From IMG/VR virus record IMGVR_UViG_3300034062_008235, positions 1 to 64,000 of that record: a DNA stretch of 64,000 bases. One strand, written 5' to 3'. The notes beneath the pieces are model-generated. The model was not told the origin of the DNA, searched no databases, and was given only the letters and a program-made list of their open reading frames with translations. Position numbers and translations under genes: made by a program. Positions 1 to 64,000 of this stretch are shown piece after piece. The first letter of the stretch is position 1, and every line of letters starts with the position of its first letter. Source of the DNA: a virus.

Positions 1-631
1 CTACTAAAAATTGGTCATAACCTCTCTGATACTCAAAATCAAGCAACATCATTTCAAGATAAAAGTTATCACCAAACATATCCTTGTATTTCAGAACCAT
101 TTCTTCTGCTTTTTCTTTTCCATATAGCTTCAAAGCTCTTGCTGCTTCTGAAGCGCAACAACAACTAGTAAAGATTATACCTTCTCTGTGTTTCTTTAAT
201 AATTCATGATTAACTCTAGGTTTCCTATAAAAACCTTGTGACCAACCAAGGCTACAAAGTTTAGTTAAGTTTTCGTAACCTTTGTTTGAAACGGCAATGG
301 CTAATATATGACTTGATGTTTTGAATGCTTCGTATTGATCAGGAGAAAGACTCTTTATGAAGTTATTTCTTTCTTCTTCGTTCTCAGTTGCTTCTGTGTG
401 AATAGGATTAACGTAAAGCTCGCAGCCAAAAACGGGCTTAAACTTCTTTTTATCAAATTGTTCTGTTTGTGAGATTAGACTTGGAATTGATGCCATAAGT
501 CCATGATCAGTAACACAAAGATAGTCGCCATGCGTACTCCATCTGTCGCAATATTCTAAAATTTTCCCAAAACCGTCAAGGATACTGTATTCGCTATGTA
601 AATGAAGGTGTTCAAATCCAACAATATTCAT
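1..631 (-). CDS. dnaE: DNA polymerase III alpha subunit (C-family), N-terminal fragment
   Basis: This is the start of a replicative C-family polymerase that runs off the left edge, so only about 210 residues of the PHP domain are visible. The N-terminus carries the diagnostic HLHLHSEYSILDG motif (residues 9-21), then VTDHGLM, FGCELYV and a region with LAIAVSNKGYENL. These are hallmarks of the DnaE PHP module, which binds metal and in some enzymes proofreads. The ATG at 629-631 places the first histidine motif near the N-terminus as is usual for DnaE. It has an AAGGA sequence upstream and a sigma70-like promoter at 670-698. The catalytic palm lies outside the window. T4 relatives normally use a B-family polymerase, so this is a departure from the T4 pattern. 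Confidence 0.93.
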   Translation of the reverse strand, partial: MNIVGFEHLHLHSEYSILDGFGKILEYCDRWSTHGDYLCVTDHGLMASIPSLISQTEQFDKKKFKPVFGCELYVNPIHTEATENEEERNNFIKSLSPDQYEAFKTSSHILAIAVSNKGYENLTKLCSLGWSQGFYRKPRVNHELLKKHREGIIFTSCCCASEAARALKLYGKEKAEEMVLKYKDMFGDNFYLEMMLLDFEYQRGYDQFLV

Positions 632-669
632 GTGATTAACTATCCTTGCTAATAACAAATTACCTCCAC

Positions 670-698
670 ATTTTAACATATGGAGTTGTTTTTGTCAA
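670..698 (-). promoter_or_regulatory. Sigma70-like promoter of dnaE
   Basis: On the minus strand a perfect TTGACA (693-698) is followed by a 17-base spacer and TAAAAT (670-675, five of six matches to TATAAT). Transcription would start near 663, giving a leader of about 30 bases before the dnaE ATG at 631. It therefore looks like a conventional early promoter with a leader. Inferred from consensus only. Confidence 0.6.
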
Positions 699-715
699 TA
701 TTCAAACCATTAATT

Positions 716-1411
716 TTAACTTAAAATGAATGTGTTCCAATGATCTAATGTTCCCACATTAACATAATTTGTTACTTCACATGCCTGAAAAACTTCTTGA
801 TTTGCTATCATGCTTGAGACAACATGAGACATGAATATTTCTTTATGTTTATCTATAATCATTTTAAAATGGTTGATAAAGCTTGTCTTTTTGCTAAACT
901 GATATCCTCCAACACAAAAATCATCTGATACAATTTTCTTTTCAACAACCGAATAAATAATATTGTCTTCATTCTTTACAACATATCCTAATTGTTCTGG
1001 ATTTTTAATTAATTTATTGTTAGAGAGTTTTGAAATGAAAACAAAATTTCCATCATTGCAGTTAAAATCAAAAAAACTGTCACAATCTCTTACTAAAAAA
1101 GATCCATCATTTTTTGTTTTCTCAAGTGTCAAAAACACTGTTTCTGCTGGACCTTTTGTTAAATGATCAATTACAACAATTTGTACAAATTCTCCAAACT
1201 TCTTTTTAACAATTTCGTAAGCATTATATTTGTCAATATGTTCTTTAAGTAATGATATGTACACATTGTTATTTTTGTGCATGTTTCCAATAACATTTTC
1301 AATCATTAATTTACCTTTATTATCTTCTAATAAATATTTTGGTTTTAAATTTGGGAATCTTGAAGATAAACCAGCACAAGGTATAATTATATCCATAATT
1401 TGTTTATCCAT
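716..1411 (-). CDS. Sugar-phosphate / phosphocholine-type nucleotidyltransferase
   Basis: A 231-residue Rossmann-type nucleotidyltransferase. The N-terminus MDIIIPCAGLSSRF followed by a KPK lysine is the signature loop of the NTP_transferase family. A metal-binding aspartate lies in VRDCDSFF near residue 109, and GYVVKNEDN with VVEKK fits the later family motifs. Such enzymes transfer a nucleotide to a sugar phosphate or, in LicC, to phosphocholine. The start could be Met1 or Met6. It overlaps the upstream kinase-like gene by 25 bases, so the two are probably one unit making an activated surface-sugar or choline-type group. The substrate cannot be read from the sequence. Confidence 0.8.
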   Translation of the reverse strand: MDKQIMDIIIPCAGLSSRFPNLKPKYLLEDNKGKLMIENVIGNMHKNNNVYISLLKEHIDKYNAYEIVKKKFGEFVQIVVIDHLTKGPAETVFLTLEKTKNDGSFLVRDCDSFFDFNCNDGNFVFISKLSNNKLIKNPEQLGYVVKNEDNIIYSVVEKKIVSDDFCVGGYQFSKKTSFINHFKMIIDKHKEIFMSHVVSSMIANQEVFQACEVTNYVNVGTLDHWNTFILS

Positions 1412-2133
1412 TTCAACAAAAAACTCTTATCTTGATCGTTATCGCAATAAGGAAGAACCCTAAGTAACATCAAAATTAAAATATAATTATTATTTAATTC
1501 TGGATATATTTCAGATAATTTTTTGAATAAATAATTTATTTTATTTTCATGTTTATTAGCATGCTTTCTTGAATGCCAACCGCAAATCAAATCTTGGTTC
1601 AATTTGGCGAGATCAAACACATAAGAATCATAAACAGATGTAATGGGATCTATCAAAAAGAATTTTTGTTTTTCTGTGTTATAAAGTATGTTGTCTAAAG
1701 TCAAATCACCATGATAGATTGTTTGAGGTATAGTATCAGGCAATTTTTCTATTAGCTCGTATTTTTTAAATACTAAAAAACTAAAATCGCAATAATTTAA
1801 TTTTTCCTCATAAGTATTAATGTAATTTTTAAGAACAGTGACATGTTTAAGTGTATTAAATATGTTTTTTAAAAATTCTAATAATAAATCAATGTCATAA
1901 AAAGAAACAAATTTAATCATATCAATTGATTCTATAAATTCCATATCATAATAATTTTTTTCAATCTTTAATATTTTAGGCATTGAAATGTCAAATTCTT
2001 TCAACACTTCATATCTTTCAATATTTCTTTGAATGTTTTCAAATTTTCTAACAAAAAAATTATTATCTTTTTTTATCTTTAATATTTTGCTTTTAGAAAA
2101 GCCGTAAAATTCTTGAATTATTTGTTCCATCAA
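1387..2133 (-). CDS. Aminoglycoside/choline kinase-like phosphotransferase
   Basis: A 248-residue small-molecule kinase of the APH/choline-kinase fold. The catalytic loop is YHGDLTLDN (His141, Asp143, Asn148), and the metal-binding aspartate is in FLIDP (Asp162). The N-terminal half looks like a reduced kinase N-lobe. A GAGGA ribosome site precedes the ATG. Its partner downstream is a nucleotidyltransferase. This kinase plus nucleotidyltransferase order is seen in surface-decoration loci such as LicA/LicC for phosphocholine. That substrate is a suggestion from context, and a sugar 1-kinase role is equally possible. Confidence 0.75.
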   Translation of the reverse strand: MMEQIIQEFYGFSKSKILKIKKDNNFFVRKFENIQRNIERYEVLKEFDISMPKILKIEKNYYDMEFIESIDMIKFVSFYDIDLLLEFLKNIFNTLKHVTVLKNYINTYEEKLNYCDFSFLVFKKYELIEKLPDTIPQTIYHGDLTLDNILYNTEKQKFFLIDPITSVYDSYVFDLAKLNQDLICGWHSRKHANKHENKINYLFKKLSEIYPELNNNYILILMLLRVLPYCDNDQDKSFLLKWINKLWI

Positions 2134-2184
2134 TTTCCTCGATTTTTAGTATATATGTATATATTTAAGGAACGTAATTGATAT

Positions 2185-2919
2185 ATGCTAATGATTGCGC
2201 CTGCTAAAATGAAAGTTGCAATAATTTTAAGTGGCATGCAGAATGTCTATGAAAGATCTATTGCAAGCATAAAAGAAATTGAAAAAAATTACAAAACACA
2301 TATATTTTGTCATTGTTGGGAAAATGAATCAGAAATGAGAAATTATGGATTTGAATCAATAAAATATCCATTTCCTTCTTGTCCTGCAAAAAGCGTTTTG
2401 GAAAAATATAAAAATATCAATTATAAGATATCGAAAAACAGTCTTTATAAAGATTATTTTGATAGTTTGTATGATCAAATCATTAACAAAAATGGACAAT
2501 CAAATTCAAGTCTTTTTAGTCAATTCTTTAGCATGAACAAAGCAGATAAATTAAGAAGAAATTACGAACGAGACAATTGCATGAAATTCGACATTGTGAT
2601 AAGAATGCGTTTTGATTCTTTAATAAAATCTAAGTTGGTATTTGAAAAATTTGATTTAAAAAAAATAAATGTAGAACGCAGTATGTATCATTTTGCAGAA
2701 CAGGTGCAGCCGGGCAAGCCCAAAGGAATTAATGATCAATTTGCTTTTGGACCCTCGGATTTAATGACTTATTACTTTGATGTGTTTGACGAAATGGTAA
2801 AAATAGCTAATAAAAAAAATTCACGTTTTTGTCCACATTTTATGTTAGGACAACATCTTTTAAATGGAAATATACCTGTAGACTTATTAGGAATTACAGT
2901 TAGAGTTCATCAAGACTAA
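2185..2919 (+). CDS. Putative glycosyltransferase-like surface carbohydrate protein
   Basis: 244 residues. The N-terminus MKVAIILSGMQNVYERS followed by THIFCHCWE, then MKFDIVIRMRFDSLI around residues 133-147, resembles a loosely defined group of capsule and phage proteins with a glycosyltransferase-like layout (an RxRxD-type element after a Rossmann start). The clearest internal start is Met9, but an AAGGA site at about 2168 lies closer to the first ATG. It diverges from the kinase/nucleotidyltransferase pair and may act with it on host or virion glycans. The family is recognised only by general appearance, so the function is uncertain. Confidence 0.5.
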   Translation: MLMIAPAKMKVAIILSGMQNVYERSIASIKEIEKNYKTHIFCHCWENESEMRNYGFESIKYPFPSCPAKSVLEKYKNINYKISKNSLYKDYFDSLYDQIINKNGQSNSSLFSQFFSMNKADKLRRNYERDNCMKFDIVIRMRFDSLIKSKLVFEKFDLKKINVERSMYHFAEQVQPGKPKGINDQFAFGPSDLMTYYFDVFDEMVKIANKKNSRFCPHFMLGQHLLNGNIPVDLLGITVRVHQD

Positions 2920-3144
2920 TTAAACTGTATTGTTATGTACAAGACTTCTTTTGTATTGATTCTCTAACAAACATAAAGATTCACGAAGCCGATAAATTTC
3001 TTTGTTTAATCTTTCAATTGTCATTTGCTGCAAAGAGTCAATAGATTGAAGTTCTTCGTTAAGTTTTTTAAGTTGATTTATTTGATTAAACATTTCAAGA
3101 GGACTTTGTTCAATCAAAATAGAAATATCTTGAATGTCATTCAT
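2920..3144 (-). CDS. Small coiled-coil protein
   Basis: A 74-residue protein, mostly one heptad-rich helix (LEMFNQINQLKKLNEELQS onward). The ATG at 3144 is chosen because AAAGGA lies about nine bases upstream; a longer reading frame to 3198 would run through that site. It overlaps the end of the preceding membrane micro-gene and is the last gene of the long minus-strand run that includes PrkA, YeaH and SpoVR. No family recognised. Confidence 0.6.
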   Translation of the reverse strand: MNDIQDISILIEQSPLEMFNQINQLKKLNEELQSIDSLQQMTIERLNKEIYRLRESLCLLENQYKRSLVHNNTV

Positions 3145-3247
3145 AATAATCGTCCTTTTTTTGTTGGTTTGAAAAATATGCAATTGTTGTAATAACAATT
3201 GTTGTCATTGCTAAGAATAACAAATAATCTATTATTTGCATTGCCAT
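3137..3247 (-). CDS. 36-residue single-pass membrane protein
   Basis: Very small gene. It encodes an N-terminus MAMQIIDYLLFLAMTT, continues as one hydrophobic segment of about 22 residues, and ends in a charged tail (NQQKKDDYYE). It begins directly after the stop of the SpoVR-adjacent gene, and its stop codon overlaps the next gene's start (ATGAATGA). This fits exactly into an otherwise unexplained 100-base gap of a tightly packed operon. Tight coupling on both sides and a clean transmembrane profile support it. Function unknown. Confidence 0.6.
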   Translation of the reverse strand: MAMQIIDYLLFLAMTTIVITTIAYFSNQQKKDDYYE

Positions 3248-3248
3248 T

Positions 3249-3995
3249 TTATGTCTTCACCAAGCCAATCGTTCTTCCACGCAAGTCTCTCCATCCTACC
3301 ATGTTTGGTCCTTCAATATCAAGATTTTTCAATAATAAAAGCCCATTTTTTTCTATTTTGTCCATATAAAAAGAAACATCAACGGGCTTGCTCATTGTGT
3401 CTAGATATAAAATTTTATATTTTTTGTCTTTTTCTAATTGGTAATTTATATTCATATGTTTTCCAAATATATGAGAATTTTTAACAACAAAATCATCCAT
3501 GACTAATGCTTCTGCATTACTCTCTGTGAAAAATAAAGACCATATATAACTAAATGGCATAAAAGAATAGTAATCGCTTAATTTGTAAAATAACTTTGGT
3601 TTATTTTGTGAATAAAATTGCCAAGATTCATTAAACATTTTAAACAAATCGATCCTATTGTAATCTCTAAGAACAAAATTTTTATGTGTATCTGAATCAA
3701 ATTCCAATTTACATTCAGAAAACATACCTTTTAAAAGGATATGCTCGCAGTGTTTTTTAATATGAGTTTCAATTAATTGTAATTCTTGCAATACATTATC
3801 TGAAAAAAATATATTAACAAAGGTTTTATGGCTAAGAATGCTTCTAACAAAAAACGAATTAGCTATCGAATGATCGCAAAACAAATAATTTTTATAATTT
3901 TTATTTTTTAGGCTTTCATCAAATTTTTGATACCACTTAGTAAAAGGCAATCCCGGAGCATTTTGAAAAATAAATCTAAAATCTGGATAATTCAT
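3249..3995 (-). CDS. Unknown protein downstream of SpoVR
   Basis: 248 residues with no recognised motif. It is rich in aromatic and lysine residues and ends with a conserved-looking WRDLRGRTIGLVKT. Its ATG overlaps the SpoVR stop by four bases (ATGA), so it is translationally coupled to the PrkA-YeaH-SpoVR cassette. Whether it takes part in that system or is simply the next gene of the unit cannot be told. Confidence 0.75.
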   Translation of the reverse strand: MNYPDFRFIFQNAPGLPFTKWYQKFDESLKNKNYKNYLFCDHSIANSFFVRSILSHKTFVNIFFSDNVLQELQLIETHIKKHCEHILLKGMFSECKLEFDSDTHKNFVLRDYNRIDLFKMFNESWQFYSQNKPKLFYKLSDYYSFMPFSYIWSLFFTESNAEALVMDDFVVKNSHIFGKHMNINYQLEKDKKYKILYLDTMSKPVDVSFYMDKIEKNGLLLLKNLDIEGPNMVGWRDLRGRTIGLVKT

Positions 3996-5587
3996 AGTTT
4001 ATTCAATTGCTCCCTAGTAATTGATTTTGGATCAGCTGAATCATAATCACCATTCATATCCTGACAATAATAAAAAACTTCGTCGCCATTATGGTTTTTA
4101 GTTTCTAAAACAACTGGCTGTCTCATTAAGGAACAAATAGACTTCATTACTTCGTATGCATAAGGTTTATAAAGTTCGATACCTTCCCACTTATGTTCCA
4201 TAAAAAACATATTACCTTTAAATCTTGGCTCAATCAATTTAATTGATGGTAATCCTCGATTAATATATTTCCTAAGCAACTCTTTCTTGATCTTCTTGTA
4301 ATCTCTACTTTCAATCTTAACTTCACCATTTGGATATCTTTTGTATTCAAAAAATTCGTTCTTTTCGCAAAAATCTTTAGTAAAAAATTCATTAATAAAT
4401 TGATAATCATCATAGTTTTTGCAAACTTCAAAAACTTTTTGCTTACCAAGACCAAGCTTTAGATCCCAATTTTCTTTCTCAAGAGGATCAGCACAGTTTT
4501 CATAATCTGTACCAAATCTACCCTTGTCCCATCTTTCCTCAATATCCATCAAAAGAGTGAATCCAAGTTTATATGGATTCATACTATACTTACCACCAAG
4601 AACACCAGCCTTATGAATTGAATATTCCACAATCCCAGCATCTTCTGTTTCTTGACCAAGGCTACAATAACCTTGTTTTGCAATAATGTGATAATCGCAA
4701 TAACTCGCAAGTCCTTCATTCAATGCTTTGGTTTTACCTTGTGGGCTAAAATAAATTGCTTCATTATAAAGAATTTCTGCAATATCTCGTTGCCAAGGTT
4801 TGAATGGCGCATTTTCTTTAATATAACCAAATATATCAGTCTCTGGTGTAATAAGAAGATTAAGATCTTGCATAATCTCACGTTCTTCAATTTTCTTGTT
4901 TTGAGTTTTTATAAAAGATTTAGTGTTAATCCAATCTTCCATGTAATCATTTTTTGTTTTAATCCTTCGTGGAAATACATAATCTTTATTATCTGTGATG
5001 ACAACGTCTTTTGCTTTTCTTTCTTTCCATATATTCATTGGATCGACAAGCGTTTCTATCCTAAATAAATGATCCATAAATTCAGTAACAGTCTCTCTTC
5101 CATATCGAGACATATACTTTCTTACATTTGATCCATTGTTGGCAAGCTCATTGTGAGCATTCGTATTAGTTCTAGAAAAATGAATGTTGTTTTTGAAAAA
5201 ATGACAATGCCCAAGAGCATGAGCAATAACTGTAATATTATCAAGTAAAGTGTTTGAATTTAGGCAATACAAGTAACATGGTGAAGAATTAATCACCATT
5301 TCATATATTCTATGATTGCCATATAGATATCCTCTTTGCATTTCCTCGTATTCTGCACCAAATTTCCAATGAGGAAACCTTACTGCAAAGCCGCCGTAGC
5401 TTGCAACTTCAGACATTTCATCATGAGAAAGCATTTGAACAATAGTAGGGTAAAAATCCAAACCAAAATCTTTACAAGCTTGAAAAATAGTGGGAATATG
5501 TTTTTGTAATTCTTCTGGAATGGGCACACCGGGAGTGGTTGCTGATCCAAACAAAACTGGTGAGCCGAATAAGAATTTATCTGACAT
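3992..5587 (-). CDS. spoVR: SpoVR / YcgB family protein
   Basis: 531 residues, close to E. coli YcgB (about 510). The family core DFGLDFYPTIVQML, then YGGFAVRFPHWKFGAEYE, is present near residues 35-105. Later HALGHCHFFKNN, DHIFRIETL-like and GEVKIESRDYKK regions match the family. In bacteria SpoVR/YcgB is expressed with PrkA(YeaG) and YeaH under stress or sporulation; its biochemical role is not settled. Here it follows YeaH by two bases and precedes an unknown gene by a four-base overlap. Finding the intact trio in a phage is unusual. Confidence 0.93.
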   Translation of the reverse strand: MSDKFLFGSPVLFGSATTPGVPIPEELQKHIPTIFQACKDFGLDFYPTIVQMLSHDEMSEVASYGGFAVRFPHWKFGAEYEEMQRGYLYGNHRIYEMVINSSPCYLYCLNSNTLLDNITVIAHALGHCHFFKNNIHFSRTNTNAHNELANNGSNVRKYMSRYGRETVTEFMDHLFRIETLVDPMNIWKERKAKDVVITDNKDYVFPRRIKTKNDYMEDWINTKSFIKTQNKKIEEREIMQDLNLLITPETDIFGYIKENAPFKPWQRDIAEILYNEAIYFSPQGKTKALNEGLASYCDYHIIAKQGYCSLGQETEDAGIVEYSIHKAGVLGGKYSMNPYKLGFTLLMDIEERWDKGRFGTDYENCADPLEKENWDLKLGLGKQKVFEVCKNYDDYQFINEFFTKDFCEKNEFFEYKRYPNGEVKIESRDYKKIKKELLRKYINRGLPSIKLIEPRFKGNMFFMEHKWEGIELYKPYAYEVMKSICSLMRQPVVLETKNHNGDEVFYYCQDMNGDYDSADPKSITREQLNKL

Positions 5588-5589
5588 GA

Positions 5590-6777
5590 TTAAAACACCC
5601 GATTGGCACTTTGGAAAGGAGACCCTAAAATATCTTTAATAGCTTTCAGAATAGCTTCATTTCTTCTTTCTTCGCTATTGATAACATCAAATGGAATTTC
5701 TGCAACAACCACATTGTCTTCTAAATCGCCTTCTACAATAGCTTTCTCAACAGATTCTGCAACGCTGTGGTTGTAAGCATAAGCTCCTATTTGAGTTACA
5801 GCAACGAGATTTACAATATTTTGACCAAACTCTTTCTTTAACAGTGAAACAAAAACTTCATTATCATTGTCATAGTTTTCACCATCAGTAAAATAAAAGA
5901 AATAGATGTTCCAATTGTTTGGAGGAAATCTGTTTTCAAATTGTTTTGCGACTAGATCTAAAGCTGTAGAGCATGTGGTGCCACCGCCATTTCTTATCCT
6001 GTAGAAATCTTTGGCATCGACTTCATGAGCGGCAACATCGTGCCATACATAAAGTCTTTCTACTCGTTCATAAAAATTTCGAATATAAGTATCAATCCAA
6101 TATGCCATGTCAGAAACAACGGACACTTTCCTGTCGTCCATAGATCCACTAGCATCTCTGGCAAAGATAACCACAGCATTGCTGGACGGAAATTTAATTT
6201 CTTTGTATTGTCGATATCTTTTGTCAGAGTTAATTGGATTAATCATCTTGACTTTATCTTTAACACCGGGAATTTCATATAAATTGTTAATTTCTCCAGT
6301 TCCGCATAGACGCTTCATTGCTGTAAGCATTGTTCTGCGTGTATGACGAAGAGATTCTGGACCAACAAGAGAAATATTGTTGTATTTTATTTTTATGTCT
6401 TCAAGATTAGCTTGTTGTTTAGGTTTAAGGTCAGGGAGTTGCAATTCATCTTTCATAAAATGAAGGATGTCTTCCATGTCAATCTGAACGATAATGCCTT
6501 CACTTTCATCCTGCCCTGCACCGTTACCTTGTCCTTGACCTTTGTCTTTCCCTAAGACATCACCTTCTTGACCATCTCCACGTCCAACACCATTGGGATT
6601 TTTCCCGTGAAGAAAATGAGGAATGTCAATTGCAGGAATCTTTATAGAAACTTTGCCATTTTTACCACGGTGACGAAAAATTTCACCACTTTTGATGAAC
6701 TTCTTTAAGTTCTTTCTAATCCTACCGCTGACCACATCCCTAAAGTCTTTGTGGTCAGAATCAATCCTTCTGGGCAA
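5590..6777 (-). CDS. yeaH: YeaH-type VWA protein (UPF0229/DUF444)
   Basis: 395 residues, slightly shorter than E. coli YeaH (about 427). The N-terminus RRIDSDHKDFRDVVSGRIR is typical of the family, followed by a glycine/glutamine-rich linker (residues 60-90). The von Willebrand A domain has a complete metal site, VIFARDASGSMDD (DASGS at 208-212), with a later FYFTDGENYDND. An AAGGAG site precedes the ATG. The family is linked genetically with the AAA+ kinase PrkA/YeaG, encoded just upstream. It probably acts as the VWA partner of that ATPase. Confidence 0.93.
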   Translation of the reverse strand: MPRRIDSDHKDFRDVVSGRIRKNLKKFIKSGEIFRHRGKNGKVSIKIPAIDIPHFLHGKNPNGVGRGDGQEGDVLGKDKGQGQGNGAGQDESEGIIVQIDMEDILHFMKDELQLPDLKPKQQANLEDIKIKYNNISLVGPESLRHTRRTMLTAMKRLCGTGEINNLYEIPGVKDKVKMINPINSDKRYRQYKEIKFPSSNAVVIFARDASGSMDDRKVSVVSDMAYWIDTYIRNFYERVERLYVWHDVAAHEVDAKDFYRIRNGGGTTCSTALDLVAKQFENRFPPNNWNIYFFYFTDGENYDNDNEVFVSLLKKEFGQNIVNLVAVTQIGAYAYNHSVAESVEKAIVEGDLEDNVVVAEIPFDVINSEERRNEAILKAIKDILGSPFQSANRVF

Positions 6778-6793
6778 TTTTATTCTCCTTAAA

Positions 6794-8869
6794 TTAGAAC
6801 AGATCTTCTGCTAGATCGCCTCTTGCAAAAATACTGCTTACATAATCAAGCACATCTGTTGCGCTCTGCTCATTATAACCATATTTTTCAACAAGTCTTT
6901 GCTTAACCGCATCAATCTTCTTTTGAACATCTGGGTCAACTGTTGTCGCTCCAGATGAAAATGCACTTAGCTTAATGTGATCTTTTGTGTCTTCAAACAA
7001 TTTTGCTTCCAAAGCTTTCTTAAGGAGGGAATTACTATCCCACCTAAAAACCTTTTGTTTAATAGCAAGATCACCAATAAATGCCGCAATCATTCTTCGG
7101 AAGTCATCACAAGTAGATTCTGGAACATCAATCTTACTCTCAATAGATCGCATTAATTTTTCATCTGGACTTTCTTCTCGTCCAGTAATCTTATTGGTAA
7201 TTTTTGCTTTATTAATGTAAGCCATCAAATTGTCGATATAATTTGCACAAAGCCTGACAATTGCTTCTTCATCTCCAACAAGAGCCTTTTGAACTTCATT
7301 CTTAAGAATGTCATCAAGCTTCTTAGTTGCAAGAGTAACACAGTTTTGATACTTGCGCACCAAATCTTTATTAGAAATAAGAGAATGATTATCAAGTCCA
7401 CTCTTTAAGGCATTTAACACCATGAATGGATTGATGTAATCATGTCTGCTTGACAGCGTAGAAGAAATCTTGTCCTGCACATACCTTGCAGACATACCAG
7501 TCATGCCTTCATTCGGATTCTTATCTCTGAGTTCACGAACTCTATCAATTGTCCATCCGGGCAACATCTTTCCATCGTAAAGATCTGCCTTTTCAGTCAA
7601 AGTAATCTTATTGTCCTTATCATCTTCCAAACGTGTCAACACTGAAAACAATGCAGCAATCTGCAAAGTATGAGGAGCAATATGTTGCTTAATCTTATTC
7701 AAATTATAATCTTGTTCCAACACCTTAAGCTCCTTGCTCCATTCCAAGAGATAAGGAACTTCAATTCTTACAGTTCTGTCCTTTAAAGCTTCCATGTATT
7801 GGTTATTCTTTAACTTTTCGTACTCAGGAATGTTAGTGTGTCCAATGATAGCTTCGTCAATACTAATCTGAGAAAACTTCTTAGGCTTGATTGACTTCTC
7901 TTGTGATGCTCCGAGAAGATCATACAAGAAAGCTGTTTCAAGCTTTAACATTTCAATGAATTCAATAACACCACGATTAGCAACGCAGAATTCCCCATCA
8001 AAATTGAATGTTCTTGGATCAGAATCACTTCCAAATGTTGGCAATAAAGCGAAATTAATATCACCAGTAAGCTCTGTACTATCTTGGTTCTTTTCGTCTT
8101 TAGGTTGGAAAGAAGCAATGCCAACTCTATCTGCTTCAGAATATTGCTTTCGGACAACAACAATGTGGTTGTTTACAACTTTAACCCAATCTCCATTATA
8201 CATCTTGAGTAATTTGTCAAAGAAAAACTTACATTTTGGATTGATTTCACCTTCTACAGCAAGACTATAGAGAGTTGTTCTTTGTGATGGGTCAGCATTG
8301 CCGCTATGAATCTTATTTAGTTCATCAAGTACTTGCTTCCTTACTGTAAGGGGAAGAAGCTTCAAAGGATCTTCATTCATTGGGCAATCACAAACATCGC
8401 TTGTATAAAATCCATTCTGTCCTGTTGGGAGATTAACCCATTTATATGAATACCAAGCACCATTTTCAGTCTTGGAATAATCTTCCATGTTACGTTTAAT
8501 TAATCGACAAATAGTAGATTTAGCAGAACCTACAGGTCCGCATAGAAGAAGTATGCGTTTTTCTGGACCATAATGTCCGGCTGCGCCCTTGAAATGAGCA
8601 ACCAAAGACTCAAGCTGTTCTTCAATACCAAAAACTTTAATTTCTTCATGGTTCTCAAAAAACTTATAAGTTACGATCTTCTTGCGATACTTATCAATTT
8701 CTTCTGTTCCAAATGAAGTAATCATGTCGTAAATTCTTTGATGAGAATTACGAGCCAATTTTGGATTGTTATAACATCTGTTAATATATTCTTCAAAGCC
8801 AAGCTCTTCATGGAGCTTTTTGTAATCATCAAGATTATTGTTATTAGCGAACTGTGTTAAACTAACCAT
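6794..8869 (-). CDS. prkA: PrkA/YeaG serine kinase-type AAA+ protein
   Basis: 691 residues (E. coli YeaG is 644). The AAA_PrkA domain shows Walker A GPVGSAKST (residues 111-119) after the family motif FFENHEEIKVFGIEEQLE, a Walker B-like NRGVIEFIEML, and the conserved KPKKFSQISIDEAIIGHTN stretch. The C-terminal third corresponds to the domain described as kinase-like. PrkA is a AAA+ protein reported as a serine kinase and/or protease-like regulator in nutrient stress. It heads the PrkA-YeaH-SpoVR order seen in bacteria, with a GAGGT ribosome site. Confidence 0.93.
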   Translation of the reverse strand: MVSLTQFANNNNLDDYKKLHEELGFEEYINRCYNNPKLARNSHQRIYDMITSFGTEEIDKYRKKIVTYKFFENHEEIKVFGIEEQLESLVAHFKGAAGHYGPEKRILLLCGPVGSAKSTICRLIKRNMEDYSKTENGAWYSYKWVNLPTGQNGFYTSDVCDCPMNEDPLKLLPLTVRKQVLDELNKIHSGNADPSQRTTLYSLAVEGEINPKCKFFFDKLLKMYNGDWVKVVNNHIVVVRKQYSEADRVGIASFQPKDEKNQDSTELTGDINFALLPTFGSDSDPRTFNFDGEFCVANRGVIEFIEMLKLETAFLYDLLGASQEKSIKPKKFSQISIDEAIIGHTNIPEYEKLKNNQYMEALKDRTVRIEVPYLLEWSKELKVLEQDYNLNKIKQHIAPHTLQIAALFSVLTRLEDDKDNKITLTEKADLYDGKMLPGWTIDRVRELRDKNPNEGMTGMSARYVQDKISSTLSSRHDYINPFMVLNALKSGLDNHSLISNKDLVRKYQNCVTLATKKLDDILKNEVQKALVGDEEAIVRLCANYIDNLMAYINKAKITNKITGREESPDEKLMRSIESKIDVPESTCDDFRRMIAAFIGDLAIKQKVFRWDSNSLLKKALEAKLFEDTKDHIKLSAFSSGATTVDPDVQKKIDAVKQRLVEKYGYNEQSATDVLDYVSSIFARGDLAEDLF

Positions 8870-8870
8870 A

Positions 8871-9251
8871 TTATTCTACCTCTCCAAAGTGGTTACCACT
8901 GGAAATATCATCAATACGCCTATATGGATTTTCTCCAGCGTTTGATGCTTTTTCTGCGTCTCTACGAAGATTCTGAGCTTGTTCTAGATTGTAACCTGCA
9001 CGATAATTAAAATTGTCAAATTTGCTCGTATCTTTCGGTTGAGCAAATTTGACATTGGCATCATTTAACAGTTTTTTCTTTTTCTTTGAATTACAATGTG
9101 GACATGAGACACTAGCATATCGACCTTTAGGATCGAACAATACTAGTGACTCATAATTTTTATTACAATTATTACACAAAAAATTATATGTAGGCAAGAT
9201 ACTAACCCCTGAACCAACCTTAAAATAGTATGGTTCAGGAAAATCATTCAC
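8871..9251 (-). CDS. FmdB-like zinc-ribbon protein
   Basis: 126 residues. Two Cys pairs, CNNC (26/29) and CPHC (50/53), separated by KNYESLVLFDPKGR, form a zinc ribbon of the FmdB regulatory type. A polar C-terminal tail of about 65 residues follows. It ends one base before PrkA and overlaps the acidic protein upstream by eight bases. A role in nucleic-acid or protein binding is likely, but no target is evident. Confidence 0.6.
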   Translation of the reverse strand: MNDFPEPYYFKVGSGVSILPTYNFLCNNCNKNYESLVLFDPKGRYASVSCPHCNSKKKKKLLNDANVKFAQPKDTSKFDNFNYRAGYNLEQAQNLRRDAEKASNAGENPYRRIDDISSGNHFGEVE

Positions 9252-9525
9252 TGATAATTTTTTTTATTTCTTCATATACAATTTTAACTTTTTTCATTCT
9301 AGAAGGAATAGACATGAATGACCACATCCATGAACCTTTACAAATTTTATATGCTTCTTCAATAAGCTTAGCTTGTATTTCTTGTTCTATGAGTATGTTT
9401 TGCTCCATCTGCATAGCAACCATCTGTGAGTCGATGAAGGCATTTTCCTTATCATTTTCATCTTCATCTTCATCCTCATCCTCGAACCCATCATCGCCAT
9501 AAGCAAAATCAAACCTGTTCTTCAT
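9244..9525 (-). CDS. Small acidic protein
   Basis: 93 residues with an extremely acidic patch (DDGFEDEDEDEDENDKEN, about residues 10-27), a helical middle (MEQNILIEQEIQAKLIEEA) and a basic end (SRMKKVKIVYEEIKK). It overlaps genes on both sides and so lies in the same minus-strand operon. The acidic N-terminus could mimic nucleic acid or bind basic partners; this is only a suggestion. Confidence 0.65.
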   Translation of the reverse strand: MKNRFDFAYGDDGFEDEDEDEDENDKENAFIDSQMVAMQMEQNILIEQEIQAKLIEEAYKICKGSWMWSFMSIPSRMKKVKIVYEEIKKIISE

Positions 9526-10102
9526 GGCGAACCTCCTGATTTAAAAGAGTTCTTATGCTTTTGGCATCTTCCCATATAGATTCTAATTTAATCTGATTTA
9601 AACTTTTATCTCTAGAGAATAAACCGATATTATTTACTAGCTTGTGCCTAACTTCTTCAAAATTATTTTTAATATCCCAAAATGTCGCATGACAGTACTT
9701 ATTTACTGCTATATCTTCAATTAAAAATTCTTCATTATCTGGTGTCTCAGAACGCATAATCATAAAATCACTATCAAAATTTTTATTAAATTTAAATTTT
9801 CGCATACAAAAAACATTAGAAGTTACAATTGCGTAAGACTTATCCCAGATGTCAATATCTATAAGCTGATTCGGATGGAAGCAATCATGAATATAAATTA
9901 CAGGAAAATTTAGTTTTCTAGCCCACCCAGCAAAATCAAAAGAAGGATTTCCAACAACAATAATAATTGGATTTATTTTTGGCAAATATTTAAAAAATGA
10001 GAACCAACATAAAAACGAAAAAATATCATGAGGTTTGTGCGGAGGGACAATAATTCCTAAATTAAATTTTGAATAATCGGTTTTTGGAAATAAAAGCATC
10101 AA
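9509..10102 (-). CDS. Unknown protein with Rossmann-like appearance
   Basis: 197 residues. Alternating hydrophobic strands (NPIIIVVGNPSFDFAGWARK, then FPVIYIHDCF, then SYAIVTSNVFCMRKF) suggest an alpha/beta fold, but no catalytic motif is recognised. Overlaps the next gene by 17 bases and the preceding small gene by four. Confident as a gene, not as a function. Confidence 0.7.
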   Translation of the reverse strand: MMLLFPKTDYSKFNLGIIVPPHKPHDIFSFLCWFSFFKYLPKINPIIIVVGNPSFDFAGWARKLNFPVIYIHDCFHPNQLIDIDIWDKSYAIVTSNVFCMRKFKFNKNFDSDFMIMRSETPDNEEFLIEDIAVNKYCHATFWDIKNNFEEVRHKLVNNIGLFSRDKSLNQIKLESIWEDAKSIRTLLNQEVRHEEQV

Positions 10103-10245
10103 ATCTTAAAGAGTTTTTTCATTTCTTTTTTTGCAGAAGCTGGTTGTGGATTTTGATAATTCATCCTCAATACAGTAAAAGAATTATGGCGTTTACCACC
10201 ATGACCGTTAGCCTCATCCATTTTAATGAATTCTTTAAAAGTCAT
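10099..10245 (-). CDS. 48-residue protein with capsid-targeting-like N-terminus
   Basis: A small gene beginning MTFKEFIKMDEANGHGGK and ending KKEMKKLFKI. Its start overlaps the stop of the upstream gene (ATGA) and an AGGTGG site precedes it. The N-terminus fits the recurring M-x-T-F-x-x-F/Y/W pattern of this window, with a possible protease site after Met-Asp-Glu (residue 11). The remainder is basic, as are several T4 internal proteins. Predicted to be packaged in the capsid; inference only. Confidence 0.65.
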   Translation of the reverse strand: MTFKEFIKMDEANGHGGKRHNSFTVLRMNYQNPQPASAKKEMKKLFKI

Positions 10246-10622
10246 GGGTTGCCACCTAAAGCAACATTTACTAACTGAGAAGCATTAGCTGGAGGATTTG
10301 TCTTAGTCAAATCTTGCATCGCTAATTGAAAATTTGGATCTTTGCGCAAAGTATCAATTGCATCTTTTGTCTTACCAGTTTGATATAACCTTAAAGCAGC
10401 TGAATTCTTTTGAGCAGCTGCATCAAGCTTCTTTCTAACAACAGGATTAATTTGCATTTGTTTACCTGCCTGATTAGGTGCTGATGACTGATTAGGTGCT
10501 GATGACTGATTACCAGCAGTAGGTGCCGCAGGAGCTGTAGGAGCTGTAGGAGCTGTACCAGTAGTTGGAGTGGTTCCTGTTTGTTCTTCTAGATTATTTA
10601 GAAATTTTTTAAATGATAACAT
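10242..10622 (-). CDS. Pro/Ala/Thr-rich protein with capsid-targeting-like N-terminus
   Basis: 126 residues starting MLSFKKFLNNLEEQTG at the ATG 10620-10622. An upstream extension of the frame is rejected because it would overlap the divergent gene and its ribosome site. A Thr/Ala/Pro and Ser/Asn/Gln repeat linker (TAPTAPTAPAAPTA; NQSSAPNQSSAPNQ) precedes a helical C-terminus. Possible cleavage after Leu-Glu-Glu (residue 13). AATAAATA ends five bases before the ATG and there is no ribosome site, pointing to a leaderless late transcript. It heads the minus-strand run through PrkA to 2920. Confidence 0.75.
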   Translation of the reverse strand: MLSFKKFLNNLEEQTGTTPTTGTAPTAPTAPAAPTAGNQSSAPNQSSAPNQAGKQMQINPVVRKKLDAAAQKNSAALRLYQTGKTKDAIDTLRKDPNFQLAMQDLTKTNPPANASQLVNVALGGNP

Positions 10623-10627
10623 GTCTA

Positions 10628-10635
10628 TATTTATT
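10628..10635 (-). promoter_or_regulatory. T4-late-like promoter box, leaderless position
   Basis: AATAAATA on the minus strand, seven of eight matches to the T4 late consensus TATAAATA. It ends exactly five bases before the ATG at 10622. In T4 the box ends at about -6, so the transcript would begin on the start codon. The same box and spacing recur at 45640-45647. Confidence 0.5.
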
Positions 10636-10650
10636 GAGGAGGACTCAAAA

Positions 10651-10779
10651 ATGAAAACATTTATCACATTGGTAGTAGCTTTTGTTTTAGGTTTTTTAGT
10701 TGGCGTAACTTCAACAATCATTGGACAATTTCATTACTGCCCATTTGTTAAAGCAAAACTCATCCATAAGCATGAATAA
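10651..10779 (+). CDS. 42-residue membrane protein
   Basis: Starts MKTFITLVVAFVLGFLVG and has one transmembrane helix (about residues 4-26), then a short tail with KAKLIHKHE. A strong GAGGAG ribosome site lies eight to ten bases before the ATG at 10651. Its last 20 bases overlap the converging HldE-like gene. Despite the MKTF start, the following residues are a membrane segment and there is no hydrophobic-x-Glu site, so it is not counted with the capsid-targeting set. Confidence 0.65.
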   Translation: MKTFITLVVAFVLGFLVGVTSTIIGQFHYCPFVKAKLIHKHE

Positions 10780-12130
10780 TTTTATTAATAATATTAGTTG
10801 TTGATAGACCTTCAACTAAAGGAATGAATTCAATTCTATCAACAACATTGGCTCCAGCAATGTTTTTGCCTCGCCAATCCTCACCTTTGACCAAAACATT
10901 CGGCTTAATTGCCTCAATTACACTTTGAGGAAACTCTTCTTCCAAAACAACAATAAAATCAACACATTCTATTGCTTTCAACATTTCAATCCTTTGACCC
11001 AAAGGAATTATTGGTCTTTTTTCACCCTTCAATTTAGCTATACTTTCATCTGAATTAATGCCAACGCATAGCTTGTCACCAAAAGATTTTGCCTGTTTTA
11101 AAGATGATATATGACCGAAATGTGTAAGATCCATGCAACCATTAGTCCAAACTAAATTAAAATCCCTATTCCTCAACACGGCTGGATTAGTAATCAATTT
11201 GTCTTTAACAAAAAAATCTGATGGATTCAAAGGTTTATTATAACGATTAGCAACATATTTTGTTCCAGCTTCAAATGCAATAGCTATTGCTTCTTGCAAA
11301 TCAATTCCTGCGCTTAAAGCCATAGCCAAAAATGCTATATAAGCATCTCCAGCACCAGTCAGGTTTTCCGGTTTTATAGATTTTTTATCAGGAATTACAT
11401 AATATATTTTTTCATTATGATCAATTGCGCTTACACCCTCTCCTGCATTTGTAATCACAACATTATCACATCCCAGCAAAGCTTGAAGCCATTTTAACTG
11501 ATCTTCAACTTTTTCTTTATTAACAAATCTTTTTGCCTCAACAGAATTTGGCTTAAATAAATAACATCCTTCCCAAATATTAAGATTTTTCTTAGGATCA
11601 ACAAGTGATTTACTTTGCTTTAAATAATTCTTATGCCAATTTGTAGAAAATAAACCTTTATCATAATCAGAAAATATGTTAATGTCTGAATCAGGAATTT
11701 TTATGTCACTTAGATATCTTGATATATCAAATAAACCAAAATTAGGCTGTTCAATGTCCCACCTAGTTAATGGATGAAAGTCCTTATAAAATCTTTTTTT
11801 TATTGGATTTTTAACATCTTTTGAAACAATAGAATACTTTGTATCAATGCCATTTAGTTCACATATGTCTTGCGTTTCTGGACTAATAAGCGAAATCAAG
11901 TTTGTCTTAATGTTAAAATTACGGAATTGCATAACAACATTTGCGGCACCACCACACAATACTTTATGCGGTTTGTCTGTAACAGAACAATGAATGGGAA
12001 TGGGAAACTCTGGACTAATACGATCAACTTCTACTTGGTAATACTCATCAATTAAAACATCTCCAATAATATTTATTGTAATGTTTGATTTGTTTAATTT
12101 GTCAAAAAAACTTGAAAAAAAATTGCCCAT
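10760..12130 (-). CDS. hldE: Bifunctional heptose 7-phosphate kinase / ADP-heptose synthase-like
   Basis: 456 residues in two domains. Residues 1-315 are a PfkB/RfaE1-type sugar kinase, with CGGAANVVMQF, FSDYDKGLF, VDPKKN and the catalytic NLTGAGDAYIAF. Residues 325-456 are a cytidylyltransferase-like domain with the HxGH motif in DLTHFGHISSLK, then VGINSDESIAKLKGEKRP, LVKGEDW and GLSTTNII (the ISTT-type motif). The HldE architecture is complete, so it should phosphorylate heptose 7-phosphate and later adenylylate heptose 1-phosphate to ADP-heptose. In bacteria this feeds lipopolysaccharide core synthesis. No GmhA or GmhB partner is in the window. Confidence 0.9.
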   Translation of the reverse strand: MGNFFSSFFDKLNKSNITINIIGDVLIDEYYQVEVDRISPEFPIPIHCSVTDKPHKVLCGGAANVVMQFRNFNIKTNLISLISPETQDICELNGIDTKYSIVSKDVKNPIKKRFYKDFHPLTRWDIEQPNFGLFDISRYLSDIKIPDSDINIFSDYDKGLFSTNWHKNYLKQSKSLVDPKKNLNIWEGCYLFKPNSVEAKRFVNKEKVEDQLKWLQALLGCDNVVITNAGEGVSAIDHNEKIYYVIPDKKSIKPENLTGAGDAYIAFLAMALSAGIDLQEAIAIAFEAGTKYVANRYNKPLNPSDFFVKDKLITNPAVLRNRDFNLVWTNGCMDLTHFGHISSLKQAKSFGDKLCVGINSDESIAKLKGEKRPIIPLGQRIEMLKAIECVDFIVVLEEEFPQSVIEAIKPNVLVKGEDWRGKNIAGANVVDRIEFIPLVEGLSTTNIINKIIHAYG

Positions 12131-12132
12131 GA

Positions 12133-12140
12133 AATAAATA
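12133..12140 (+). promoter_or_regulatory. T4-late-like promoter box with an 18-base leader
   Basis: AATAAATA lies in the 33-bp gap between hldE and the divergent gene at 12164. A start five to six bases downstream would give a leader of about 18 bases containing the AAGG ribosome site. It would drive the plus-strand cluster 12164-15908. Confidence 0.45.
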
Positions 12141-12163
12141 GAGTTATAACAGAAGGTAGAAAA

Positions 12164-13489
12164 ATGCTTAATTCATTAGACAAAAAAATATTTGACAAAA
12201 AATTTGTTGAATTTTTAGTTGAGAAAAATATCCATCCTTCACATTTGCTAAAACTAGCACATCAGATTAATTCTGAAACATTACTAAACGAAGAAGGAAT
12301 GACAGGTTTTTTGGGTGGTATTGGAGGAGGACTGACAGGTCTTTACCAAGGATTCAAAGCTGGTTGGGGTACAAAAGATATAAATGCAGCAGAAGACAGA
12401 TTAAAAGATCAATTAGATTTTGCATACAGAACATTTTCGAATAGTATTGAAAAAGCTACAGGAAACCCAGCAACAGCACGATTGGTTTTAGACAGACTGA
12501 GAACTGGCAGTGATGTTTTTACAGACGCTGCTATTGACAAACCAAGTCTTATATCAGGCAGATCACCAACATCACCATCTGGTGGCAGCGGCACCGATTG
12601 GCTAAATAATCTTTTAGGAGGAGGGGGAGGAGGTAGCAGTCCCAGAAGAAGAAGAACAAGAACAACTGCCCCAATAGATCCTCTTGACAGCGATACTCCA
12701 GTGGCAATAGCCGAACCACCATCAGCATCACCAGTTGCGCCATCACCATCACCAACTACACCATCACCATCACCATCACCATCACCATCACCATCACCAT
12801 CACCATCACCATCACCATCAATTGGTGGATTGACTCCAACGCCAACATCAACACCAACTACCACACCGACTCCTACGCCAACTGCTCCCCCAAAAATGGG
12901 ACCAGAGAAAGAAAAAACTTTAGAAAACCTTATCGAAAAAGATTTTTTAGAAAATTTCAACAATTTTGTTGAAAATATTTTTTATAAAATTGAAAATGAT
13001 GGAGATTTTGTTAAAAGAAAATTCCCATTTAAGACTTTAAGTGTCATAAAAAGACTTTATCAATATAAGTCACTTCCACTCAAAATGTCATATTTTGATC
13101 TTCACAGAAAAAACATGAGAATCATAGGTGCAAAAAACTGGAAAGAAATGATGAAGGAGATTATAAAAACATTTGAATCTAATAAATGTGATTTTGGCAA
13201 TGAAGAGTTTGTTAAAGATATTGGAACCATTTTTAATGACACTTACAATGCAGGTGGATATTATGAGAGGTTAATAACTGATTTAACTAGATATAATGAT
13301 AATTGGAAAAATTTAATAAAGGCTTTGAAAGAAATAGGAAAATATATTGATGATTTTTGCGAAAAAAATCCAAACAAATGTTCTGACAAAGGCGGAAAAT
13401 ATGGTGAAAAACTTTTAAATAATCTAGAAGAAAATAAAAACATCACTTTTGCAAATTGGTTATTAATTCAAGAAAATATACTATTTTAA
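12164..13489 (+). CDS. Large low-complexity protein with Ser-Pro repeats, probable virion protein
   Basis: 441 residues. A helical N-terminus (residues 1-42) leads to NSETLLNEEG, which holds a Leu-Asn-Glu protease-like site. A Gly-rich segment (GFLGGIGGGLTG) follows. The middle is low complexity: GGGGGS, RRRRTRT, then a run of Ser-Pro and Thr-Pro repeats (about 196-240). The C-terminal 200 residues are alpha-helical and charged. Its AAGG ribosome site is eight bases before the ATG. It leads the plus-strand cluster with the papain-like protease. Domain layout suggests an extended virion or internal protein. No family recognised. Confidence 0.75.
   Translation: MLNSLDKKIFDKKFVEFLVEKNIHPSHLLKLAHQINSETLLNEEGMTGFLGGIGGGLTGLYQGFKAGWGTKDINAAEDRLKDQLDFAYRTFSNSIEKATGNPATARLVLDRLRTGSDVFTDAAIDKPSLISGRSPTSPSGGSGTDWLNNLLGGGGGGSSPRRRRTRTTAPIDPLDSDTPVAIAEPPSASPVAPSPSPTTPSPSPSPSPSPSPSPSPSPSIGGLTPTPTSTPTTTPTPTPTAPPKMGPEKEKTLENLIEKDFLENFNNFVENIFYKIENDGDFVKRKFPFKTLSVIKRLYQYKSLPLKMSYFDLHRKNMRIIGAKNWKEMMKEIIKTFESNKCDFGNEEFVKDIGTIFNDTYNAGGYYERLITDLTRYNDNWKNLIKALKEIGKYIDDFCEKNPNKCSDKGGKYGEKLLNNLEENKNITFANWLLIQENILF
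12753..12820 (+). repeat. Hexanucleotide repeat encoding Ser-Pro
   Basis: Tandem ccatca units read as alternating Ser and Pro in the 12164 gene, followed by imperfect Thr-Pro repeats. Being in frame with a six-base unit, changes in copy number would alter linker length without a frameshift. Confidence 0.85.
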
Positions 13490-13516
13490 TAGTAAGTACA
13501 GTCACTTGGAGAAAAA

Positions 13517-14266
13517 ATGAAATTTTTGTTGCATATTTTTATTATTGCCATGTTTTCACTGTCATGTTTTGGTGCTGATTCATTAGTAGCAGTTGAGCCA
13601 CCACCAATTCCCCAATCACCTGTATACAGTATTACCAATAAAGTCGAAGGTTTAGAACTTCCTGAACCAATCACAGTCGATAGCAGTGAAGGATTTCTTG
13701 TTGTCCAAGCTAAATCTAAGGGACAAGTTAAATGGTTTGTTGTCGGCAACAACAAAGTTAAATATGTTGCTAATGACGCTGCAAACAGTCTTATAGTTTC
13801 TGTCCCTCAATCTGGAAGTGTTAATGTTTTTGCAATTGCTCTTGTAGATGGAAAATTAACAGATTTTGCAAGAACAGACATTACTGTAAAAGGCGTAAAG
13901 CCAGATCCTGTCAAACCAGATCCAACCGATCCTATTGATCCAGATGTAGTAATAGAAAAAGTTCCAGAAGGTTTGCATGTTACGTTTTTGACAGATTACA
14001 ATGAGTCAACACCAGATATTGCAGCTGTTTTAAACAGCAAAGAAATTAGAGACATTGTCCTAAAAACAAAAAGTTTTTACAAAGTTTATGATGTTAATAG
14101 CTTAGTAGTTAAACAAAAGAAGATGGACACACTGCTTAAAAAATTAAGCAGTAACAACCTTTTTGTTGTTCAAAAGACTGATGGAACTGTTCTTTACTAC
14201 AGTTCTATTCCAAAAACAGAAGTAGAAGTCGTTAAAATCCTAAATAAAATTACAAAAGGAGAATAA
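13517..14266 (+). CDS. Secreted protein with signal peptide
   Basis: 249 residues. The N-terminus MKFLLHIFIIAMFSLSCFGA is a typical signal peptide with a likely cut after Phe-Gly-Ala. A beta-rich domain (about 30-125, IVVSVPQSG-like strands, perhaps Ig-like) is followed by a Pro-Asp linker (KPDPVKPDPTDPIDP) and a thioredoxin-like-looking C-terminal domain (VTFLTDYNESTPDIAAVL onward). GGAG precedes the ATG. It sits directly before the papain-like protease, two bases from its start, so the two may act together outside the cytoplasm. Function unknown. Confidence 0.8.
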   Translation: MKFLLHIFIIAMFSLSCFGADSLVAVEPPPIPQSPVYSITNKVEGLELPEPITVDSSEGFLVVQAKSKGQVKWFVVGNNKVKYVANDAANSLIVSVPQSGSVNVFAIALVDGKLTDFARTDITVKGVKPDPVKPDPTDPIDPDVVIEKVPEGLHVTFLTDYNESTPDIAAVLNSKEIRDIVLKTKSFYKVYDVNSLVVKQKKMDTLLKKLSSNNLFVVQKTDGTVLYYSSIPKTEVEVVKILNKITKGE

Positions 14267-14267
14267 C

Positions 14268-15074
14268 ATGAGTTTTCCATCAATATATTTCGACGGCTAT
14301 TACCGTATCCTTTCCCATACCCCAAGCCCAGAAAACGATACTCCAAAATTTGGAGATTCATTCAGGAGCTTTGATGCTGCTGTTCTAAAAGAAATTGATA
14401 TGTCTTGGCAAGGGCATAAAATCTTAAACCAAAAATCAACTAACAGTTGTGTTGGTCATGCATCTACTGCTGGAATGGAGATTTTGCAAAAGCAACGTCA
14501 AAATGTTCAAAAAAGCTTTAATCCATTCTTTCACTATGCGTTAATTAATGGTGGACAAGATGGTGGGGCTTATATTTCAGATAGCCTTAACATGCTTAGA
14601 AAGTATGGAATCTGTGAAACAAGTGCGTTTCCACATGACCGTGTTTATTACAAGAGCAGTTTAACCAAAGCTGCTTATGATAATGCTGCTAGATTTAAGC
14701 TAGGATATGCTTATCAATGTAACACATTCGAAGAAGTTTGCCAAGCAATCAGCCTTGGTTTTGTTGTAAACATCGGCATCCTTGTTGGATCTAACTTTGC
14801 CAAAGTCGATTCAGAAGGCATTGCTCCACTTCCAAATGGTGGTGGTGGCGGACACTCAATGCTTGCCTGCGGAATAAAGCAACACAGCAAATATGGCTGG
14901 TTGGTAAAGCTCCAAAATAGTTGGGGTTCAAACTTTGGATTAGGTGGCTATTGCTATGTTAGAAAAGAACATTTTACAAGCCGAAGCAAGCTTGATTGTT
15001 TTGCGTTCCAAGGTGTTGTAGAAGATCATCTAGATCAAGATAAGACAGACGATGTACCTGTTGTTAAAGTATAA
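14268..15074 (+). CDS. Papain-like (C1) cysteine peptidase
   Basis: 268 residues with a complete papain-type active site. The oxyanion glutamine is Gln55, the nucleophile Cys61 in STNSCVGHAS (six residues apart, as in papain), the histidine is His196 in GGGGHSMLACG, and the asparagine is Asn217 in LQNSWGSNFG. There is no propeptide of usual length and no signal peptide. An AGGAG site precedes the ATG. The upstream and downstream neighbours carry signal peptides or helices. Possible roles are host-protein cleavage or lysis. C1 peptidases are uncommon in phages. Confidence 0.88.
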   Translation: MSFPSIYFDGYYRILSHTPSPENDTPKFGDSFRSFDAAVLKEIDMSWQGHKILNQKSTNSCVGHASTAGMEILQKQRQNVQKSFNPFFHYALINGGQDGGAYISDSLNMLRKYGICETSAFPHDRVYYKSSLTKAAYDNAARFKLGYAYQCNTFEEVCQAISLGFVVNIGILVGSNFAKVDSEGIAPLPNGGGGGHSMLACGIKQHSKYGWLVKLQNSWGSNFGLGGYCYVRKEHFTSRSKLDCFAFQGVVEDHLDQDKTDDVPVVKV

Positions 15075-15084
15075 GGAGCTTGAA

Positions 15085-15561
15085 ATGAGCGAACCAGAAA
15101 CAAGATATTCGTTGGCTGATGTTGAGGTAATGAAAGAAAATGCCCTTAATATGGGGGCATCCACTGAATTTATTGCCGATTGTTTAAACAAGTATGGTCC
15201 TGAAGTCCTTAGCACTGTCACAGAAGGATTAAGGAATGGATTTTCGTTTGCATTCATTCTTGAAAGTTTCAGATTGTTTGGTCCATTTGTTTTAGACTTC
15301 TTTATTTCCTTGATGTCTAAGAATAAAATGCAAGCAAATCTAATGGAAATCGCAAATCAAGAAACGCTAGGAGCAGCTGCTTTTAGCAGAGAAGATATCA
15401 ATAATTTTGTTAAAGATGAAAATATTGACCTAATGAGTTCTAATCTCATTAAAGTTTTTATTGAAAAAATTCTTCCATATATTGGTAAGAAATATGGTCC
15501 TATTATCATCGAAGCAATTATTGATGCAATTACAAAAGCTGTCGATGAGGACAAATTGTGA
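15085..15561 (+). CDS. Helical protein of unknown function
   Basis: 158 residues, starting at the ATG 15085 preceded by AAGGAG. Mostly alpha-helical with two hydrophobic stretches (FSFAFILESFRLFGPFVLDF, about 55-75, and IGKKYGPIIIEAIIDAI near the end) that might be membrane-associated or an amphipathic bundle. It overlaps the next start codon by four bases. No family recognised. Confidence 0.7.
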   Translation: MSEPETRYSLADVEVMKENALNMGASTEFIADCLNKYGPEVLSTVTEGLRNGFSFAFILESFRLFGPFVLDFFISLMSKNKMQANLMEIANQETLGAAAFSREDINNFVKDENIDLMSSNLIKVFIEKILPYIGKKYGPIIIEAIIDAITKAVDEDKL

Positions 15562-15908
15562 GATATCTAACTCTTGCTTTACTGTTTGCATTTAGCAAAA
15601 TTTGCTTTGGTGAAGAATTACCAGTTATAAAATTTCCAAACAAAAAAGAAATCGAAAAAGCAAAAATTAAAGAATTAATTAAAGAACTTGATGTAAACAG
15701 TAAAGAAGAGCTATCAAAGGCAGACCAACAAAAAAAAGAACTAAAAGAAAATCTAAAAGAAGAAATAAAACCTCTTCCGTCAACCGCTTCCAATCCATCT
15801 TCCCTCAAATTGTATAACATGCCAACAACCAACAAGCCTATTTATACAACAAAGCCAATTTATTATAAAAAATCATCAATTAGATCGAAAGCATACTGTC
15901 CTACTTGA
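15558..15908 (+). CDS. Small secreted, charged protein (GTG start)
   Basis: 116 residues beginning at a GTG that overlaps the upstream stop. The N-terminus MRYLTLALLFAFSKICFG is a signal peptide. A lysine/glutamate-rich helix follows (about 27-75), then a Thr/Tyr/Lys-rich tail ending near Cys114. The mature protein would be a short periplasmic or envelope peptide. Its stop codon lies inside a terminator hairpin. Function unknown. Confidence 0.7.
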   Translation: MRYLTLALLFAFSKICFGEELPVIKFPNKKEIEKAKIKELIKELDVNSKEELSKADQQKKELKENLKEEIKPLPSTASNPSSLKLYNMPTTNKPIYTTKPIYYKKSSIRSKAYCPT

Positions 15909-15939
15909 CCAAAGTAGGACAGAAGCCTTCGGTCGAAGG
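15896..15939. terminator. Double hairpin between converging genes
   Basis: Two adjacent perfect inverted repeats. The first pairs CTGTCCTACTT (15896-15906) with AAGTAGGACAG (15912-15922), an 11-bp stem. The second pairs CCTTC (15926-15930) with GAAGG (15935-15939). Located between the plus-strand cluster and the minus-strand gene at 15943, they probably end transcription in both directions. There is no long U-tract. The upstream stop codon sits in the first loop. Confidence 0.6.
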
Positions 15940-15942
15940 TAA

Positions 15943-16371
15943 TTATTCTGAAATTACTGAATCAATAACAGAAGTTTTGGTCACAATCATTCTTCCTCGA
16001 ATTCTTTCTGCATAAGACTTGCAGAAAGCTTTCATTTTAACAATCACATTATCATTTTTATCATTTTCTTTAGAAGAAAACTTTGGTTCTTTTAACCTAA
16101 TACTTTTGTTATCACTAATTTCAAAAAAAACAATATTAATATTATCCAAAAATTGATTATCAATTATTTGTACACTTGGATTAGAGGAAACAATCCAATT
16201 AATACTTTCAAGATATAATGTTTTGTTGGCAAGTTGTTTTGCAAGCTCTACTTCATCAATCTTTGGACCAGATGTTGGCGGCGTTTTAGCTGTTACTAAA
16301 ATCATAATACCTAAAAGCGTCAACGAATGAAAACTCAAAAATAAATATCTCCAAAATCCGTGACAATTCAT
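15943..16371 (-). CDS. Membrane-anchored protein of unknown function
   Basis: 142 residues. The ATG at 16371 follows a GGAGGTG ribosome site; the frame extends four codons further but that would place the start before the site. One N-terminal hydrophobic segment (WRYLFLSFHSLTLLGIMILV) is probably a signal anchor, followed by a soluble domain. A small TCCACT/AGTGGA hairpin lies between it and thyX upstream. Function unknown. Confidence 0.7.
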   Translation of the reverse strand: MNCHGFWRYLFLSFHSLTLLGIMILVTAKTPPTSGPKIDEVELAKQLANKTLYLESINWIVSSNPSVQIIDNQFLDNINIVFFEISDNKSIRLKEPKFSSKENDKNDNVIVKMKAFCKSYAERIRGRMIVTKTSVIDSVISE

Positions 16372-16399
16372 AAGCACCTCCACTTTAAATTAGTGGAAG

Positions 16400-17269
16400 T
16401 TATGCATAAAAGTCATTAATCTTCTGTTGCCACTCAGTTTGTTCCCGTTTATTATCAGAGCAAATATCCGATAATTTAGATTGTTCAACATTGTCTTTTA
16501 AAGATTGAGACAGAGATTCTACTTCCAATCGTGTTAACTTCATAGCTCCACGCATTGGATGATAATCATTCCAAGCTTCAATCGTATATGGGATCAAAGG
16601 CGTAATAAGCTTGAGAATAGCATCAGCATACACCCTAATTTCCTTCTGAGCGTGTGCATCTGCCCGAAGAGACAAAAGATGCAACAAATTATGTAAGTTT
16701 TGTTTCCAGTACCATTCTGTATAAAGATTAAGCGGCAAAACCATTCTGGCTTGTTCTCTTGAAACACCAGCATCTAACATTTGCAAATAAACAGAATATG
16801 CATCTTTGCAGCTTAAATCAATTTTATCAACAAATTCTTGAGATGTTTCCTTGTCCAAAATCTCTTCACCACCTTGCTTATTAGTTTTTGATTGTTTGCG
16901 TAAATCTTCAACATCAGGAATATAAAATTCATCCTTCATGACAGAATATCTTCCTGAAATTTCATTGAGCGACACAGTTCTGTGCCTTATCATTTGTCTA
17001 GCAATGAAGATAGGCATTTTCATGTGTAGCTTAAAATCAATTCCCTCGAATGGAGAAGTGTGATTGTGTCTTAGAAGATAACGTATTAATCCTTTATCTT
17101 CATTTACAGATTTTGTTCCATCTCCATAACTAACCCTTGCCATCTGAGCAATTGCATAATCACATGTTTGTCCATCAGGAACAATTCTTGGCATGACATC
17201 AATTAATTTTACAAAACCTTTATCAAGGCATTGAACTTCTTTAATAGGAACTAAATCAAGTGCGTCCAT
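16400..17269 (-). CDS. thyX: FAD-dependent thymidylate synthase
   Basis: 289 residues. The ThyX signature RHRTVSLNEISGRYS (95-109) is complete, with MARVSYGD before it and ARMVLPLNLYTEWYWKQNLHN after it, the latter matching the family's C-terminal nucleotide-binding region. It converts dUMP to dTMP using methylenetetrahydrofolate and reduced FAD. GAGGGTGA precedes the ATG. Together with class II ribonucleotide reductase, dCMP deaminase and dNMP kinase elsewhere in the window it makes a near-complete deoxynucleotide supply route. Confidence 0.95.
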   Translation of the reverse strand: MDALDLVPIKEVQCLDKGFVKLIDVMPRIVPDGQTCDYAIAQMARVSYGDGTKSVNEDKGLIRYLLRHNHTSPFEGIDFKLHMKMPIFIARQMIRHRTVSLNEISGRYSVMKDEFYIPDVEDLRKQSKTNKQGGEEILDKETSQEFVDKIDLSCKDAYSVYLQMLDAGVSREQARMVLPLNLYTEWYWKQNLHNLLHLLSLRADAHAQKEIRVYADAILKLITPLIPYTIEAWNDYHPMRGAMKLTRLEVESLSQSLKDNVEQSKLSDICSDNKREQTEWQQKINDFYA

Positions 17270-17319
17270 TGTATCACCCTCTAAGATTTTATTATTATAA
17301 TGTAGAAGATAATAAATGC

Positions 17320-17355
17320 AAATAAAAAAGCGGAGGTTTTTAGGAAACCCCCGCC
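17320..17355 (-). terminator. Rho-independent-like terminator upstream of thyX
   Basis: On the minus strand GCGGGGGTTT pairs with AAACCTCCGC across a short loop (hairpin 17330-17354), with one mismatch, followed by six Ts. It would end transcripts coming from the 17465-18833 genes or from the TATAAATA box at 17394-17401. The same stretch can be read as part of a 29-codon frame (17281-17370, start MSGFSGGG, then a membrane-like segment), so it may not be purely non-coding. Confidence 0.55.
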
Positions 17356-17393
17356 AGAAAAACCTGACATATGTCTATTAAAATTTTTTTACT

Positions 17394-17401
17394 TATTTAT
17401 A
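17394..17401 (-). promoter_or_regulatory. Exact TATAAATA box
   Basis: Perfect match to the T4 late consensus on the minus strand, 23 bases before an ATG that opens a 29-codon frame and about 65 bases before the terminator hairpin. Exact boxes occur by chance in AT-rich DNA, so the support is positional only. Confidence 0.3.
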
Positions 17402-17464
17402 TTAGGATTTTAACATTAAGGAGATCGAAACCTCCACAAGTATGTATGCAGCAACACATTATTT

Positions 17465-18031
17465 TTAATCTGGTCTAATAACTCCTCTTTGTGGAATTGG
17501 TATATTTGGATTAAGTGGTCGAATTCTTTTTTCAGATTGTTGATACATATTATGAGTTGCTGCTATGCTATCTTCAATTTCTTGTAATGCTTTTTGAATA
17601 CTGTCAGAAATTTCTTGACCTTGTTTAGTTTGTTTCAAAGAAGGACTATTTTTAATAGCATTAGAATAATCAACAAGAGCAGTCTGTAGCTCTAAGTACT
17701 TTCTTTTAATGTCTTTCTGATCATCAGCATTCTGACCAAATATCGCTTTCCCAAGTCCTGTAGTAGTATCCATAGCTCCTTTGCTAATAGCATCCATAGC
17801 TCCTATGGCAGCACCTTTGAATCCTTCTCCATCCTTAACTCTTTTTTCAATAGCATCCTTAACTCCTACGATAGTGTTTCTAGTTCCTTGTCCTACAGCT
17901 TTACCAGCATCACGCATTTTATTGTTAACACCTGATCCGTCAAGAAATCCATCAATGAATGGATTTATTACGCCTTGTTCCTGAACAAGAGATATTTTTT
18001 TATTTTTTAAAAAATTATAAAATGTTTTCAC
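17465..18031 (-). CDS. Capsid-targeting-like protein, paralogue of the QQQG-repeat protein
   Basis: 188 residues from a GTG start at 18031, chosen because GGAG lies six bases upstream and because it yields MKTFYNFLKNKK, the recurring N-terminal motif. A possible protease site is Val-Gln-Glu at residue 18. The middle is rich in Gly/Ala helices (AVGQGTRNTIVGVKDAIEK). The C-terminus (LQTALVDYSNAIKNSPSLK onward) aligns by eye with the end of the next gene upstream (IQATLNNYANILRSNPVYA), so the two are paralogues. Only 31 bases separate them. Probably a packaged internal protein. Confidence 0.72.
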   Translation of the reverse strand: MKTFYNFLKNKKISLVQEQGVINPFIDGFLDGSGVNNKMRDAGKAVGQGTRNTIVGVKDAIEKRVKDGEGFKGAAIGAMDAISKGAMDTTTGLGKAIFGQNADDQKDIKRKYLELQTALVDYSNAIKNSPSLKQTKQGQEISDSIQKALQEIEDSIAATHNMYQQSEKRIRPLNPNIPIPQRGVIRPD

Positions 18032-18062
18032 TATTAACTCCAATTATTTTATTGTAGATAAA

Positions 18063-18833
18063 TCATCTCGTGTTTTGCCGAATAGCGTTTCCAAGCTCTT
18101 TCAAATCGTCATTAATGCCGTTAACAAGATCATTAACCTGCTGATTCCTCGCATAAACAGGATTACTTCTTAAGATATTAGCATAATTATTAAGAGTGGC
18201 TTGAATCTGTCGATGATTTCTAGTAATAGCTTGTCCATATCGAGCTTGTTGTTGTCCTTGTTGTTGTCCTTGTTGTTGTCCTTGTTGTTGTCCTTGTTGT
18301 TGTCCTTGTTGTTGTCCTTGTTGTTGTCCTTGTTGTTGTCCTTGTTGTTGTCCTTGTTGTTGTCCTTGTTGTCGTCCTTGTTGTCGTCCTTGTCGTCGTT
18401 GTCGTCCTTGTTGTTGTCCTTGTTGTTGTCCTTGTTGTTGTCCTTGTTGTTGTCCTTGTTGTTGTCCTTGTTGTTGTCCTTGTTGTTGTCCTTGTTGTTG
18501 TCCTTGTTGTTGTCCTTGTTGTTGTCCTTGTTGTTGTGGTTGGCTAGAGCCGAATGCAGCGTTATAAAGACCTTTTCCCATATTATAGACACCTTTTCCT
18601 AAATAATTGGCACCTTGTCCTACTTTATTACCAACGTATCTAGCAGCATCAGTTGCGCCTGTTGCATCAAGAGCACTGCCAATAGCCTGACCACCAAGAT
18701 ATGAACCCGCTGCTCCTAAAGCAGCACCTGCATAAGGTGCCGCTGCCATGGCAGCGGGTGCAAGTAATGGAAAAACTTCATTAAGGGCGTTCTCTTCATC
18801 TCTTTTTTCAACATATTCTGCAAAAGTTCTCAT
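18063..18833 (-). CDS. Capsid-targeting-like protein with long QQQG repeat
   Basis: 256 residues from the ATG at 18833, which follows AGGAGA. The N-terminus MRTFAEYVEKRDEEN leads to a Leu-Asn-Glu site at residue 19, then a hydrophobic Ala/Gly-rich region (LLAPAAMAAAPYAGAALGAA). About two dozen Gln-Gln-Gln-Gly units follow, interrupted by a short Arg-rich patch (GRQRRQGRQQGRQQ). The C-terminal helix resembles the neighbouring 17465 protein. Opposite-strand frames across the repeat are artefacts of the 12-base unit. Likely an internal or injected virion protein. Confidence 0.75.
   Translation of the reverse strand: MRTFAEYVEKRDEENALNEVFPLLAPAAMAAAPYAGAALGAAGSYLGGQAIGSALDATGATDAARYVGNKVGQGANYLGKGVYNMGKGLYNAAFGSSQPQQQGQQQGQQQGQQQGQQQGQQQGQQQGQQQGQQQGQQQGQQQGRQRRQGRQQGRQQGQQQGQQQGQQQGQQQGQQQGQQQGQQQGQQQGQQQGQQQARYGQAITRNHRQIQATLNNYANILRSNPVYARNQQVNDLVNGINDDLKELGNAIRQNTR
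18246..18538. repeat. Tandem 12-bp repeat encoding Gln-Gln-Gln-Gly
   Basis: About 24 copies of a 12-base unit (ccttgttgttgt on the plus strand), interrupted near 18370-18412 by variant units that encode arginine. The unit is in frame, so slippage would change protein length by four residues at a time. Copy number may differ between isolates or be misassembled. Confidence 0.9.
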
Positions 18834-18857
18834 GACTAATCTCCTGTACAAATACAA

Positions 18858-18865
18858 TATTTATT
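18858..18865 (-). promoter_or_regulatory. T4-late-like promoter box with an 18-base leader
   Basis: AATAAATA on the minus strand. A start about six bases downstream gives an 18-base leader containing the AGGAGA ribosome site of the gene starting at 18833. Same leader length as for the 12164 gene. Confidence 0.45.
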
Positions 18866-18895
18866 TACTGAAAATGCTGTAAAATTGGTTTTAAT

Positions 18896-19105
18896 TCATG
18901 ATTTTCTATGTTTCCTTTTTGGATTGACGTAATCTGTGCTAGTTAATTGTTGAATTGGTCCGCCTAATCCATATTGTCCCACATTAAAAAATTGTGGAAA
19001 TTTTCTACCTATCATCCCAGCACCAATTGGCAAAGCAAAATTAGCTACATCCCCTGTGCTAGTGGAAACTTCATCTATTTTCAACCAATATTTGAAGCCT
19101 TTCAT
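18896..19105 (-). CDS. 69-residue protein with capsid-targeting-like N-terminus
   Basis: Begins MKGFKYWLKIDEVSTS, with a possible cut after Ile-Asp-Glu (residue 12). The rest is Gly/Phe-rich (FALPIGAGMIGRKFPQFFN) and ends in a basic tail (NPKRKHRKS). The start overlaps the stop of the upstream gene by four bases and follows GGGTAAAG. The size, basic tail and N-terminus are like T4 internal proteins. Confidence 0.68.
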   Translation of the reverse strand: MKGFKYWLKIDEVSTSTGDVANFALPIGAGMIGRKFPQFFNVGQYGLGGPIQQLTSTDYVNPKRKHRKS

Positions 19106-19467
19106 TTTGCTTTACCCTTCAAAAAATCATTATATTTTTCTGCACCAACAAGACCTTGAGTCTTTAAATAATCTACAAAAGTTGGTGTTACGACAGTTTT
19201 TATGTTTAATTTACTTGGTACATGATCTGTATAAGTTAAATCACCAAAAACGCTTCGATTTTTCATTGCATAATTTTTACCGATTTTCTTAACATCAAAA
19301 GCAGAAGCACCGATTTGCTTATCTCCATAAAGTGCTTGAGCAAAAACAGAAGGTGTTTTTTCTATAGCATTGTCTAAATTTTTTGGATCAATATTGAAAA
19401 GTTTCAAACTTGTCATAAAGTCTGAATTTTTTCTTTCTTCATTGATATATTGGATAAATGTTTTCAC
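19102..19467 (-). CDS. Capsid-targeting-like protein (GTG start)
   Basis: 121 residues from a GTG start. The N-terminus MKTFIQYINEERKNSD is nearly the T4 internal-protein pattern MKTYQEFIAE, with the possible cut after Ile-Asn-Glu (residue 10). The remaining 110 residues are soluble and basic (ending FLKGKAK). There is no ribosome site; the start codon is five bases from a shared TATA-like box at 19473-19480. Divergent from the gp4-like nuclease gene across an 18-bp gap. Confidence 0.72.
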   Translation of the reverse strand: MKTFIQYINEERKNSDFMTSLKLFNIDPKNLDNAIEKTPSVFAQALYGDKQIGASAFDVKKIGKNYAMKNRSVFGDLTYTDHVPSKLNIKTVVTPTFVDYLKTQGLVGAEKYNDFLKGKAK

Positions 19468-19472
19468 ACAAA

Positions 19473-19480
19473 TATATACT
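19473..19480. promoter_or_regulatory. Candidate bidirectional leaderless late box
   Basis: The 18-bp gap between the GTG at 19467 and the ATG at 19486 divides into 5 + 8 + 5: a central TATATACT (AGTATATA on the other strand) with five bases to each start codon. Neither gene has a ribosome site. The box is only a five-of-eight match to TATAAATA in each direction, but the geometry repeats exactly at 39468-39475. Confidence 0.4.
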
Positions 19481-19485
19481 AATAC

Positions 19486-20106
19486 ATGAACAAAAAAAAT
19501 ACAGGTAGAAATTATTGTTGCTTTGCTTGTGATAAAAGTTTTGATGAACTTGATTTACTCAGGTCTCACATTACAACAGATCACAAAGAAGGAGACGATT
19601 ATGTTATTTGTCCTATTTGTACTAGTCCCACAAGGGATTTGATCACACATTACCGATCAAGACATATCGGAGAGACAATACCGCAAGGATCACAAACAAG
19701 GGCATTAATCATCCGTGATATAAAAAAAAAAGGTATATCCAATAAACTAACAACTAAATTTAAACAAGGTAATTTTTATTCTGAGAAAAATAAATGTAAT
19801 ATTTTTTTTAGAAGTGGCTTAGAATTAAAGTTTATTAAACATTTAGAAAAAAATCCAAAAGTAAAAAAATATAAAGCAGAAAGCTTACAAATAGAATATT
19901 TTTTCAATGGTGGTAACCACAATTATATTCCAGATATACTGATTGAATATACTGATGGCAAAATAGAATTATGGGAAATAAAGCCAAAGTCACAAGTAAA
20001 ATGGGACAAAAACATTGCTAAATGGAAAGCAGCAAATATTTACTGCAAAAAAAGAAACTGGGAATTCATTGTAATGACCGAAAATGCTTTGAAAACTTTA
20101 AAATGA
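19486..20106 (+). CDS. PD-(D/E)xK nuclease with zinc fingers, T4 gp4-like head-completion candidate
   Basis: 206 residues. Residues 10-65 hold two Cys/His fingers (CCFACDKSFDELDLLRSH; CPICTSPTRDLITHYRSRH). Residues 100-206 form a nuclease domain: FFRSGLELKFIKHLEKNPKV, IPDILIEYTDGK, LWEIKPKSQ, then NIAKWKAANIYCKKRNWEFIVMTE. The P-D...E-I-K order is the PD-(D/E)xK core as in TnsA. The run 'RS..E.kF...l..np.V...PD...EIKP...N..KW.aA' also matches T4 gp4, which completes the DNA-filled head. The finger fusion is not part of gp4. Late-type promoter context supports the head role. Confidence 0.65.
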   Translation: MNKKNTGRNYCCFACDKSFDELDLLRSHITTDHKEGDDYVICPICTSPTRDLITHYRSRHIGETIPQGSQTRALIIRDIKKKGISNKLTTKFKQGNFYSEKNKCNIFFRSGLELKFIKHLEKNPKVKKYKAESLQIEYFFNGGNHNYIPDILIEYTDGKIELWEIKPKSQVKWDKNIAKWKAANIYCKKRNWEFIVMTENALKTLK

Positions 20107-20131
20107 ATCATAAATACAATAGGTGATAAAA
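20099..20131 (+). repeat. 33-bp promoter/ribosome-site repeat, copy 1
   Basis: This segment is identical to 21089-21121. It contains CATAAATA (20109-20116), a T4-late-like box, then an AGGTG ribosome site just before the ATG at 20132. It looks like a duplicated expression cassette placed before two genes whose proteins share the capsid-targeting-like N-terminus. Confidence 0.85.
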
Positions 20132-21091
20132 ATGGAAAATTTTGTTGAATGGTTAAAAATAAAGCATCCACGATATTTTACAGAACAACAAAATGAACAA
20201 GATAATCTGGGATATAGACCTGATGAAATAATAATTCAAAAAAATGTAATACCAAAACAACTGATAAGAAATGCGCAATTTGATACCAATAAATGGGATA
20301 AAGATTTTAATAGATTACAAGACCCTAGTGAAAACCAAAATTCAGGATTTGCAACAATAAAATATTATTTTGACGAACCAGTAAGAATGCTTGTTGTGAA
20401 AAAAGAAGCATTAAAAAGAGTACGACCCAGTGCTGAAGCATATTATATGTCGCTCCAGCACACTGTCGTTTTACCAAATACCATGTTTACTGAACTTCCT
20501 ACTGCTTCATCAGATGGAAAGTTAACACCAGAAGGAGCAGAAGTATTAGCTCACGAATTACGACACTCAACACAACAAGGATTTGTACCAAAGGTAAGAC
20601 AACAAGACTCTAGTTTATCGGGAAAAAAACGTGAAAAAAAATACCATAAAGATCCCAGAGAAATGGGAGTAAGATTAGCTGCAATAAAAAATTACATGAG
20701 CAAAGACGCATTATATGAAATAGCCAATTTATCTACCAAAAACAAATATTATGCAAATAAAATTGTTGAAACTTTACCAGAAGATGAAAAACTAATATTT
20801 TATTTTATTTTGCATCCACAGGAATGGGAACGTCGATCTTTAAAGATAATCAATTCAGAAACAAACAATCCAGATAATCACAAGCTAATTAATTTGATTT
20901 TAAGATCTGTTTTATATGAGATTATAACTAATTTAAGCAAAAGCAATGGTGATGTTAGTGAAATATTAAGTTTTTACAACACTTTGAATGGAGCAGAGAA
21001 GGAAGACTATTATAAAGAACTGATTGGTGCTTATGATCAAGTTGTAAAAAACAACCCACAAAACAATCAATCTGCATTTCAAAAAACTTAA
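20132..21091 (+). CDS. Capsid-targeted zincin metallopeptidase candidate
   Basis: 319 residues. The N-terminus MENFVEWLKIKHPRYFTE fits the capsid-targeting pattern, with a site after Phe-Thr-Glu (residue 18). A zinc peptidase motif, EVLAHELRHSTQQGF (HExxH around residue 145), lies in the middle. The C-terminal half is helical with no recognised domain and the third zinc ligand is not identified. The ATG at 20132 is preferred over the GTG nine bases earlier because of the AGG spacing. If the N-terminus directs packaging, this would be a peptidase carried in the capsid. Confidence 0.68.
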   Translation: MENFVEWLKIKHPRYFTEQQNEQDNLGYRPDEIIIQKNVIPKQLIRNAQFDTNKWDKDFNRLQDPSENQNSGFATIKYYFDEPVRMLVVKKEALKRVRPSAEAYYMSLQHTVVLPNTMFTELPTASSDGKLTPEGAEVLAHELRHSTQQGFVPKVRQQDSSLSGKKREKKYHKDPREMGVRLAAIKNYMSKDALYEIANLSTKNKYYANKIVETLPEDEKLIFYFILHPQEWERRSLKIINSETNNPDNHKLINLILRSVLYEIITNLSKSNGDVSEILSFYNTLNGAEKEDYYKELIGAYDQVVKNNPQNNQSAFQKT

Positions 21092-21121
21092 AATGAATCA
21101 TAAATACAATAGGTGATAAAA
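21089..21121 (+). repeat. 33-bp promoter/ribosome-site repeat, copy 2
   Basis: Exact copy of 20099-20131, with CATAAATA at 21099-21106 and the AGGTG ribosome site. It directly precedes the ATG at 21121. Its first bases are also the stop of the metallopeptidase gene. Confidence 0.85.
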
Positions 21122-21558
21122 TGAAAACATTCCGCAATTGGTTATCTAAAAGGTTTTCTGAGCAAACATATGGTGTTCAACCTCCTAATCCGCAGAGAGG
21201 TTATAATCAATCAGGCAACAATGCTAATGTTGATATTCAAGATCGAGATATACAAAGATTTTCAATAGAAGAATTAGCAAACAAATTCTCTGCGGATAAA
21301 AATAAATTAGATTTAGTTTTAAAGAAAAAAATAGAATTGTCGGGCGGATTGGACAATTTGTTCAGAAAAAATGTATACAACATTTATAAAATAGCAAGCC
21401 TACAAGCTGATGGGCACATATCAAGCTACATAACGCCACAAAAAGCAACAGAATTACTAAAAAGAGAAGATTTAGATAGACACACAAAAAAATACTTAAC
21501 AGTAATCGAACAAAAAGATGCTGTTAAAAATGCGTTGAACAACAGATATAGATTGTAA
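21121..21558 (+). CDS. Capsid-targeting-like protein of unknown function
   Basis: 145 residues. N-terminus MKTFRNWLSKRFSEQTYG, with a possible cut after Phe-Ser-Glu (residue 14). A polar Gln/Asn/Pro-rich linker follows (VQPPNPQRGYNQSGNN), then a basic helical domain (SIEELANKFSADKNKLDLVL onward). Expressed from the second copy of the 33-bp cassette. No family recognised; predicted internal virion protein. Confidence 0.72.
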   Translation: MKTFRNWLSKRFSEQTYGVQPPNPQRGYNQSGNNANVDIQDRDIQRFSIEELANKFSADKNKLDLVLKKKIELSGGLDNLFRKNVYNIYKIASLQADGHISSYITPQKATELLKREDLDRHTKKYLTVIEQKDAVKNALNNRYRL

Positions 21559-21561
21559 ATA

Positions 21562-22194
21562 TTAGTTTTTATAATCTTTTAATTTAAATTTTTCAATTAC
21601 AAATGGAATCAATTGATGTACTATCTTGTCCTCTAAAGACAAAAGACTGCTATCATTTTTTATGTAATAATCAAACATAGGATAATTGCTATCAGCGATA
21701 ATTCCATTTGCGTCTTTATTTCCAAAATAATCTGACACTTCTCCCATAATCTTTTCGCTATCATTTTGATCAGTATTGCGATGGCTGGGACGATCAATAA
21801 GAACAACAATACCATCTTTTTCTTTAATTGCTTTAGCTTCGTTAAGATAACGACCATCTGTGATAATCACGTTTTGCATTTTATTCAAAACTTTGTCGAT
21901 CCATACAGAGTTTTTAACTTTTCTAAATCCATCACCAATCATTTGTAAAGCTTGTCTGACATTCATTGTAAAACCGGGTGGTGGTTCGGGATTTCTTTTC
22001 CATTCTTCAATAAAATCAAAATCAACATCAAAATAATCACAAAATATTTTTTTCACATTATATGCAAAAGCAATTTTTGTAACAAGAGGCTTGTCGTAAT
22101 TAACATATTCCCACAAGCGAGGAGCAAGCATTGCTGCAACTGTGTCTTTGCCAGATGCTGCCTGTCCAAATAAACCAACAATGATGTTTTTCAT
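21562..22194 (-). CDS. Deoxynucleoside monophosphate kinase (T4 gp1-like)
   Basis: 210 residues. The P-loop is FGQAASGKDTVA (9-20), with KDT in the position typical of T4 dNMP kinase. NVRQALQMIGDGFRK and IITDGRYLNEAKAIKEKDG correspond to substrate-binding and Walker B-type regions, and LIDRP to the lid region. It phosphorylates dNMPs for phage DNA synthesis. It has no ribosome site, but TATAAT lies six bases before the ATG, suggesting a leaderless transcript. Confidence 0.85.
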   Translation of the reverse strand: MKNIIVGLFGQAASGKDTVAAMLAPRLWEYVNYDKPLVTKIAFAYNVKKIFCDYFDVDFDFIEEWKRNPEPPPGFTMNVRQALQMIGDGFRKVKNSVWIDKVLNKMQNVIITDGRYLNEAKAIKEKDGIVVLIDRPSHRNTDQNDSEKIMGEVSDYFGNKDANGIIADSNYPMFDYYIKNDSSLLSLEDKIVHQLIPFVIEKFKLKDYKN

Positions 22195-22200
22195 GACTCT

Positions 22201-22229
22201 ATTATAGTATGAGCAAGAAAAAATGCAAG
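22201..22229 (-). promoter_or_regulatory. Sigma70-like promoter, leaderless position
   Basis: Perfect TATAAT on the minus strand (22201-22206), six bases before the dNMP kinase ATG. The -35 is weak (CTTGCA at 22224-22229 with a 17-base spacer). A transcript should start on the initiation codon. Confidence 0.5.
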
Positions 22230-22454
22230 AACTGTTTTTGCTTCGATAAAAAAGAAAGTGTTTGCAAGGTGAACATAATTCACGAAGGTAAAAATGTTAA
22301 CATGCCTGTCAATCCCAATGATAAATGTCATTATATAGAATTAGGAGTATCTGTGGATCAAGTCCGCTTTTGGGAAGAAGAGATAAAAGGAGAAAAAATA
22401 ATAAAAATGGAATATCCAGCAAACTTTTTTGGAGACAATTCTGTTAAAGCTTAA
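22209..22454 (+). CDS. Small cysteine-rich protein
   Basis: 81 residues. The N-terminus has CKNCFCFDKKESVC and a later NDKCHYIE, four or five cysteines that could bind a metal. The remainder is acidic. It starts only 14 bp from the divergent dNMP kinase gene and has no ribosome site. Eleven bases overlap the converging nuclease-like gene. Function unknown. Confidence 0.65.
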   Translation: MSKKKCKNCFCFDKKESVCKVNIIHEGKNVNMPVNPNDKCHYIELGVSVDQVRFWEEEIKGEKIIKMEYPANFFGDNSVKA

Positions 22455-23073
22455 TATCACGCATTTCTGTCAAGTCATTAAAATGAATCTGATAATTCAT
22501 ATGTGATCCTTTTATTGCTTTCTTCAATTCTCTGTTTATCAAAGTTTCTTTATCGCAACCACCAACAAAAATGACAGATGCCATTCTATTCTTAATGTCG
22601 TCTAATGTTAGAAATCCAAAAATAAAATAATCATGTTTGATTTCAAGTGGAATAAATTCGGTTTGACCATCTTTAGTTCTGTAATAACCAGCTTTAACCA
22701 ATCCTGACTGATACCAAGGTTCTTTATGACTAGTCTTAATATTAATTTTTTTATCATTACGAATAAAATCGTAATCATCACCACCTTCTCGATACATCAT
22801 ATCAACAGGAATATTTTCTAATTTAGCATATCCCATTTCTCCAATTATTCCTGTGCGTTCCGTTTTATAAGGATCTGCATCAGTATTCATCATCCCTCTG
22901 CCCCATTCCCCTTTTTTCTTATTAGCCCACATGTTCTTTGAAAAGTCTACACACATATCGTATTCTTCGCCAACGATATCAACTTTAAAAGCAATCCTTT
23001 CCAAATCTTTGAAAGTATATTTCACCAATTTTGGTTTTGTGCATTTAGGAGTAATCATTGTTCCAGTAGTCAT
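22444..23073 (-). CDS. PD-(D/E)xK-like endonuclease candidate
   Basis: 209 residues. RTGIIGEMGYAKLENIPVDM leads to GGDDYDFIRNDKKINIKTSHKE. The Glu, Asp and Ile-Asn-Ile-Lys spacing is that of a PD-(D/E)xK core (E...D...xxK). Similar small proteins in T4-like phages are annotated as endonuclease-like. An AAAGGGA site precedes the ATG. It lies downstream of the Ski2-type helicase with 36 bases between, possibly one unit. Substrate unknown. Confidence 0.5.
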   Translation of the reverse strand: MTTGTMITPKCTKPKLVKYTFKDLERIAFKVDIVGEEYDMCVDFSKNMWANKKKGEWGRGMMNTDADPYKTERTGIIGEMGYAKLENIPVDMMYREGGDDYDFIRNDKKINIKTSHKEPWYQSGLVKAGYYRTKDGQTEFIPLEIKHDYFIFGFLTLDDIKNRMASVIFVGGCDKETLINRELKKAIKGSHMNYQIHFNDLTEMRDIKL

Positions 23074-23109
23074 ATACTTCCCTTTAAAGGTTTATCTAAA
23101 GGAGAAAGT

Positions 23110-24894
23110 TTAAACTTTTTTAGAATGAAACCTTTGTTTTAAACCAACAAAGAAGTTAGGTTCGCATTTCCATTGACAAATTTTTGATACCATATTCAAA
23201 CAGGCACAAATTCTTCCAAAATCTTTTGCAATAGCTGGAATTAATGGAGATAACAATCCAGTTGATCTTTTGTTAAGCATGCAGTAATAAAGGTAACCAA
23301 TCTTAATTGCGCTTGACTCAATAAAACTATTGCCAATTAATTCCTGAATTCTATCTGTGTATTGCCTACAAAACATTTTTTCATCTTCAGTAATAAATGA
23401 TTTGGCATTTGATGGTATAAGCGAAAGATAATAAGTCACAAGAGAATCTTTTCTCAAAGAGCTTCCAAAATAACGAGAAAAATTCTTTACCCAAACATTA
23501 AGATCATAAGGATCAATAAAAAACAAAACGCTTGGAATGCCTAGCTTTCTTATCTTGTAAATTCCTTCAACAACCTCGACAAATTTCATTTTCACAAGGC
23601 AATCTAAAGTGTTTTTCAAATAATTTGATTTCATTTTATCTGAACAAGCACCATAAGTGTTATCTAAAATGTTCCATATTTTATCAAAAGTTAATTTTTT
23701 CTCTAAATAAATCAAAGCAAGAAGATGACTAGCAAGTTTGTGATATTCTAAATCATTATTTAACACAAATAATTTTGAAACAACATTATCAACTTTCTTG
23801 TATTGGTCAATCAAAGTAATTTTGTTGTTAGGAAAAAATATATAAGCATCACCTTGTTGATCAATTCCTTTTCTGCCACTGCGACCAACCATCTGAAATA
23901 TTTCAGATTTATCAACAAGTTGATTGCCTCTTACTACACCAGCAATGATTACCCTTCTAGCAGGCAGGTTTACACCCGCAGCAAGAGTACTTGTTGCAAC
24001 AAGCACTCTTAATGAACCTTCTTTGAATTCTTGCTCTAGCGCCTTTCTTTTGCCTGCTGCGAGGTCTGCTGAATGGAACTTAGCTTCTAAACCTTTCTCT
24101 CCAATATATTTGATAAATCGTTTGCCTAGATTCTTTGAATGCACAAACACGAGTATTTTGTCAGACATGTATTTTTCACAAATTTTAAAAATAGAATCAA
24201 ACATATCAAGAGGATTTCCTCCTTGATTCATAGAAGTGTCATATCTTCTATAATGGATGTTAAGAGGAACTGCTCTGTATTTTGAATCAAGGATAATTGT
24301 TTGTTTTTTATTTAAAATTGTTATCCAATCTGCAATTTGATCAACATTAGGCAATGTCCCGCTCAAAAATACAATTTTTGCATTATTTTTCCTTGCGAAT
24401 GCTGATAAAGAAAATTCAAGTGTAGCCCCTCTATCATCCATTCCAAGCATATGAGCTTCATCAACAATAATTAATTCGACATCAGGGAAACAATCTGATT
24501 CAGTTCTAACCTTATGGCAAAAACTTTCAATTGTTGCGATTATAAGATTACCAATCGTTGTTTTCTCTTCGTCTCCAGACATAAGACGTATTTTACTTTT
24601 GTTAAAGGGATGTAATTCGTTAGACCATTCGCTGTATTTTTCTGATGCGAGGGATTTAAGAGGACAAAGATAAATTGCTTTTTTGTTTTTTCCAACAAGA
24701 ACGTCAAAAAGGAAAAATTCTGCCATAATAGTTTTTCCGCTATTAGTGGCAGAAGCTATTATAAAATTCTTATCATCTTGATAATGTTCTAATATTGAAC
24801 TTTGAACAACATTGAATTTGTCAAAAGGATATTGATAATAGTGAAATGAAGATGAATCTTTTTCAGGCGTTTCTTTAATATGAATAGGTAGCAT
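23110..24894 (-). CDS. Ski2/Hel308-like superfamily 2 helicase
   Basis: 594 residues. Walker A ASATNSGKTIMAEF (48-60), the second box DEAHML near 145, FLSGTLPN (motif III), STLAAGVNLPARRVII (motif V) and QMVGRSGRKG (motif VI) are all in place with the Ski2 variant spelling. It is probably a 3'-5' DNA helicase for repair or recombination, or an RNA helicase. The C-terminus resembles the Hel308 ratchet region in layout. No ribosome site, but a near-perfect sigma70 promoter ends six bases before the ATG. Confidence 0.88.
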   Translation of the reverse strand: MLPIHIKETPEKDSSSFHYYQYPFDKFNVVQSSILEHYQDDKNFIIASATNSGKTIMAEFFLFDVLVGKNKKAIYLCPLKSLASEKYSEWSNELHPFNKSKIRLMSGDEEKTTIGNLIIATIESFCHKVRTESDCFPDVELIIVDEAHMLGMDDRGATLEFSLSAFARKNNAKIVFLSGTLPNVDQIADWITILNKKQTIILDSKYRAVPLNIHYRRYDTSMNQGGNPLDMFDSIFKICEKYMSDKILVFVHSKNLGKRFIKYIGEKGLEAKFHSADLAAGKRKALEQEFKEGSLRVLVATSTLAAGVNLPARRVIIAGVVRGNQLVDKSEIFQMVGRSGRKGIDQQGDAYIFFPNNKITLIDQYKKVDNVVSKLFVLNNDLEYHKLASHLLALIYLEKKLTFDKIWNILDNTYGACSDKMKSNYLKNTLDCLVKMKFVEVVEGIYKIRKLGIPSVLFFIDPYDLNVWVKNFSRYFGSSLRKDSLVTYYLSLIPSNAKSFITEDEKMFCRQYTDRIQELIGNSFIESSAIKIGYLYYCMLNKRSTGLLSPLIPAIAKDFGRICACLNMVSKICQWKCEPNFFVGLKQRFHSKKV

Positions 24895-24900
24895 GTTTAT

Positions 24901-24928
24901 TATTATATGTGTTCAATAATTTATGTCA
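24901..24928 (-). promoter_or_regulatory. Consensus sigma70 promoter, leaderless position
   Basis: TTGACA (24923-24928), 16-base spacer, TATAAT (24901-24906): both hexamers are perfect. Six bases separate the -10 from the helicase ATG, so +1 should be the A of the start codon. It sits just after a terminator that isolates it from upstream transcription. Best single case for leaderless expression in the window. Confidence 0.75.
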
Positions 24929-24931
24929 AAT

Positions 24932-24963
24932 TAAAAAAGTAGCCCTCCAATTAAGGAGGGCTA
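24932..24963 (-). terminator. Rho-independent terminator
   Basis: Perfect 10-bp stem GTAGCCCTCC / GGAGGGCTAC with a six-base loop (24938-24963), followed by six Ts on the minus strand (24932-24937). It ends the minus-strand unit 24990-26628 before the helicase promoter. Confidence 0.85.
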
Positions 24964-24989
24964 CGGTTCCAAACCCTGAAATCACCCCC

Positions 24990-25298
24990 TTAGAGCGGGT
25001 TTAGAACTGGGTCTGTAATTTTCCTGCGTTTGACCTCATTAAATACTAAACCAGTAAAATCTTCTAAGTTTGAATGAAAAGTTGACGAACATTCTGTGTT
25101 GATAAAATACTCATTAATTTCTGTAAACTTTTTAGAGATCAAATCAAAAACCTGTGACAAATCATCTTGATAACGATGTAGCAGTCTCGTATAGATGTAT
25201 GTCAAATCGTGATCATTCATTTTAACAAAAAACGTAAAAACTTTTTTCACGGTCAAATCCTCAGATAATTTAGAAACCCAATTTAAATTAGTTATCAA
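24990..25298 (-). CDS. Unknown small protein
   Basis: 102 residues with no recognised motif; alpha-helical with two cysteine/threonine-rich turns (NTECSSTFHSN). Its start overlaps the preceding gene's stop by four bases, so it is coupled to it. It is the last gene before a strong terminator in the UvsX-downstream unit. Confidence 0.65.
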   Translation of the reverse strand: MITNLNWVSKLSEDLTVKKVFTFFVKMNDHDLTYIYTRLLHRYQDDLSQVFDLISKKFTEINEYFINTECSSTFHSNLEDFTGLVFNEVKRRKITDPVLNPL

Positions 25299-25609
25299 AC
25301 AACATTTATTGAACGAACTTTGTTACCTTCGTTGTCAATAAATTTATCATCTAAAACAACTGCTTTATCATCATCTTCACAACGAATACCAATGTTGTAT
25401 TTGTCCATGATTGTTGTTCTTGAATCATTATTAACAATAACATAACAATAATTTTTTGATTTAGTACTATTACCGGAATCGTCTTCATTAGTGATTCCTA
25501 TCTCAATTAAAAAATCATCAGGTAAATTCAACTGTATTGTTCCATACTTCTCTAAATGTTTTATAATTGATGATTGAATCCTGCTGGTGGATGGCTTCTG
25601 ATTTATCAT
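25295..25609 (-). CDS. Unknown small protein
   Basis: 104 residues. A short helical N-terminus (STSRIQSSIIKHLEKYGT) is followed by a beta-rich acidic domain (NYCYVIVNNDS, VVLDDKFIDNEG). No ribosome site is obvious; GATAAATA on the minus strand lies about 40 bases upstream. No family recognised. Confidence 0.65.
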   Translation of the reverse strand: MINQKPSTSRIQSSIIKHLEKYGTIQLNLPDDFLIEIGITNEDDSGNSTKSKNYCYVIVNNDSRTTIMDKYNIGIRCEDDDKAVVLDDKFIDNEGNKVRSINVV

Positions 25610-25670
25610 AATTTTTCAGCATATTATTGCTGCTCCAGAGGAACTTTAATATTTATCGCAACAGACTGTA

Positions 25671-26162
25671 TTATTCTATAAATGCTGGTATGTCTTTTAT
25701 TAAATAATAATCATGTCCCAAAAAACTTTTGTCTATACAACTGCCTTTTTTAGGCGAAAGACTAACACCTTCTTCATCGTACATTTTATTCCAACAATAA
25801 ATAAACTTGCTTGGTGTAAGAATTTGTGTCAAAATTATATTTTCATTGCCAAAAAATGCTATCGCTATTTTAAAAGAAACAACAAATGGCAAAAAATATA
25901 AATCTTGTGACCATATTTGCAAAGTTTCAATTACATTTTTTTGATCTTCAAAGTAGTCTGTTTCAACAGAATTAAAATAAAATTGCACATCATAACCATC
26001 ACAATTAAACAACCAAGTTTTGAAATCCTTGGTTGATAATTCTATATCTGGATTACCTTTCAAAGAAGAGTATTCTTGTAAAACGTAACCCATTAATCTG
26101 CCATACTTTACTGCTTCTTTCAATCCATTAACACGATTTACAGTTATATTCTCATCCATCAT
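25671..26162 (-). CDS. Unknown protein
   Basis: 163 residues, overlapping the upstream gene by 11 bases. Contains aromatic-rich strands (DVQFYFNSVETDYFED, YFLPFVVSFKIAIAFFG) and no recognised motif. It lies in a group of unknown genes between uvsX and the Ski2-like helicase and may be an early phage protein. Confidence 0.68.
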   Translation of the reverse strand: MMDENITVNRVNGLKEAVKYGRLMGYVLQEYSSLKGNPDIELSTKDFKTWLFNCDGYDVQFYFNSVETDYFEDQKNVIETLQIWSQDLYFLPFVVSFKIAIAFFGNENIILTQILTPSKFIYCWNKMYDEEGVSLSPKKGSCIDKSFLGHDYYLIKDIPAFIE

Positions 26163-26628
26163 TTCGCCCCTCTAAGCGATACATCCCTCTCTTCAAACGA
26201 ACGCAGTTATATCCATCTGATTCAAGCTCTTGACGAGCAAGCTTAAAATTATTGTTTAAACCCGGAACAGAATAATTGAAATTTGAAAACATTTTACATA
26301 TCTGCGAAAAAGAAATTTCTTTCTTGTCAAGTATAGTTTCTTTAATTTTATTGCGGATATAACGAGAAGATTTATCTTTTGTCATGTTGTTTTCAGGTAG
26401 TTCTGAAGCATCGTTAGGTATTGCAATATTATTTTTAATGTAATTAGAATCACAAAATATATTTGCAATTTCTTCTAGATTGACAACATCTTGAGCATCA
26501 TCGATTTTACATGCTTCAACTTTAATGTTGAAGCAATCAACAAACTCTGACAAGGACAACAAATTGTTGTAGCTTGTTACAATATTCTTGCCATCAGGAC
26601 ATTTAAGTACAACATAAGAAGGAGTCAT
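26152..26628 (-). CDS. Unknown protein with possible winged-helix C-terminus
   Basis: 158 residues. The C-terminal part (IRNKIKETILDKKEISFSQ, then LARQELESDGYNCVRLKRG, MYRLEG) has the helix-helix-strand outline of a winged helix and a basic wing. AAGGGAA precedes the ATG. It follows uvsX by 14 bases, so it may be cotranscribed with the recombinase. The winged-helix idea is weak. Confidence 0.65.
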   Translation of the reverse strand: MTPSYVVLKCPDGKNIVTSYNNLLSLSEFVDCFNIKVEACKIDDAQDVVNLEEIANIFCDSNYIKNNIAIPNDASELPENNMTKDKSSRYIRNKIKETILDKKEISFSQICKMFSNFNYSVPGLNNNFKLARQELESDGYNCVRLKRGMYRLEGRNDG

Positions 26629-26642
26629 AATGTTCCCTTAAA

Positions 26643-27848
26643 TCAGCCTAAAAGATCATCAACTTCCATATCAGCTTCATCGCCAACATCAACGACTTCG
26701 CCAGCGACTTTATAATTTATCACATCTGCATATAACTGCAAATAAGATTTCATTTGCTCTTCTGTAGCATCCAATATTTGTGAATACTGTTCTGCAATCT
26801 CAACAGGAATATCATTTCTTTCCATTGAAGATTTGAATTTAACTTCTGATCCATTGGTAAAATCAGGGTTTATAGTAAAATTTCCTGCGCCGCCTGATAT
26901 TACCCTTCCTGCATCAAGCAGTGCTCCTAAAGCACCACCCAATGGATTCATTCCTCTGTCAAAATAAAGAGGAATGTTGTCAACCTCAACGAAAGGTCTA
27001 TAAGACCTATTTTTCTTATTTTGGATTTTGATGTTAATGCCAAGAATCTTTTTCTTAGCCATGCCGGGGACATTTTGTTCAATCTTCTTTTGAGTTTGAC
27101 TACGCATTCTTAACGAAGCGTAAAATGGCAATCCTTGTCCCCCTCCAGCAGTAGTTTCGGGATTACCGTAAAGAACACCAATTTTATCACGGATCTGATT
27201 GAGGACCACAACTGTAACATCATTCTGCTCCATTTCAGTGTTAAGTTTTCTCAGTTCTTTAGAACAAATCTTTGCTCGTTCACCGGGCTGTTCATTACCA
27301 CCAACAATACGCTTGAAATCAGCCTTGCTATATCCTTCAGGAAGCTTTGTTTCTCTAAATTCTCTAGCACTAGGCGATACTGAAATTGAATCATAAACAA
27401 TACAAATCGGCACTTCAATTTTCTTTGTTTTGCGGATATAATTAATAACACGATACATTGTGCTAAAACAGTCTTCTAATGTTTCAGGAGTGTATCTTAC
27501 AAGCTTAGTAATATCGCATTTAGTAGCATTTTGTATAAATTCGCCATTAATAGCATTCTCTGTATCGAGAATAACTCCAATGCCGCCCATGCGCTGAACA
27601 CCAGCAAGAATGTTTGCGCCAATAAGACTTTTACTTGATGCCGATGGACCATAAATTTCGCTTAAACGTCCACCGGGAATGCCTCCACCATAAAACTTGC
27701 CAGAGCAACAATAATTAATGGCAAAATTGCCTGTATCTATAAAATATCTTGCTTGATCAAGTTCTGATACTAACTCTGCGCCAGTTGCGCTTGCAATATC
27801 GGTGAATAAATTATCAAGGGAAGCTGAATCTTTCTTTTGACGAGCCAT
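26643..27848 (-). CDS. uvsX: UvsX/RecA-like recombinase
   Basis: 401 residues from the ATG at 27848, chosen because GGAG lies six bases upstream. The Walker A is GPSASSKS (67-74), with the usual glycine replaced, as in T4 UvsX (GPSKSFKS) rather than bacterial RecA. VVVLNQIRDKIG (Walker B/L2 start) and GQGLPFYASLRMR follow. An acidic C-terminal tail (VDVGDEADMEVDDLLG) resembles the RecA/UvsX regulatory tail. It performs strand exchange in recombination-dependent replication with the gp32-like protein next door. Confidence 0.93.
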   Translation of the reverse strand: MARQKKDSASLDNLFTDIASATGAELVSELDQARYFIDTGNFAINYCCSGKFYGGGIPGGRLSEIYGPSASSKSLIGANILAGVQRMGGIGVILDTENAINGEFIQNATKCDITKLVRYTPETLEDCFSTMYRVINYIRKTKKIEVPICIVYDSISVSPSAREFRETKLPEGYSKADFKRIVGGNEQPGERAKICSKELRKLNTEMEQNDVTVVVLNQIRDKIGVLYGNPETTAGGGQGLPFYASLRMRSQTQKKIEQNVPGMAKKKILGINIKIQNKKNRSYRPFVEVDNIPLYFDRGMNPLGGALGALLDAGRVISGGAGNFTINPDFTNGSEVKFKSSMERNDIPVEIAEQYSQILDATEEQMKSYLQLYADVINYKVAGEVVDVGDEADMEVDDLLG

Positions 27849-27897
27849 GCCAAACTCCATGCAGAACAATGTGACTCAAACTAATAGAGTATTAAAA

Positions 27898-27931
27898 CAA
27901 AAAAACAGGAAGCTTTTTTAAGCTTCCTGTT
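27898..27931 (-). terminator. Rho-independent terminator between ssb and uvsX
   Basis: Perfect 12-bp stem AACAGGAAGCTT / AAGCTTCCTGTT with a four-base loop (27904-27931), and a T-rich run on the minus strand beyond it. It separates the gp32-like gene from uvsX and would limit read-through, perhaps allowing high ssDNA-binding protein expression. Confidence 0.85.
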
Positions 27932-27955
27932 AGATATTTCAAGTCTACTTAAGTA

Positions 27956-28900
27956 TTATCGTTTACCAAAACCAATGTTGCCTAACTGAGCTTCTATGTC
28001 CTCGTCAATCATATCATCAACACCATCCAAAGAACTTTCTTCAATCTTTGATGTTGAAGGCTTTGATGATGTCATCTTTGATGATGTCACTTGAGGTTTT
28101 GGTTGTAATTCACCTTCACCAATAAAACTTTTCAAAGCTTCTTCTATCTGATCGATAGTAAGATAATTAGGAATTGCTTCCAAATCGTGGTACTTAGTCA
28201 ACCAAGATTTAATCTGATCACCACTACCAAGAACAGAAGGATCTTCAAAGAAAGATTGATCGTAATTCGGATAACCATTAGGTCCACGAACAACTTTCAC
28301 AATCTTGAAGTCTCGACCATTCTGATAATGCGAAACATCTCCTAAACCTTTCTTGCCAGTAGTTTCATTACCTGACATAGAAACCCAAATAAGATTATGA
28401 ACGGTCTTCCCAATACTAAGAATCTTGGGACCAACATTAGTTTCAATCTGGTTGGTCTTAGGATTTAACTGAGAACGAACAATGCAGTTGTAGTAATACC
28501 TTTCAATTGGCTTAATAGAACGAGCATCATCTTGAAGCTTCTTAGCACGATCAGCAGGCATCTTCTTGGACTTCTCCCACATTGCATTATATTCTTTGCA
28601 AATAGGGCACTCAGTTTCAGGACTAACTGTCCGCCACTGTTCTCCTCTAGGAGTCTGCACTAATTTTTTAGTACAAAAAATTGTTTTGGAATTAGGGTAT
28701 TCGCCAAGCCGATGTATGCGAACCGCATGAAAGAATGGCTTGTTTTTAAGCTTAGGAAGAAGCCTGAGTAAAACAAATCCATCCTTCTCTGGCATGCGAA
28801 CATAATCATCATTCGCACTACCACCAGCTTCTTTATTAAGCCTGCTAGCCTCTTTGCGAATATCGTTCATATCTAACGTATCAAATTCATAGTCTGCCAT
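27956..28900 (-). CDS. gp32-like single-stranded DNA-binding protein
   Basis: 314 residues, near T4 gp32 (301). The zinc site His63, Cys76, Cys98, Cys101 (HRLGEYPNSKTIFC, then ECPICKEYNAMWE) matches the His-Cys3 arrangement of T4 gp32 (His64, Cys77, Cys87, Cys90) apart from a longer loop. The N-terminus is basic with Arg/Lys, as the cooperativity domain requires, and the C-terminus is acidic (GVDDMIDEDIEAQLG) for partner binding. AAAGG precedes the ATG. Coats ssDNA at forks. Confidence 0.9.
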   Translation of the reverse strand: MADYEFDTLDMNDIRKEASRLNKEAGGSANDDYVRMPEKDGFVLLRLLPKLKNKPFFHAVRIHRLGEYPNSKTIFCTKKLVQTPRGEQWRTVSPETECPICKEYNAMWEKSKKMPADRAKKLQDDARSIKPIERYYYNCIVRSQLNPKTNQIETNVGPKILSIGKTVHNLIWVSMSGNETTGKKGLGDVSHYQNGRDFKIVKVVRGPNGYPNYDQSFFEDPSVLGSGDQIKSWLTKYHDLEAIPNYLTIDQIEEALKSFIGEGELQPKPQVTSSKMTSSKPSTSKIEESSLDGVDDMIDEDIEAQLGNIGFGKR

Positions 28901-28965
28901 TGCAACTGCCTTTCTGGGTGTATCTCACACCACACTGCTATAAAGCTCTACCTGCTTTACTAAGG

Positions 28966-29256
28966 TTACACCATTGGTGTTCCGCTATTATCGCCTAAAG
29001 GAGTGTTGTTGTCAACATTTTTGTCCTGTTCAGCCAATAATTTTTCCATCTGCTCGATTATTTTAAGATTATGCTCCAATCGTTGCGTAATCTCTTCTCT
29101 GCTTAAATATTTAGATTCTCTACTCTCAAATTCTTTCTCTAACATTTTTTCTTCTTTTTTAGCTTTCCTGAATTCTTCCCTGCGAACGAGGACTCTTTTT
29201 CGAGCTTCGACTTTCTTTGCTTTCTTCTTTTGATCACTTTTTCTTTGACTGCTCAT
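28966..29256 (-). CDS. Highly charged coiled-coil protein
   Basis: 96 residues. A very lysine-rich start (SDQKKKAKKVEARKRVLVRR) is followed by a long Glu/Lys helix and a short polar tail (DNNTPLGDNSGTP). It shares one base with the upstream stop, so it is coupled. Could bind DNA or a replication protein; no family recognised. Confidence 0.65.
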   Translation of the reverse strand: MSSQRKSDQKKKAKKVEARKRVLVRREEFRKAKKEEKMLEKEFESRESKYLSREEITQRLEHNLKIIEQMEKLLAEQDKNVDNNTPLGDNSGTPMV

Positions 29257-29981
29257 TACTTTCCTCTCAGGTTTATCATAGCCTCATTGCCCCCCATGCC
29301 CTTCCAGTTCAAAAGATCATTATTACCAATTTTGCTAGCATTCATCTCATTGTCGAAAACAAGCGTAGGGGCAGGGACGAAATATTCATCTGTAACTTCT
29401 AAAACATTATTATTATCATCATTTGTTACAATCAACATTCCAATTCCATTTGTGTTGTATTTTTCTGAATAAACTGGATATATTTTTGCTTTTGTAAACT
29501 TATAAGGAAATTGAGTCTTATCCATCCTTAACGGTGGATCAAAAATTACTTTTCTTTTAATCTTGTTCTTATCAACACTGGCAAATTGATTATCGATTCT
29601 ATTCGCCAACTTTTGAAAAGTTGTTGGCTTAGACAATACTTTTTCTTCATCTATCCTCGGAATATCCTGTGGATCATCAGGAATATTGTTTTCCAAATCA
29701 CAATTTTCTGCCAAACTAGAATTGTTAAACTTGCTTCCAGCTACAGAAAAACCATTTTTACCAAGCTTGAAACTAACCTTTTTCTTTGTATACTCGTAAA
29801 TATCAACATCGTATATAAATATATCTCTACGAGCAAGTTGTGTGAGGATATATTTAGCCAAATTTTCTACTGGATAATTTTCATCCACTTTGCCAAACTT
29901 ATTTTTAAAAATAAGCGGCTCATCCTTGTTATAATCAAGGTCTTCTTTTTGTTTATAATACTTAAATTCTATTTCAAACAT
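29256..29981 (-). CDS. Unknown protein in replication gene cluster
   Basis: 241 residues. A beta-rich N-terminal region (MFEIEFKYYKQKEDLDY; YILTQLARRDIFIYDVDIYEY) precedes an Asn/Asp-rich segment and a domain with VIFDPPLRMDKTQFPYKFTK. Similar-looking proteins sit beside ssb genes in other large phages, but I cannot name a family. Ends with a one-base overlap to the next gene. Confidence 0.65.
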   Translation of the reverse strand: MFEIEFKYYKQKEDLDYNKDEPLIFKNKFGKVDENYPVENLAKYILTQLARRDIFIYDVDIYEYTKKKVSFKLGKNGFSVAGSKFNNSSLAENCDLENNIPDDPQDIPRIDEEKVLSKPTTFQKLANRIDNQFASVDKNKIKRKVIFDPPLRMDKTQFPYKFTKAKIYPVYSEKYNTNGIGMLIVTNDDNNNVLEVTDEYFVPAPTLVFDNEMNASKIGNNDLLNWKGMGGNEAMINLRGK

Positions 29982-29989
29982 ATTTTAAC

Positions 29990-30574
29990 CTAGTGTTCCA
30001 TTATTAATTTTTCATCAAGTTCCACTATATCGACACCACATTTGTCAAAAAGAAATCTGCTGCCGACAGAATAGTCCTTATCTTTATTTGATAAACAAAA
30101 CAATTTTTTAATTCCAGAATTTATAATTAATTTTGTACATTCAACGCATGGTAAAGTACACCATGCGAACATATGCGCTCCATTTAAATCAGCAGATGCA
30201 TTAACTATGGCATTTGCTTCAGCATGAGCACAAGAACATAACTCAAGTCTCTCCCCAGATTTACATCCAAGAATTTTTCTTGGGCATTGTTTTGCATAAG
30301 CATGATTCTTAATAAATTCTTTTTCATCAAAATTAGGATCTATTTTGTATTTATCTTCTTCTGTAAGCTGAGGAAGAAAAATTGTTTTAAGATGTTCTGG
30401 GCTGTCACAATGAGGGGCATTTCTTGGTGGACCATTATATCCCATGCTAACAACTTTAGTTAACAAATTGTTAACAATCACAACACCAATTTTTCTTGAA
30501 TAACATGGATTTTTAAGCTCACCAAAAAGCTTAGCAGTAAGCATATACTTCTGAACAAACTCAATGTTAAACAT
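29990..30574 (-). CDS. dCMP deaminase
   Basis: 194 residues. The zinc-dependent deaminase core is CSCAHAEANAIVNAS (His117, Glu119) and WCTLPCVECTKLIINSG (Cys143, Cys146). Extra cysteines in QCPRKILGCKSGERLELC fit the second zinc site of T4-type dCMP deaminase. It converts dCMP to dUMP, the substrate of the ThyX encoded in the same window. A GAGAG site lies before the ATG. Confidence 0.9.
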   Translation of the reverse strand: MFNIEFVQKYMLTAKLFGELKNPCYSRKIGVVIVNNLLTKVVSMGYNGPPRNAPHCDSPEHLKTIFLPQLTEEDKYKIDPNFDEKEFIKNHAYAKQCPRKILGCKSGERLELCSCAHAEANAIVNASADLNGAHMFAWCTLPCVECTKLIINSGIKKLFCLSNKDKDYSVGSRFLFDKCGVDIVELDEKLIMEH

Positions 30575-30613
30575 CGTATTCTCTCATGTTATAACAATAC
30601 GACAAACCTAAAT

Positions 30614-31036
30614 TTATTCATTTATTTGGAAGTTTAACTTGTCCATTTCTTTACGCAACATATGACCTCGATTGTGAGCATCTTCTCTTGAAGCGTTCAA
30701 AGCTTGCAAATGTGCGTAAATTCTATCTTTGCAATATCTGTTTTGAATGCATTCTCTTTTCAAAGCAACACATTCGTCATCACCTTCAGCTGCTAATTCT
30801 GCTGTTTTATCTGATTTGCCAAGATCTTTTTGTTCTTTGAATTTTTGAATAAATTTTCTTTTGTATTCAAGTTCTGCTACAGAAAAACATTTCATAGCCA
30901 ATGCATGACCAGCTCCAACATAATCAATAATTCCGCCTACTTTTTCAAAAAATATATTAAGAGTTGCATCCGTGAAATTTAAATCACGAGAATCAATTGT
31001 CCATTCCTGATCATCTAACGCAATCTTTTCAATCAT
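30614..31036 (-). CDS. UvsY-like recombination mediator candidate
   Basis: 140 residues, all-helical and charged, the size of T4 UvsY (137). KRKFIQKFKEQKDLG, a Thr-containing middle (KTAELAAEGDDE) and DAHNRGHMLRKEMDKLNF recall the order of UvsY segments, including the C-terminal 'RG..I......F'. Its place with uvsX, ssb and the helicase supports this. Similarity is weak by eye, so this is a guess rather than an assignment. Confidence 0.4.
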   Translation of the reverse strand: MIEKIALDDQEWTIDSRDLNFTDATLNIFFEKVGGIIDYVGAGHALAMKCFSVAELEYKRKFIQKFKEQKDLGKSDKTAELAAEGDDECVALKRECIQNRYCKDRIYAHLQALNASREDAHNRGHMLRKEMDKLNFQINE

Positions 31037-31196
31037 GGCTCATACTACTTTCTGAGAAAAAGGGAAAACCGTGCTATCAATTCAAATTAGTAAGGTTTGC
31101 AGTCATTAATTGTTGCCACCCCACTGTTGCGCCATTGCATCGGCAATTCCTTTATAAGTCCTACTCCTGATAATTTATTTTTTGATAAAAATAGAA

Positions 31197-32735
31197 TCAA
31201 TCAATTGGGTTAGATGGATCTTGTTGTTTTTTCTTACCTACCTTTTTAGGAGGATGGTTATTTGATGATATATTTGATGAATCAGATGTAACGCTATAAG
31301 TGTTAGCATCTTGCTGGGCTTTATTGTGCATTTTTGTCTTATATTTATCAAAATCTATTTCTGATATGGTTAACATTTCGTGATTATATTCTATTGGGAA
31401 ATGGTATCTTGATTTACCATTTCTACTTTTGATAATGAATATTCTGCCAACTTGAGCATTAGCTTCATCGGTAGTTCTATTGATAGACCATAAACCATCA
31501 AGAGGCTTAAACATGTCAAAAGACGCACCGATGTTGCCTTCTTCAATAAATTCCGATGAAGACAATTCAGATGCTGACTTATTCGGTTGCATTGCAGTAA
31601 ATACAAGCATTTTCTTTTCACAAGCAAGTCCTCTTAGGTCACGAATGATTCTATACTTAGATTCCCAAACAGCAACTCCCGGTGTATCTTTCATTTCTCC
31701 GGGATAATCAACAACCAAAAGGTCTGGAACAAATCCATATAACTCCAATTGGTTTAAATAAGCTCGAATATCATTAACATCAATACTACCAGCAGGAAAT
31801 TGCTTAACTACCAATCTGTTCTTGTCTTCGTATTCAAGTGTTTTATATTCAAGGATGTTTTTTACTTCATCTTTTTGACTAGCAAGCTTATTATATGGCA
31901 TTCCGACATAAGCTGATGTGAATCTTTTAGAAATAGAAACCCAATCCATTTCTACAGAAATAAACGCTACTTTAAACCCTTTGTTTACATTTTCAACAGC
32001 TGCTTTAACCAAAGCCAAAGATTTACCAACACCGGGTAGTGCTATAAAAGCATAAATTTCACCACGTCTTGGTCCACCACCAGATATCTCAAAATCAATT
32101 GACAAAAATCCTGATGTAAACTTATCAACTCTTTCTTCATCTTTAGATAATTCTGTGAAGAATTGTTCTATTTGATTAAAATATTGGAAACCTGCATCAA
32201 ATGTCTTTGACACTAACATGCAATTACGAAATCTCTCATAAACCTTAGCCCAGATTTCTTCTGAATCTGGATTCTTCTTAAGATCTCTTTGGCTTTCTTC
32301 CATTGCTATTCTAAGACTTTGTATCTTGGAAAAATTAAGCAATTTATTAAACAAAATATCTCTTGATGCTTGGTTAGGTATAAAGAAATCATAAAGCGAT
32401 TGAAGTTCTGATCTATAATAAACTTTAATTGCATCTGATTTTTCTCTTACTTTCTCAAGCAAATCGTTTTCCATAATCATCCTGTCAGGTATTCCTGTAG
32501 GATGATCATCAAATAATTTAAATAAAATGCGACATGTTTCTACATGAACTTCATTAGAAAAATATTCAGGAGAAATAAGAGCTTTTCCCTGAAGAAGAAA
32601 ATTCCTATCTGTTAAAAGAATACCTAAAATTCTTCTTTGGAAATTTTCATCCCAACGAAATTTAGTCTGAGTATTCTGTTGTTGAAGCATAGTCTCCAAC
32701 AACTTTTGTTGATCTTCGGTAAGTTTAGCTTCCAT
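31197..32735 (-). CDS. Replicative DnaB/gp41-like helicase
   Basis: 512 residues from the ATG at 32735 (the frame opens five codons earlier at TTG; GAGG lies upstream of the ATG). An N-terminal helical domain (about 25-140) precedes the RecA-like core with GGGPRRGEIYAF, Walker A LPGVGKSLAL (233-242), the VAFISVEMDW box, LLVVDYPGEM (Walker B) and the late FIIKSRNGKSRY arginine region. It unwinds DNA at the fork. The Ser/Lys-rich tail (KKVGKKKQQD) may bind primase. No primase was identified in the window. Confidence 0.9.
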   Translation of the reverse strand: MEAKLTEDQQKLLETMLQQQNTQTKFRWDENFQRRILGILLTDRNFLLQGKALISPEYFSNEVHVETCRILFKLFDDHPTGIPDRMIMENDLLEKVREKSDAIKVYYRSELQSLYDFFIPNQASRDILFNKLLNFSKIQSLRIAMEESQRDLKKNPDSEEIWAKVYERFRNCMLVSKTFDAGFQYFNQIEQFFTELSKDEERVDKFTSGFLSIDFEISGGGPRRGEIYAFIALPGVGKSLALVKAAVENVNKGFKVAFISVEMDWVSISKRFTSAYVGMPYNKLASQKDEVKNILEYKTLEYEDKNRLVVKQFPAGSIDVNDIRAYLNQLELYGFVPDLLVVDYPGEMKDTPGVAVWESKYRIIRDLRGLACEKKMLVFTAMQPNKSASELSSSEFIEEGNIGASFDMFKPLDGLWSINRTTDEANAQVGRIFIIKSRNGKSRYHFPIEYNHEMLTISEIDFDKYKTKMHNKAQQDANTYSVTSDSSNISSNNHPPKKVGKKKQQDPSNPID

Positions 32736-32746
32736 ACTAAAAATCC

Positions 32747-33301
32747 TCAAATATACAAGTGTTCGTGTTCACTAAGTGAAACTTGACCTACTCGAATATG
32801 TTTTTCTTTAGTAATTCTCTTGCCGACATGCCTAGTAGCATTCCATATGATCTGCTTTGTGTAAATAACAAACTTGGCATTAATCATAAGTTTTAAACCA
32901 ATGTCAGGTCTTTCTTGTGATGGAACAAATTTTTTAACTAATTTCTCCAGAATTTCCTCTTGAGGATCACCAAATTTGCGACGATATGCTCCATGATGTG
33001 TCTTATTTTTCCATAGATCTTTTAAAGAATCAAAAATTTTTCTAAATATCCCATCTTGCGGAACATGTTTTTCAACTGTATCAAATGATGATTCAATATA
33101 AGTTTGTCTTTTATAATAACTACCTGCCCTTATAACAGACATAAGAAGCTCTTGTTTGATATCTTCTACATCTAACTGATGATTATTACGAGAATTATTA
33201 GACATTAATTGCCAACTGGCATAAAGACACAACTGACCAAACTTTTCCTCAAGTTCTTTAAATTCCTCTGAGTTAATCTTAAACATCTGAAATATCTTCA
33301 T
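32747..33301 (-). CDS. Possible sigma-region-2-like protein
   Basis: 184 residues. LDVEDIKQELLMSVIRAGSYYKRQ resembles the core of sigma region 2 (YxxxDxxQE...A...Y), and NAKFVIYTKQIIWNATRHVG could be the following helix, but the -10 recognition residues are not clear. GGAGGT lies before the first ATG. It ends 12 bases before the helicase start. It could be an early transcription factor or an unrelated helical protein. Low confidence in function, good as a gene. Confidence 0.4.
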   Translation of the reverse strand: MKIFQMFKINSEEFKELEEKFGQLCLYASWQLMSNNSRNNHQLDVEDIKQELLMSVIRAGSYYKRQTYIESSFDTVEKHVPQDGIFRKIFDSLKDLWKNKTHHGAYRRKFGDPQEEILEKLVKKFVPSQERPDIGLKLMINAKFVIYTKQIIWNATRHVGKRITKEKHIRVGQVSLSEHEHLYI

Positions 33302-33355
33302 TTCAATTACCTCCTTGAAACGTAAGGTGTAGTATCAACCTTTAATGTAATTGAG

Positions 33356-34666
33356 TCAAACTTCAGAATAATTTTTCAAAAATGCTAAATTTTCGCCAAA
33401 CTTAGTATCAACAATAAATCTTAAGGGCTTATAGTCAGAAAATTCTTTCTGCAAAGTATCTTTAATTTGCAATACAGATAATTTTAATTTTTCCTTTTTA
33501 ACAGCAAAAACAAAACAATCGTGAATTGAAAACAATAATCTAAAATCTTTAGTTTCAATTGATTTTATTTCATTCATCTTCATAAAACAAAATACTGCTG
33601 CTGGTGAATGTACAGAAAAATTCATGGCTTTATATCCCTCATCTGCAATAAAATTTTTCTTTCTTTTGAAGTAATCAAGACAATAGCCAAAATTTATTGC
33701 TTGAGCAGACTGCTGTGAAACATAATCAAACGCTTTGCTAAATAAAGTCTTTATTTTATTCAAATAAGTCTTGGCTTCCAAAATAGAACAACCTAAAGAT
33801 TCTGATAACTTAGCTGGAGAAATACCATAAATACTTGGTAAAAATATCTTCTTACCTAAATCTTTATAGTTTTTATTTTCAAAATTATTTAAATCAAGAA
33901 CATATTGAGCAATTTGTTCATACGGATGACATGTGTTATACAATAATGTATTTAAGTTAGCATCATTACTCAAAAATGCCAAAACATATAACTCCAATGC
34001 CTTAAAGTCAAACGATACAAATATTTCATCTTCTGATAAAACAAAATTTTTCTTAATTTCATAAGTCAAAGTATGTGGATTAAAATTTCTATTAGAAAAA
34101 ACTTTAGAATTCAATCTTCCATTTTCTTGCAATCTTGATGAATAATAAGGATAAACAAATGTAGCTTCACTATCCAATATGATAGCTTGATTTTCCATGT
34201 GTGGAATTGTTTCACATATTAATTTTTGAAAAACATTTTTATATATTTCAAAACTATCATGCTTAATAAATTTCAAAAATATAGAAACTATGTCAGTCAT
34301 TTTTTCAAAAGAACAACTTATATCATTGTAATCACAATACCAATTTAAATCAAAAAATACTTTAAAATCAATTTGTTTAGTACAATTTTGTTTCAAACAA
34401 AAAGAATGAAATAACTTAGAATCTAAACAAATTATCGGTCGATTATATTCTCTTAAACAATTATTCACATGGTGTACAAACGAACATGTATTGTTTTGAT
34501 GTAATTTTATTTCAAATTTAGATCCTCTTGGTCCTTCAAGTTTTATATGAAGTAAAAGATTTTGTTTATCAGTTAAATCGGGTTGATTTAAAATTTGCAA
34601 ATAAATAAATGGCTCGACACAAAATGTGTCGAAAATGTTTTCAAAAGTGGTTTTGTCAATACTCAC
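33356..34666 (-). CDS. Small divergent A-family DNA polymerase
   Basis: 436 residues with a GTG start. The palm motifs are recognisable: motif A VSFDFKALELYVLAFLS (Asp and Glu kept, the usual Arg is Tyr), motif B KKIFLPSIYGISPAKLS, motif C FSIHDCFVFAV (His-Asp kept, Glu replaced by Cys). There is no 3'-5' exonuclease domain and the N-terminal 170 residues are not recognised. It is shorter than the Klenow fragment. With DnaE present, it may act in repair or lagging-strand processing. A TTGACT/TAGATT promoter ends six bases before the GTG. Confidence 0.75.
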   Translation of the reverse strand: MSIDKTTFENIFDTFCVEPFIYLQILNQPDLTDKQNLLLHIKLEGPRGSKFEIKLHQNNTCSFVHHVNNCLREYNRPIICLDSKLFHSFCLKQNCTKQIDFKVFFDLNWYCDYNDISCSFEKMTDIVSIFLKFIKHDSFEIYKNVFQKLICETIPHMENQAIILDSEATFVYPYYSSRLQENGRLNSKVFSNRNFNPHTLTYEIKKNFVLSEDEIFVSFDFKALELYVLAFLSNDANLNTLLYNTCHPYEQIAQYVLDLNNFENKNYKDLGKKIFLPSIYGISPAKLSESLGCSILEAKTYLNKIKTLFSKAFDYVSQQSAQAINFGYCLDYFKRKKNFIADEGYKAMNFSVHSPAAVFCFMKMNEIKSIETKDFRLLFSIHDCFVFAVKKEKLKLSVLQIKDTLQKEFSDYKPLRFIVDTKFGENLAFLKNYSEV

Positions 34667-34672
34667 ACCAAA

Positions 34673-34701
34673 AATCTACGATTACTAAAAACTTAAGTCA
34701 A
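34673..34701 (-). promoter_or_regulatory. Sigma70-like promoter, leaderless position (polymerase gene)
   Basis: TTGACT (34696-34701), 17-base spacer, TAGATT (34673-34678), six bases, then the GTG start. Same spacing as the plus-strand promoter at 35127-35155, 35 bases from the first -35 base to the start codon in both. Confidence 0.6.
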
Positions 34702-35126
34702 ACATAATTTTTATTTTTTTTGGCACACTTTTTGCTTCGCGCGTTTATACTAAGTATTTATATTCATCTTCAATTACTTCGTAATTGAAGATGCTTTAGT
34801 TTAAGTGGTACTAATTTACTCTTCGCTTCGCTCAGAGTAAATTAGCACCACTTAATAAAATATGATTTATTAAATAATCAAAATTAGAACTAATACTTAT
34901 TAAGTTAATTATATTAATACTTAGTATTAATTAATACGCAAAAATCGTGCCAAATGACAAACAAAACAAGAAATATTTTTAGCTCGTAAAATCGCTTTAA
35001 ACGCATTTAGTGTTAAAAATCGACCTGAGTCTCACTTGGATGTAGAAACGAATTCCTAGCCATGTTTATTAACGAATAAACGGCATATGTGACTGGAATG
35101 ATCCCCATATAATTTCAAACTCAAGT
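34702..35126. other. Long non-coding region, candidate replication origin
   Basis: The only gap over 300 bases (about 495 between genes). It separates divergent units. It holds a perfect 13-bp hairpin (34765-34777 / 34781-34793), a 22-bp hairpin with one mismatch (34801-34822 / 34834-34855; loop TCGCTTCGCTC), and an ATTAATAC/GTATTAAT palindrome near 34914-34932. AATACTTA occurs three times (34892, 34916, and inverted at 34751). A TATAAATA box lies on the minus strand at 34755-34762. From about 34935 to 35100 nothing is recognised. Divergent promoters, AT-richness and repeats suit an origin or control hub; this is inference. Confidence 0.45.
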
Positions 35127-35155
35127 TTGACTTTTAAGATTGAATGGATTAGAGT
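35127..35155 (+). promoter_or_regulatory. Sigma70-like promoter, leaderless position
   Basis: TTGACT (35127-35132), 17 bases, TAGAGT (35150-35155), six bases, ATG at 35162. Mirrors the minus-strand promoter across the gap. No ribosome site is present. Confidence 0.6.
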
Positions 35156-35161
35156 AAAAAC

Positions 35162-35866
35162 ATGCGACAGATTTTTAAAACATCTACAGAACAACTGCTT
35201 AGTCTATCTGATGATTCAGATATGGTTTTTGCTTATCATTTGTTGATATATTATCTTAATTCTGAGTATCATTATTTTCCTGACTATAACCACACAAAAT
35301 TTAATGATTTAAAACCTATAAGAAAACAATCAGCGTTTAAGTATCTTTTGAAATTTGTGAAAGATAAAAAAGAAATTTTCAAAGCGCCAGCTGAGTATTT
35401 TATTTTTATAAAAGCTCAAATGGAGATTATTAAAATCTTAGAAAACAAAAATCCAATTATAAATCCAAGCCTATTGATTGGCGAAAAAGCTGAAAAAAGA
35501 TATTTTGTTTGGATTAAGAAAATGCGAGAAAATAAGATGATGACAAAAACTGTCACGAGAAAACTTGAAGATAGATTTATATCATCTGCTTTTGAAAATA
35601 CTATTGTATCTTTGAAAGATACATTAGGAGATAATTTTACATATGAAAATTTTTACAAAAATATTAGAAGAATATTATTGCAGATAAGAGCTAAACAAAT
35701 TGATCCTATTTGGTGTTTTGTTAGCGAATGGGTTAATAAGTTACCAGACGACATAAAAAATGAAATTATTAGTTTAACAGAATGTGAAAAATATAAAGAC
35801 TATAATGTTGATGATATAAAAAAAATTTACAATGAAAAGTTTAACAATTTATCTCAAGAGACATAA
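35162..35866 (+). CDS. Unknown protein, first gene right of the gap
   Basis: 234 residues, alpha-helical and lysine-rich, with no recognised motif. Its start codon is six bases from a sigma70-like -10 and has no ribosome site. An early function is likely from promoter type. Followed eight bases later by another small gene with a different (late-like) promoter box. Confidence 0.7.
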   Translation: MRQIFKTSTEQLLSLSDDSDMVFAYHLLIYYLNSEYHYFPDYNHTKFNDLKPIRKQSAFKYLLKFVKDKKEIFKAPAEYFIFIKAQMEIIKILENKNPIINPSLLIGEKAEKRYFVWIKKMRENKMMTKTVTRKLEDRFISSAFENTIVSLKDTLGDNFTYENFYKNIRRILLQIRAKQIDPIWCFVSEWVNKLPDDIKNEIISLTECEKYKDYNVDDIKKIYNEKFNNLSQET

Positions 35867-35869
35867 ATA
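35862..35869 (+). promoter_or_regulatory. T4-late-like promoter box, leaderless position
   Basis: CATAAATA ending exactly five bases before the ATG at 35875, overlapping the end of the preceding gene. No ribosome site follows. Confidence 0.45.
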
Positions 35870-35874
35870 ATTTT

Positions 35875-36204
35875 ATGAAACAACAATCTGATGATCCTTT
35901 GGAATTTTTAAAGAATAGGCGTAAAGGGGCGCAAAATAATGCTGCTGATGCTAAAGCAAAAGGCGGTGATGCTATTCTTTCCTATTATCATTTTGAAGCA
36001 AAGGATAAACCTTATGCAGAAGTGATGAAAGCCCTTAAAAACGATGGATTGAAAACAGCTATCAAATTTAGTAAAGACCAAACTAAATCAATTATGAAAG
36101 AATTAGATTTTATTAATGATACTCAAAAAGATTTTCAAGCTTTAATGGGGAAAATTGAAGTTTATGGAGAATGTTATATTAAACTTTCATCTATTGATCA
36201 ATAA
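35875..36204 (+). CDS. Unknown small protein
   Basis: 109 residues, lysine-rich, helical (KKNRRKG-like basic start LEFLKNRRKGAQNNAADAK). It lacks the capsid-targeting N-terminus. The last bases overlap the converging gene at 36198. Late-type promoter position suggests a virion-related role, but nothing else supports it. Confidence 0.65.
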   Translation: MKQQSDDPLEFLKNRRKGAQNNAADAKAKGGDAILSYYHFEAKDKPYAEVMKALKNDGLKTAIKFSKDQTKSIMKELDFINDTQKDFQALMGKIEVYGECYIKLSSIDQ

Positions 36205-37007
36205 GTTTTAAATATATTTTCAATAATTGTTGTAATCTCATTTTTATTCTGATCTACGCTAAAATATTCGTCCCATTCAGGGGTCTGAGGTTCATAATTA
36301 TAGAGCAAGTGAGGAGCAGAATATTCGGCACCCCAACATCGAATTAACCCTTTGTGTTTGATAAATTCTACATAAATATTAAATTGATTCACTTTTCTTT
36401 GACCGGGAGCTTCAAGACCTAAACCATGATACGAAAAATATATGATATATGTATTAATGTTTTCTTTTATCACACCTTGGTAACTCATTACTTTTGGATG
36501 CTTTAATTTCATATTCATAGCAAGCATAATTACTAATTCTTCAAGCGAATCATATTTTTGTTTGGGCGTTTCCAAAGCCGTTTTATCAATATATTCAGCC
36601 AATTCAAAAATCCTAGTAGCTAACATTTTTTCAACAGCAATGTCTTCTACAGTCATATGTTCGTAATCATTAACAACAGGAATAGAATAACGAGTAACCC
36701 AAGTTAATTCACCTTCCAAATCACTAATTCTTCTCATTATCGTTACACGACAAGAACCAAGAGGACTAAATTTAAGACGAATTGACCCGACTTGATTACT
36801 GTCTCCATAATTAATCATAGATCCAAAATCTTTAACAGGTTCTTTTATTCCTATTTTACCTAAATTGATTATTTCATCTAAAACAGTTTCGATTTTTAAA
36901 GGTTCTACTGGTTCTTCGTTATAACGAAGCTGACCTTTAGTAGAAACAACTTTGTCAAAACCGAAAACAACATCAGGTGATTTACCAACCCATTCAGTAA
37001 ACTTCAT
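36198..37007 (-). CDS. Unknown protein
   Basis: 269 residues with mixed alpha/beta character. SMINYGDSNQVGSIRLKFSP and CRVTIMRRISDLEGELTW suggest a beta-sandwich-like N-terminal half. A GGAG site lies before the ATG. The start MKFTEWVGK is reminiscent of the capsid-targeting motif but the Glu is at residue 5, too close to be a cleavage site. No family recognised. Confidence 0.68.
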   Translation of the reverse strand: MKFTEWVGKSPDVVFGFDKVVSTKGQLRYNEEPVEPLKIETVLDEIINLGKIGIKEPVKDFGSMINYGDSNQVGSIRLKFSPLGSCRVTIMRRISDLEGELTWVTRYSIPVVNDYEHMTVEDIAVEKMLATRIFELAEYIDKTALETPKQKYDSLEELVIMLAMNMKLKHPKVMSYQGVIKENINTYIIYFSYHGLGLEAPGQRKVNQFNIYVEFIKHKGLIRCWGAEYSAPHLLYNYEPQTPEWDEYFSVDQNKNEITTIIENIFKTY

Positions 37008-37023
37008 AAAAATTCTCCATAAA

Positions 37024-37031
37024 TCTATATA
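37024..37031 (+). promoter_or_regulatory. TATA-like box, leaderless position
   Basis: TCTATATA, six of eight matches to TATAAATA, ending five bases before the ATG at 37037. No ribosome site. Confidence 0.35.
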
Positions 37032-37036
37032 GTCAT

Positions 37037-37354
37037 ATGATTACTTTCATACAATTTTTAGAAGCTACAGAAAATGAAAAAGAAGTTAAAAAAAATGCTT
37101 TTAAAAATCAATTACAATTAAATATTGATAATGATCAAGGATTTACTATCAACCTATCCAAGCTTGATATTGAAAAGATAAAGACTCGATTGAAAAGTTG
37201 GAGTAAATATGATCAAATGAGCAAGGAAGACAAGGCAATGATAAAAAGTATTATTGGTAAACCATCATCTACGTTAAATGATTTATTTAATGCTTTTTAC
37301 AATGTTGTCAATCGAAAAACTGAAGAGAGTGACCTTCCTTCTCCAAAATTCTAA
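37037..37354 (+). CDS. Capsid-targeting-like protein
   Basis: 105 residues. N-terminus MITFIQFLEATENEKEVK, with possible cleavage after Phe-Leu-Glu (residue 9). The rest is basic and helical. The 3' end overlaps the converging UvsW gene by 47 bases, an unusually long antisense overlap. Predicted internal virion protein. Confidence 0.7.
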   Translation: MITFIQFLEATENEKEVKKNAFKNQLQLNIDNDQGFTINLSKLDIEKIKTRLKSWSKYDQMSKEDKAMIKSIIGKPSSTLNDLFNAFYNVVNRKTEESDLPSPKF

Positions 37355-38726
37355 CTCTTTTTGCAGAATGCTTTTTCAAGTAAGGATTGTTTTCAAACAT
37401 AAAATCAATGTAAGTAACTTCTTTTTTGTCATCAGCTGTTCTTAATCCACGACCCATTCTTTGAATAATTAAATGATCAGCTTGCCCACCAGCAGCATTA
37501 ATTAAATTGTGAATTTTAACATTGATACCAGTGTTGAATATTTGTTGAGTAGCAATTGCTATACAACTAGTTTTAGAACTTTGTAACATATTAATTACTT
37601 CTTTTCTAGAATCATTATCGTCTTTTCCTGTGATCCAATAAGCGGTTGGGATCATTTTTTTCAATTGATCACCATGCGCAATTCTGTCTACTAAAATTAA
37701 TGTTCTGCCAGAAAACGCATTTGTCAATTCAACAACTTTATTATGTAAAGTTAAATTGTTGACAATACCAAGATCTATAGCTTCACTATAGATTGATAAG
37801 GAAAGATCAGGTTCACATATTTTGTAAAACAAGCATTTTGACTGAGATAATCTGCCTTTTTGTTGTAAGTCTGCTGTCGTTACTCTTCCTGTGGAAGTTG
37901 TAGTCGTCTTGATTATTGGACCGAAGAATCCTTTGACAAGATATTTGTGTACCTTGTCTGTTTCACCATGCTTAAACGGTGTTGCCGACAAACCTATCCT
38001 TATGACTGTATTTTTCATCTTTTTGTATATTTCTTTAGCTGTATCAGATACCATATCATGAACTTCATCTACAATAAGAACTCTTATGCTATCAAGCTTG
38101 TCTTCCAAATGATGAATTGATTGCGCAGTAGCAACAGTTATTTTATTTGGATTATTGTTTCCACCCCAACAAGAACCAATATTTTTAAATCCCCATCTAG
38201 AAATTTCATCAAAATTCTGAGAAGCTAAAGACTTTCTGTTTTGCAAAACTAAAGTCGGTTCATGTTCTCCTAAAGCCTTTAAGAGAGCAGACATAAGGAA
38301 TGTTTTCCCAGAAGCGGTAGGAGCAACAATAATTCCACGTTTGTGTTTGATCGCTTGGTTTACTAGGTCAACTTGATAATCTGTTAATTCGATTTTAGTG
38401 TTCATATCTTCGTTGTAATATTGTAAAAAATGTTCATCAATTTTATCGAATTTAAATTTAATTGGTATTCTTAAATCACTAAGATCATATGATTCATTGA
38501 ACTTTTTTACAATCATACAAATTTCTGGTAATATTCCGGTAAGAAATTTTCCTGTTTTTGCTGAAAAAAAGTTAACAAATCCATCCCACTTCTTAGATTT
38601 ATAAAGAGGTGTGAATTGATAACCTTTTTGTCTAAATTTTAAATTAAGAATAATGTATTTTAACATTTCTTGATTATCAGTTTGCAATTGACAGAAATCA
38701 TTGTTAATTGTAATTGTAGTCGCCAT
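37308..38726 (-). CDS. uvsW: UvsW-like DNA helicase
   Basis: 472 residues. After an N-terminal substrate-binding region (FRQKGYQFTPLYKSKKWDG), Walker A IIVAPTASGKTFL (132-144), DEVHD near 220, GLSATPFKHGETD (motif III), a motif V-like region (ATQQIFNTGINVKIH) and QRMGRGLRTADDKK (motif VI) follow the UvsW/Hef pattern. T4 UvsW unwinds R-loops and branched DNA at late times. It is monocistronic here, facing small late-type genes. Confidence 0.88.
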   Translation of the reverse strand: MATTITINNDFCQLQTDNQEMLKYIILNLKFRQKGYQFTPLYKSKKWDGFVNFFSAKTGKFLTGILPEICMIVKKFNESYDLSDLRIPIKFKFDKIDEHFLQYYNEDMNTKIELTDYQVDLVNQAIKHKRGIIVAPTASGKTFLMSALLKALGEHEPTLVLQNRKSLASQNFDEISRWGFKNIGSCWGGNNNPNKITVATAQSIHHLEDKLDSIRVLIVDEVHDMVSDTAKEIYKKMKNTVIRIGLSATPFKHGETDKVHKYLVKGFFGPIIKTTTTSTGRVTTADLQQKGRLSQSKCLFYKICEPDLSLSIYSEAIDLGIVNNLTLHNKVVELTNAFSGRTLILVDRIAHGDQLKKMIPTAYWITGKDDNDSRKEVINMLQSSKTSCIAIATQQIFNTGINVKIHNLINAAGGQADHLIIQRMGRGLRTADDKKEVTYIDFMFENNPYLKKHSAKRVRILEKEGHSLQFFD

Positions 38727-38841
38727 TTTTACCTCTTAAAAACTATTATCAAGTCATAACCTTCATGCTAAATTATATTATTTTTTGAATATTTCGTCAA
38801 GATCTTTTATACATAGAAATGTTCTTTTTGGAGATTTTATT

Positions 38842-39006
38842 ATGATTGATAGCATGATTGATGAAACATTATTCGTTGTTAAAAATCTTGATAAAAATCT
38901 TAAAGAAGTTGCTGAAAAACAAAAAAAATTAGATGAAAAAATGGATTTTTTAGAATTTAATAAAACTAAAATAAGAAAAAAATTATTTCCTCTTGCGGAC
39001 ATTTAA
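38842..39006 (+). CDS. Small coiled-coil protein
   Basis: 54 residues from an ATG preceded by TTGGAG. Almost entirely one heptad helix (LFVVKNLDKNLKEVAEKQKK), ending in a hydrophobic tail. The 3' end overlaps the converging gene by 24 bases. Function unknown. Confidence 0.6.
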   Translation: MIDSMIDETLFVVKNLDKNLKEVAEKQKKLDEKMDFLEFNKTKIRKKLFPLADI

Positions 39007-39462
39007 GTAAAATAAATAACTATTTTTTTCTCCCGGTTTTAGGCTTTTAGCATTTTGTCTATAATCTAAAACTAATTTTGTTTCTGGATTTTCATAAATC
39101 ACAAAATCTTTCAATCTAGACAGTACAGTTGTAATAAATTCTTTGCTTCCTGTGAGCCTAAATGTATCTTGTTGTAAAGTACTACCTTTATGAATTTGCT
39201 CAATAGGCTGCAATTGTAAAGGTATATTAGGAGCTAAAGCTTTCCAAAAAGTCATAATTTGACTTTTCTTCGCTTTCCAAGGTTTTACTTTTGATCTGAA
39301 TCCGGTTTCTGCTGGCTGCGGAACAGCTACAGTGTGATTTACAGGGTCTGCATTCGCATTAATTGCAACTGGCGCAACTGCTTGCGGTTGTGGAACAGGA
39401 CGCTCAGTTATTCGTAGAGCATCCGGTTGATCATTATTTAAATATTCCCAAAATGTTTTCAT
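38983..39462 (-). CDS. Capsid-targeting-like protein
   Basis: 159 residues from the ATG at 39462; a longer frame exists but would cross the divergent promoter and gene. N-terminus MKTFWEYLNNDQPDALRITE fits the targeting pattern, with Ile-Thr-Glu at residue 20. A Pro/Ala/Val-rich linker (RPVPQPQAVAPVAINANADP) is followed by a basic soluble domain. No ribosome site, and a shared ATATATAT box is five bases from the start codon. Confidence 0.72.
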   Translation of the reverse strand: MKTFWEYLNNDQPDALRITERPVPQPQAVAPVAINANADPVNHTVAVPQPAETGFRSKVKPWKAKKSQIMTFWKALAPNIPLQLQPIEQIHKGSTLQQDTFRLTGSKEFITTVLSRLKDFVIYENPETKLVLDYRQNAKSLKPGEKNSYLFYLNVRKRK

Positions 39463-39467
39463 CGTAC

Positions 39468-39475
39468 ATATATAT
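39468..39475. promoter_or_regulatory. Candidate bidirectional leaderless late box
   Basis: The 18-bp gap between start codons at 39462 (minus) and 39481 (plus) splits as 5 + ATATATAT + 5. The box is palindromic and both genes lack ribosome sites. Both encode capsid-targeting-like proteins. Geometry identical to 19468-19485. Confidence 0.45.
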
Positions 39476-39480
39476 TTTGT

Positions 39481-39855
39481 ATGATCACAATTCATCAATT
39501 TAGAAGAAAAAAATTTTTAACTGAAGCAGATGCTCCAGCTGGTGGAGCATCCTCTAGTGGAGGTGCGGCACCACCGGGAGGAGCTTTAGGAGGAGCAACA
39601 CCACCACCCGGAGGAGCACCACCATCTGACTTAGGTGGTCTAGGTGGTAGCCTTGGCGGGTCATTAGGTGGAGCAACTCCTCCCCCACCTTCAAGTTTGG
39701 GTGCAGATCTTGGTGGTGGAATTGGTGTTGGAGCAACAGGTGGTGCTCCAACAGCCGTCATTACAGACATTAACAAACTAAATGCTTGGGATCTTCTCGA
39801 AAAATATTTTGAAGGCAAAATTAAGCGAAAAGATAAGCTTGAACCTTACACATAA
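39481..39855 (+). CDS. Gly/Pro-rich capsid-targeting-like protein
   Basis: 124 residues. N-terminus MITIHQFRRKKFLTEADAPA, with a Leu-Thr-Glu site at residue 15. Residues 20-85 are a Gly/Pro/Ala/Ser low-complexity stretch (GGLGGSLGGSLGGATPPP); the end is basic (EGKIKRKDKLEPYT). Predicted packaged protein, divergent from another of the same class. Confidence 0.72.
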   Translation: MITIHQFRRKKFLTEADAPAGGASSSGGAAPPGGALGGATPPPGGAPPSDLGGLGGSLGGSLGGATPPPPSSLGADLGGGIGVGATGGAPTAVITDINKLNAWDLLEKYFEGKIKRKDKLEPYT

Positions 39856-39893
39856 ACTTGATATTATCATTTTGCGCCAAATCGAGGTAAAAA

Positions 39894-40973
39894 ATGATCA
39901 AGTTTTTGCTTTTTAGTGACATTCATATTCATCCGCACAAAAAAAGCGAAGATAGGCTTAATGATTGTTTACTTTGTTTGGTATGGGTTTTTGAAACAGC
40001 TAAGAAGCATAATATAAAAAATATAATTTTTGGTGGTGATTTTTTTCATGATCGCACAAAAATTGAATCAATTGTATTACACGAAACATTTTCTATTCTT
40101 AAAAAATATCTTGATGGCAGCATAAATTTCTATGTTCTTTTGGGAAATCACGATCTTTGGTATTTTGAAAAGACATCTATCAGCTCTGTTACTGCTGTAT
40201 CAGCATTGCCTAATGTTTATATTATAGATAAACCAAAACAAATCATCATAGAAGGTATTAGCTGGCATTTTGTTCCTTTTACACATAATCCAATAGAAGA
40301 CATTGATTTATTATCAGTTTTGAATCCACAAGATTCGTTTTTCTTAGGACATTTAGCAGTTGATGGCGCAAAATTAAATTCCAAAGGGTCAACTGCCGAT
40401 GTAGAGATTGAACATGATGGAGAAATGACTAAAGTTAGTCCAAATATTTTCTCAAAATACAAACATGCATTTCTTGGACATTATCATAACGCTCAAACAA
40501 TATCAGAAAATACTGAATATATTGGCAGTCCATTGCAATTATCTTTCGGAGAATTAGAAGATAAAAAGAATATAATTATTTTAGAATTTATAGAAAATGA
40601 TTATATTGTCAACTACGTTGCAAATGATTTTAGTCCACAACATTTTGAAGGAGATCTTGAAACTATAATGAAAATTGATCCGCAATTGTTGAAAAAATCT
40701 TTTGTATCAGTAATTGTCGAGGATGAAGATAAAGAAGAAATCAATAAAAAAATAAAGTTGTTAGAGAGTCAAGGTGTAAGTTCAGTCAAAATAAAGAAAA
40801 ACATTATTGATAAAAATCAAAACAACGAATTAAAACAAATAGAAATTGCAAAAGAAATTTTAAGTCAATCAGACAAAATGGTTAAAAAGTTTGTTGAGAT
40901 AACGATGACTGAGTTAAACAAGGATTTGCTTATCAGTTGTGGGTTGGATATCATCAACCAGTCTCAGGAGTAG
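39894..40973 (+). CDS. gp47/Mre11-type nuclease subunit
   Basis: 359 residues. Calcineurin-like phosphoesterase motifs LFSDIHIHPH, GGDFFHDRT, LGNHDLWY, FLGHLAVDG and GHYHNAQ are in order, as in T4 gp47, SbcD and Mre11. GAGGT precedes the ATG. It is followed four bases after its stop by the gp46-type ATPase. The pair resects DNA ends for recombination-dependent replication and host DNA breakdown. Confidence 0.92.
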   Translation: MIKFLLFSDIHIHPHKKSEDRLNDCLLCLVWVFETAKKHNIKNIIFGGDFFHDRTKIESIVLHETFSILKKYLDGSINFYVLLGNHDLWYFEKTSISSVTAVSALPNVYIIDKPKQIIIEGISWHFVPFTHNPIEDIDLLSVLNPQDSFFLGHLAVDGAKLNSKGSTADVEIEHDGEMTKVSPNIFSKYKHAFLGHYHNAQTISENTEYIGSPLQLSFGELEDKKNIIILEFIENDYIVNYVANDFSPQHFEGDLETIMKIDPQLLKKSFVSVIVEDEDKEEINKKIKLLESQGVSSVKIKKNIIDKNQNNELKQIEIAKEILSQSDKMVKKFVEITMTELNKDLLISCGLDIINQSQE

Positions 40974-40977
40974 TTCA

Positions 40978-42981
40978 ATGCGGAATATCAACTTTAAGAA
41001 AATAAAAGCTCAAAACTTTTTGTGCTTTGGCGATCAAGGCATAGAAATTGATTTTCAAAACTATGATTCAATTGTTATCATTACAGGGAAAAATCTTGAT
41101 ATCAAAGATAGTGAATTTAATTCCAGCAATGGTAGCGGTAAAAGTAGCATCTTAGATGTGCTCCTTTATGGGCTTTTTGGAAAAACATTGAAAAATCCCA
41201 AGAAAATTGGAGTTAAAGATGTGATTAACAACAAAACTAATAAAAAAATGTCAATTGAAATATATTTTGATGACGTTAAGATTTTACGTTCAAGAAAACC
41301 TGATGGATTAAAACTTTGGAGATCAAAAGACGAAAAATTTGATGAAGCTACAGAATTGACTAGAGGAGAAATTAAACAAACACAAGATATGATTGAATCT
41401 ATTCTTGGCTTTAATTATGAAACATTTAAATCTATTTGTGCCTTTACAGATTCAAACACAGATAGTTATTTAGAATCAAGTTCTACAGAAAGAAGAATAA
41501 TTGTAGAAAACCTTTTAGGTTTAGAGAAATACAGAATTTATAACGAAAAAACAAAAGAAATAGTAAAAGAAACAAAAATTGAAATAACTTTGGCAGAAAA
41601 AGATAACATCGCTAATCAATCTATGATCGACAATATGACTTTGCAATTAAATCAAATTATCGATAAAGAAAATTTATGGAAAGATAACATCAAACAAGAA
41701 ATCATAAACTTAAAAAATGAACAAGAAATTTTAAACAAACAAATCAAAGATTTAAAATCTTTTGACCCTCAAATTGAAAAATACGATAACGCACAAGAAA
41801 AAATTAAAACCAATAATATTGAAATTGAAAATTTAAACAAAAAAATATCAAAATTAGATAGCTCAAAAGATCAAATTGAAACCAAAATAGAAGAAGGGAA
41901 AAACTTGCTCATTGATAATAATAACAAATTAGGAAAAATAAACAATAACATACATTCGTCAGAAATCAAAATTAAAGAAAATAAGATTAAAATTGATAAA
42001 ATAACTAAACTTGAAGATGGTGTTACATGCGATCATTGTTTGTCAATTATCGATAAAAATGGCTATTTTCACATTGAACAAGATTGTAAAAACAATTTAG
42101 ATATCCTTTTAACTAACAAAAATGAATTAGAAAATAATCATAAAGAATTAATTGATAAGATATTGTCTATTAAGACGGATATACAAAAAGTAATTGATTT
42201 AAAAAATAAGATAAGTGCGTCTTTAACAGAAACCAAAAACAACATTCAAAAGATTCAAGATGAAATTAGAGAATTGAACAAAGTACAAAAGCCAGAAACG
42301 ATTAATATGATTGATAAGATTGAAAATAAAATTTCCATTAATAGTGTTACTATTATGGAAAAAGAGAATGCAATTAAAAACAAATCTCCTTTGGCTGATA
42401 TAAAAGATAATGTTGAAAAAAACATACAAGATATTAAAAGCAATAAAGAGAAGAGCCAAACAAAACTTGACAACCTTGTTGCTAAAATTCCATATTTGAA
42501 TTTCTGGCTTGATGCTTTTGGAGATAAAGGTGTACGAAAATTTGTTGTTGATCAGATACTACCATTGTTAAATAATTCAGTGGAAAATATGCTTTCCATT
42601 TTGATTGATGGAAATTTGTCGCTAAAATTTGATAACGAATTTAATGAAGAGATAAAAAAATCCACAGATGATGTTCCAATAATATATGATTTGCTTTCAA
42701 ATGGGCAAAAAAGAAGAATTAATTTAGCTGTTTCTCAAGCTTTTGCACATGTTCGAGAACTTAATAGCGGATCAACACCTAATATTATATTCTTGGACGA
42801 AATATCTATTAACATGGATTCTCAAGGAAACAATGCCATATACAGACTTATTAGGAATATAGCAAAAAACAAAAAAGTTTTTATAACGACACATGATCAA
42901 GAATTATTGCAATTGTTGTCTGGTGCAAGTGAGTTGAAATTACGAATGGAAAACGGTATTTCATGTATACATAATGAGTGA
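40978..42981 (+). CDS. gp46/Rad50-type ATPase subunit
   Basis: 667 residues starting at the ATG at 40978, which follows AGGAG. Walker A SNGSGKSSILDV lies near residue 55. Long coiled coils flank a zinc-hook CDHC near residue 350. The ABC signature LSNGQKRRINLA and Walker B NIIFLDEISI are near the C-terminus. Complete SbcC/Rad50 architecture, partner of the gp47-type nuclease immediately upstream. Confidence 0.93.
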   Translation: MRNINFKKIKAQNFLCFGDQGIEIDFQNYDSIVIITGKNLDIKDSEFNSSNGSGKSSILDVLLYGLFGKTLKNPKKIGVKDVINNKTNKKMSIEIYFDDVKILRSRKPDGLKLWRSKDEKFDEATELTRGEIKQTQDMIESILGFNYETFKSICAFTDSNTDSYLESSSTERRIIVENLLGLEKYRIYNEKTKEIVKETKIEITLAEKDNIANQSMIDNMTLQLNQIIDKENLWKDNIKQEIINLKNEQEILNKQIKDLKSFDPQIEKYDNAQEKIKTNNIEIENLNKKISKLDSSKDQIETKIEEGKNLLIDNNNKLGKINNNIHSSEIKIKENKIKIDKITKLEDGVTCDHCLSIIDKNGYFHIEQDCKNNLDILLTNKNELENNHKELIDKILSIKTDIQKVIDLKNKISASLTETKNNIQKIQDEIRELNKVQKPETINMIDKIENKISINSVTIMEKENAIKNKSPLADIKDNVEKNIQDIKSNKEKSQTKLDNLVAKIPYLNFWLDAFGDKGVRKFVVDQILPLLNNSVENMLSILIDGNLSLKFDNEFNEEIKKSTDDVPIIYDLLSNGQKRRINLAVSQAFAHVRELNSGSTPNIIFLDEISINMDSQGNNAIYRLIRNIAKNKKVFITTHDQELLQLLSGASELKLRMENGISCIHNE

Positions 42982-43024
42982 ATTTTAAAAATACGGAAAA
43001 TTTGCTATTGCATGTTGAAAATTA

Positions 43025-43090
43025 ATGAAATTTTTATTGCTTAGTAATTCACAATCAGTATTATTAATCTTATTGGTGTTTCTAAATTGA
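43025..43090 (+). CDS. Possible 21-residue hydrophobic peptide before nrdJ
   Basis: Frame ATG to TGA giving MKFLLLSNSQSV, then LLILLVFLN. It lies in the 118-base gap before the ribonucleotide reductase, ending nine bases before its start codon. There is no clear ribosome site. It may be a leader peptide, a small membrane protein or chance. The gap is too short for a cobalamin riboswitch. Confidence 0.2.
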   Translation: MKFLLLSNSQSVLLILLVFLN

Positions 43091-43099
43091 GGGGTTATA

Positions 43100-45547
43100 A
43101 TGTATCAGTACACTACAGCTTTTGACAAATGCGTATCTTACTTCGAGGGAGATGAACTAGCCGCTAAAGTATTTTTGGACAAATACGCTCTTAAAGACAA
43201 CAATTCTAATTTACTCGAAGAAACACCAGTTGATATGCATCACCGTCTTGCCAAAGAATTTGCAAGAATTGAAGCAGAAAAGTATACAGAACCTCTTTCA
43301 GAAGAACAAATTTTTTCTTTATTCGATAAATTCAAATACATTGTACCTCAAGGAAGTCCCATGTTTGGTATCGGAAATGATCATCAAATCATTTCTCTAT
43401 CGAATTGTTATGTAGTCGAAAGTCCAAAAGACAGTTATGGTGGCATCCTTAAGGTTGATGAACATTTAGCTCAAATCTCTAAAAGAAGAGGCGGCGTTGG
43501 CGTAGACATATCAACTCTACGTCCTGCTGGCGAACCTGTTAAGAACGCTGCTAGGACCAGCACGGGCATTGGTTCATGGATGGAGAGATATAGCAATACG
43601 ATCAGAGAAGTCGGGCAGGCGGGGCGCAGAGGCGCTCTAATGCTTAGTATCCATGTCGCACACAAAGACATTGAATCATTTATTACGATTAAGAACGACA
43701 GTTCAAAAGTTACAGGAGCAAATATTTCTGTTTTGCTTAGCAATGAATTCTTGGAAGCTGTAGAAAAGGGTGAAAAGTTCCGTTTACGATTCCCCGTAGA
43801 TGCTCCTCCTAGTGATAGTGACATCTATGTTGATGCTAAGGAATTGTGGAAAAAGATCATCCACAATGCATGGCTAAGAGCGGAACCCGGTCTTTTGTTC
43901 TGGGATCAAATCACTAAGTACAATGCTGTTGATTGTTATGCAGAAGATGGATATAAAACTATATCAACAAACCCTTGTGCAGAATTGCCAATTTGCGCTT
44001 TTGACAGTTGCCGCTTAATGGTTCTCAATTTGTTCTCTTATGTTGTCAATCCTTTTACCAAAAATGCATATTTTGATTTTGCTTTGTTTGAAGAGCATGC
44101 AATAATTTGTCAGAGATTGATGGATGACATGATTGATCTTGAACTTGAAAAAGTAAGTGAAATTATTAAGAAAATTAAGAAAGACCCAGAATCCAGTACT
44201 ATTAAAGCTAATGAGCTTGAACTATGGGGAGAGATTTATAAAAAGTGTGAGAATGGCAGAAGAACTGGAACTGGGTTAACTGCTTTAGGCGATGCGATGG
44301 CTGCTTTAAGTATTGCTTATGGCAGCAGACAAAGCATTGACGTAACTGGTAAAATTTGTAAAGCTTTATGTTTATCGTCATTTAGATCTAGTGTTGATAT
44401 GGCTAAGAAAACAGGCGCATTCCCTGTGTGGGATTGGAATAAGGAAAAAGATTCTGAATTCCTTTTGATGTTAAGAGATCTGGATGCAACTCTTTATGAA
44501 AACATGCAAAAGCATGGTAGAAGGAACATTGCCAATCTGACAATCGCTCCAACGGGATCAGTGTCTATTATGACACAGACAACATCTGGAATTGAACCTC
44601 TGTTCATGCTTTTCCCATATACTAGAAGAAAGAAAATTAATCCAAACGATAAGAATGCAAGAGTAGACTTCGTCGATCCTAATGGTGATCATTGGCAAGA
44701 ATTTGAGGTATATCATCCTAAAGTCAAAATGTGGATGGATGTTACAGGTGAAAAGGATCTCAAAAAGTCTCCTTGGTTTGGTTGCTGCGCTGAAGATATT
44801 GACTGGGTTTCAGCTGTAGAATTGCAAGCAGAAGCACAGAAATATGTTGATCATGCAATTTCCAAGACTGTTAACTTGCCAGAAGATGTGACGGAAGAAC
44901 AAGTTGCCAAGATTTATGAAGCTGCATGGAAATATAAATGCAAGGGTATGACAGTCTATCGTAAAAATTGCCGTACAGGAGTTTTGATAGAAAAGCCTGC
45001 TAAGAAAGAAGTAGAAGAAAAAATTATAAAGAATGATGCTCCAAAACGTCCTTCCGACATTGAAGCAGAATTATATTTGCCAATCGTAAAAAGTGAACCT
45101 TATTACGTTGTTGTTGGTCTTCTTGGTGGTGAACCATATGAAGTATTTGCTGGTCTGAATACAGAAGATGGTAAACCAGTGATCAAATGTAAAGAATCTA
45201 AAGGATTGCTTAAGAAGTTAAATAGGGGCAAGTATGTTTTCCAAGCTGGCAATGAATCATTTAACTTAATTAATATCAGCAATCACGAAAATGGAGATGC
45301 TTTGTGTCGAATGGTAAGCACTTCACTGCGTCATGGTGCGGATATTAGTTTTGTTGTACATCAACTTGAAAAGACTAAGGGCGATCTTGTCAGTCTAAGT
45401 AAGGTTCTTGCCAGAACGCTCAAGAAGTATATTAAAGATGGAACTAAGGTGCATGGTGAAGAATGTCCTTCTTGTCAGGGAAGTCAAGTTGAAAGAAATG
45501 ATGGTTGTGTTCTGTGTAAATCATGTGGTTGGTCTAAATGTGGTTAA
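43100..45547 (+). CDS. nrdJ: Class II (B12-dependent) ribonucleotide reductase
   Basis: 815 residues. SLSNCYVVESPKDSYGGI, RRGGVGVDIS, NPCAELPIC and the radical-loop region IAPTGSVSIMTQTTSGIEP are canonical large-subunit motifs, in the version used by NrdJ. The C-terminus carries a zinc ribbon (ECPSCQGSQVERNDGC, then CKSCGWSKCG), typical of monomeric class II enzymes, for passing electrons. It needs adenosylcobalamin and no R2 subunit; none is seen here. GAGGGG precedes the ATG. Provides dNDPs or dNTPs independent of oxygen. Confidence 0.92.
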   Translation: MYQYTTAFDKCVSYFEGDELAAKVFLDKYALKDNNSNLLEETPVDMHHRLAKEFARIEAEKYTEPLSEEQIFSLFDKFKYIVPQGSPMFGIGNDHQIISLSNCYVVESPKDSYGGILKVDEHLAQISKRRGGVGVDISTLRPAGEPVKNAARTSTGIGSWMERYSNTIREVGQAGRRGALMLSIHVAHKDIESFITIKNDSSKVTGANISVLLSNEFLEAVEKGEKFRLRFPVDAPPSDSDIYVDAKELWKKIIHNAWLRAEPGLLFWDQITKYNAVDCYAEDGYKTISTNPCAELPICAFDSCRLMVLNLFSYVVNPFTKNAYFDFALFEEHAIICQRLMDDMIDLELEKVSEIIKKIKKDPESSTIKANELELWGEIYKKCENGRRTGTGLTALGDAMAALSIAYGSRQSIDVTGKICKALCLSSFRSSVDMAKKTGAFPVWDWNKEKDSEFLLMLRDLDATLYENMQKHGRRNIANLTIAPTGSVSIMTQTTSGIEPLFMLFPYTRRKKINPNDKNARVDFVDPNGDHWQEFEVYHPKVKMWMDVTGEKDLKKSPWFGCCAEDIDWVSAVELQAEAQKYVDHAISKTVNLPEDVTEEQVAKIYEAAWKYKCKGMTVYRKNCRTGVLIEKPAKKEVEEKIIKNDAPKRPSDIEAELYLPIVKSEPYYVVVGLLGGEPYEVFAGLNTEDGKPVIKCKESKGLLKKLNRGKYVFQAGNESFNLINISNHENGDALCRMVSTSLRHGADISFVVHQLEKTKGDLVSLSKVLARTLKKYIKDGTKVHGEECPSCQGSQVERNDGCVLCKSCGWSKCG

Positions 45548-45570
45548 ATAAAAATGTCAATTGCTAAATA

Positions 45571-45616
45571 TTAAAACCTTTTTATTACATGAATTTCTGT
45601 AATAAAAAGGTTTTAA
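45571..45616 (+). terminator. Terminator hairpin after nrdJ
   Basis: Perfect 19-bp inverted repeat, TTAAAACCTTTTTATTACA (45571-45589) and its complement at 45598-45616, around an eight-base loop. It ends the nrdJ transcript shortly before a late-type promoter box. Confidence 0.8.
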
Positions 45617-45639
45617 TAAAAAACATTTGATACTTTATT

Positions 45640-45647
45640 AATAAATA
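45640..45647 (+). promoter_or_regulatory. T4-late-like promoter box, leaderless position
   Basis: AATAAATA ending five bases before the ATG at 45653, with no ribosome site. Identical box and spacing to the minus-strand box at 10628-10635. Confidence 0.5.
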
Positions 45648-45652
45648 GAAAT

Positions 45653-46135
45653 ATGACAGACTTTAATTTTAGAGAATTCGTTTTAAACGAAAACAAAGTT
45701 TACTTAGCCAAAGAAATTGGTGATGTCCTTAATTCTTCACAAGAACTTTCGGACGAAGTAAATAAAATTGGTACAAGAAACTTAGTTCGTTATGCACAAA
45801 TTATTGTAAACAAATCTAGAGGCATTCTTCAAGGTCACTGGGGCAATGAAAATAGAAAATTTCTTAAAGGATTACAAAAATGTGCTGTTTCTCTCGCAAA
45901 GTCTATAGATGAAAATGATAATATAGAAGAAGTCTTAAAAAGTACAATTGACACTTTGCAGAAAGTCGTTAATAAAATGGGAGTTCCTATTAACGCTTTC
46001 CAAATTACAGAAAAACCAAAAGAAATGGAAACTCCTAAAGATGTATCAGGTCAGGATATAGCACCAGATAATCCTCCAGCAAGTGGTTTTGATACCTCTG
46101 CTGCTGCTCCTACAGCACAATATCCACAAAAATAA
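45653..46135 (+). CDS. Capsid-targeting-like protein
   Basis: 160 residues. N-terminus MTDFNFREFVLNENKVYLA, a variant of the targeting motif, with Leu-Asn-Glu at residue 13. Helical middle (QKCAVSLAKSIDENDN), Pro/Ala-rich C-terminus (DNPPASGFDTSAAAP). It is followed by the amidotransferase gene after 19 bases. Predicted packaged protein. Confidence 0.68.
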   Translation: MTDFNFREFVLNENKVYLAKEIGDVLNSSQELSDEVNKIGTRNLVRYAQIIVNKSRGILQGHWGNENRKFLKGLQKCAVSLAKSIDENDNIEEVLKSTIDTLQKVVNKMGVPINAFQITEKPKEMETPKDVSGQDIAPDNPPASGFDTSAAAPTAQYPQK

Positions 46136-46154
46136 TATAAAAGGAAGGTGTATT

Positions 46155-46946
46155 ATTTGTGGAATTGCTGGTTTCATAGGTAAGTCTGTTAATCCAAAAT
46201 TTACTTATAATCTCTCTAAAAGAATATTTAAACTTCTTGAATATCGTGGAGTACACGCTGCTGGAATCTACGCTATTGATGAAGACAATAATACTTATTT
46301 TAAAAAAGAACCAATTCCATCTTCTGAATTTGTTAAAACGGATTACTTTAACAGCATTAAAAATATCAATATGAAATTATGTCTGCTTCATACAAGAAAC
46401 GCAACAGCAGGTTGTGGTGATCCACATGACAATACTAACAATCACCCATTTATAAGTAAAGATAATAGCAAAATTCTTATACACAACGGAGTCGTTGAAA
46501 AAACAGAATACAATATATTAAAAGAATTTTTTCCAACAGAATCAAATTGTGACTCAGAAATACTTCTTCGCTTTCTTGAAAATAGCCAAGAATCAACTGT
46601 TAAATCTTTTTCAAAACTAACAGGTCTTATTCCAAAAAGTCAATTTGCTATATCATTGTGCGAAGTAGAAAAAAATAAAATAAAATTATATCTTTATAGA
46701 AACCACGCAAGACCATTATATTTCTTTGATTTAACTCAAACTATAGGACAAATATTTTTTTGTTCCACAGTTGAAATATTTCTTCATGCTCTTTCGTATT
46801 ATAGCAAATCAGATCAAATTATGGAAGAATGCAGTTTTTATAAAGTAAGCCCTTACAAATTATGCGAATTTTCACTCAGTGATAATATCATAAACAAAAA
46901 GTTTTACTCAATAAAACTGCATAAAGAGGTGTCACTTGAATACTGA
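46155..46946 (+). CDS. Class II glutamine amidotransferase with apparent ATT start
   Basis: 263 residues if initiated at ATT 46155-46157. Family members need cysteine right after the initiator Met, and here ATT is directly before TGT, giving (M)CGIAGFIGKS. An AAGGAAGG site lies six bases upstream of that ATT. In-frame ATG/GTG/TTG choices lie upstream inside the previous gene and would bury the nucleophile behind about 24 residues. LLHTRNATAGCGDP, NNHPF and ILIHNGVVE match the GATase_6 domain. No synthase domain is attached; glutaminase or an unknown amide transfer is possible. Confidence 0.75.
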   Translation: MCGIAGFIGKSVNPKFTYNLSKRIFKLLEYRGVHAAGIYAIDEDNNTYFKKEPIPSSEFVKTDYFNSIKNINMKLCLLHTRNATAGCGDPHDNTNNHPFISKDNSKILIHNGVVEKTEYNILKEFFPTESNCDSEILLRFLENSQESTVKSFSKLTGLIPKSQFAISLCEVEKNKIKLYLYRNHARPLYFFDLTQTIGQIFFCSTVEIFLHALSYYSKSDQIMEECSFYKVSPYKLCEFSLSDNIINKKFYSIKLHKEVSLEY

Positions 46947-47472
46947 TAATTTCTCTGGTCTTGATGTAGATGAGATACAACCAAAAAAATCGAAAAAAGT
47001 AAATGGTAAGAAAAAAGGAAATCGTACAGAATTAGAATTAACTAAAATATTATCTAATCGTTTTAATATGCCCTTCACCCGTTCTGTTGGAAGCGGCAAT
47101 AGATGGGGACAAGTTGAAAAAATGACTGAAGAAGCCACACAAGTCTTTAGCGGTGACCTTGTTGTTCCTAAAGGTTTTAAGTTTGTTATTGAAAGCAAAG
47201 GCGGCTACGATAGCATTGATATGAGTGCCGTTTTTATCAAGGGTAATAGTGAACTAGATAGTTTTATGCAACAAGTAACTGATGATAGCAGACGTTGCGG
47301 TAGAAATCCTATGGTTTGCTGGAAGAAGACACGCAAACCTTGGCTTGTTTTTGTGCTTACAAGAGATCTTGTTGGTTATGAGTTCGAATATGCAATGAAA
47401 TACAAAGAATGGACAGGAGTGGCTTTAGATCACATTCTAAAGCTCAACGACGACTTCTTCTATCAATCCTAG
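46936..47472 (+). CDS. PD-(D/E)xK nuclease, Holliday-resolvase-like
   Basis: 178 residues from a TTG start with GAGGTG four bases upstream; it overlaps the amidotransferase by 11 bases. After a basic N-terminus (KKSKKVNGKKKGNRTELEL), FTRSVGSGNRWGQ, then SGDLVVPKGFKFVIESKGG give the D...ExK core. The domain outline resembles RecU/resolvase-type nucleases. It could resolve recombination intermediates with UvsX and UvsW. Exact subfamily not determined. Confidence 0.65.
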   Translation: MNTDNFSGLDVDEIQPKKSKKVNGKKKGNRTELELTKILSNRFNMPFTRSVGSGNRWGQVEKMTEEATQVFSGDLVVPKGFKFVIESKGGYDSIDMSAVFIKGNSELDSFMQQVTDDSRRCGRNPMVCWKKTRKPWLVFVLTRDLVGYEFEYAMKYKEWTGVALDHILKLNDDFFYQS

Positions 47473-47480
47473 CCTATCAA

Positions 47481-48728
47481 TTATTCAAAATCATCAAGAT
47501 TATAAATAAATGATTGTTTAGGAATATGTCTTTTATTATCTTTGGATAAAAACCAATGCCATCTTGTTGGATGTTCTGGAGTTACTTTGGTGCCCATTCC
47601 ATCAGTAATAATAAATACTGCTGATGGATATTTTTTGTGTTTTAATTTTTCTTTTTGAATACAATCCTCTATAATGCTAAAACAAGTACCTCCACCACCA
47701 TAAATTTTACCAGAAGACAAATCAGTTTCTTCAACTTTTGTATCGAAGCAAAATAATCTGATATTAAACTTTTCTTTTGGCAAACTATTAGCAGCTGTGA
47801 AAAATCGTTCTGCCAAATTTATACAACTTCCTGACGTATCTAAAAAGAAATAAACATCTGTTTTATTTTTACTAAGATGGAAACATTCTATTTCAGCGTT
47901 TGAAGGCAAGATAAGACCGTTGTAAAACCCACTCATTCTTCTAGATTTTCTAATCCATTGTTCTTTTTCAATGCTGGAAAAGCGTAATGTCTCAAATTGC
48001 CACTTCTTTATGATTGATTCCCATTTTTTCTTTCTCGATTTTTTAACTTTATTAATTGTCATCCAAGAGCCTTTATCAACTCCTGCATTCTTAATATTAT
48101 TGATAGCATCGCTTAATTGCTGTTTTTCAGAAGCATCCAATTGATCAATAGTTTGTTTGACAGCTTCTTCAAGCTGTTCATCTGTTAACCCTGAATGGTC
48201 ATCAACAAGTTTGCCATTACTGTCTCCATTGCCATTGCCACCTCCATTGTTTTCTTTTTGTTTTTCAATTTCATTGTAGTAAAATTCAGTGGATTCATCA
48301 TCTGGATAAGGAAACCCTAAATACTTTTTATCTTTAAAAACAGTATCAACCCAACAATACTCATTGTTTGAGTCAACATCTTCTTTGATAAAACCAAAAT
48401 CTCTCACAAGAGAATGATTTACGACAACATCCATGGCTATATTGGATATCTTATTGTCAACTCCTTCAAGAAATCTTGACCCATGTTGAAGCACAATATG
48501 CAGTGCTTCGTGGCATATAACAAACATTTTTTTATAATCATCACATTTTTCCCAAAACTTTTCATTGAAAAGAAAGTTAATAAACTTTCCTTCTTTATCA
48601 AATTGAACTGCTGCTGTAGGAATCTTATCAGTGAAAAAGGGCTTGCCCATTTCTACAATTTTGTAGAAAAGACTATGATGGCAAGCAAGCTTGTTTTTAA
48701 GCCTTTCCCAATCAGAATTAATATCCAT
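47481..48728 (-). CDS. VWA / metallopeptidase-like protein (DUF2201-type)
   Basis: 415 residues. The N-terminal part has a zinc-peptidase motif, VICHEALHIVLQHGS (HExxH), then NIAMDVVVNHSLV, typical of the DUF2201 domain. A Gly/Asn-rich acidic linker (about 160-195) leads to a VWA-like C-terminal domain with VYFFLDTSGSCINLAE and a TDGMG element. The upstream gene is a MoxR-type ATPase, the usual partner. It is the second AAA+/VWA pair in the window. Confidence 0.82.
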   Translation of the reverse strand: MDINSDWERLKNKLACHHSLFYKIVEMGKPFFTDKIPTAAVQFDKEGKFINFLFNEKFWEKCDDYKKMFVICHEALHIVLQHGSRFLEGVDNKISNIAMDVVVNHSLVRDFGFIKEDVDSNNEYCWVDTVFKDKKYLGFPYPDDESTEFYYNEIEKQKENNGGGNGNGDSNGKLVDDHSGLTDEQLEEAVKQTIDQLDASEKQQLSDAINNIKNAGVDKGSWMTINKVKKSRKKKWESIIKKWQFETLRFSSIEKEQWIRKSRRMSGFYNGLILPSNAEIECFHLSKNKTDVYFFLDTSGSCINLAERFFTAANSLPKEKFNIRLFCFDTKVEETDLSSGKIYGGGGTCFSIIEDCIQKEKLKHKKYPSAVFIITDGMGTKVTPEHPTRWHWFLSKDNKRHIPKQSFIYNLDDFE

Positions 48729-50118
48729 TTTGAATTCCTTTCATTACGTTGATGATCCCCAAATTTTCACATTTATTTTTGAAAACTAAGTTCTGAGTAA
48801 CCTTGACAGCAAACATTTCATCCAGTTTTACATAACATTTATTCCATACTTTTACCAATGAATCCAAATTATGCTGCTTTATAGTTGCTTCCCATTTTTC
48901 AATCACAAAGTCCACAATAAATGCTATCGTCTTTTTACAAACAACAATATCTGGATCATCTGGTAAATTTTGCAAAATAATTTTAATTCTATCGTTTTTG
49001 TTACAATTTTCTATTTGATTTATGTAATCAGCGTTTGACAAAGATTCAGCAATATCATTAGTAGCAGTTTTGCTTATACTTAAATCTTCTACACTATTAT
49101 TAGCGTAGTACGATCTTATTTTCATCAATGCCTTGGGATTAGAACCAGCAGTTAATATTTGTGTGATTACATTCTTAAACTCTTGATTACTATCTTTATT
49201 TTTTAAGATATAATCAGATATATTCAATTTTTCATCTGCAATTAATAAAGATAATTTTTCTCTTTTCAAAAGAGGAATAAAAAATTCCATGTAATTTTCA
49301 TTAAGATTAATTATTTTTATTGCTGAAGCATAATTGTTCTCAATATTTAAAAACAATTTTGCTTCTTTTATATTTTTCGTTTCGTATAATTTAGATAATT
49401 TCTTATCAATTGGTCCATTACTAATATCTTGTCTAAGTTTACCAATGTTACTATCTTTTGGTAGAATATCTTCTAGAGGAATACCTTTACTCATAAATTG
49501 CAAAGCATAATCAAGTCTTCTAGGAGATATCTGTTTTTTAATATTTTCTGGTAAATCATTCCACCAATTAATACTAGCAGCAGCTATATCGTTTCCATAC
49601 TTATTGCTAAAGTATTCTGTATCACAAGTATATGGAACAACAATTTGATTGGCATGAAAACGATCCTTATGTGCTGGATCTAACCTTTCAACATCATAAG
49701 TTCCTTGTTCATCTTCTGGATTGATAGCTGCCCAAACTACTTTCAGGTTAGGAAACTTTCTGCCATTGATTGATTTGAATTGACATAATTCAAGCAAAGC
49801 ATTTCTAATCTTACTGGGAGATCTGTTGAATTCATCAACAAAAATAGCTTGTATTTTACCTTCATCAACAAATGCTTTTGGAGGTATAATTTCAATACAT
49901 TTTTTGCCGTTATATTCAACTTCTTTGGGAATTCCGATAAAATCAACCCATGGATCAAGCGTACTTCCAGAAAAGTAAAGCCATGATTCATTTAAAACTA
50001 AGCCTTTTTCTTCAAAAGCTTGTTTTACAATAGATGTTTTACCAACACCATGTTCTCCAGTAAGAAGAACATTCATTTCACAGTCGTAGTACTTCTTTAA
50101 CCTTTCAACCAAATTCAT
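48718..50118 (-). CDS. MoxR-type AAA+ ATPase
   Basis: 466 residues. Walker A NVLLTGEHGVGKTSIV (17-32), Walker B AIFVDEFNRSP, sensor VVWAAINPEDEQGTYD, and an arginine finger region (HKDRFHANQIVVPY) fit the MoxR/YifB-like AAA family. Its gene overlaps the VWA-metallopeptidase by 11 bases, matching bacterial MoxR-VWA pairs thought to remodel or activate protein complexes. The C-terminal half (about 240-466) is helical and unrecognised. Confidence 0.85.
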   Translation of the reverse strand: MNLVERLKKYYDCEMNVLLTGEHGVGKTSIVKQAFEEKGLVLNESWLYFSGSTLDPWVDFIGIPKEVEYNGKKCIEIIPPKAFVDEGKIQAIFVDEFNRSPSKIRNALLELCQFKSINGRKFPNLKVVWAAINPEDEQGTYDVERLDPAHKDRFHANQIVVPYTCDTEYFSNKYGNDIAAASINWWNDLPENIKKQISPRRLDYALQFMSKGIPLEDILPKDSNIGKLRQDISNGPIDKKLSKLYETKNIKEAKLFLNIENNYASAIKIINLNENYMEFFIPLLKREKLSLLIADEKLNISDYILKNKDSNQEFKNVITQILTAGSNPKALMKIRSYYANNSVEDLSISKTATNDIAESLSNADYINQIENCNKNDRIKIILQNLPDDPDIVVCKKTIAFIVDFVIEKWEATIKQHNLDSLVKVWNKCYVKLDEMFAVKVTQNLVFKNKCENLGIINVMKGIQNGY

Positions 50119-50169
50119 AGCATCCTCCTTGTTTGGATGATGCTATAATAAAAAAAATTTACACGGCTG

Positions 50170-50907
50170 TCAAGTGAAGATTTGCAAATTCATACGATCA
50201 GAAATAAACACATTTTCGCCCATTTCCATGGTAAACCAAACATTGTAAATCCCAACATCTAAATCAGTTGTATCAAGCATATAGTAAGCGTAATTTTTTT
50301 CTCTATAATCAGTTGGAACATTATCAAGCACTAATCTTAAGTCTTGTTCGACAGGCACACAGTCTCCACAACTTAGTTCCATACTAATTTTTACATTTGA
50401 ATTAATAATCAAATTTTCATAATATCGACCAAGGTCGGTTCCTCTTGGAACATTAGGAGTGATCTGGCAAATAACATACTGTTTTGAACCTTTTCTGAAA
50501 CGATTAGGTCTGAAAGCAAAACTGAAATCATACACAACCGGAATTGGAGTTGTGTACCAAAGTTCTGGATAAAGATTGAATGTATTGATAATTTGGCTAA
50601 CACCTTCATTTGTTTTGAAAGTGATGTTCCATACATCTACATATTTGCCAACAGTAAACAAAGGATATTCTGCAATTAGTTCTATGTAATATTTGCCTGT
50701 TTCATCTTGATTTATATCAACAGAATTTACAGTTCTAACAAGCGTACCATTAGATATATTTTCAATTGAATCATTATCTGGAATTTTATAAATTTGAACA
50801 TTTTCAATTGACTGAACATTTGAAAATGAATTTTGATTATAAACAAATAATCTTAGAATTACTGTGTCGTCTGGAACTGGGTTCTGATATCTTTCTTTAA
50901 TAGCCAT
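50170..50907 (-). CDS. Probable virion structural protein
   Basis: 245 residues, beta-rich. DVWNITFKTNEGVSQIIN, FRPNRFRKGSKQYVICQI and a C-terminal YNVWFTMEMGENVFISDR suggest Ig- or fibronectin-like modules as seen in phage tail or baseplate decorations. It lies directly after the hub/frameshift gene, 11 bases from it, with AGGAGAT before the ATG. No family recognised. Confidence 0.62.
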   Translation of the reverse strand: MAIKERYQNPVPDDTVILRLFVYNQNSFSNVQSIENVQIYKIPDNDSIENISNGTLVRTVNSVDINQDETGKYYIELIAEYPLFTVGKYVDVWNITFKTNEGVSQIINTFNLYPELWYTTPIPVVYDFSFAFRPNRFRKGSKQYVICQITPNVPRGTDLGRYYENLIINSNVKISMELSCGDCVPVEQDLRLVLDNVPTDYREKNYAYYMLDTTDLDVGIYNVWFTMEMGENVFISDRMNLQIFT

Positions 50908-50917
50908 TTTCTATCTC

Positions 50918-51139
50918 CTACTTAGACCTTGCTGATCTAAACGCCTTTTCTTGTTCTTCTCTTTCTTTTGTCTTTTGATCAATAAACTTGTCAATAAAAT
51001 ATTTTCTTTCTGCAATTGTTAATTGCATAAAGTCTTGTTTTTTGACATGCAAGTGATAAAGAAAGAAGAACATTTCATCCATCAATGCTTGCCACAACTT
51101 CAGGCTTGGACTTAGTTCGCCTTCTTGTTCCGGGGGAAG
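50918..51139 (-). CDS. C-terminal extension reached by -1 frameshift
   Basis: A 73-residue frame (LPPEQEGELSPSLKLWQALM onward, ending EKAFRSARSK) overlapping the end of the gp26-like gene. It has no convincing own start: no ribosome site before its internal ATGs. A T TTT TTC heptamer at 51139-51145 lies in the zero frame so that a -1 slip joins it directly to the gp26-like protein, giving about 412 residues. Coding content is convincing (helical, charged, typical of this genome). Confidence 0.65.
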   Translation of the reverse strand, partial: LPPEQEGELSPSLKLWQALMDEMFFFLYHLHVKKQDFMQLTIAERKYFIDKFIDQKTKEREEQEKAFRSARSK

Positions 51140-52155
51140 AAAAAACCTGAATCCAATGGTAAATCGATTTCAAATTCTTCATTAGAATATGGAGATAAAA
51201 TTGACACGTTTGTCTCCATCCCAAAAGGAGGATTGTTAATTACATTCCTAATATAATTAACATCTTGAATAGGAAGACTCCTGATTAAAACTTTAAGTTC
51301 TTCTTTGTCTGAAATATTTTCAATATGATTAACAAGTTGAGCAATTCTAAAAGTCAAAGTGTCATCTGAAGCCATTTCTCCAAGTGACTTTAATTTTGAA
51401 TCTTTGTATTGCTGCATTTCAGTTTCATCTCTACCTCTGCCAAACCTATAACTAAATTTCAAGTTACTTTTTGGTAAAACACCTGTAAGATTGGAAATGC
51501 CAAAATTATCTGGGCACCTAGTAATCTCCAAGGTGTCTAAATCAACAGTAGTTGAAAATTGTCTATCTGTCTCTGGACAGCGCATCTGTACTTCATAATC
51601 AGTACCATAGCTAATACCACGAAGATATATAAGAATAAATGTTCTGTCTTGAGAAAGAAAATTTTCTGTTTTAAAGTTTTCTCTAATACATTTGGAAAAT
51701 ATCATATTTATAGCAATACCCTTTTTCACAAATCTCGGCGTAGCAAGAATTTGCTCCTCTTCACCAGTCATAGGACGGATATTAATAACACCATTAGCAG
51801 GTCCATCTGTGCCATCATAGAATTTACCTTTGCTTGGCAACACAATCTCTTCATAGTGAGTGCTATGCTGCTTCAGTGTATTTAAGATTGCATTTAGCTC
51901 TGGGTTATTATTCATCATAACCATGGCTGTTGCAAGATCTACTTTGTTAGGTTGATTAACATGTCCGGTGTCGCCAGACATTTGCGCTCTAAATTGTGGA
52001 GGAATATTGCCAGCAATAACACCGGGAGGCAAATTATTAAATTCTGATGCTTGTTGTCTCAAAGGATGGTTTTCAGGCAAATCAATTGACTGTTCTCTTT
52101 GTGGATTATTGTTAGGCATTGATGGTCTTTGTGGTCTAAAAATTTCATCAGACAT
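51112..52155 (-). CDS. gp26-like baseplate hub / T4_baseplate protein
   Basis: 347 residues. After a Pro/Asn/Gln-rich N-terminus, HYEEIVLPSKGKFYDGTDGP, INIRPMTGEEEQILATPRF, then INMIFSKCIRENFK and ILIYLRGISYGTDYEV match the T4 base-plate protein family containing gp26. The family is related in layout to tail-assembly chaperone-type proteins. GGGG precedes the ATG. Its last codons hold a slippery heptamer, producing a short and a long form. Confidence 0.78.
   Translation of the reverse strand: MSDEIFRPQRPSMPNNNPQREQSIDLPENHPLRQQASEFNNLPPGVIAGNIPPQFRAQMSGDTGHVNQPNKVDLATAMVMMNNNPELNAILNTLKQHSTHYEEIVLPSKGKFYDGTDGPANGVINIRPMTGEEEQILATPRFVKKGIAINMIFSKCIRENFKTENFLSQDRTFILIYLRGISYGTDYEVQMRCPETDRQFSTTVDLDTLEITRCPDNFGISNLTGVLPKSNLKFSYRFGRGRDETEMQQYKDSKLKSLGEMASDDTLTFRIAQLVNHIENISDKEELKVLIRSLPIQDVNYIRNVINNPPFGMETNVSILSPYSNEEFEIDLPLDSGFFFPRNKKAN
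51139..51145 (-). promoter_or_regulatory. Programmed -1 frameshift slippery site
   Basis: Minus-strand T TTT TTC, in the zero frame ggT TTT TTC, is a classic X XXY YYZ heptamer. A -1 slip leads to CTT CCC CCG GAA and avoids the zero-frame TAA 24 bases later. Inferred from sequence alone. Confidence 0.6.
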
Positions 52156-52237
52156 TATTTCCCCTTTTTTTATTACATGGACTTGAATTTAATTTAGTGT
52201 TATTTGTTTAAAACTATATTGTATTAGGAGATTTTTT

Positions 52238-52606
52238 ATGATACAAATCGGTTTCCATAATGTTGCTGAATTAATTTTTCAAAATAATTTAGTAAAAAGT
52301 TCATTGCCAAAATATAAACATCTTTTTGATTCATGGGAATTAGCACAAAAAATTCCTCAAATGCGCAGTTTAGGAATACGATCTATTTTGGATTTCATTA
52401 ATACGATTACAGACAAGGATATAGAAGCAATATCAGAGATATTTAAATTTCCAATTGAAATTATGAAAATGGAACTTGGATCTTACAAAAATGTTATTGG
52501 AAATATTGAAGATTTTGAATTACAACTACCTCTTAATATTAATGTGAATGATATGTGCCTTTATAGAAAAGGCGACAAGATATCTGTTCTAATAACAACG
52601 GGGTGA
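52238..52606 (+). CDS. Unknown small protein
   Basis: 122 residues. AGGAG precedes the ATG. The middle (LGIRSILDFINTITDKDIEA, SEIFKFPIEIMKM) is helical and the C-terminus is beta-rich (LPLNINVNDMCLYRKGDKIS). Divergent from the gp26-like gene and coupled to the membrane protein downstream. No family recognised. Confidence 0.68.
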   Translation: MIQIGFHNVAELIFQNNLVKSSLPKYKHLFDSWELAQKIPQMRSLGIRSILDFINTITDKDIEAISEIFKFPIEIMKMELGSYKNVIGNIEDFELQLPLNINVNDMCLYRKGDKISVLITTG

Positions 52607-52608
52607 TT

Positions 52609-52923
52609 ATGTTTGACATCGTTCTTTGGGTCTTTGGTTCTATTGGCATGACCAACATTATTGTTGAGTCAGATATTGGCAGAGCTTTTAAAGACTTGAT
52701 TAAGCCCTACATCTGGACGTTCCTGATGAAAGGTCTTAATTGCTATCAATGTACAGGTTTCTGGGCAGGAATGTTCACAACAACACTTATGTACGTTTTC
52801 AATGAATGGGATTGGCATAAGCTTCCTTTGATATTCCTTGGTGGATGTGCAACTAGTTTCTTCGCAACTTTCTGCGCATTTTATCAAACTTACTTAGAAG
52901 CTAACAGTATGATTTCGGATTAA
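52609..52923 (+). CDS. DUF1360-type membrane protein
   Basis: 104 residues from the ATG at 52609, preceded by GGGG. Three hydrophobic segments surround the motif NCYQCTGFWAGMF, characteristic of small DUF1360 membrane proteins found in phages and bacteria (C-P/Q-x-C-x-G-F-W). Its cellular role is not known. Followed two bases later by a zinc-ribbon gene. Confidence 0.72.
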   Translation: MFDIVLWVFGSIGMTNIIVESDIGRAFKDLIKPYIWTFLMKGLNCYQCTGFWAGMFTTTLMYVFNEWDWHKLPLIFLGGCATSFFATFCAFYQTYLEANSMISD

Positions 52924-52925
52924 CA

Positions 52926-53141
52926 ATGCATACAATTTGTGATAACTGTGGTAAAAAATATCTTGAAAAAGATCTTGAGAAATTAGTAAAAATTTCAAGA
53001 TCAGAAATTCAAAATATTGTTATGGAAAAAGAAACAGATAAAGAGAAATTTGTTAAACAAAACACTCTTTATAGATGTGTAAGCTGTGGTCATGCTTTAA
53101 GGGGAAAGAAAAATGAGCGATCAAGATCAGAAACAATCTAA
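52926..53141 (+). CDS. Small zinc-ribbon protein
   Basis: 71 residues with two CxxC pairs, CDNCGKKYLEK (about residue 5-8) and YRCVSCGHALRG (54-57), and a charged helix between. This is a treble-clef or ribbon-type zinc site. Its end overlaps the next gene by 29 bases. Function unknown; may bind nucleic acid. Confidence 0.65.
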   Translation: MHTICDNCGKKYLEKDLEKLVKISRSEIQNIVMEKETDKEKFVKQNTLYRCVSCGHALRGKKNERSRSETI

Positions 53142-53517
53142 AGCATATGTTAGCTTGATGGATATCAAAGCTGCTATGAAAGATGAAAACTTTCGTAGCA
53201 AGTTACCAGAATCATTGAATCCAGAAATTGAAAAATTTATCAACAATCCTAGTTGTTCTTGTAATGTGCCATTATACAAGAAGATTATAAAAGAAGCAAA
53301 AGATCAAGTTCTTGCTTACTTTCCGGGCAAAGAAGTCATGTCCCAAGAAGAAGAAATTGAACGCCTTTCTAAAAACAATTGGCGTGTTATCAATTGCTCA
53401 ATTGGTGACCTTGAAAAAGAAATGAAAAAACTTCCTCACGGTCGTAAACAAATAGCTATTACAAGATACGAAGATCAAGTAACAATTGTTATCAATGAAC
53501 TTGATAATTTGTATTGA
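53113..53517 (+). CDS. Unknown protein with Cys motif
   Basis: 134 residues. FINNPSCSCNVPLYKKIIKEAK and a C-terminal strand-rich part (QIAITRYEDQVTIVINEL) are distinctive but not from a recognised family. AGGGGA precedes the ATG, which lies within the previous gene. Ends flush with the converging gene at 53518. Confidence 0.65.
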   Translation: MSDQDQKQSKAYVSLMDIKAAMKDENFRSKLPESLNPEIEKFINNPSCSCNVPLYKKIIKEAKDQVLAYFPGKEVMSQEEEIERLSKNNWRVINCSIGDLEKEMKKLPHGRKQIAITRYEDQVTIVINELDNLY

Positions 53518-54285
53518 TTATATCATCGTATCATACTTTAATATTAATGTTTTTATGTTAGATAGCATTTTATTAGGATGATTTTTATGCATGCTTGGAA
53601 TCATTGGCATAAAGTCATAAATATCTCTATGAAATGCCATTTCTAAAGCTTTTTCATAATATATTTTTGCATCCATAAAAAGATTCATTTCATATAAGTA
53701 ATCTCCCCACAAGTTGATCAATTCTATAAAAGAAGGATATTTTTCAATTATAGAATTGATCAAGTCTATAAGCTCTTGATTATGATGGCTTGCTTTTAAT
53801 TTTTCAAATACATATTGATAGATTATAAATAATTCGTTTAATTCAATGTCATTAGAGAAAATATATTCTTGTAATTTTACTAACAAGTTTCCTTTGGGCA
53901 AATATAAATTACACCATTCTTCATCAAACCTTTTCACATTGGTAAAAGAACTCTTTATAAATATTTTAGAAACTTCTGGAATTTTAGCGTTGCTTCTTTT
54001 CGTCTTAACTATCCATTTATCCACAATTAGATTGTGATGAGATTTAAATATCTCTTCTTCATCCCAAAAAAGAATTTCTTCATCTGGATACAATAAGAAA
54101 AAGAATTCACCTTCATAGAACAATTCTAATTCAGGAAAAATATTTCTTTTGCTTTTTAATAAGTTCAAAGATTTAATTGTTTTGTCAAAAGTAAAAAAAG
54201 ATTTATTTGCTATATGTGAGAATTTATTCACACATATTTCTTTTTCTTCTAAAGAATCAACTATGATTGCACAATTTATTTTCAT
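53518..54285 (-). CDS. Unknown protein with TPR-like segment
   Basis: 255 residues. The N-terminus has a beta-rich domain (CAIIVDSLEEKEICVNKF; FYEGEFFFLLYPDEEILF) and the C-terminus a helix pair (LINLWGDYLYEMNLFMDA, KIYYEKALEMAFHRD) that fits a tetratricopeptide repeat. Divergent from the sigma factor gene across 22 bases. Function unknown. Confidence 0.65.
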   Translation of the reverse strand: MKINCAIIVDSLEEKEICVNKFSHIANKSFFTFDKTIKSLNLLKSKRNIFPELELFYEGEFFFLLYPDEEILFWDEEEIFKSHHNLIVDKWIVKTKRSNAKIPEVSKIFIKSSFTNVKRFDEEWCNLYLPKGNLLVKLQEYIFSNDIELNELFIIYQYVFEKLKASHHNQELIDLINSIIEKYPSFIELINLWGDYLYEMNLFMDAKIYYEKALEMAFHRDIYDFMPMIPSMHKNHPNKMLSNIKTLILKYDTMI

Positions 54286-54307
54286 AGATTCACACTATAT
54301 TTCTAAT

Positions 54308-54796
54308 ATGAGTAACCATTATCTTGATAACAAATACCTTGAAAAAAACATTATAGATTTCCAACAAGCTAAAAAGAATAAAAGAAAATATGAATTGTTT
54401 CGTCAAGATTACGAAATCCATAAAAAGAATACTGATAAAATTACCCTACAACTAGATGAGGATAAAATTATTCAAAATGAAAAAATATTAAAACAAAGTC
54501 AAGATAATTTGGCAAAAGAATTTTTCACTTTAGCAGAAAATATCGTTCGATTTAGAAATTTTCAAAAAATTGATTACGATGACGCTGTGCAAGAAGGCGT
54601 ATTTATATGTTTTTCTAAAATCGAACGGTTTGATCCACATCGTGGAAGTAAAGCATTTAATTTTTTAACCACATGCCTAATACATCACTTAAGACAAATT
54701 TACAGATCAAACAAAAATTTCGAAGAACTTAAGAAAAGATATCAAGAATTTTACTTTGCAAAGATAAGTAGAGAAATTCCTATTAAAAGAATTTGA
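54308..54796 (+). CDS. gp55-like late sigma factor
   Basis: 162 residues, similar in size to T4 gp55 (185). DYDDAVQEGVFICFSKIERF, then FDPHRGSKAFNFLTTCLI and HHLRQIYRSNKNFEELKKRY reproduce sigma region 2 as reduced in gp55. The ATG at 54308 is preferred over a longer frame that would overlap the divergent gene. Its product should guide host RNA polymerase to TATAAATA-type late promoters, and many such boxes are seen upstream of virion-type genes here. TATATT lies six bases before the ATG, so its own mRNA may be leaderless. Confidence 0.82.
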   Translation: MSNHYLDNKYLEKNIIDFQQAKKNKRKYELFRQDYEIHKKNTDKITLQLDEDKIIQNEKILKQSQDNLAKEFFTLAENIVRFRNFQKIDYDDAVQEGVFICFSKIERFDPHRGSKAFNFLTTCLIHHLRQIYRSNKNFEELKKRYQEFYFAKISREIPIKRI

Positions 54797-54864
54797 TTTT
54801 AATTCAATTTGATGTATATTTAAATTTAGCTTACTAAGCTAACTTTGATTTTTAGGAGATTTAT

Positions 54865-55140
54865 ATGAAGAATAGGTTTTTAGAAAGTATCGAAAACGGA
54901 GAACTTCTTACCATTCTTGAAAAAAGTTATCTTAAAGAAAAAATTGGTTTGTTGCTTTCAAACGAGAACCTAGTTTATACTAAAAAAGGCAGACTTAATA
55001 AGTCTGGCGCTTGTCGAATTCTTAGTATGAAAAATAAAGAATTAGAAACATTTCTTGAAGAATGTCGTAAGGTTCTTGAAGTAGATCAATTTCTCGAACC
55101 AGATGAATATAAAAAATTACAAGAAGATAATGGCGAATAA
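54865..55140 (+). CDS. Unknown small protein after sigma factor
   Basis: 91 residues with strong AGGAG before the ATG. A helical, charged protein (MKNRFLESIENGELLTILEK; NKELETFLEECRKVLEVDQF) with a central KKGRLNKSGACRIL that could be a helix-turn-helix or RNA contact. A TAGCTT/AAGCTA palindrome lies between it and the sigma gene. No family recognised. Confidence 0.65.
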   Translation: MKNRFLESIENGELLTILEKSYLKEKIGLLLSNENLVYTKKGRLNKSGACRILSMKNKELETFLEECRKVLEVDQFLEPDEYKKLQEDNGE

Positions 55141-55722
55141 CTAAGGCATCATATATGATGATGCTAAATTTATTAATCTCCTGCTGCATGGTTCCCAATA
55201 TGCTCTATCATATCTGATATCCATTACCACTCTCATAGGCTGATCAGATGTCATATCAGTGCCACCAAAGTCAACAGAAGATGGATATGCATTTACATAA
55301 TTCCATGCCTCTAAAGCAAAACCGCAACCATCTAACATAAATATTTGTATGTCTCTTTTAAAATTGTTAGCGATGGCACCAAAATAACTCGCACCCGTTT
55401 GACCTCTAAAAGCATTTCTTTGTACCGAGTAAATCGAATTAATCCAATTCAAAGCAGGATTAGTTGCAGCTACATCATACAATGTTACTTGAATAGGCTT
55501 CCACTCAGGCTTAGCAGCATAAAACACAGTTTCCATTAAATGTGGGACATCAAATTCTTTAAAAGACACACTAGGTCTAGCAGCTTTTTCTTCTATTAAA
55601 ACTTTATTGTAAACACGGGTTGAACTATTTCCAACATGCGTGACATTAGGAATATGTAACACAAAACGGTTTTGCTTCTTAAATGTAGTATAAGAAGCAA
55701 AACCTACACCCATCTTAGGCAT
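55141..55722 (-). CDS. Tail tube protein, second paralogue
   Basis: 193 residues. FVLHIPNVTHVGN, the central ITLYDVAATNPALNWI-like segment and a C-terminal GGTDMTSDQPMRVVMDIRYD match the T4 gp19-type tail-tube fold (GCGFALEAWNYVNAYPSSVD). It follows a 219-residue paralogue by 15 bases. Two tube proteins may build different parts of the tube, or one may be a tube-end protein. AAGGA precedes the ATG. Confidence 0.8.
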   Translation of the reverse strand: MPKMGVGFASYTTFKKQNRFVLHIPNVTHVGNSSTRVYNKVLIEEKAARPSVSFKEFDVPHLMETVFYAAKPEWKPIQVTLYDVAATNPALNWINSIYSVQRNAFRGQTGASYFGAIANNFKRDIQIFMLDGCGFALEAWNYVNAYPSSVDFGGTDMTSDQPMRVVMDIRYDRAYWEPCSRRLINLASSYMMP

Positions 55723-55737
55723 AATCGATTTTATCCT

Positions 55738-56397
55738 TTATAAATTAGCACCCAAACCAGTACCGCAAACAGGAGTGTTGCACAATTCAGGAGCAGCTGT
55801 TGCACAATTGTTTTCATACTTAGCATATGAATATCTAAGAGTCATAACAATATTACATTCAGCAGATTCACTATAATCAAGGTCACCAAAGTCGATACTC
55901 TTGGGCCAACAGTTTACTAAAGTCCACGTTTCTAAAACATAGCCACAACCATCAAGAAGAATAAGCTTGCCTGTTCCACCATAGCCAAAACCAGCACCAG
56001 TTGGATCTGTAGCGTAGCTTCTTTGAGTTGCAGATATTTCTGTCGAATTAGCAACGCCGTTCGCTGGAGCAGCAAAGTTATAAACTCTATTGACCCATCT
56101 TAAAAGATTTGAAATAGTTGGATCACCGGGAACAGCAACATCATAGTAAGTGAATTCTAGTTCACTAAATGTTGCTTTTCCGGGAAGCCAAGTCTTACCA
56201 TTTAGAAAATTGATTTCAGCACTATCATCGATTTCTATTGATGGTCTTTTTGCTGATTTTACATATTTACCAGAAACACCAAAACTGTTAGGACCACCAC
56301 CACCGATATTTTCAACAGAAAACACCCAACGGTATTTTCGTTTAAAAGCTACGTTGTTTAGCGCCCCAATGCCCATATTATTGATTGTATTAGCCAT
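55738..56397 (-). CDS. Tail tube protein, first paralogue
   Basis: 219 residues. FSELEFTYYDVAVPGDPTIS, LILLDGCGYVLETWTLVNCW and SAECNIVMTLRYSYAKYENN are tube motifs shared with the next gene downstream. GGGAGG lies before the ATG. Directly after the sheath gene, as gp19 follows gp18 in T4. Probably the main tube protein. Confidence 0.85.
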   Translation of the reverse strand: MANTINNMGIGALNNVAFKRKYRWVFSVENIGGGGPNSFGVSGKYVKSAKRPSIEIDDSAEINFLNGKTWLPGKATFSELEFTYYDVAVPGDPTISNLLRWVNRVYNFAAPANGVANSTEISATQRSYATDPTGAGFGYGGTGKLILLDGCGYVLETWTLVNCWPKSIDFGDLDYSESAECNIVMTLRYSYAKYENNCATAAPELCNTPVCGTGLGANL

Positions 56398-56421
56398 TAA
56401 TCCTCCCTTGTTTTTCTTTAA

Positions 56422-58809
56422 TTATGCTAATGTTCTTACTAAATTAAATTCGATAAATATGAATTCGATAGCATAGACTGGCACAATACCTATTCTTGCT
56501 CTTAATTCATTTCTTGCGATTACATCTGATGTATTTAATTCATCATCACATTTAACTACGAAATCTTGTGCCCCAGAATTTGCTACAAGCCTAGTAAGTA
56601 TTTGAGAACAAGCGTTTATAAATGCAGACCTAGTTGCAGCATTATTTGGTTCAAACAAATAATTCTTTGAAATGCTCTTGATGCTTTTTTCAACATAGAA
56701 CAACATTCTGCGGACATTGATTCTATCAAGAGCGGTTGGCGTTCTTTGAAGAGTCTTTTGTCCCCAAATTACAAATCCACCAACATCAGGATAACTAATA
56801 ATTGGATTGATAGCGTTGTTATTGCCATACATTAAGTCACGTTCAGCTAATGAAGGTCTGCTGAACACATTATTGATATTTGGAACAACACCTCTAGTTA
56901 ATCCAGCAGGAGCATACCAAGGACCAGAGATTGAATCGCTTTGACAAATTGCTGCTAGAACAGAGCCAGATGGTGGCACCCAAACACTGATATTATTGAA
57001 AGTATCAGTTATGTCCACCCAAGGGTAATACAAAGCAGCGAAATCAGTATCAAGTCTGGTATTGTTCAAAGGATGAACACCATTTTGCCAATTAACGATT
57101 TCATTAACTGTAAGACCAAATGGAGGGTCAATAATTGCAAGAGCGTCTTGACGATAAGATTCACAAATATCAATTAGTACTCTTACAACTGCTGTTGAGC
57201 TTCTTCCCGGTGTTGCTATCAAGTCGATATCAACTTGTTCTGGTTCAGAGAAAGAATAAAGACCAGTGCCTGCGGTTGGATTACCGATGATTAAATCATC
57301 TTGTGTGTCAGGATCAACTGGAATGCCATCAGTACCACCAGTTAATAATAAACCAGTTGTAGACGTATTAGCAGGAGGTGCAGTAACAGCAGTGTTATCT
57401 GAAACTCTGATAAAGTTACTAACTGTATTAAGATAAGACTCAACGTAGAAAGAAGAAAGTTGGTTCTTGGTTAGATTTCCCCAAGATTCAACTTGTTGTC
57501 CATTATTGTAGACCTGCATCTGGAATGTGCCATCATAAGGATTAGTTGTAATAATTACTCTTGTCTGATTGCCTTCAATACCGGGACTATCAGCGAAAAT
57601 AGTAAAACTCTTTGATCCACTGCTGTTTGCACCACCAGTTACTTTGCCAGCTTGTGCAGTTAAACCACTTCCAGTAGCTTTTACAGGAGAATCACCAGTA
57701 GCAGTAATATTGCTTATGCCAAAAATGCTATCCATTGAGCTTTCTGATTTAACAAGTATTTTACTACCTGAACCATAAGCTAAAGTTGTAAGAACAATAT
57801 GATCAGAACCATCATCGGAAGCTACAAAGCCACCAGTAAGAGAATCAATCTGGGTGTTGATTTCATCAACAACTTCGGCTGTTGTATAAGGACCATTGTT
57901 TAGAACTGATAGATCGATAATTTGAACAACATCATCGATATTAACATTTCCTGTTCCTGTTACAACTACTTGCAAAGCGTTAGCCAAATCAGTTGGATCT
58001 AATGTATCAAAATCCCAGCTGCCAGCAGAACCTGAAGATGGATAACGATTTGTAGAGCCAGTTAATTCTGCTTGGGTCATGCTAGTGCCAAGACCAACAA
58101 TACTGTTTATTCCACCGTATATCGAATTCTGGTGGGAGACTAATTCAATAGAAGCTCCTACGCCGTAAGCCCAAGTAGACTTAACTCCTAAAGTTTCGCT
58201 TGTTGTTGCTACAAATTGAATTCCATCAATCGATGGATTAAGCTGAGAGTTTAGATAATCCACAAGTTCTTCAAGTGTATAATCTGTTGGATAATCTGGA
58301 TTTGTTGTTGGATCATTCTTAGGAACAATAAGAATTTTGCTTGCAAGAATATTATTTAGTTTCCAACTAAAATAACCATCTTCGACAAACTCAAAAGTTC
58401 CTCCAGCAACTGGTGTGATACTAGGAGTTCCAGTGCTTGAACCGATAATATCAACAAGTCCACCAGTAGATGGAACTAAAACTGAAGCAGAATTTGCTTG
58501 AGTATTACTAGTTGGATCTGTGTCCGCTACTCTGGTAATTACAACCTCACTCGAAACCCTAAGAACTTGCTGTGCAGCATAGATCAAATAAGGATCACTT
58601 GTGTCAGGATGTGGATTACCAAATTTGGTAACAAGATCAGTCAAAGTTCTTACACTTGTTGGTGTGTTGATCGGACCCTTGCTAGCAAACCCAATTAAAC
58701 CGACCTTATGAAAGCTTGTGGTTGGGCTAACAAAAGTGAAGTCGTTTTCTGTGATTCTCACAGAAGGGCTAATTGTGTTGCTTGCAGGAAAGCCTCGTAA
58801 AGTTGCCAT
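56422..58809 (-). CDS. Tail sheath protein
   Basis: 795 residues, larger than T4 gp18 (659) because of inserted beta-rich domains (about 150-470). The N-terminus TISPSVRITENDFTFVSPTT and KVGLIGFASKGPINTPTSV, and the C-terminal SYPDVGGFVIWGQKTLQRTP and DRINVRRMLFYVEKSIKSIS are typical of contractile sheath proteins. A GGGAGA site precedes the ATG. Order gp15-like, small gene, sheath, tube agrees with T4. It powers contraction during DNA injection. Confidence 0.93.
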   Translation of the reverse strand: MATLRGFPASNTISPSVRITENDFTFVSPTTSFHKVGLIGFASKGPINTPTSVRTLTDLVTKFGNPHPDTSDPYLIYAAQQVLRVSSEVVITRVADTDPTSNTQANSASVLVPSTGGLVDIIGSSTGTPSITPVAGGTFEFVEDGYFSWKLNNILASKILIVPKNDPTTNPDYPTDYTLEELVDYLNSQLNPSIDGIQFVATTSETLGVKSTWAYGVGASIELVSHQNSIYGGINSIVGLGTSMTQAELTGSTNRYPSSGSAGSWDFDTLDPTDLANALQVVVTGTGNVNIDDVVQIIDLSVLNNGPYTTAEVVDEINTQIDSLTGGFVASDDGSDHIVLTTLAYGSGSKILVKSESSMDSIFGISNITATGDSPVKATGSGLTAQAGKVTGGANSSGSKSFTIFADSPGIEGNQTRVIITTNPYDGTFQMQVYNNGQQVESWGNLTKNQLSSFYVESYLNTVSNFIRVSDNTAVTAPPANTSTTGLLLTGGTDGIPVDPDTQDDLIIGNPTAGTGLYSFSEPEQVDIDLIATPGRSSTAVVRVLIDICESYRQDALAIIDPPFGLTVNEIVNWQNGVHPLNNTRLDTDFAALYYPWVDITDTFNNISVWVPPSGSVLAAICQSDSISGPWYAPAGLTRGVVPNINNVFSRPSLAERDLMYGNNNAINPIISYPDVGGFVIWGQKTLQRTPTALDRINVRRMLFYVEKSIKSISKNYLFEPNNAATRSAFINACSQILTRLVANSGAQDFVVKCDDELNTSDVIARNELRARIGIVPVYAIEFIFIEFNLVRTLA

Positions 58810-58810
58810 T

Positions 58811-59038
58811 TTACTTTTCTCCCTCAGTCAAAATATTATTTGGTACATATCTAGTCTTGATAAGACCCATTTTTTCTACTCTTTCTATATATGCAGTAGA
58901 CCTTTCATCTTCTAAATTATAAATATTTTTTTTACATCCGATACCCGGAATATTTAAAGTTGTAAAAGAATTTATTTTTTTCTTGCTCTTTATAACAAGT
59001 TGAACTGGATGCTTGCAAATGTTTGTTATTTCTATCAT
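58811..59038 (-). CDS. Small structural-region protein
   Basis: 75 residues. Beta-rich start (MIEITNICKHPVQLVIKSKKKI, shown in part) then a loop with IPGIGCKKNIYN and a helical end. It overlaps the gp15-like stop by four bases and precedes the sheath by one base. Possibly a minor head-tail joining component by position. Confidence 0.6.
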   Translation of the reverse strand: MIEITNICKHPVQLVIKSKKKINSFTTLNIPGIGCKKNIYNLEDERSTAYIERVEKMGLIKTRYVPNNILTEGEK

Positions 59039-60033
59039 AATCGTGGTGCCATTTCCTCAATTTTAGCTATTACTTTGGTAATTTTATCTTCATCTACAGA
59101 ATTTACCAAATCTGTTTTTACAACTTTGATCAAAGAATCATATATTTTTGCTGGCATAGGAACGAATGTTTCTGCTGTTAAGCCAAATTGGAACTTTATT
59201 ACTCTTTGAGCCGCATCGCCCGGTTCAGTATTAAGGTTACTAGCAATAGAATCCAATTTAACAATCACTTCCTGCAAAACTCCTCTTACTTTTATGTACG
59301 CTACTAAACTGAATTTTGTAACTATTTGTTCAAATATTTGATTCATATCTTCTAATTGCATTGTCCAAACATACATTGTATAAGAAATATTAATAGGTAT
59401 CCCTCTGCCAATCCCAAACAATGTAGACCTGTTCGAAAATTTTTCTGATTTATCAGGCTCTCTGCCTGTATAAGCATCCACATAACTCATTGCTTGATGA
59501 TAAGTATATCTCTTAGTATCAAATTCATAACCAGTTGAGCTAATTGCCATCATGGGCAATATAATTCTGTCAACAACAAGTGTTTCATCTTTGCGAACAT
59601 TTTTTTGCAGAATTGCAGCAACAGCTCTTTCTTGTGTTGCCCAAATTATTGGAACTTGAACTGCTTTTCCATCTTCATCAATTACAACAATATTTCTAAA
59701 AAGATCCATGACACCTTCGTCGGTGCCTCTTAATGCCTTTGAATATCGATAAATTGTATTTTCGTTTAACTGACTAGCTGGCTCATTAACTATTTTTCCG
59801 GCTTGCATTGGATCACAGTTATTGGCTGATCCATTGCCAAGATTGTTGATAAAATTATCTTGTAACCAGTCAGAAGCACCATTATTATTAACATTATTTT
59901 GATTATCAGGTTCCATGTGGCAATTCATGCCCGGAGGTGGATCAATATTATTGGAAATATTTAATAAACTTGAATCTGGACAAGGATTAATTTGTTTTTC
60001 TTGGTGATTCATATTTTGCGCTGTGTTTGGCAT
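59035..60033 (-). CDS. gp15-like tail sheath stabiliser / terminator
   Basis: 332 residues. After a Pro/Asn-rich N-terminal tail (1-105), MDLFRNIVVIDEDGKAVQVP, IIWATQERAVAAIL, IILPMMAISSTGYEFD, ISYTMYVWTMQLEDMN and QIFEQIVTKF follow the order of T4 gp15 (LFSNI, VPITYAS, LPRINL, IFTRYEDDMFQIVEQI). It should cap the tail below the head. ACTAAATA ends five bases before the ATG and no ribosome site is seen. It starts a minus-strand unit running through sheath and tubes. Confidence 0.7.
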   Translation of the reverse strand: MPNTAQNMNHQEKQINPCPDSSLLNISNNIDPPPGMNCHMEPDNQNNVNNNGASDWLQDNFINNLGNGSANNCDPMQAGKIVNEPASQLNENTIYRYSKALRGTDEGVMDLFRNIVVIDEDGKAVQVPIIWATQERAVAAILQKNVRKDETLVVDRIILPMMAISSTGYEFDTKRYTYHQAMSYVDAYTGREPDKSEKFSNRSTLFGIGRGIPINISYTMYVWTMQLEDMNQIFEQIVTKFSLVAYIKVRGVLQEVIVKLDSIASNLNTEPGDAAQRVIKFQFGLTAETFVPMPAKIYDSLIKVVKTDLVNSVDEDKITKVIAKIEEMAPRL

Positions 60034-60038
60034 AGAAT

Positions 60039-60046
60039 TATTTAGT
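60039..60046 (-). promoter_or_regulatory. T4-late-like promoter box, leaderless position
   Basis: ACTAAATA on the minus strand, six of eight matches, five bases before the gp15-like ATG. Probably drives the sheath/tube unit. Confidence 0.4.
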
Positions 60047-60078
60047 CTTATTTGTTTTAATTTTCACTGTAATAAGTT

Positions 60079-60915
60079 ATGGAAAATAAAACCAAAGTTA
60101 TGTATCGCACTTACGGGACTAGTATTGCTCCTCGTAAAATCAAGATTGAAATCCCCGGTTTTGCTGGGGAAACAAACGATCATACCAATGGAAGTAAAGC
60201 TCAACCATTTCATTGCTTGCCATTTATAGATGGAAGTACCTATGGTCTAGAATTAGTATATCACTTCAACACAACAACAATTGTTAAAAATGTAAAAGGA
60301 AAATTAATATTTGAAGGTGATTGGTCTAAAGAAAAATTAAATGTAAAATATTCAACCATTCCACCTTTTGGTACATTTGCTGAAGGACATTACGGCTTTA
60401 CGTCAAGTCTTGACATCATGCCTCCACCGGGACATATCGTCAGAATAGAACCACATCCAAGTTTTTATACAGACCCAACTTGGCAAACACCATGCGCTGT
60501 TCCCGGTCATATCCAAGGGGAATTTTGGAGTAGTATTTTCTTTGTAGTATTTAAAGCACCTCTTGAAGGTCAACAGCAAATTTTTCAAAAAGGAAAACCT
60601 TATGCACAAATTTTCATTTTACCCAAAAAAGTAAATTATGAAATTGACGAAATGCCTGCTGAAATTAAAAAATCAAGAGAAAAAAGGAATGATATTATAT
60701 TCAACAATAGAAGAAAAGTTGCTAAACATGTGTGGAAAGATAGTTTGAATCAAGAGTTTGATGACAAATATAAGCAATTAAAAACTATTTTTGAGAAAAA
60801 AGGAATTGCAGGTGTTGATGAATTTCTAGAAAAACTTGTAGCTTGCCCCGTGGTTAAAGGCAAGCTACGATATAAATTGGTAAATTATAATAAATTAAAT
60901 AAACGCAAACCTTAG
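60079..60915 (+). CDS. Unknown protein
   Basis: 278 residues. A conserved-looking core PPFGTFAEGHYGFTSSLDIM, then PGHIVRIEPHPSFY, TPCAVPGHIQGEFWSSIFFV and FKAPLEGQQQIFQKGKPYAQ suggests a cupin-like or DUF6065-type beta-sandwich; I am not sure of the family. No ribosome site lies before the ATG. It is the only plus-strand gene between tail genes. Confidence 0.6.
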   Translation: MENKTKVMYRTYGTSIAPRKIKIEIPGFAGETNDHTNGSKAQPFHCLPFIDGSTYGLELVYHFNTTTIVKNVKGKLIFEGDWSKEKLNVKYSTIPPFGTFAEGHYGFTSSLDIMPPPGHIVRIEPHPSFYTDPTWQTPCAVPGHIQGEFWSSIFFVVFKAPLEGQQQIFQKGKPYAQIFILPKKVNYEIDEMPAEIKKSREKRNDIIFNNRRKVAKHVWKDSLNQEFDDKYKQLKTIFEKKGIAGVDEFLEKLVACPVVKGKLRYKLVNYNKLNKRKP

Positions 60916-61706
60916 TAGCCGCCTCCCATGCCACTACCTCCCATGCCACCACCCTGACCGCTGCCGCCCATGCCGCCGCCCATGCCACCGCCACCCATGC
61001 CGCCGCCAAAGCCACCACCCATGTCTCCACCGCTCTGATTACCGCCGCCTTGGTCCCCACTCATGTTTTCCATGCCTCCCATAGGTGGACCACCCATTTC
61101 TCCTGCATTTGACGATTTTTCTTTACCTTTATTTCCTTCTCCCTTTTCATCTTCCTCTTCTTTATCCTCATCCTCGTCTTCATTCTCATCTTCATCATTA
61201 CCCATAACGCTGTTTATCAAGTCTTCAAGTTGCTTTATCAAGTCCTCAATTTGCTGACCTTTGTCTTCATCTGCGGATTTAAAATTTTCAACTTGATCTT
61301 TAAGAGTTTGCAAACATTTTTTAATTGTTTCTTCATCTGCTCCACCTTCGCTTGGAGCAACATTTGATTCATCTGTATCGGCAGGATTAGAACCATCGCC
61401 CATTTGAGCATCAAAATTCCCCATCTGATCTTGAGGAATTTGAGAATTAGCATTAAAATTGCCACCACCCATGTTGCCGCCACCCATATTGCCGCCACCC
61501 ATGTTGCCGCCACCCATGTTGCCGCCACCCATGTTGCCGCCCATGTTACCACCGCCCATGCCTCCACCCATGTTGCCGCCCATGCCGCCGCCCATGCCGC
61601 CACCCATGTTGCCGCCCATGCCACCGCCACCCATGTTGCCTTGTTCTTGCATAATCTTATTTCTCTTCATCTTCATAATGTCGTACATTTCGAAAAAAGT
61701 CTTCAT
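60912..61706 (-). CDS. Gly/Met-rich capsid-targeting-like protein
   Basis: 264 residues. N-terminus MKTFFEMYDIMKMKRNKIMQ, with Met-Gln-Glu at residue 21 as possible cut. Then GNMGGGMGGNMGGG-type repeats (about 24-82), a helical acidic domain (DEETIKKCLQTLKDQVENF, NEDEDEDKEEEDEKG) and a second Gly/Met-rich tail. TAGGAG precedes the ATG. Opposite-strand frames over the repeats are artefacts. Composition suggests a flexible packaged protein. Confidence 0.72.
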   Translation of the reverse strand: MKTFFEMYDIMKMKRNKIMQEQGNMGGGGMGGNMGGGMGGGMGGNMGGGMGGGNMGGNMGGGNMGGGNMGGGNMGGGNMGGGNFNANSQIPQDQMGNFDAQMGDGSNPADTDESNVAPSEGGADEETIKKCLQTLKDQVENFKSADEDKGQQIEDLIKQLEDLINSVMGNDEDENEDEDEDKEEEDEKGEGNKGKEKSSNAGEMGGPPMGGMENMSGDQGGGNQSGGDMGGGFGGGMGGGGMGGGMGGSGQGGGMGGSGMGGGY

Positions 61707-61732
61707 TTTTGCTCCTATATCAATATGAAATC

Positions 61733-62269
61733 TTAAACAATTTTAAAATCAGCATCTTCAGTTTTGCCAACAGAACTTCCACTAACAGTATCTTCTTGGA
61801 ATCTTTGGCAAACTAATTGTATTCTCAATGCATTATATAGTTTAAACTCGCCTAATTTTCGTTCAATAATGATCCAATCTTCATTAAGAAATGGAGTTTT
61901 AACTCTACTTCCAATCTTAGGTGGATGTCCAATTTCTTTCAAAACTGCACGATAATTTAATTCAAATGTCATTTCATCTGGAGAATCAATACCAAATGCA
62001 GTTTGCATATTTTGTGATGGAACTGGTTCGTAAACGCACCATAATTGTATTGGATTTTGACTGTAAATCTTTGCTCTTGACTCAAGATACAAAGGATCTA
62101 CGTTGTTTATGTCAATAAATAATTCAAAGTAAAATAAAGGAGAGCCACCAAGTCTAATCGTTTCTTCATCGTAAATATTAAATAAATCTCTTGCAGGATT
62201 CTGGTCATCAAATTGCTGCAAGCTTCCTGTCGGACAAAACGGTTTACCATCAGGTTTGTATATTGTCAT
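61733..62269 (-). CDS. Probable head-tail or neck protein
   Basis: 178 residues from the ATG at 62269, preceded by AAAGGA. FNIYDEETIRLGGSPLFYFE, QLWCVYEPVPSQNMQTAFGI, FELNYRAVLKEIGHPPKIG and VKTPFLNEDWIIIERKL recall neck or connector proteins near gp13-gp15 in T4-like phages. Assignment is by position and general look. Confidence 0.5.
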   Translation of the reverse strand: MTIYKPDGKPFCPTGSLQQFDDQNPARDLFNIYDEETIRLGGSPLFYFELFIDINNVDPLYLESRAKIYSQNPIQLWCVYEPVPSQNMQTAFGIDSPDEMTFELNYRAVLKEIGHPPKIGSRVKTPFLNEDWIIIERKLGEFKLYNALRIQLVCQRFQEDTVSGSSVGKTEDADFKIV

Positions 62270-62280
62270 AATATAATCCT

Positions 62281-62688
62281 TTAAGCACAACTGTTAAGAG
62301 AAATTTGAGATGTGATAAGAACTTGACCGCCACTACTGGGTAGTTGGAAAGGAGCAGCAGTAAATCTTTCTAACCAAAGCAATCCACCAGCTATGTTTGT
62401 TACATAATATCCATAAATTGTAGCACTTGTTGACATATTGAATGTTTGTTCAGGATAACTAGCTGTAGTAATTCCGCCAACTGATGTTGAAACGCTCCAA
62501 CTTGAAGAAGTAAGAGTTATGGCAGAATAGCCTGTTGATGTCACTTCAGTAATATCTCCAACTGTAGTATTGGAACTTGGTGTTAAATTATTTGAATAAA
62601 GATGTAAAATTGTATTTGTGGGAGTAGCTATATTAAGCATGTTATTCAAAATGGTAACTTCGCTAACATTTGGTATTACGAGAGCCAT
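62281..62688 (-). CDS. Virion-associated protein common in aquatic phages
   Basis: 135 residues. ALVIPNVSEVTILNNMLNIA, ILHLYSNNLTPSSNTTVGDI and TIYGYYVTNIAGGLLWLERF match a short beta-rich structural protein often seen in marine and freshwater phages ('LxLYSNNxTP...GYxxxxL'). Function unnamed. AAGGAG precedes the ATG. Confidence 0.65.
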   Translation of the reverse strand: MALVIPNVSEVTILNNMLNIATPTNTILHLYSNNLTPSSNTTVGDITEVTSTGYSAITLTSSSWSVSTSVGGITTASYPEQTFNMSTSATIYGYYVTNIAGGLLWLERFTAAPFQLPSSGGQVLITSQISLNSCA

Positions 62689-62723
62689 AAAATTCTCCTT
62701 CTATTTACTAATAATATATAGTC

Positions 62724-63323
62724 ATGGCAGTGTACAAAAAAGATGGAAGTGTTTATAAATTGACTGGACCAAACATTTTAATGTTTACCCAAGACAATTG
62801 GGGCGCATTTACGACTCATAATTTGAAAAATTTATCCAACTTTAAAATAGAATCTAATATTCCGCATGTTGTATTAGGATCTAGGAAAGAATCAAAACCT
62901 CCTGAACAGCCAAAAATCATTGAAGAAAAGCCAGAAATTAAACTTTCAGAAAAAAACAATCAAAAAAAACTTGTTATTCCTGAAAATTCAAAATTTATTC
63001 AAAAAACAAAAAATGAATATGAAGATTTTGAAAAAACAATTATACATTGTGCTTTAGCAAAAATGGAAGAAAAAAAAGATAGTCTTTATGGTGACGTAGC
63101 TGTTAAAACGAAATTTGTTGAAAAATTTACATTTGAATCAATTGTTTTGTCTTTAAATGATTTTACGTTTATTTTTTGGACAATGCTAGACAAACTAACA
63201 GTTGGTTCTGTTCTTTATCCACAAGATGACTCAAAAAGATGGTGGGAAATAAAAGAAATTGAAAGTGTTCCCGGTGGTTACAAAGTTGTTTGTGTAATCG
63301 CTAGAAACACTCCTTCTTTTTAA
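62724..63323 (+). CDS. Unknown protein, possible virion component
   Basis: 199 residues. An N-terminal segment (GSVYKLTGPNILMFTQDNWG) precedes a charged Lys/Glu/Pro linker (about 50-95) and a C-terminal beta-rich domain (DSKRWWEIKEIESVPGGYKV). There is no ribosome site; TAATAT lies six bases before the ATG, so it may be leaderless. Converges on the last gene. Confidence 0.62.
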   Translation: MAVYKKDGSVYKLTGPNILMFTQDNWGAFTTHNLKNLSNFKIESNIPHVVLGSRKESKPPEQPKIIEEKPEIKLSEKNNQKKLVIPENSKFIQKTKNEYEDFEKTIIHCALAKMEEKKDSLYGDVAVKTKFVEKFTFESIVLSLNDFTFIFWTMLDKLTVGSVLYPQDDSKRWWEIKEIESVPGGYKVVCVIARNTPSF

Positions 63324-64000
63324 CCTCTCATTGTATCGTTTATTGCTTCTTGCATTCTTTGCATGACAGCATTTACATTTGATGCCTGACCAATTCTTGT
63401 TTTTTTTGTACCTGATGAACCCAAATTTTTCTCTGAAAGCCTATCACATATATCCATAATCAAAAATCTTAAAGTTCTTTCTATTATGTTATAAGTTTCT
63501 GCTTCATTTGCTTCTTCTATATCAAATTTTCCTATATTTCTTAATGCTTTGTCTCTAATAAGTTTTTTGAATAATTCATATGCTTGAGGATGTGTTACTA
63601 CTTGATTATTATTGACAAATGTTTTAAATATTATGTTATATGGTCCTCTATAATTACCTTTTATATAACTTTTTACAAATGCATCAAAATGATTTTGTCG
63701 ATTATTTAAATAACTCATTAATTGGTTTAAACTGTTATTCAAGTTAGTTAACCTTGCACCAACATCTAATTGAAAGTTACTATTAGGATGAACACCGCCA
63801 GCAATGGTTAAACCTCTTTTGTCTAATTCTTCTGGAATAGATTCTCTATTTGAAAATTGATAAAATATTTTTTTCCTTTTTTTGCCTTTTTTACCTTTTT
63901 CTGCAATTTCTCTAACATTATAATGATGTCCAACTGCGTTTTCTCTGTCTAGCCTTGCAATAAGGTCTCTTAAAGTTCTAACCATTTGTGGGTTATTTTC
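63320..64000 (-). CDS. Unknown helical protein, probably cut by the window edge
   Basis: The frame is open to the right edge. An internal ATG at 63985 gives 221 residues, but there is no ribosome site before it, so the gene probably starts outside. RTLRDLIARLDREN, a basic KKGKKRKKIFY, RLTNLNNSLNQLMSYLNNRQ and a C-terminal helical region end in VNAVMQRMQEAINDTMRG. No family recognised. Confidence 0.6.
   Translation of the reverse strand, partial: ENNPQMVRTLRDLIARLDRENAVGHHYNVREIAEKGKKGKKRKKIFYQFSNRESIPEELDKRGLTIAGGVHPNSNFQLDVGARLTNLNNSLNQLMSYLNNRQNHFDAFVKSYIKGNYRGPYNIIFKTFVNNNQVVTHPQAYELFKKLIRDKALRNIGKFDIEEANEAETYNIIERTLRFLIMDICDRLSEKNLGSSGTKKTRIGQASNVNAVMQRMQEAINDTMRG

Follow-up and report, generated by a model that had tools for sequence, protein, structure and literature searches.

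PrkA, YeaH and SpoVR are widespread in bacteria and their biochemical job is still unsolved. They are encoded together in the bacterial prkA-yeaH-spoVR operon (yeaG-yeaH plus ycgB in E. coli). In E. coli, yeaG and yeaH act jointly during nitrogen starvation, with effects on toxin-antitoxin transcription and on RpoS (PMC4664914, PMC6299236); YcgB, YeaH and YeaG co-occur, and sensitivity to antimicrobial peptides is affected by ycgB/yeaH (PMC2375023). The joint action and the co-occurrence support one unit, not the chemistry of that unit. The label 'serine kinase' for PrkA rests on old work: weak kinase activity was described for E. coli YeaG (Tagourti 2008, as cited in PMC6299236), whereas purified B. 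anthracis PrkA showed neither autophosphorylation nor protease activity at a detectable level, its C-terminal domain lacks a kinase P-loop and AlphaFold models the protein as a clade III AAA+ ring (PMC13001217). Since a bacterial PrkA gave no detectable kinase or protease activity, we regard the kinase identity as doubtful.

A comparable working logic, an AAA+ ring with a VWA/MIDAS adaptor, is known from NorQ/NorD and RavA/ViaA, in which a MoxR AAA+ protein has a VWA partner. Iron insertion into the client enzyme by NorQ/NorD depends on ATP hydrolysis as well as on the MIDAS (PMC9976466). The likeness is only one of working: PrkA lies outside the MoxR family, and the client in the trio is putative.

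The three families and their phage-borne state are already known from annotations of phiYS40 and RsoM2USA. The Thermus phages phiYS40, TMA, phiLo, MN1 and Lalka carry all three in a cluster. Ralstonia jumbo phage RsoM2USA has annotated SpoVR (ORF28; 56% identity to a Vibrio copy) and PrkA (ORF30) genes near each other (PMC8504454), and the text of that paper does not link the two. The closest public record to the locus studied here is LR756511, an unannotated 595-kb uncultured huge phage with T4-like capsid, portal and terminase; the main text of the 2020 huge-phage paper does not mention the trio genes. Our literature search, which covered sources outside subscription journals, found no paper that treats the phage trio as a unit. 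What we consider new is the complete trio as a conserved and probably near-core feature of a huge-phage clade, recurring in other lineages.

Gene content of the locus

The window analysed here covers the first 64 kb of a linear IMG/VR contig 91,057 bp long. The contig has the gene set of a T4-like myovirus, with UvsX, a DnaB-like helicase, ssDNA-binding protein, SbcC/D, ribonucleotide reductase, tail sheath and baseplate hub. The genes for PrkA, a YeaH-like VWA protein and SpoVR lie in tandem on the minus strand with intergenic gaps of 2 and 16 nt (Table 1), and Pfam matches bear out the original prediction of a full-length trio in tight, operon-like order. The predicted cassette (3249-8869) proved too wide: the trio lies within 3992-8869, while approximately the first 740 bases belong to a separate 248-aa ORF, which is present in close relatives only and gave zero matches in Pfam and PHROG searches.

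Table 1. Positions of the trio, its motifs and the adjoining genes in the window
Feature	Position	Strand	Evidence or remark
DNA polymerase III alpha-like (PHP) gene, N-terminal part	1..679	-	Truncated by contig end; downstream of trio
248-aa ORF outside trio	3249..3995	-	4-nt overlap with SpoVR stop
SpoVR-family protein, 531 aa	3992..5587	-	Pfam PF04293 E 1.4e-100
SpoVR NEGLASYCD, residues 290-298	4694..4720	-	E291 invariant; intein insertion site in sister phages
SpoVR HALGH (H123, H127), putative metal site	5207..5221	-	Both His invariant in all groups
DUF444/YeaH-like VWA protein, 395 aa	5590..6777	-	Pfam PF04285 E 8.5e-63
VWA protein MIDAS DASGS, residues 208-212	6142..6156	-	Residue alignment
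PrkA-family AAA+ ATPase, 691 aa	6794..8869	-	Pfam AAA_PrkA PF08298 E 3.1e-77; PrkA C-terminal PF06798 E 7.4e-73
PrkA Walker A GPVGSAKS, residues 111-118	8516..8539	-	Residue alignment
Zn-ribbon (FmdB-like) small protein	8871..9251	-	PF09723 E 4.8e-07, under curated cut-off
93-aa acidic protein, no assigned function	9244..9525	-	Kept upstream in 71/87 loci
197-aa protein, no assigned function	9509..10102	-	Kept upstream in 69/87 loci
HldE-like kinase/cytidylyltransferase	10760..12130	-	Pfam PF01467 2.8e-18, PF00294 9.2e-15; phrog_7878 4.9e-34

The Zn-ribbon gene stands immediately upstream of PrkA in 65 of 87 loci, and its counterpart in locus L050 scores over the curated cut-off (PF09723 E 3.1e-10). 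The HldE-like gene is found farther upstream of the trio in 68 of the 87. On the downstream side, window positions 1..679 cluster with L026:15217-16566 (PHP 7.4e-30, DNA_pol3_alpha 2.7e-24). The stretch between SpoVR and this polymerase gene (716-2919) is an accessory patch of phrog_3980, an APH-like kinase and phrog_13607, each of which only two compared loci have, including L007. Long Ser-Pro/Thr-Pro repeats (SPSPSP) occur in the proteins at window 12164-13489 (+) and contig 86498-91057 (-); the latter sits at the contig end, where the assembly may have broken.

Conserved residues of the three proteins

The motifs named in the original prediction (Walker A, MIDAS, SpoVR) are intact. Pfam places an AAA domain at residues 25-418 of PrkA and the C-terminal domain at 426-676, hence the protein is full length. 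It carries all nine residues that are constant in bacterial PrkA ATPase motifs: G111, K117, S118, E303, E306, N346, R365, R413 and R462. K117, N346, R365, R413 and R462 agree with the bacterial and viral groups alike, and the first three of the nine do not vary in an alignment of 67 rows from bacteria and 108 from clade A, the viral group of the window. PDB entries 9xip/9xiq/9xir hold a relative (E 7.8e-205). The AAA+ partner thus belongs to the PrkA family and not to MoxR; in a profile search RavA matched PrkA at E 0.05 only.

The VWA protein combines the YeaH/DUF444 family match with a VWA fold and a complete MIDAS (D208-x-S-x-S212, T267, D298), in which D208, S210 and S212 are unvarying in every group aligned. 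Its AF2 model (pLDDT 80.8) matches many VWA domains, including the NorD VWA in NorQD (9qhe_G, E 8.5e-6). We found no solved structure similar by sequence to DUF444 or SpoVR.

The SpoVR match spans positions 5-404 of the 407 in the profile, and the protein carries H73, E96, H123xxxH127 and N290-E291-G292. One position of this region differs between groups: residue 298 is His in all 44 bacterial and all 47 marine-phage copies, but clade A has Asp there in 70 of its 71 copies, as does the window. The phage copies mark what is essential, namely the AAA+ ATPase residues, the MIDAS and the SpoVR His/Glu site, and show position 298 free to change. A comparison of the SpoVR AF2 model (pLDDT 88.5) with solved folds in the PDB gave nothing significant (best E 0.07). 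Zincin-type proteins (IrrE, YbeY, SprT) are among the faint, insignificant matches. We considered SpoVR as a zincin or classic zinc protease and rejected it, as H123-A-L-G-H127 lacks the Glu of HExxH and the fold matches are not significant.

SpoVR is also an intein hotspot. LAGLIDADG inteins occur at two sites, after N100 and inside NEGxA, in many sister phages and some bacterial homologues, and several phage proteins have both. Carriers are the phage loci L028, L030, L033, L034, L058, L059, L067, L196, L198, L026, L048, L050, L052, L083 and L203 and the bacterial loci L095, L136 and L158; those in L026, L158, L198 and L203 were checked with Pfam and the others called by insertion pattern. 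The SpoVR of the window has no intein. Inteins prefer conserved, essential sites, and their placement fits the idea that the N100 and NEGxA motifs may be functional.

Distribution, selection and phylogeny

A PrkA scan of IMG/VR yielded 130 related contigs, the best 80 of which have 58-100% identity. The gene order 197-aa gene, 93-aa gene, Zn ribbon, PrkA, VWA, SpoVR repeats across related contigs, and in clade A every one of the 68 viral loci that extend 6.5 kb or more downstream has the complete trio (both gaps <700 nt in 52). LR756511 has the trio in matching order (PrkA 62.6%, SpoVR 53%, YeaH 52% identity to the window), with the difference that small ORFs separate PrkA from YeaH. dN/dS is 0.03-0.10 against relatives at 85-97% PrkA identity, where synonymous sites are unsaturated, and reaches up to 0.12 with the next closest relatives. 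Judged from these codon comparisons, the trio alleles are under purifying selection. Hence inactive alleles, one of the two observations that would have spoken against the original prediction, are not what we see at the sequence level. Two relatives deserve mention on their own: a 320-kb one has an in-frame TAA inside its PrkA match (G027:C1:39686-41713), and on a 533-kb contig a short ORF (G039:C1:247136-247324) matches PrkA residues 562-624 (40%, E 3e-9) approximately 2.5 kb from a ClpP gene, as a remnant or duplicate fragment.

Most of the closest bacterial PrkA proteins among the matches listed belong to Myxococcota, Bdellovibrionota and Planctomycetota, others to Calditrichota and Chloroflexota, with 44-57% identity in the best segment. 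The phylogeny against bacterial and phage copies agrees with the phage-borne state that had been predicted and puts the window inside a single phage clade. Of the 34 dereplicated rows that represent the viral group in the PrkA tree, 33 form this clade (SH-aLRT 100, stem 0.48; the exception is L199), which adjoins copies from Myxococcota, Bdellovibrionota and Planctomycetota. In the trees built from VWA and from SpoVR the window again falls among these viruses (support 97 and 100); the three genes have long been inherited together. The phage copies share family membership, full length and motifs with the bacterial operon and differ from it in forming their own clade, with PrkA at most about 55% identical to the nearest bacteria among the matches listed, in the Asp for His at SpoVR 298 and in their phage neighbours.

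As the bacteria nearest to the viral clade, in the three phyla that adjoin it, have the identical order PrkA-VWA-SpoVR, the simplest reading of the trees is that the whole operon would have been acquired once, anciently, from bacteria and then passed on by vertical descent. The direction from bacteria to phage is likely, with the best 80 listed as the bacterial sample. The trio of marine contigs and Thermus phages sits on separate branches and mostly has the order VWA-SpoVR-PrkA; the Thermus PrkA proteins have 27-31% identity to that of the window, and head or packaging genes adjoin in some. Other huge phages with the trio have an enterobacterial-type PrkA, again on a separate branch. In 10 of 51 bacterial loci PrkA is present with no YeaH and SpoVR nearby, therefore PrkA may also act alone.

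We also used the major capsid protein as an independent way to collect contigs of the window's lineage. G035 (341 kb) and G038 (343 kb) contain PrkA, SpoVR and UvsX. Capsid-selected contigs without PrkA, including those of 390 kb and 533 kb, also lack UvsX in six of six tested, and both genes turn up on contigs whose IDs neighbour theirs in the same samples (L078 for L262, L062 for L270, L200 for L317); in a fourth pair (L025 for L284) PrkA is present and UvsX was not found in the record searched. Because UvsX is missing too and the neighbouring-ID contigs supply both, we explain the gaps by split assemblies and reject a true absence of PrkA from the 390-kb and 533-kb contigs. The trio therefore looks near-core in this T4-like huge-phage clade, in which no record is rated complete.

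Genomic surroundings and timing

Across the clade, the genes conserved near the trio have nucleotide/DNA and sugar-nucleotide roles: thymidylate synthase and the HldE-like enzyme upstream, and the DNA polymerase III alpha (PHP) gene downstream. The trio is thus linked to genes of DNA metabolism, and in large relatives a distance of at least 100 kb separates it from portal, capsid, terminase and prohead protease. The original prediction of late expression from a late-like box heading the unit does not hold. We counted the box TATAAATA 10 times where 8.5 were expected, a number that 35 of 100 shuffles reach; the minus strand has no exact copy from the cassette up to 15839, and the unit has none at its head. 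We rejected it as a late promoter at this chance level. With such neighbours and distant head genes, late expression is unsupported and middle expression would fit better.

Capsid-targeting-like genes had also been placed in the unit. One gene does fit (10242-10721, with an internal MLSFKKFLNN), and T4 capsid-targeting-like N-termini (MKTFxxW/Y/F-L) are enriched contig-wide (11 of 114 ORFs versus 2 of 440 internal Met), but none is found on the three trio proteins. They occur in the window at 10242-10721, 18063-18857, 18896-19105, 20123-21091, 21121-21558, 36198-37007, 37037-37354 and 38983-39498, and on the rest of the contig at 66211-66696 and 67409-67860. Possibly the contig encodes many head-packaged proteins.

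Two proteostasis genes recur beside the trio. In 29 clade-A loci (L022-L025, L037-L040, L045, L054, L057, L200 and others) SpoVR is directly followed by a ClpP-like gene whose Ser and His are conserved. It was considered as the prohead protease and rejected, since the T4-type S77 protease adjoins the capsid gene; some of these phages have a second ClpP elsewhere besides the S77 protease. A ClpP search of the window's own contig found none. In 25 of 51 marine viral loci (L207, L210, L211, L216 and 21 others) a GroEL-like gene lies directly downstream of PrkA, with PhoH farther on; the call rests on phrog_5725 (2.3e-18 for L216), with no Pfam match.

Discussion

Several unrelated phage lineages keep the trio together, which is strong comparative evidence for one functional unit. 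Most likely a bacterial stress operon has become a standard genome part of a giant-phage family, for protein remodelling during infection. With moderate confidence we propose that the trio is a vertically inherited, near-core phage operon, bacterial in origin, for a three-part protein-remodelling system. PrkA would be an ATP-driven AAA+ ring, and the YeaH-like VWA protein an adaptor that holds the client through the metal of its MIDAS. SpoVR, with its conserved His/Glu metal-like site, would be the dedicated client or effector. By analogy to NorQ/NorD and their client, ring and adaptor in complex might activate SpoVR or load it with metal; the analogy crosses AAA+ families. A copy of its own would make this activity available to the phage in the infected cell regardless of the growth state of the host. 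The remodelling reading is backed by the proteostasis genes that adjoin the trio in two phage lineages, by the match of the VWA model to the NorD VWA and by the AAA+ nature of a bacterial PrkA in which neither autophosphorylation nor protease activity could be detected. Against it count the lack of a significant solved-fold match for SpoVR, the window contig without a ClpP-like gene and the bacterial loci with PrkA alone. The cultured Thermus phages offer a tractable system for deleting and purifying the unit.

It is possible, although we hold this more tentatively, that the trio imposes or blunts the YeaG/YeaH starvation and stress physiology and so keeps a slow or starved host productive. 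The E. coli effects on nitrogen starvation, toxin-antitoxin systems, RpoS and peptide sensitivity speak for this, and it is compatible with the remodelling mechanism. However, those effects are indirect and host-specific, and near-core conservation in diverse phages suggests a need within the phage cycle and not an ecological add-on. The label 'stress cassette' carries a bacterial phenotype over to the phage, where the same use is unsupported. More doubtful is a virus-specific core machine with a re-tuned SpoVR site (298 His to Asp), often with a ClpP-like or GroEL-like partner, and a substrate unlike that of the bacterial stress operon.

That the trio aids head building or rides in the particle is unlikely. 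The idea comes from the Thermus phages: in Lalka8 the trio lies between the portal/minor head protein and TerL, and in phiYS40 close to TerL. For the window's clade we rejected a head-morphogenesis module, because the head genes are far off, and the trio proteins lack capsid-targeting-like N-termini. Less likely still is a Ser/Thr kinase module in which PrkA phosphorylates host or virion proteins; the historic annotation and the weak YeaG activity favour it, but the B. anthracis results stand against it and the residues conserved in the phage copies are those of an AAA+ ATPase. A host fragment, misassembly or decaying passenger, suggested by the contig end near the locus and by the host-like yeaGH at a record end in phage LAU1, has a negligible probability, as the clade is purely viral, phage genes flank the trio on both sides, dN/dS is low and related contigs with the same cassette and flanks from many independent metagenomes already refute it. 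The LAU1 case concerns an Enterobacter phage record (MN688132.1, positions 1-3308; L005) that starts with host-type yeaG-yeaH beside phage genes, which looks like the bacterial flank of a prophage and not like phage cargo.
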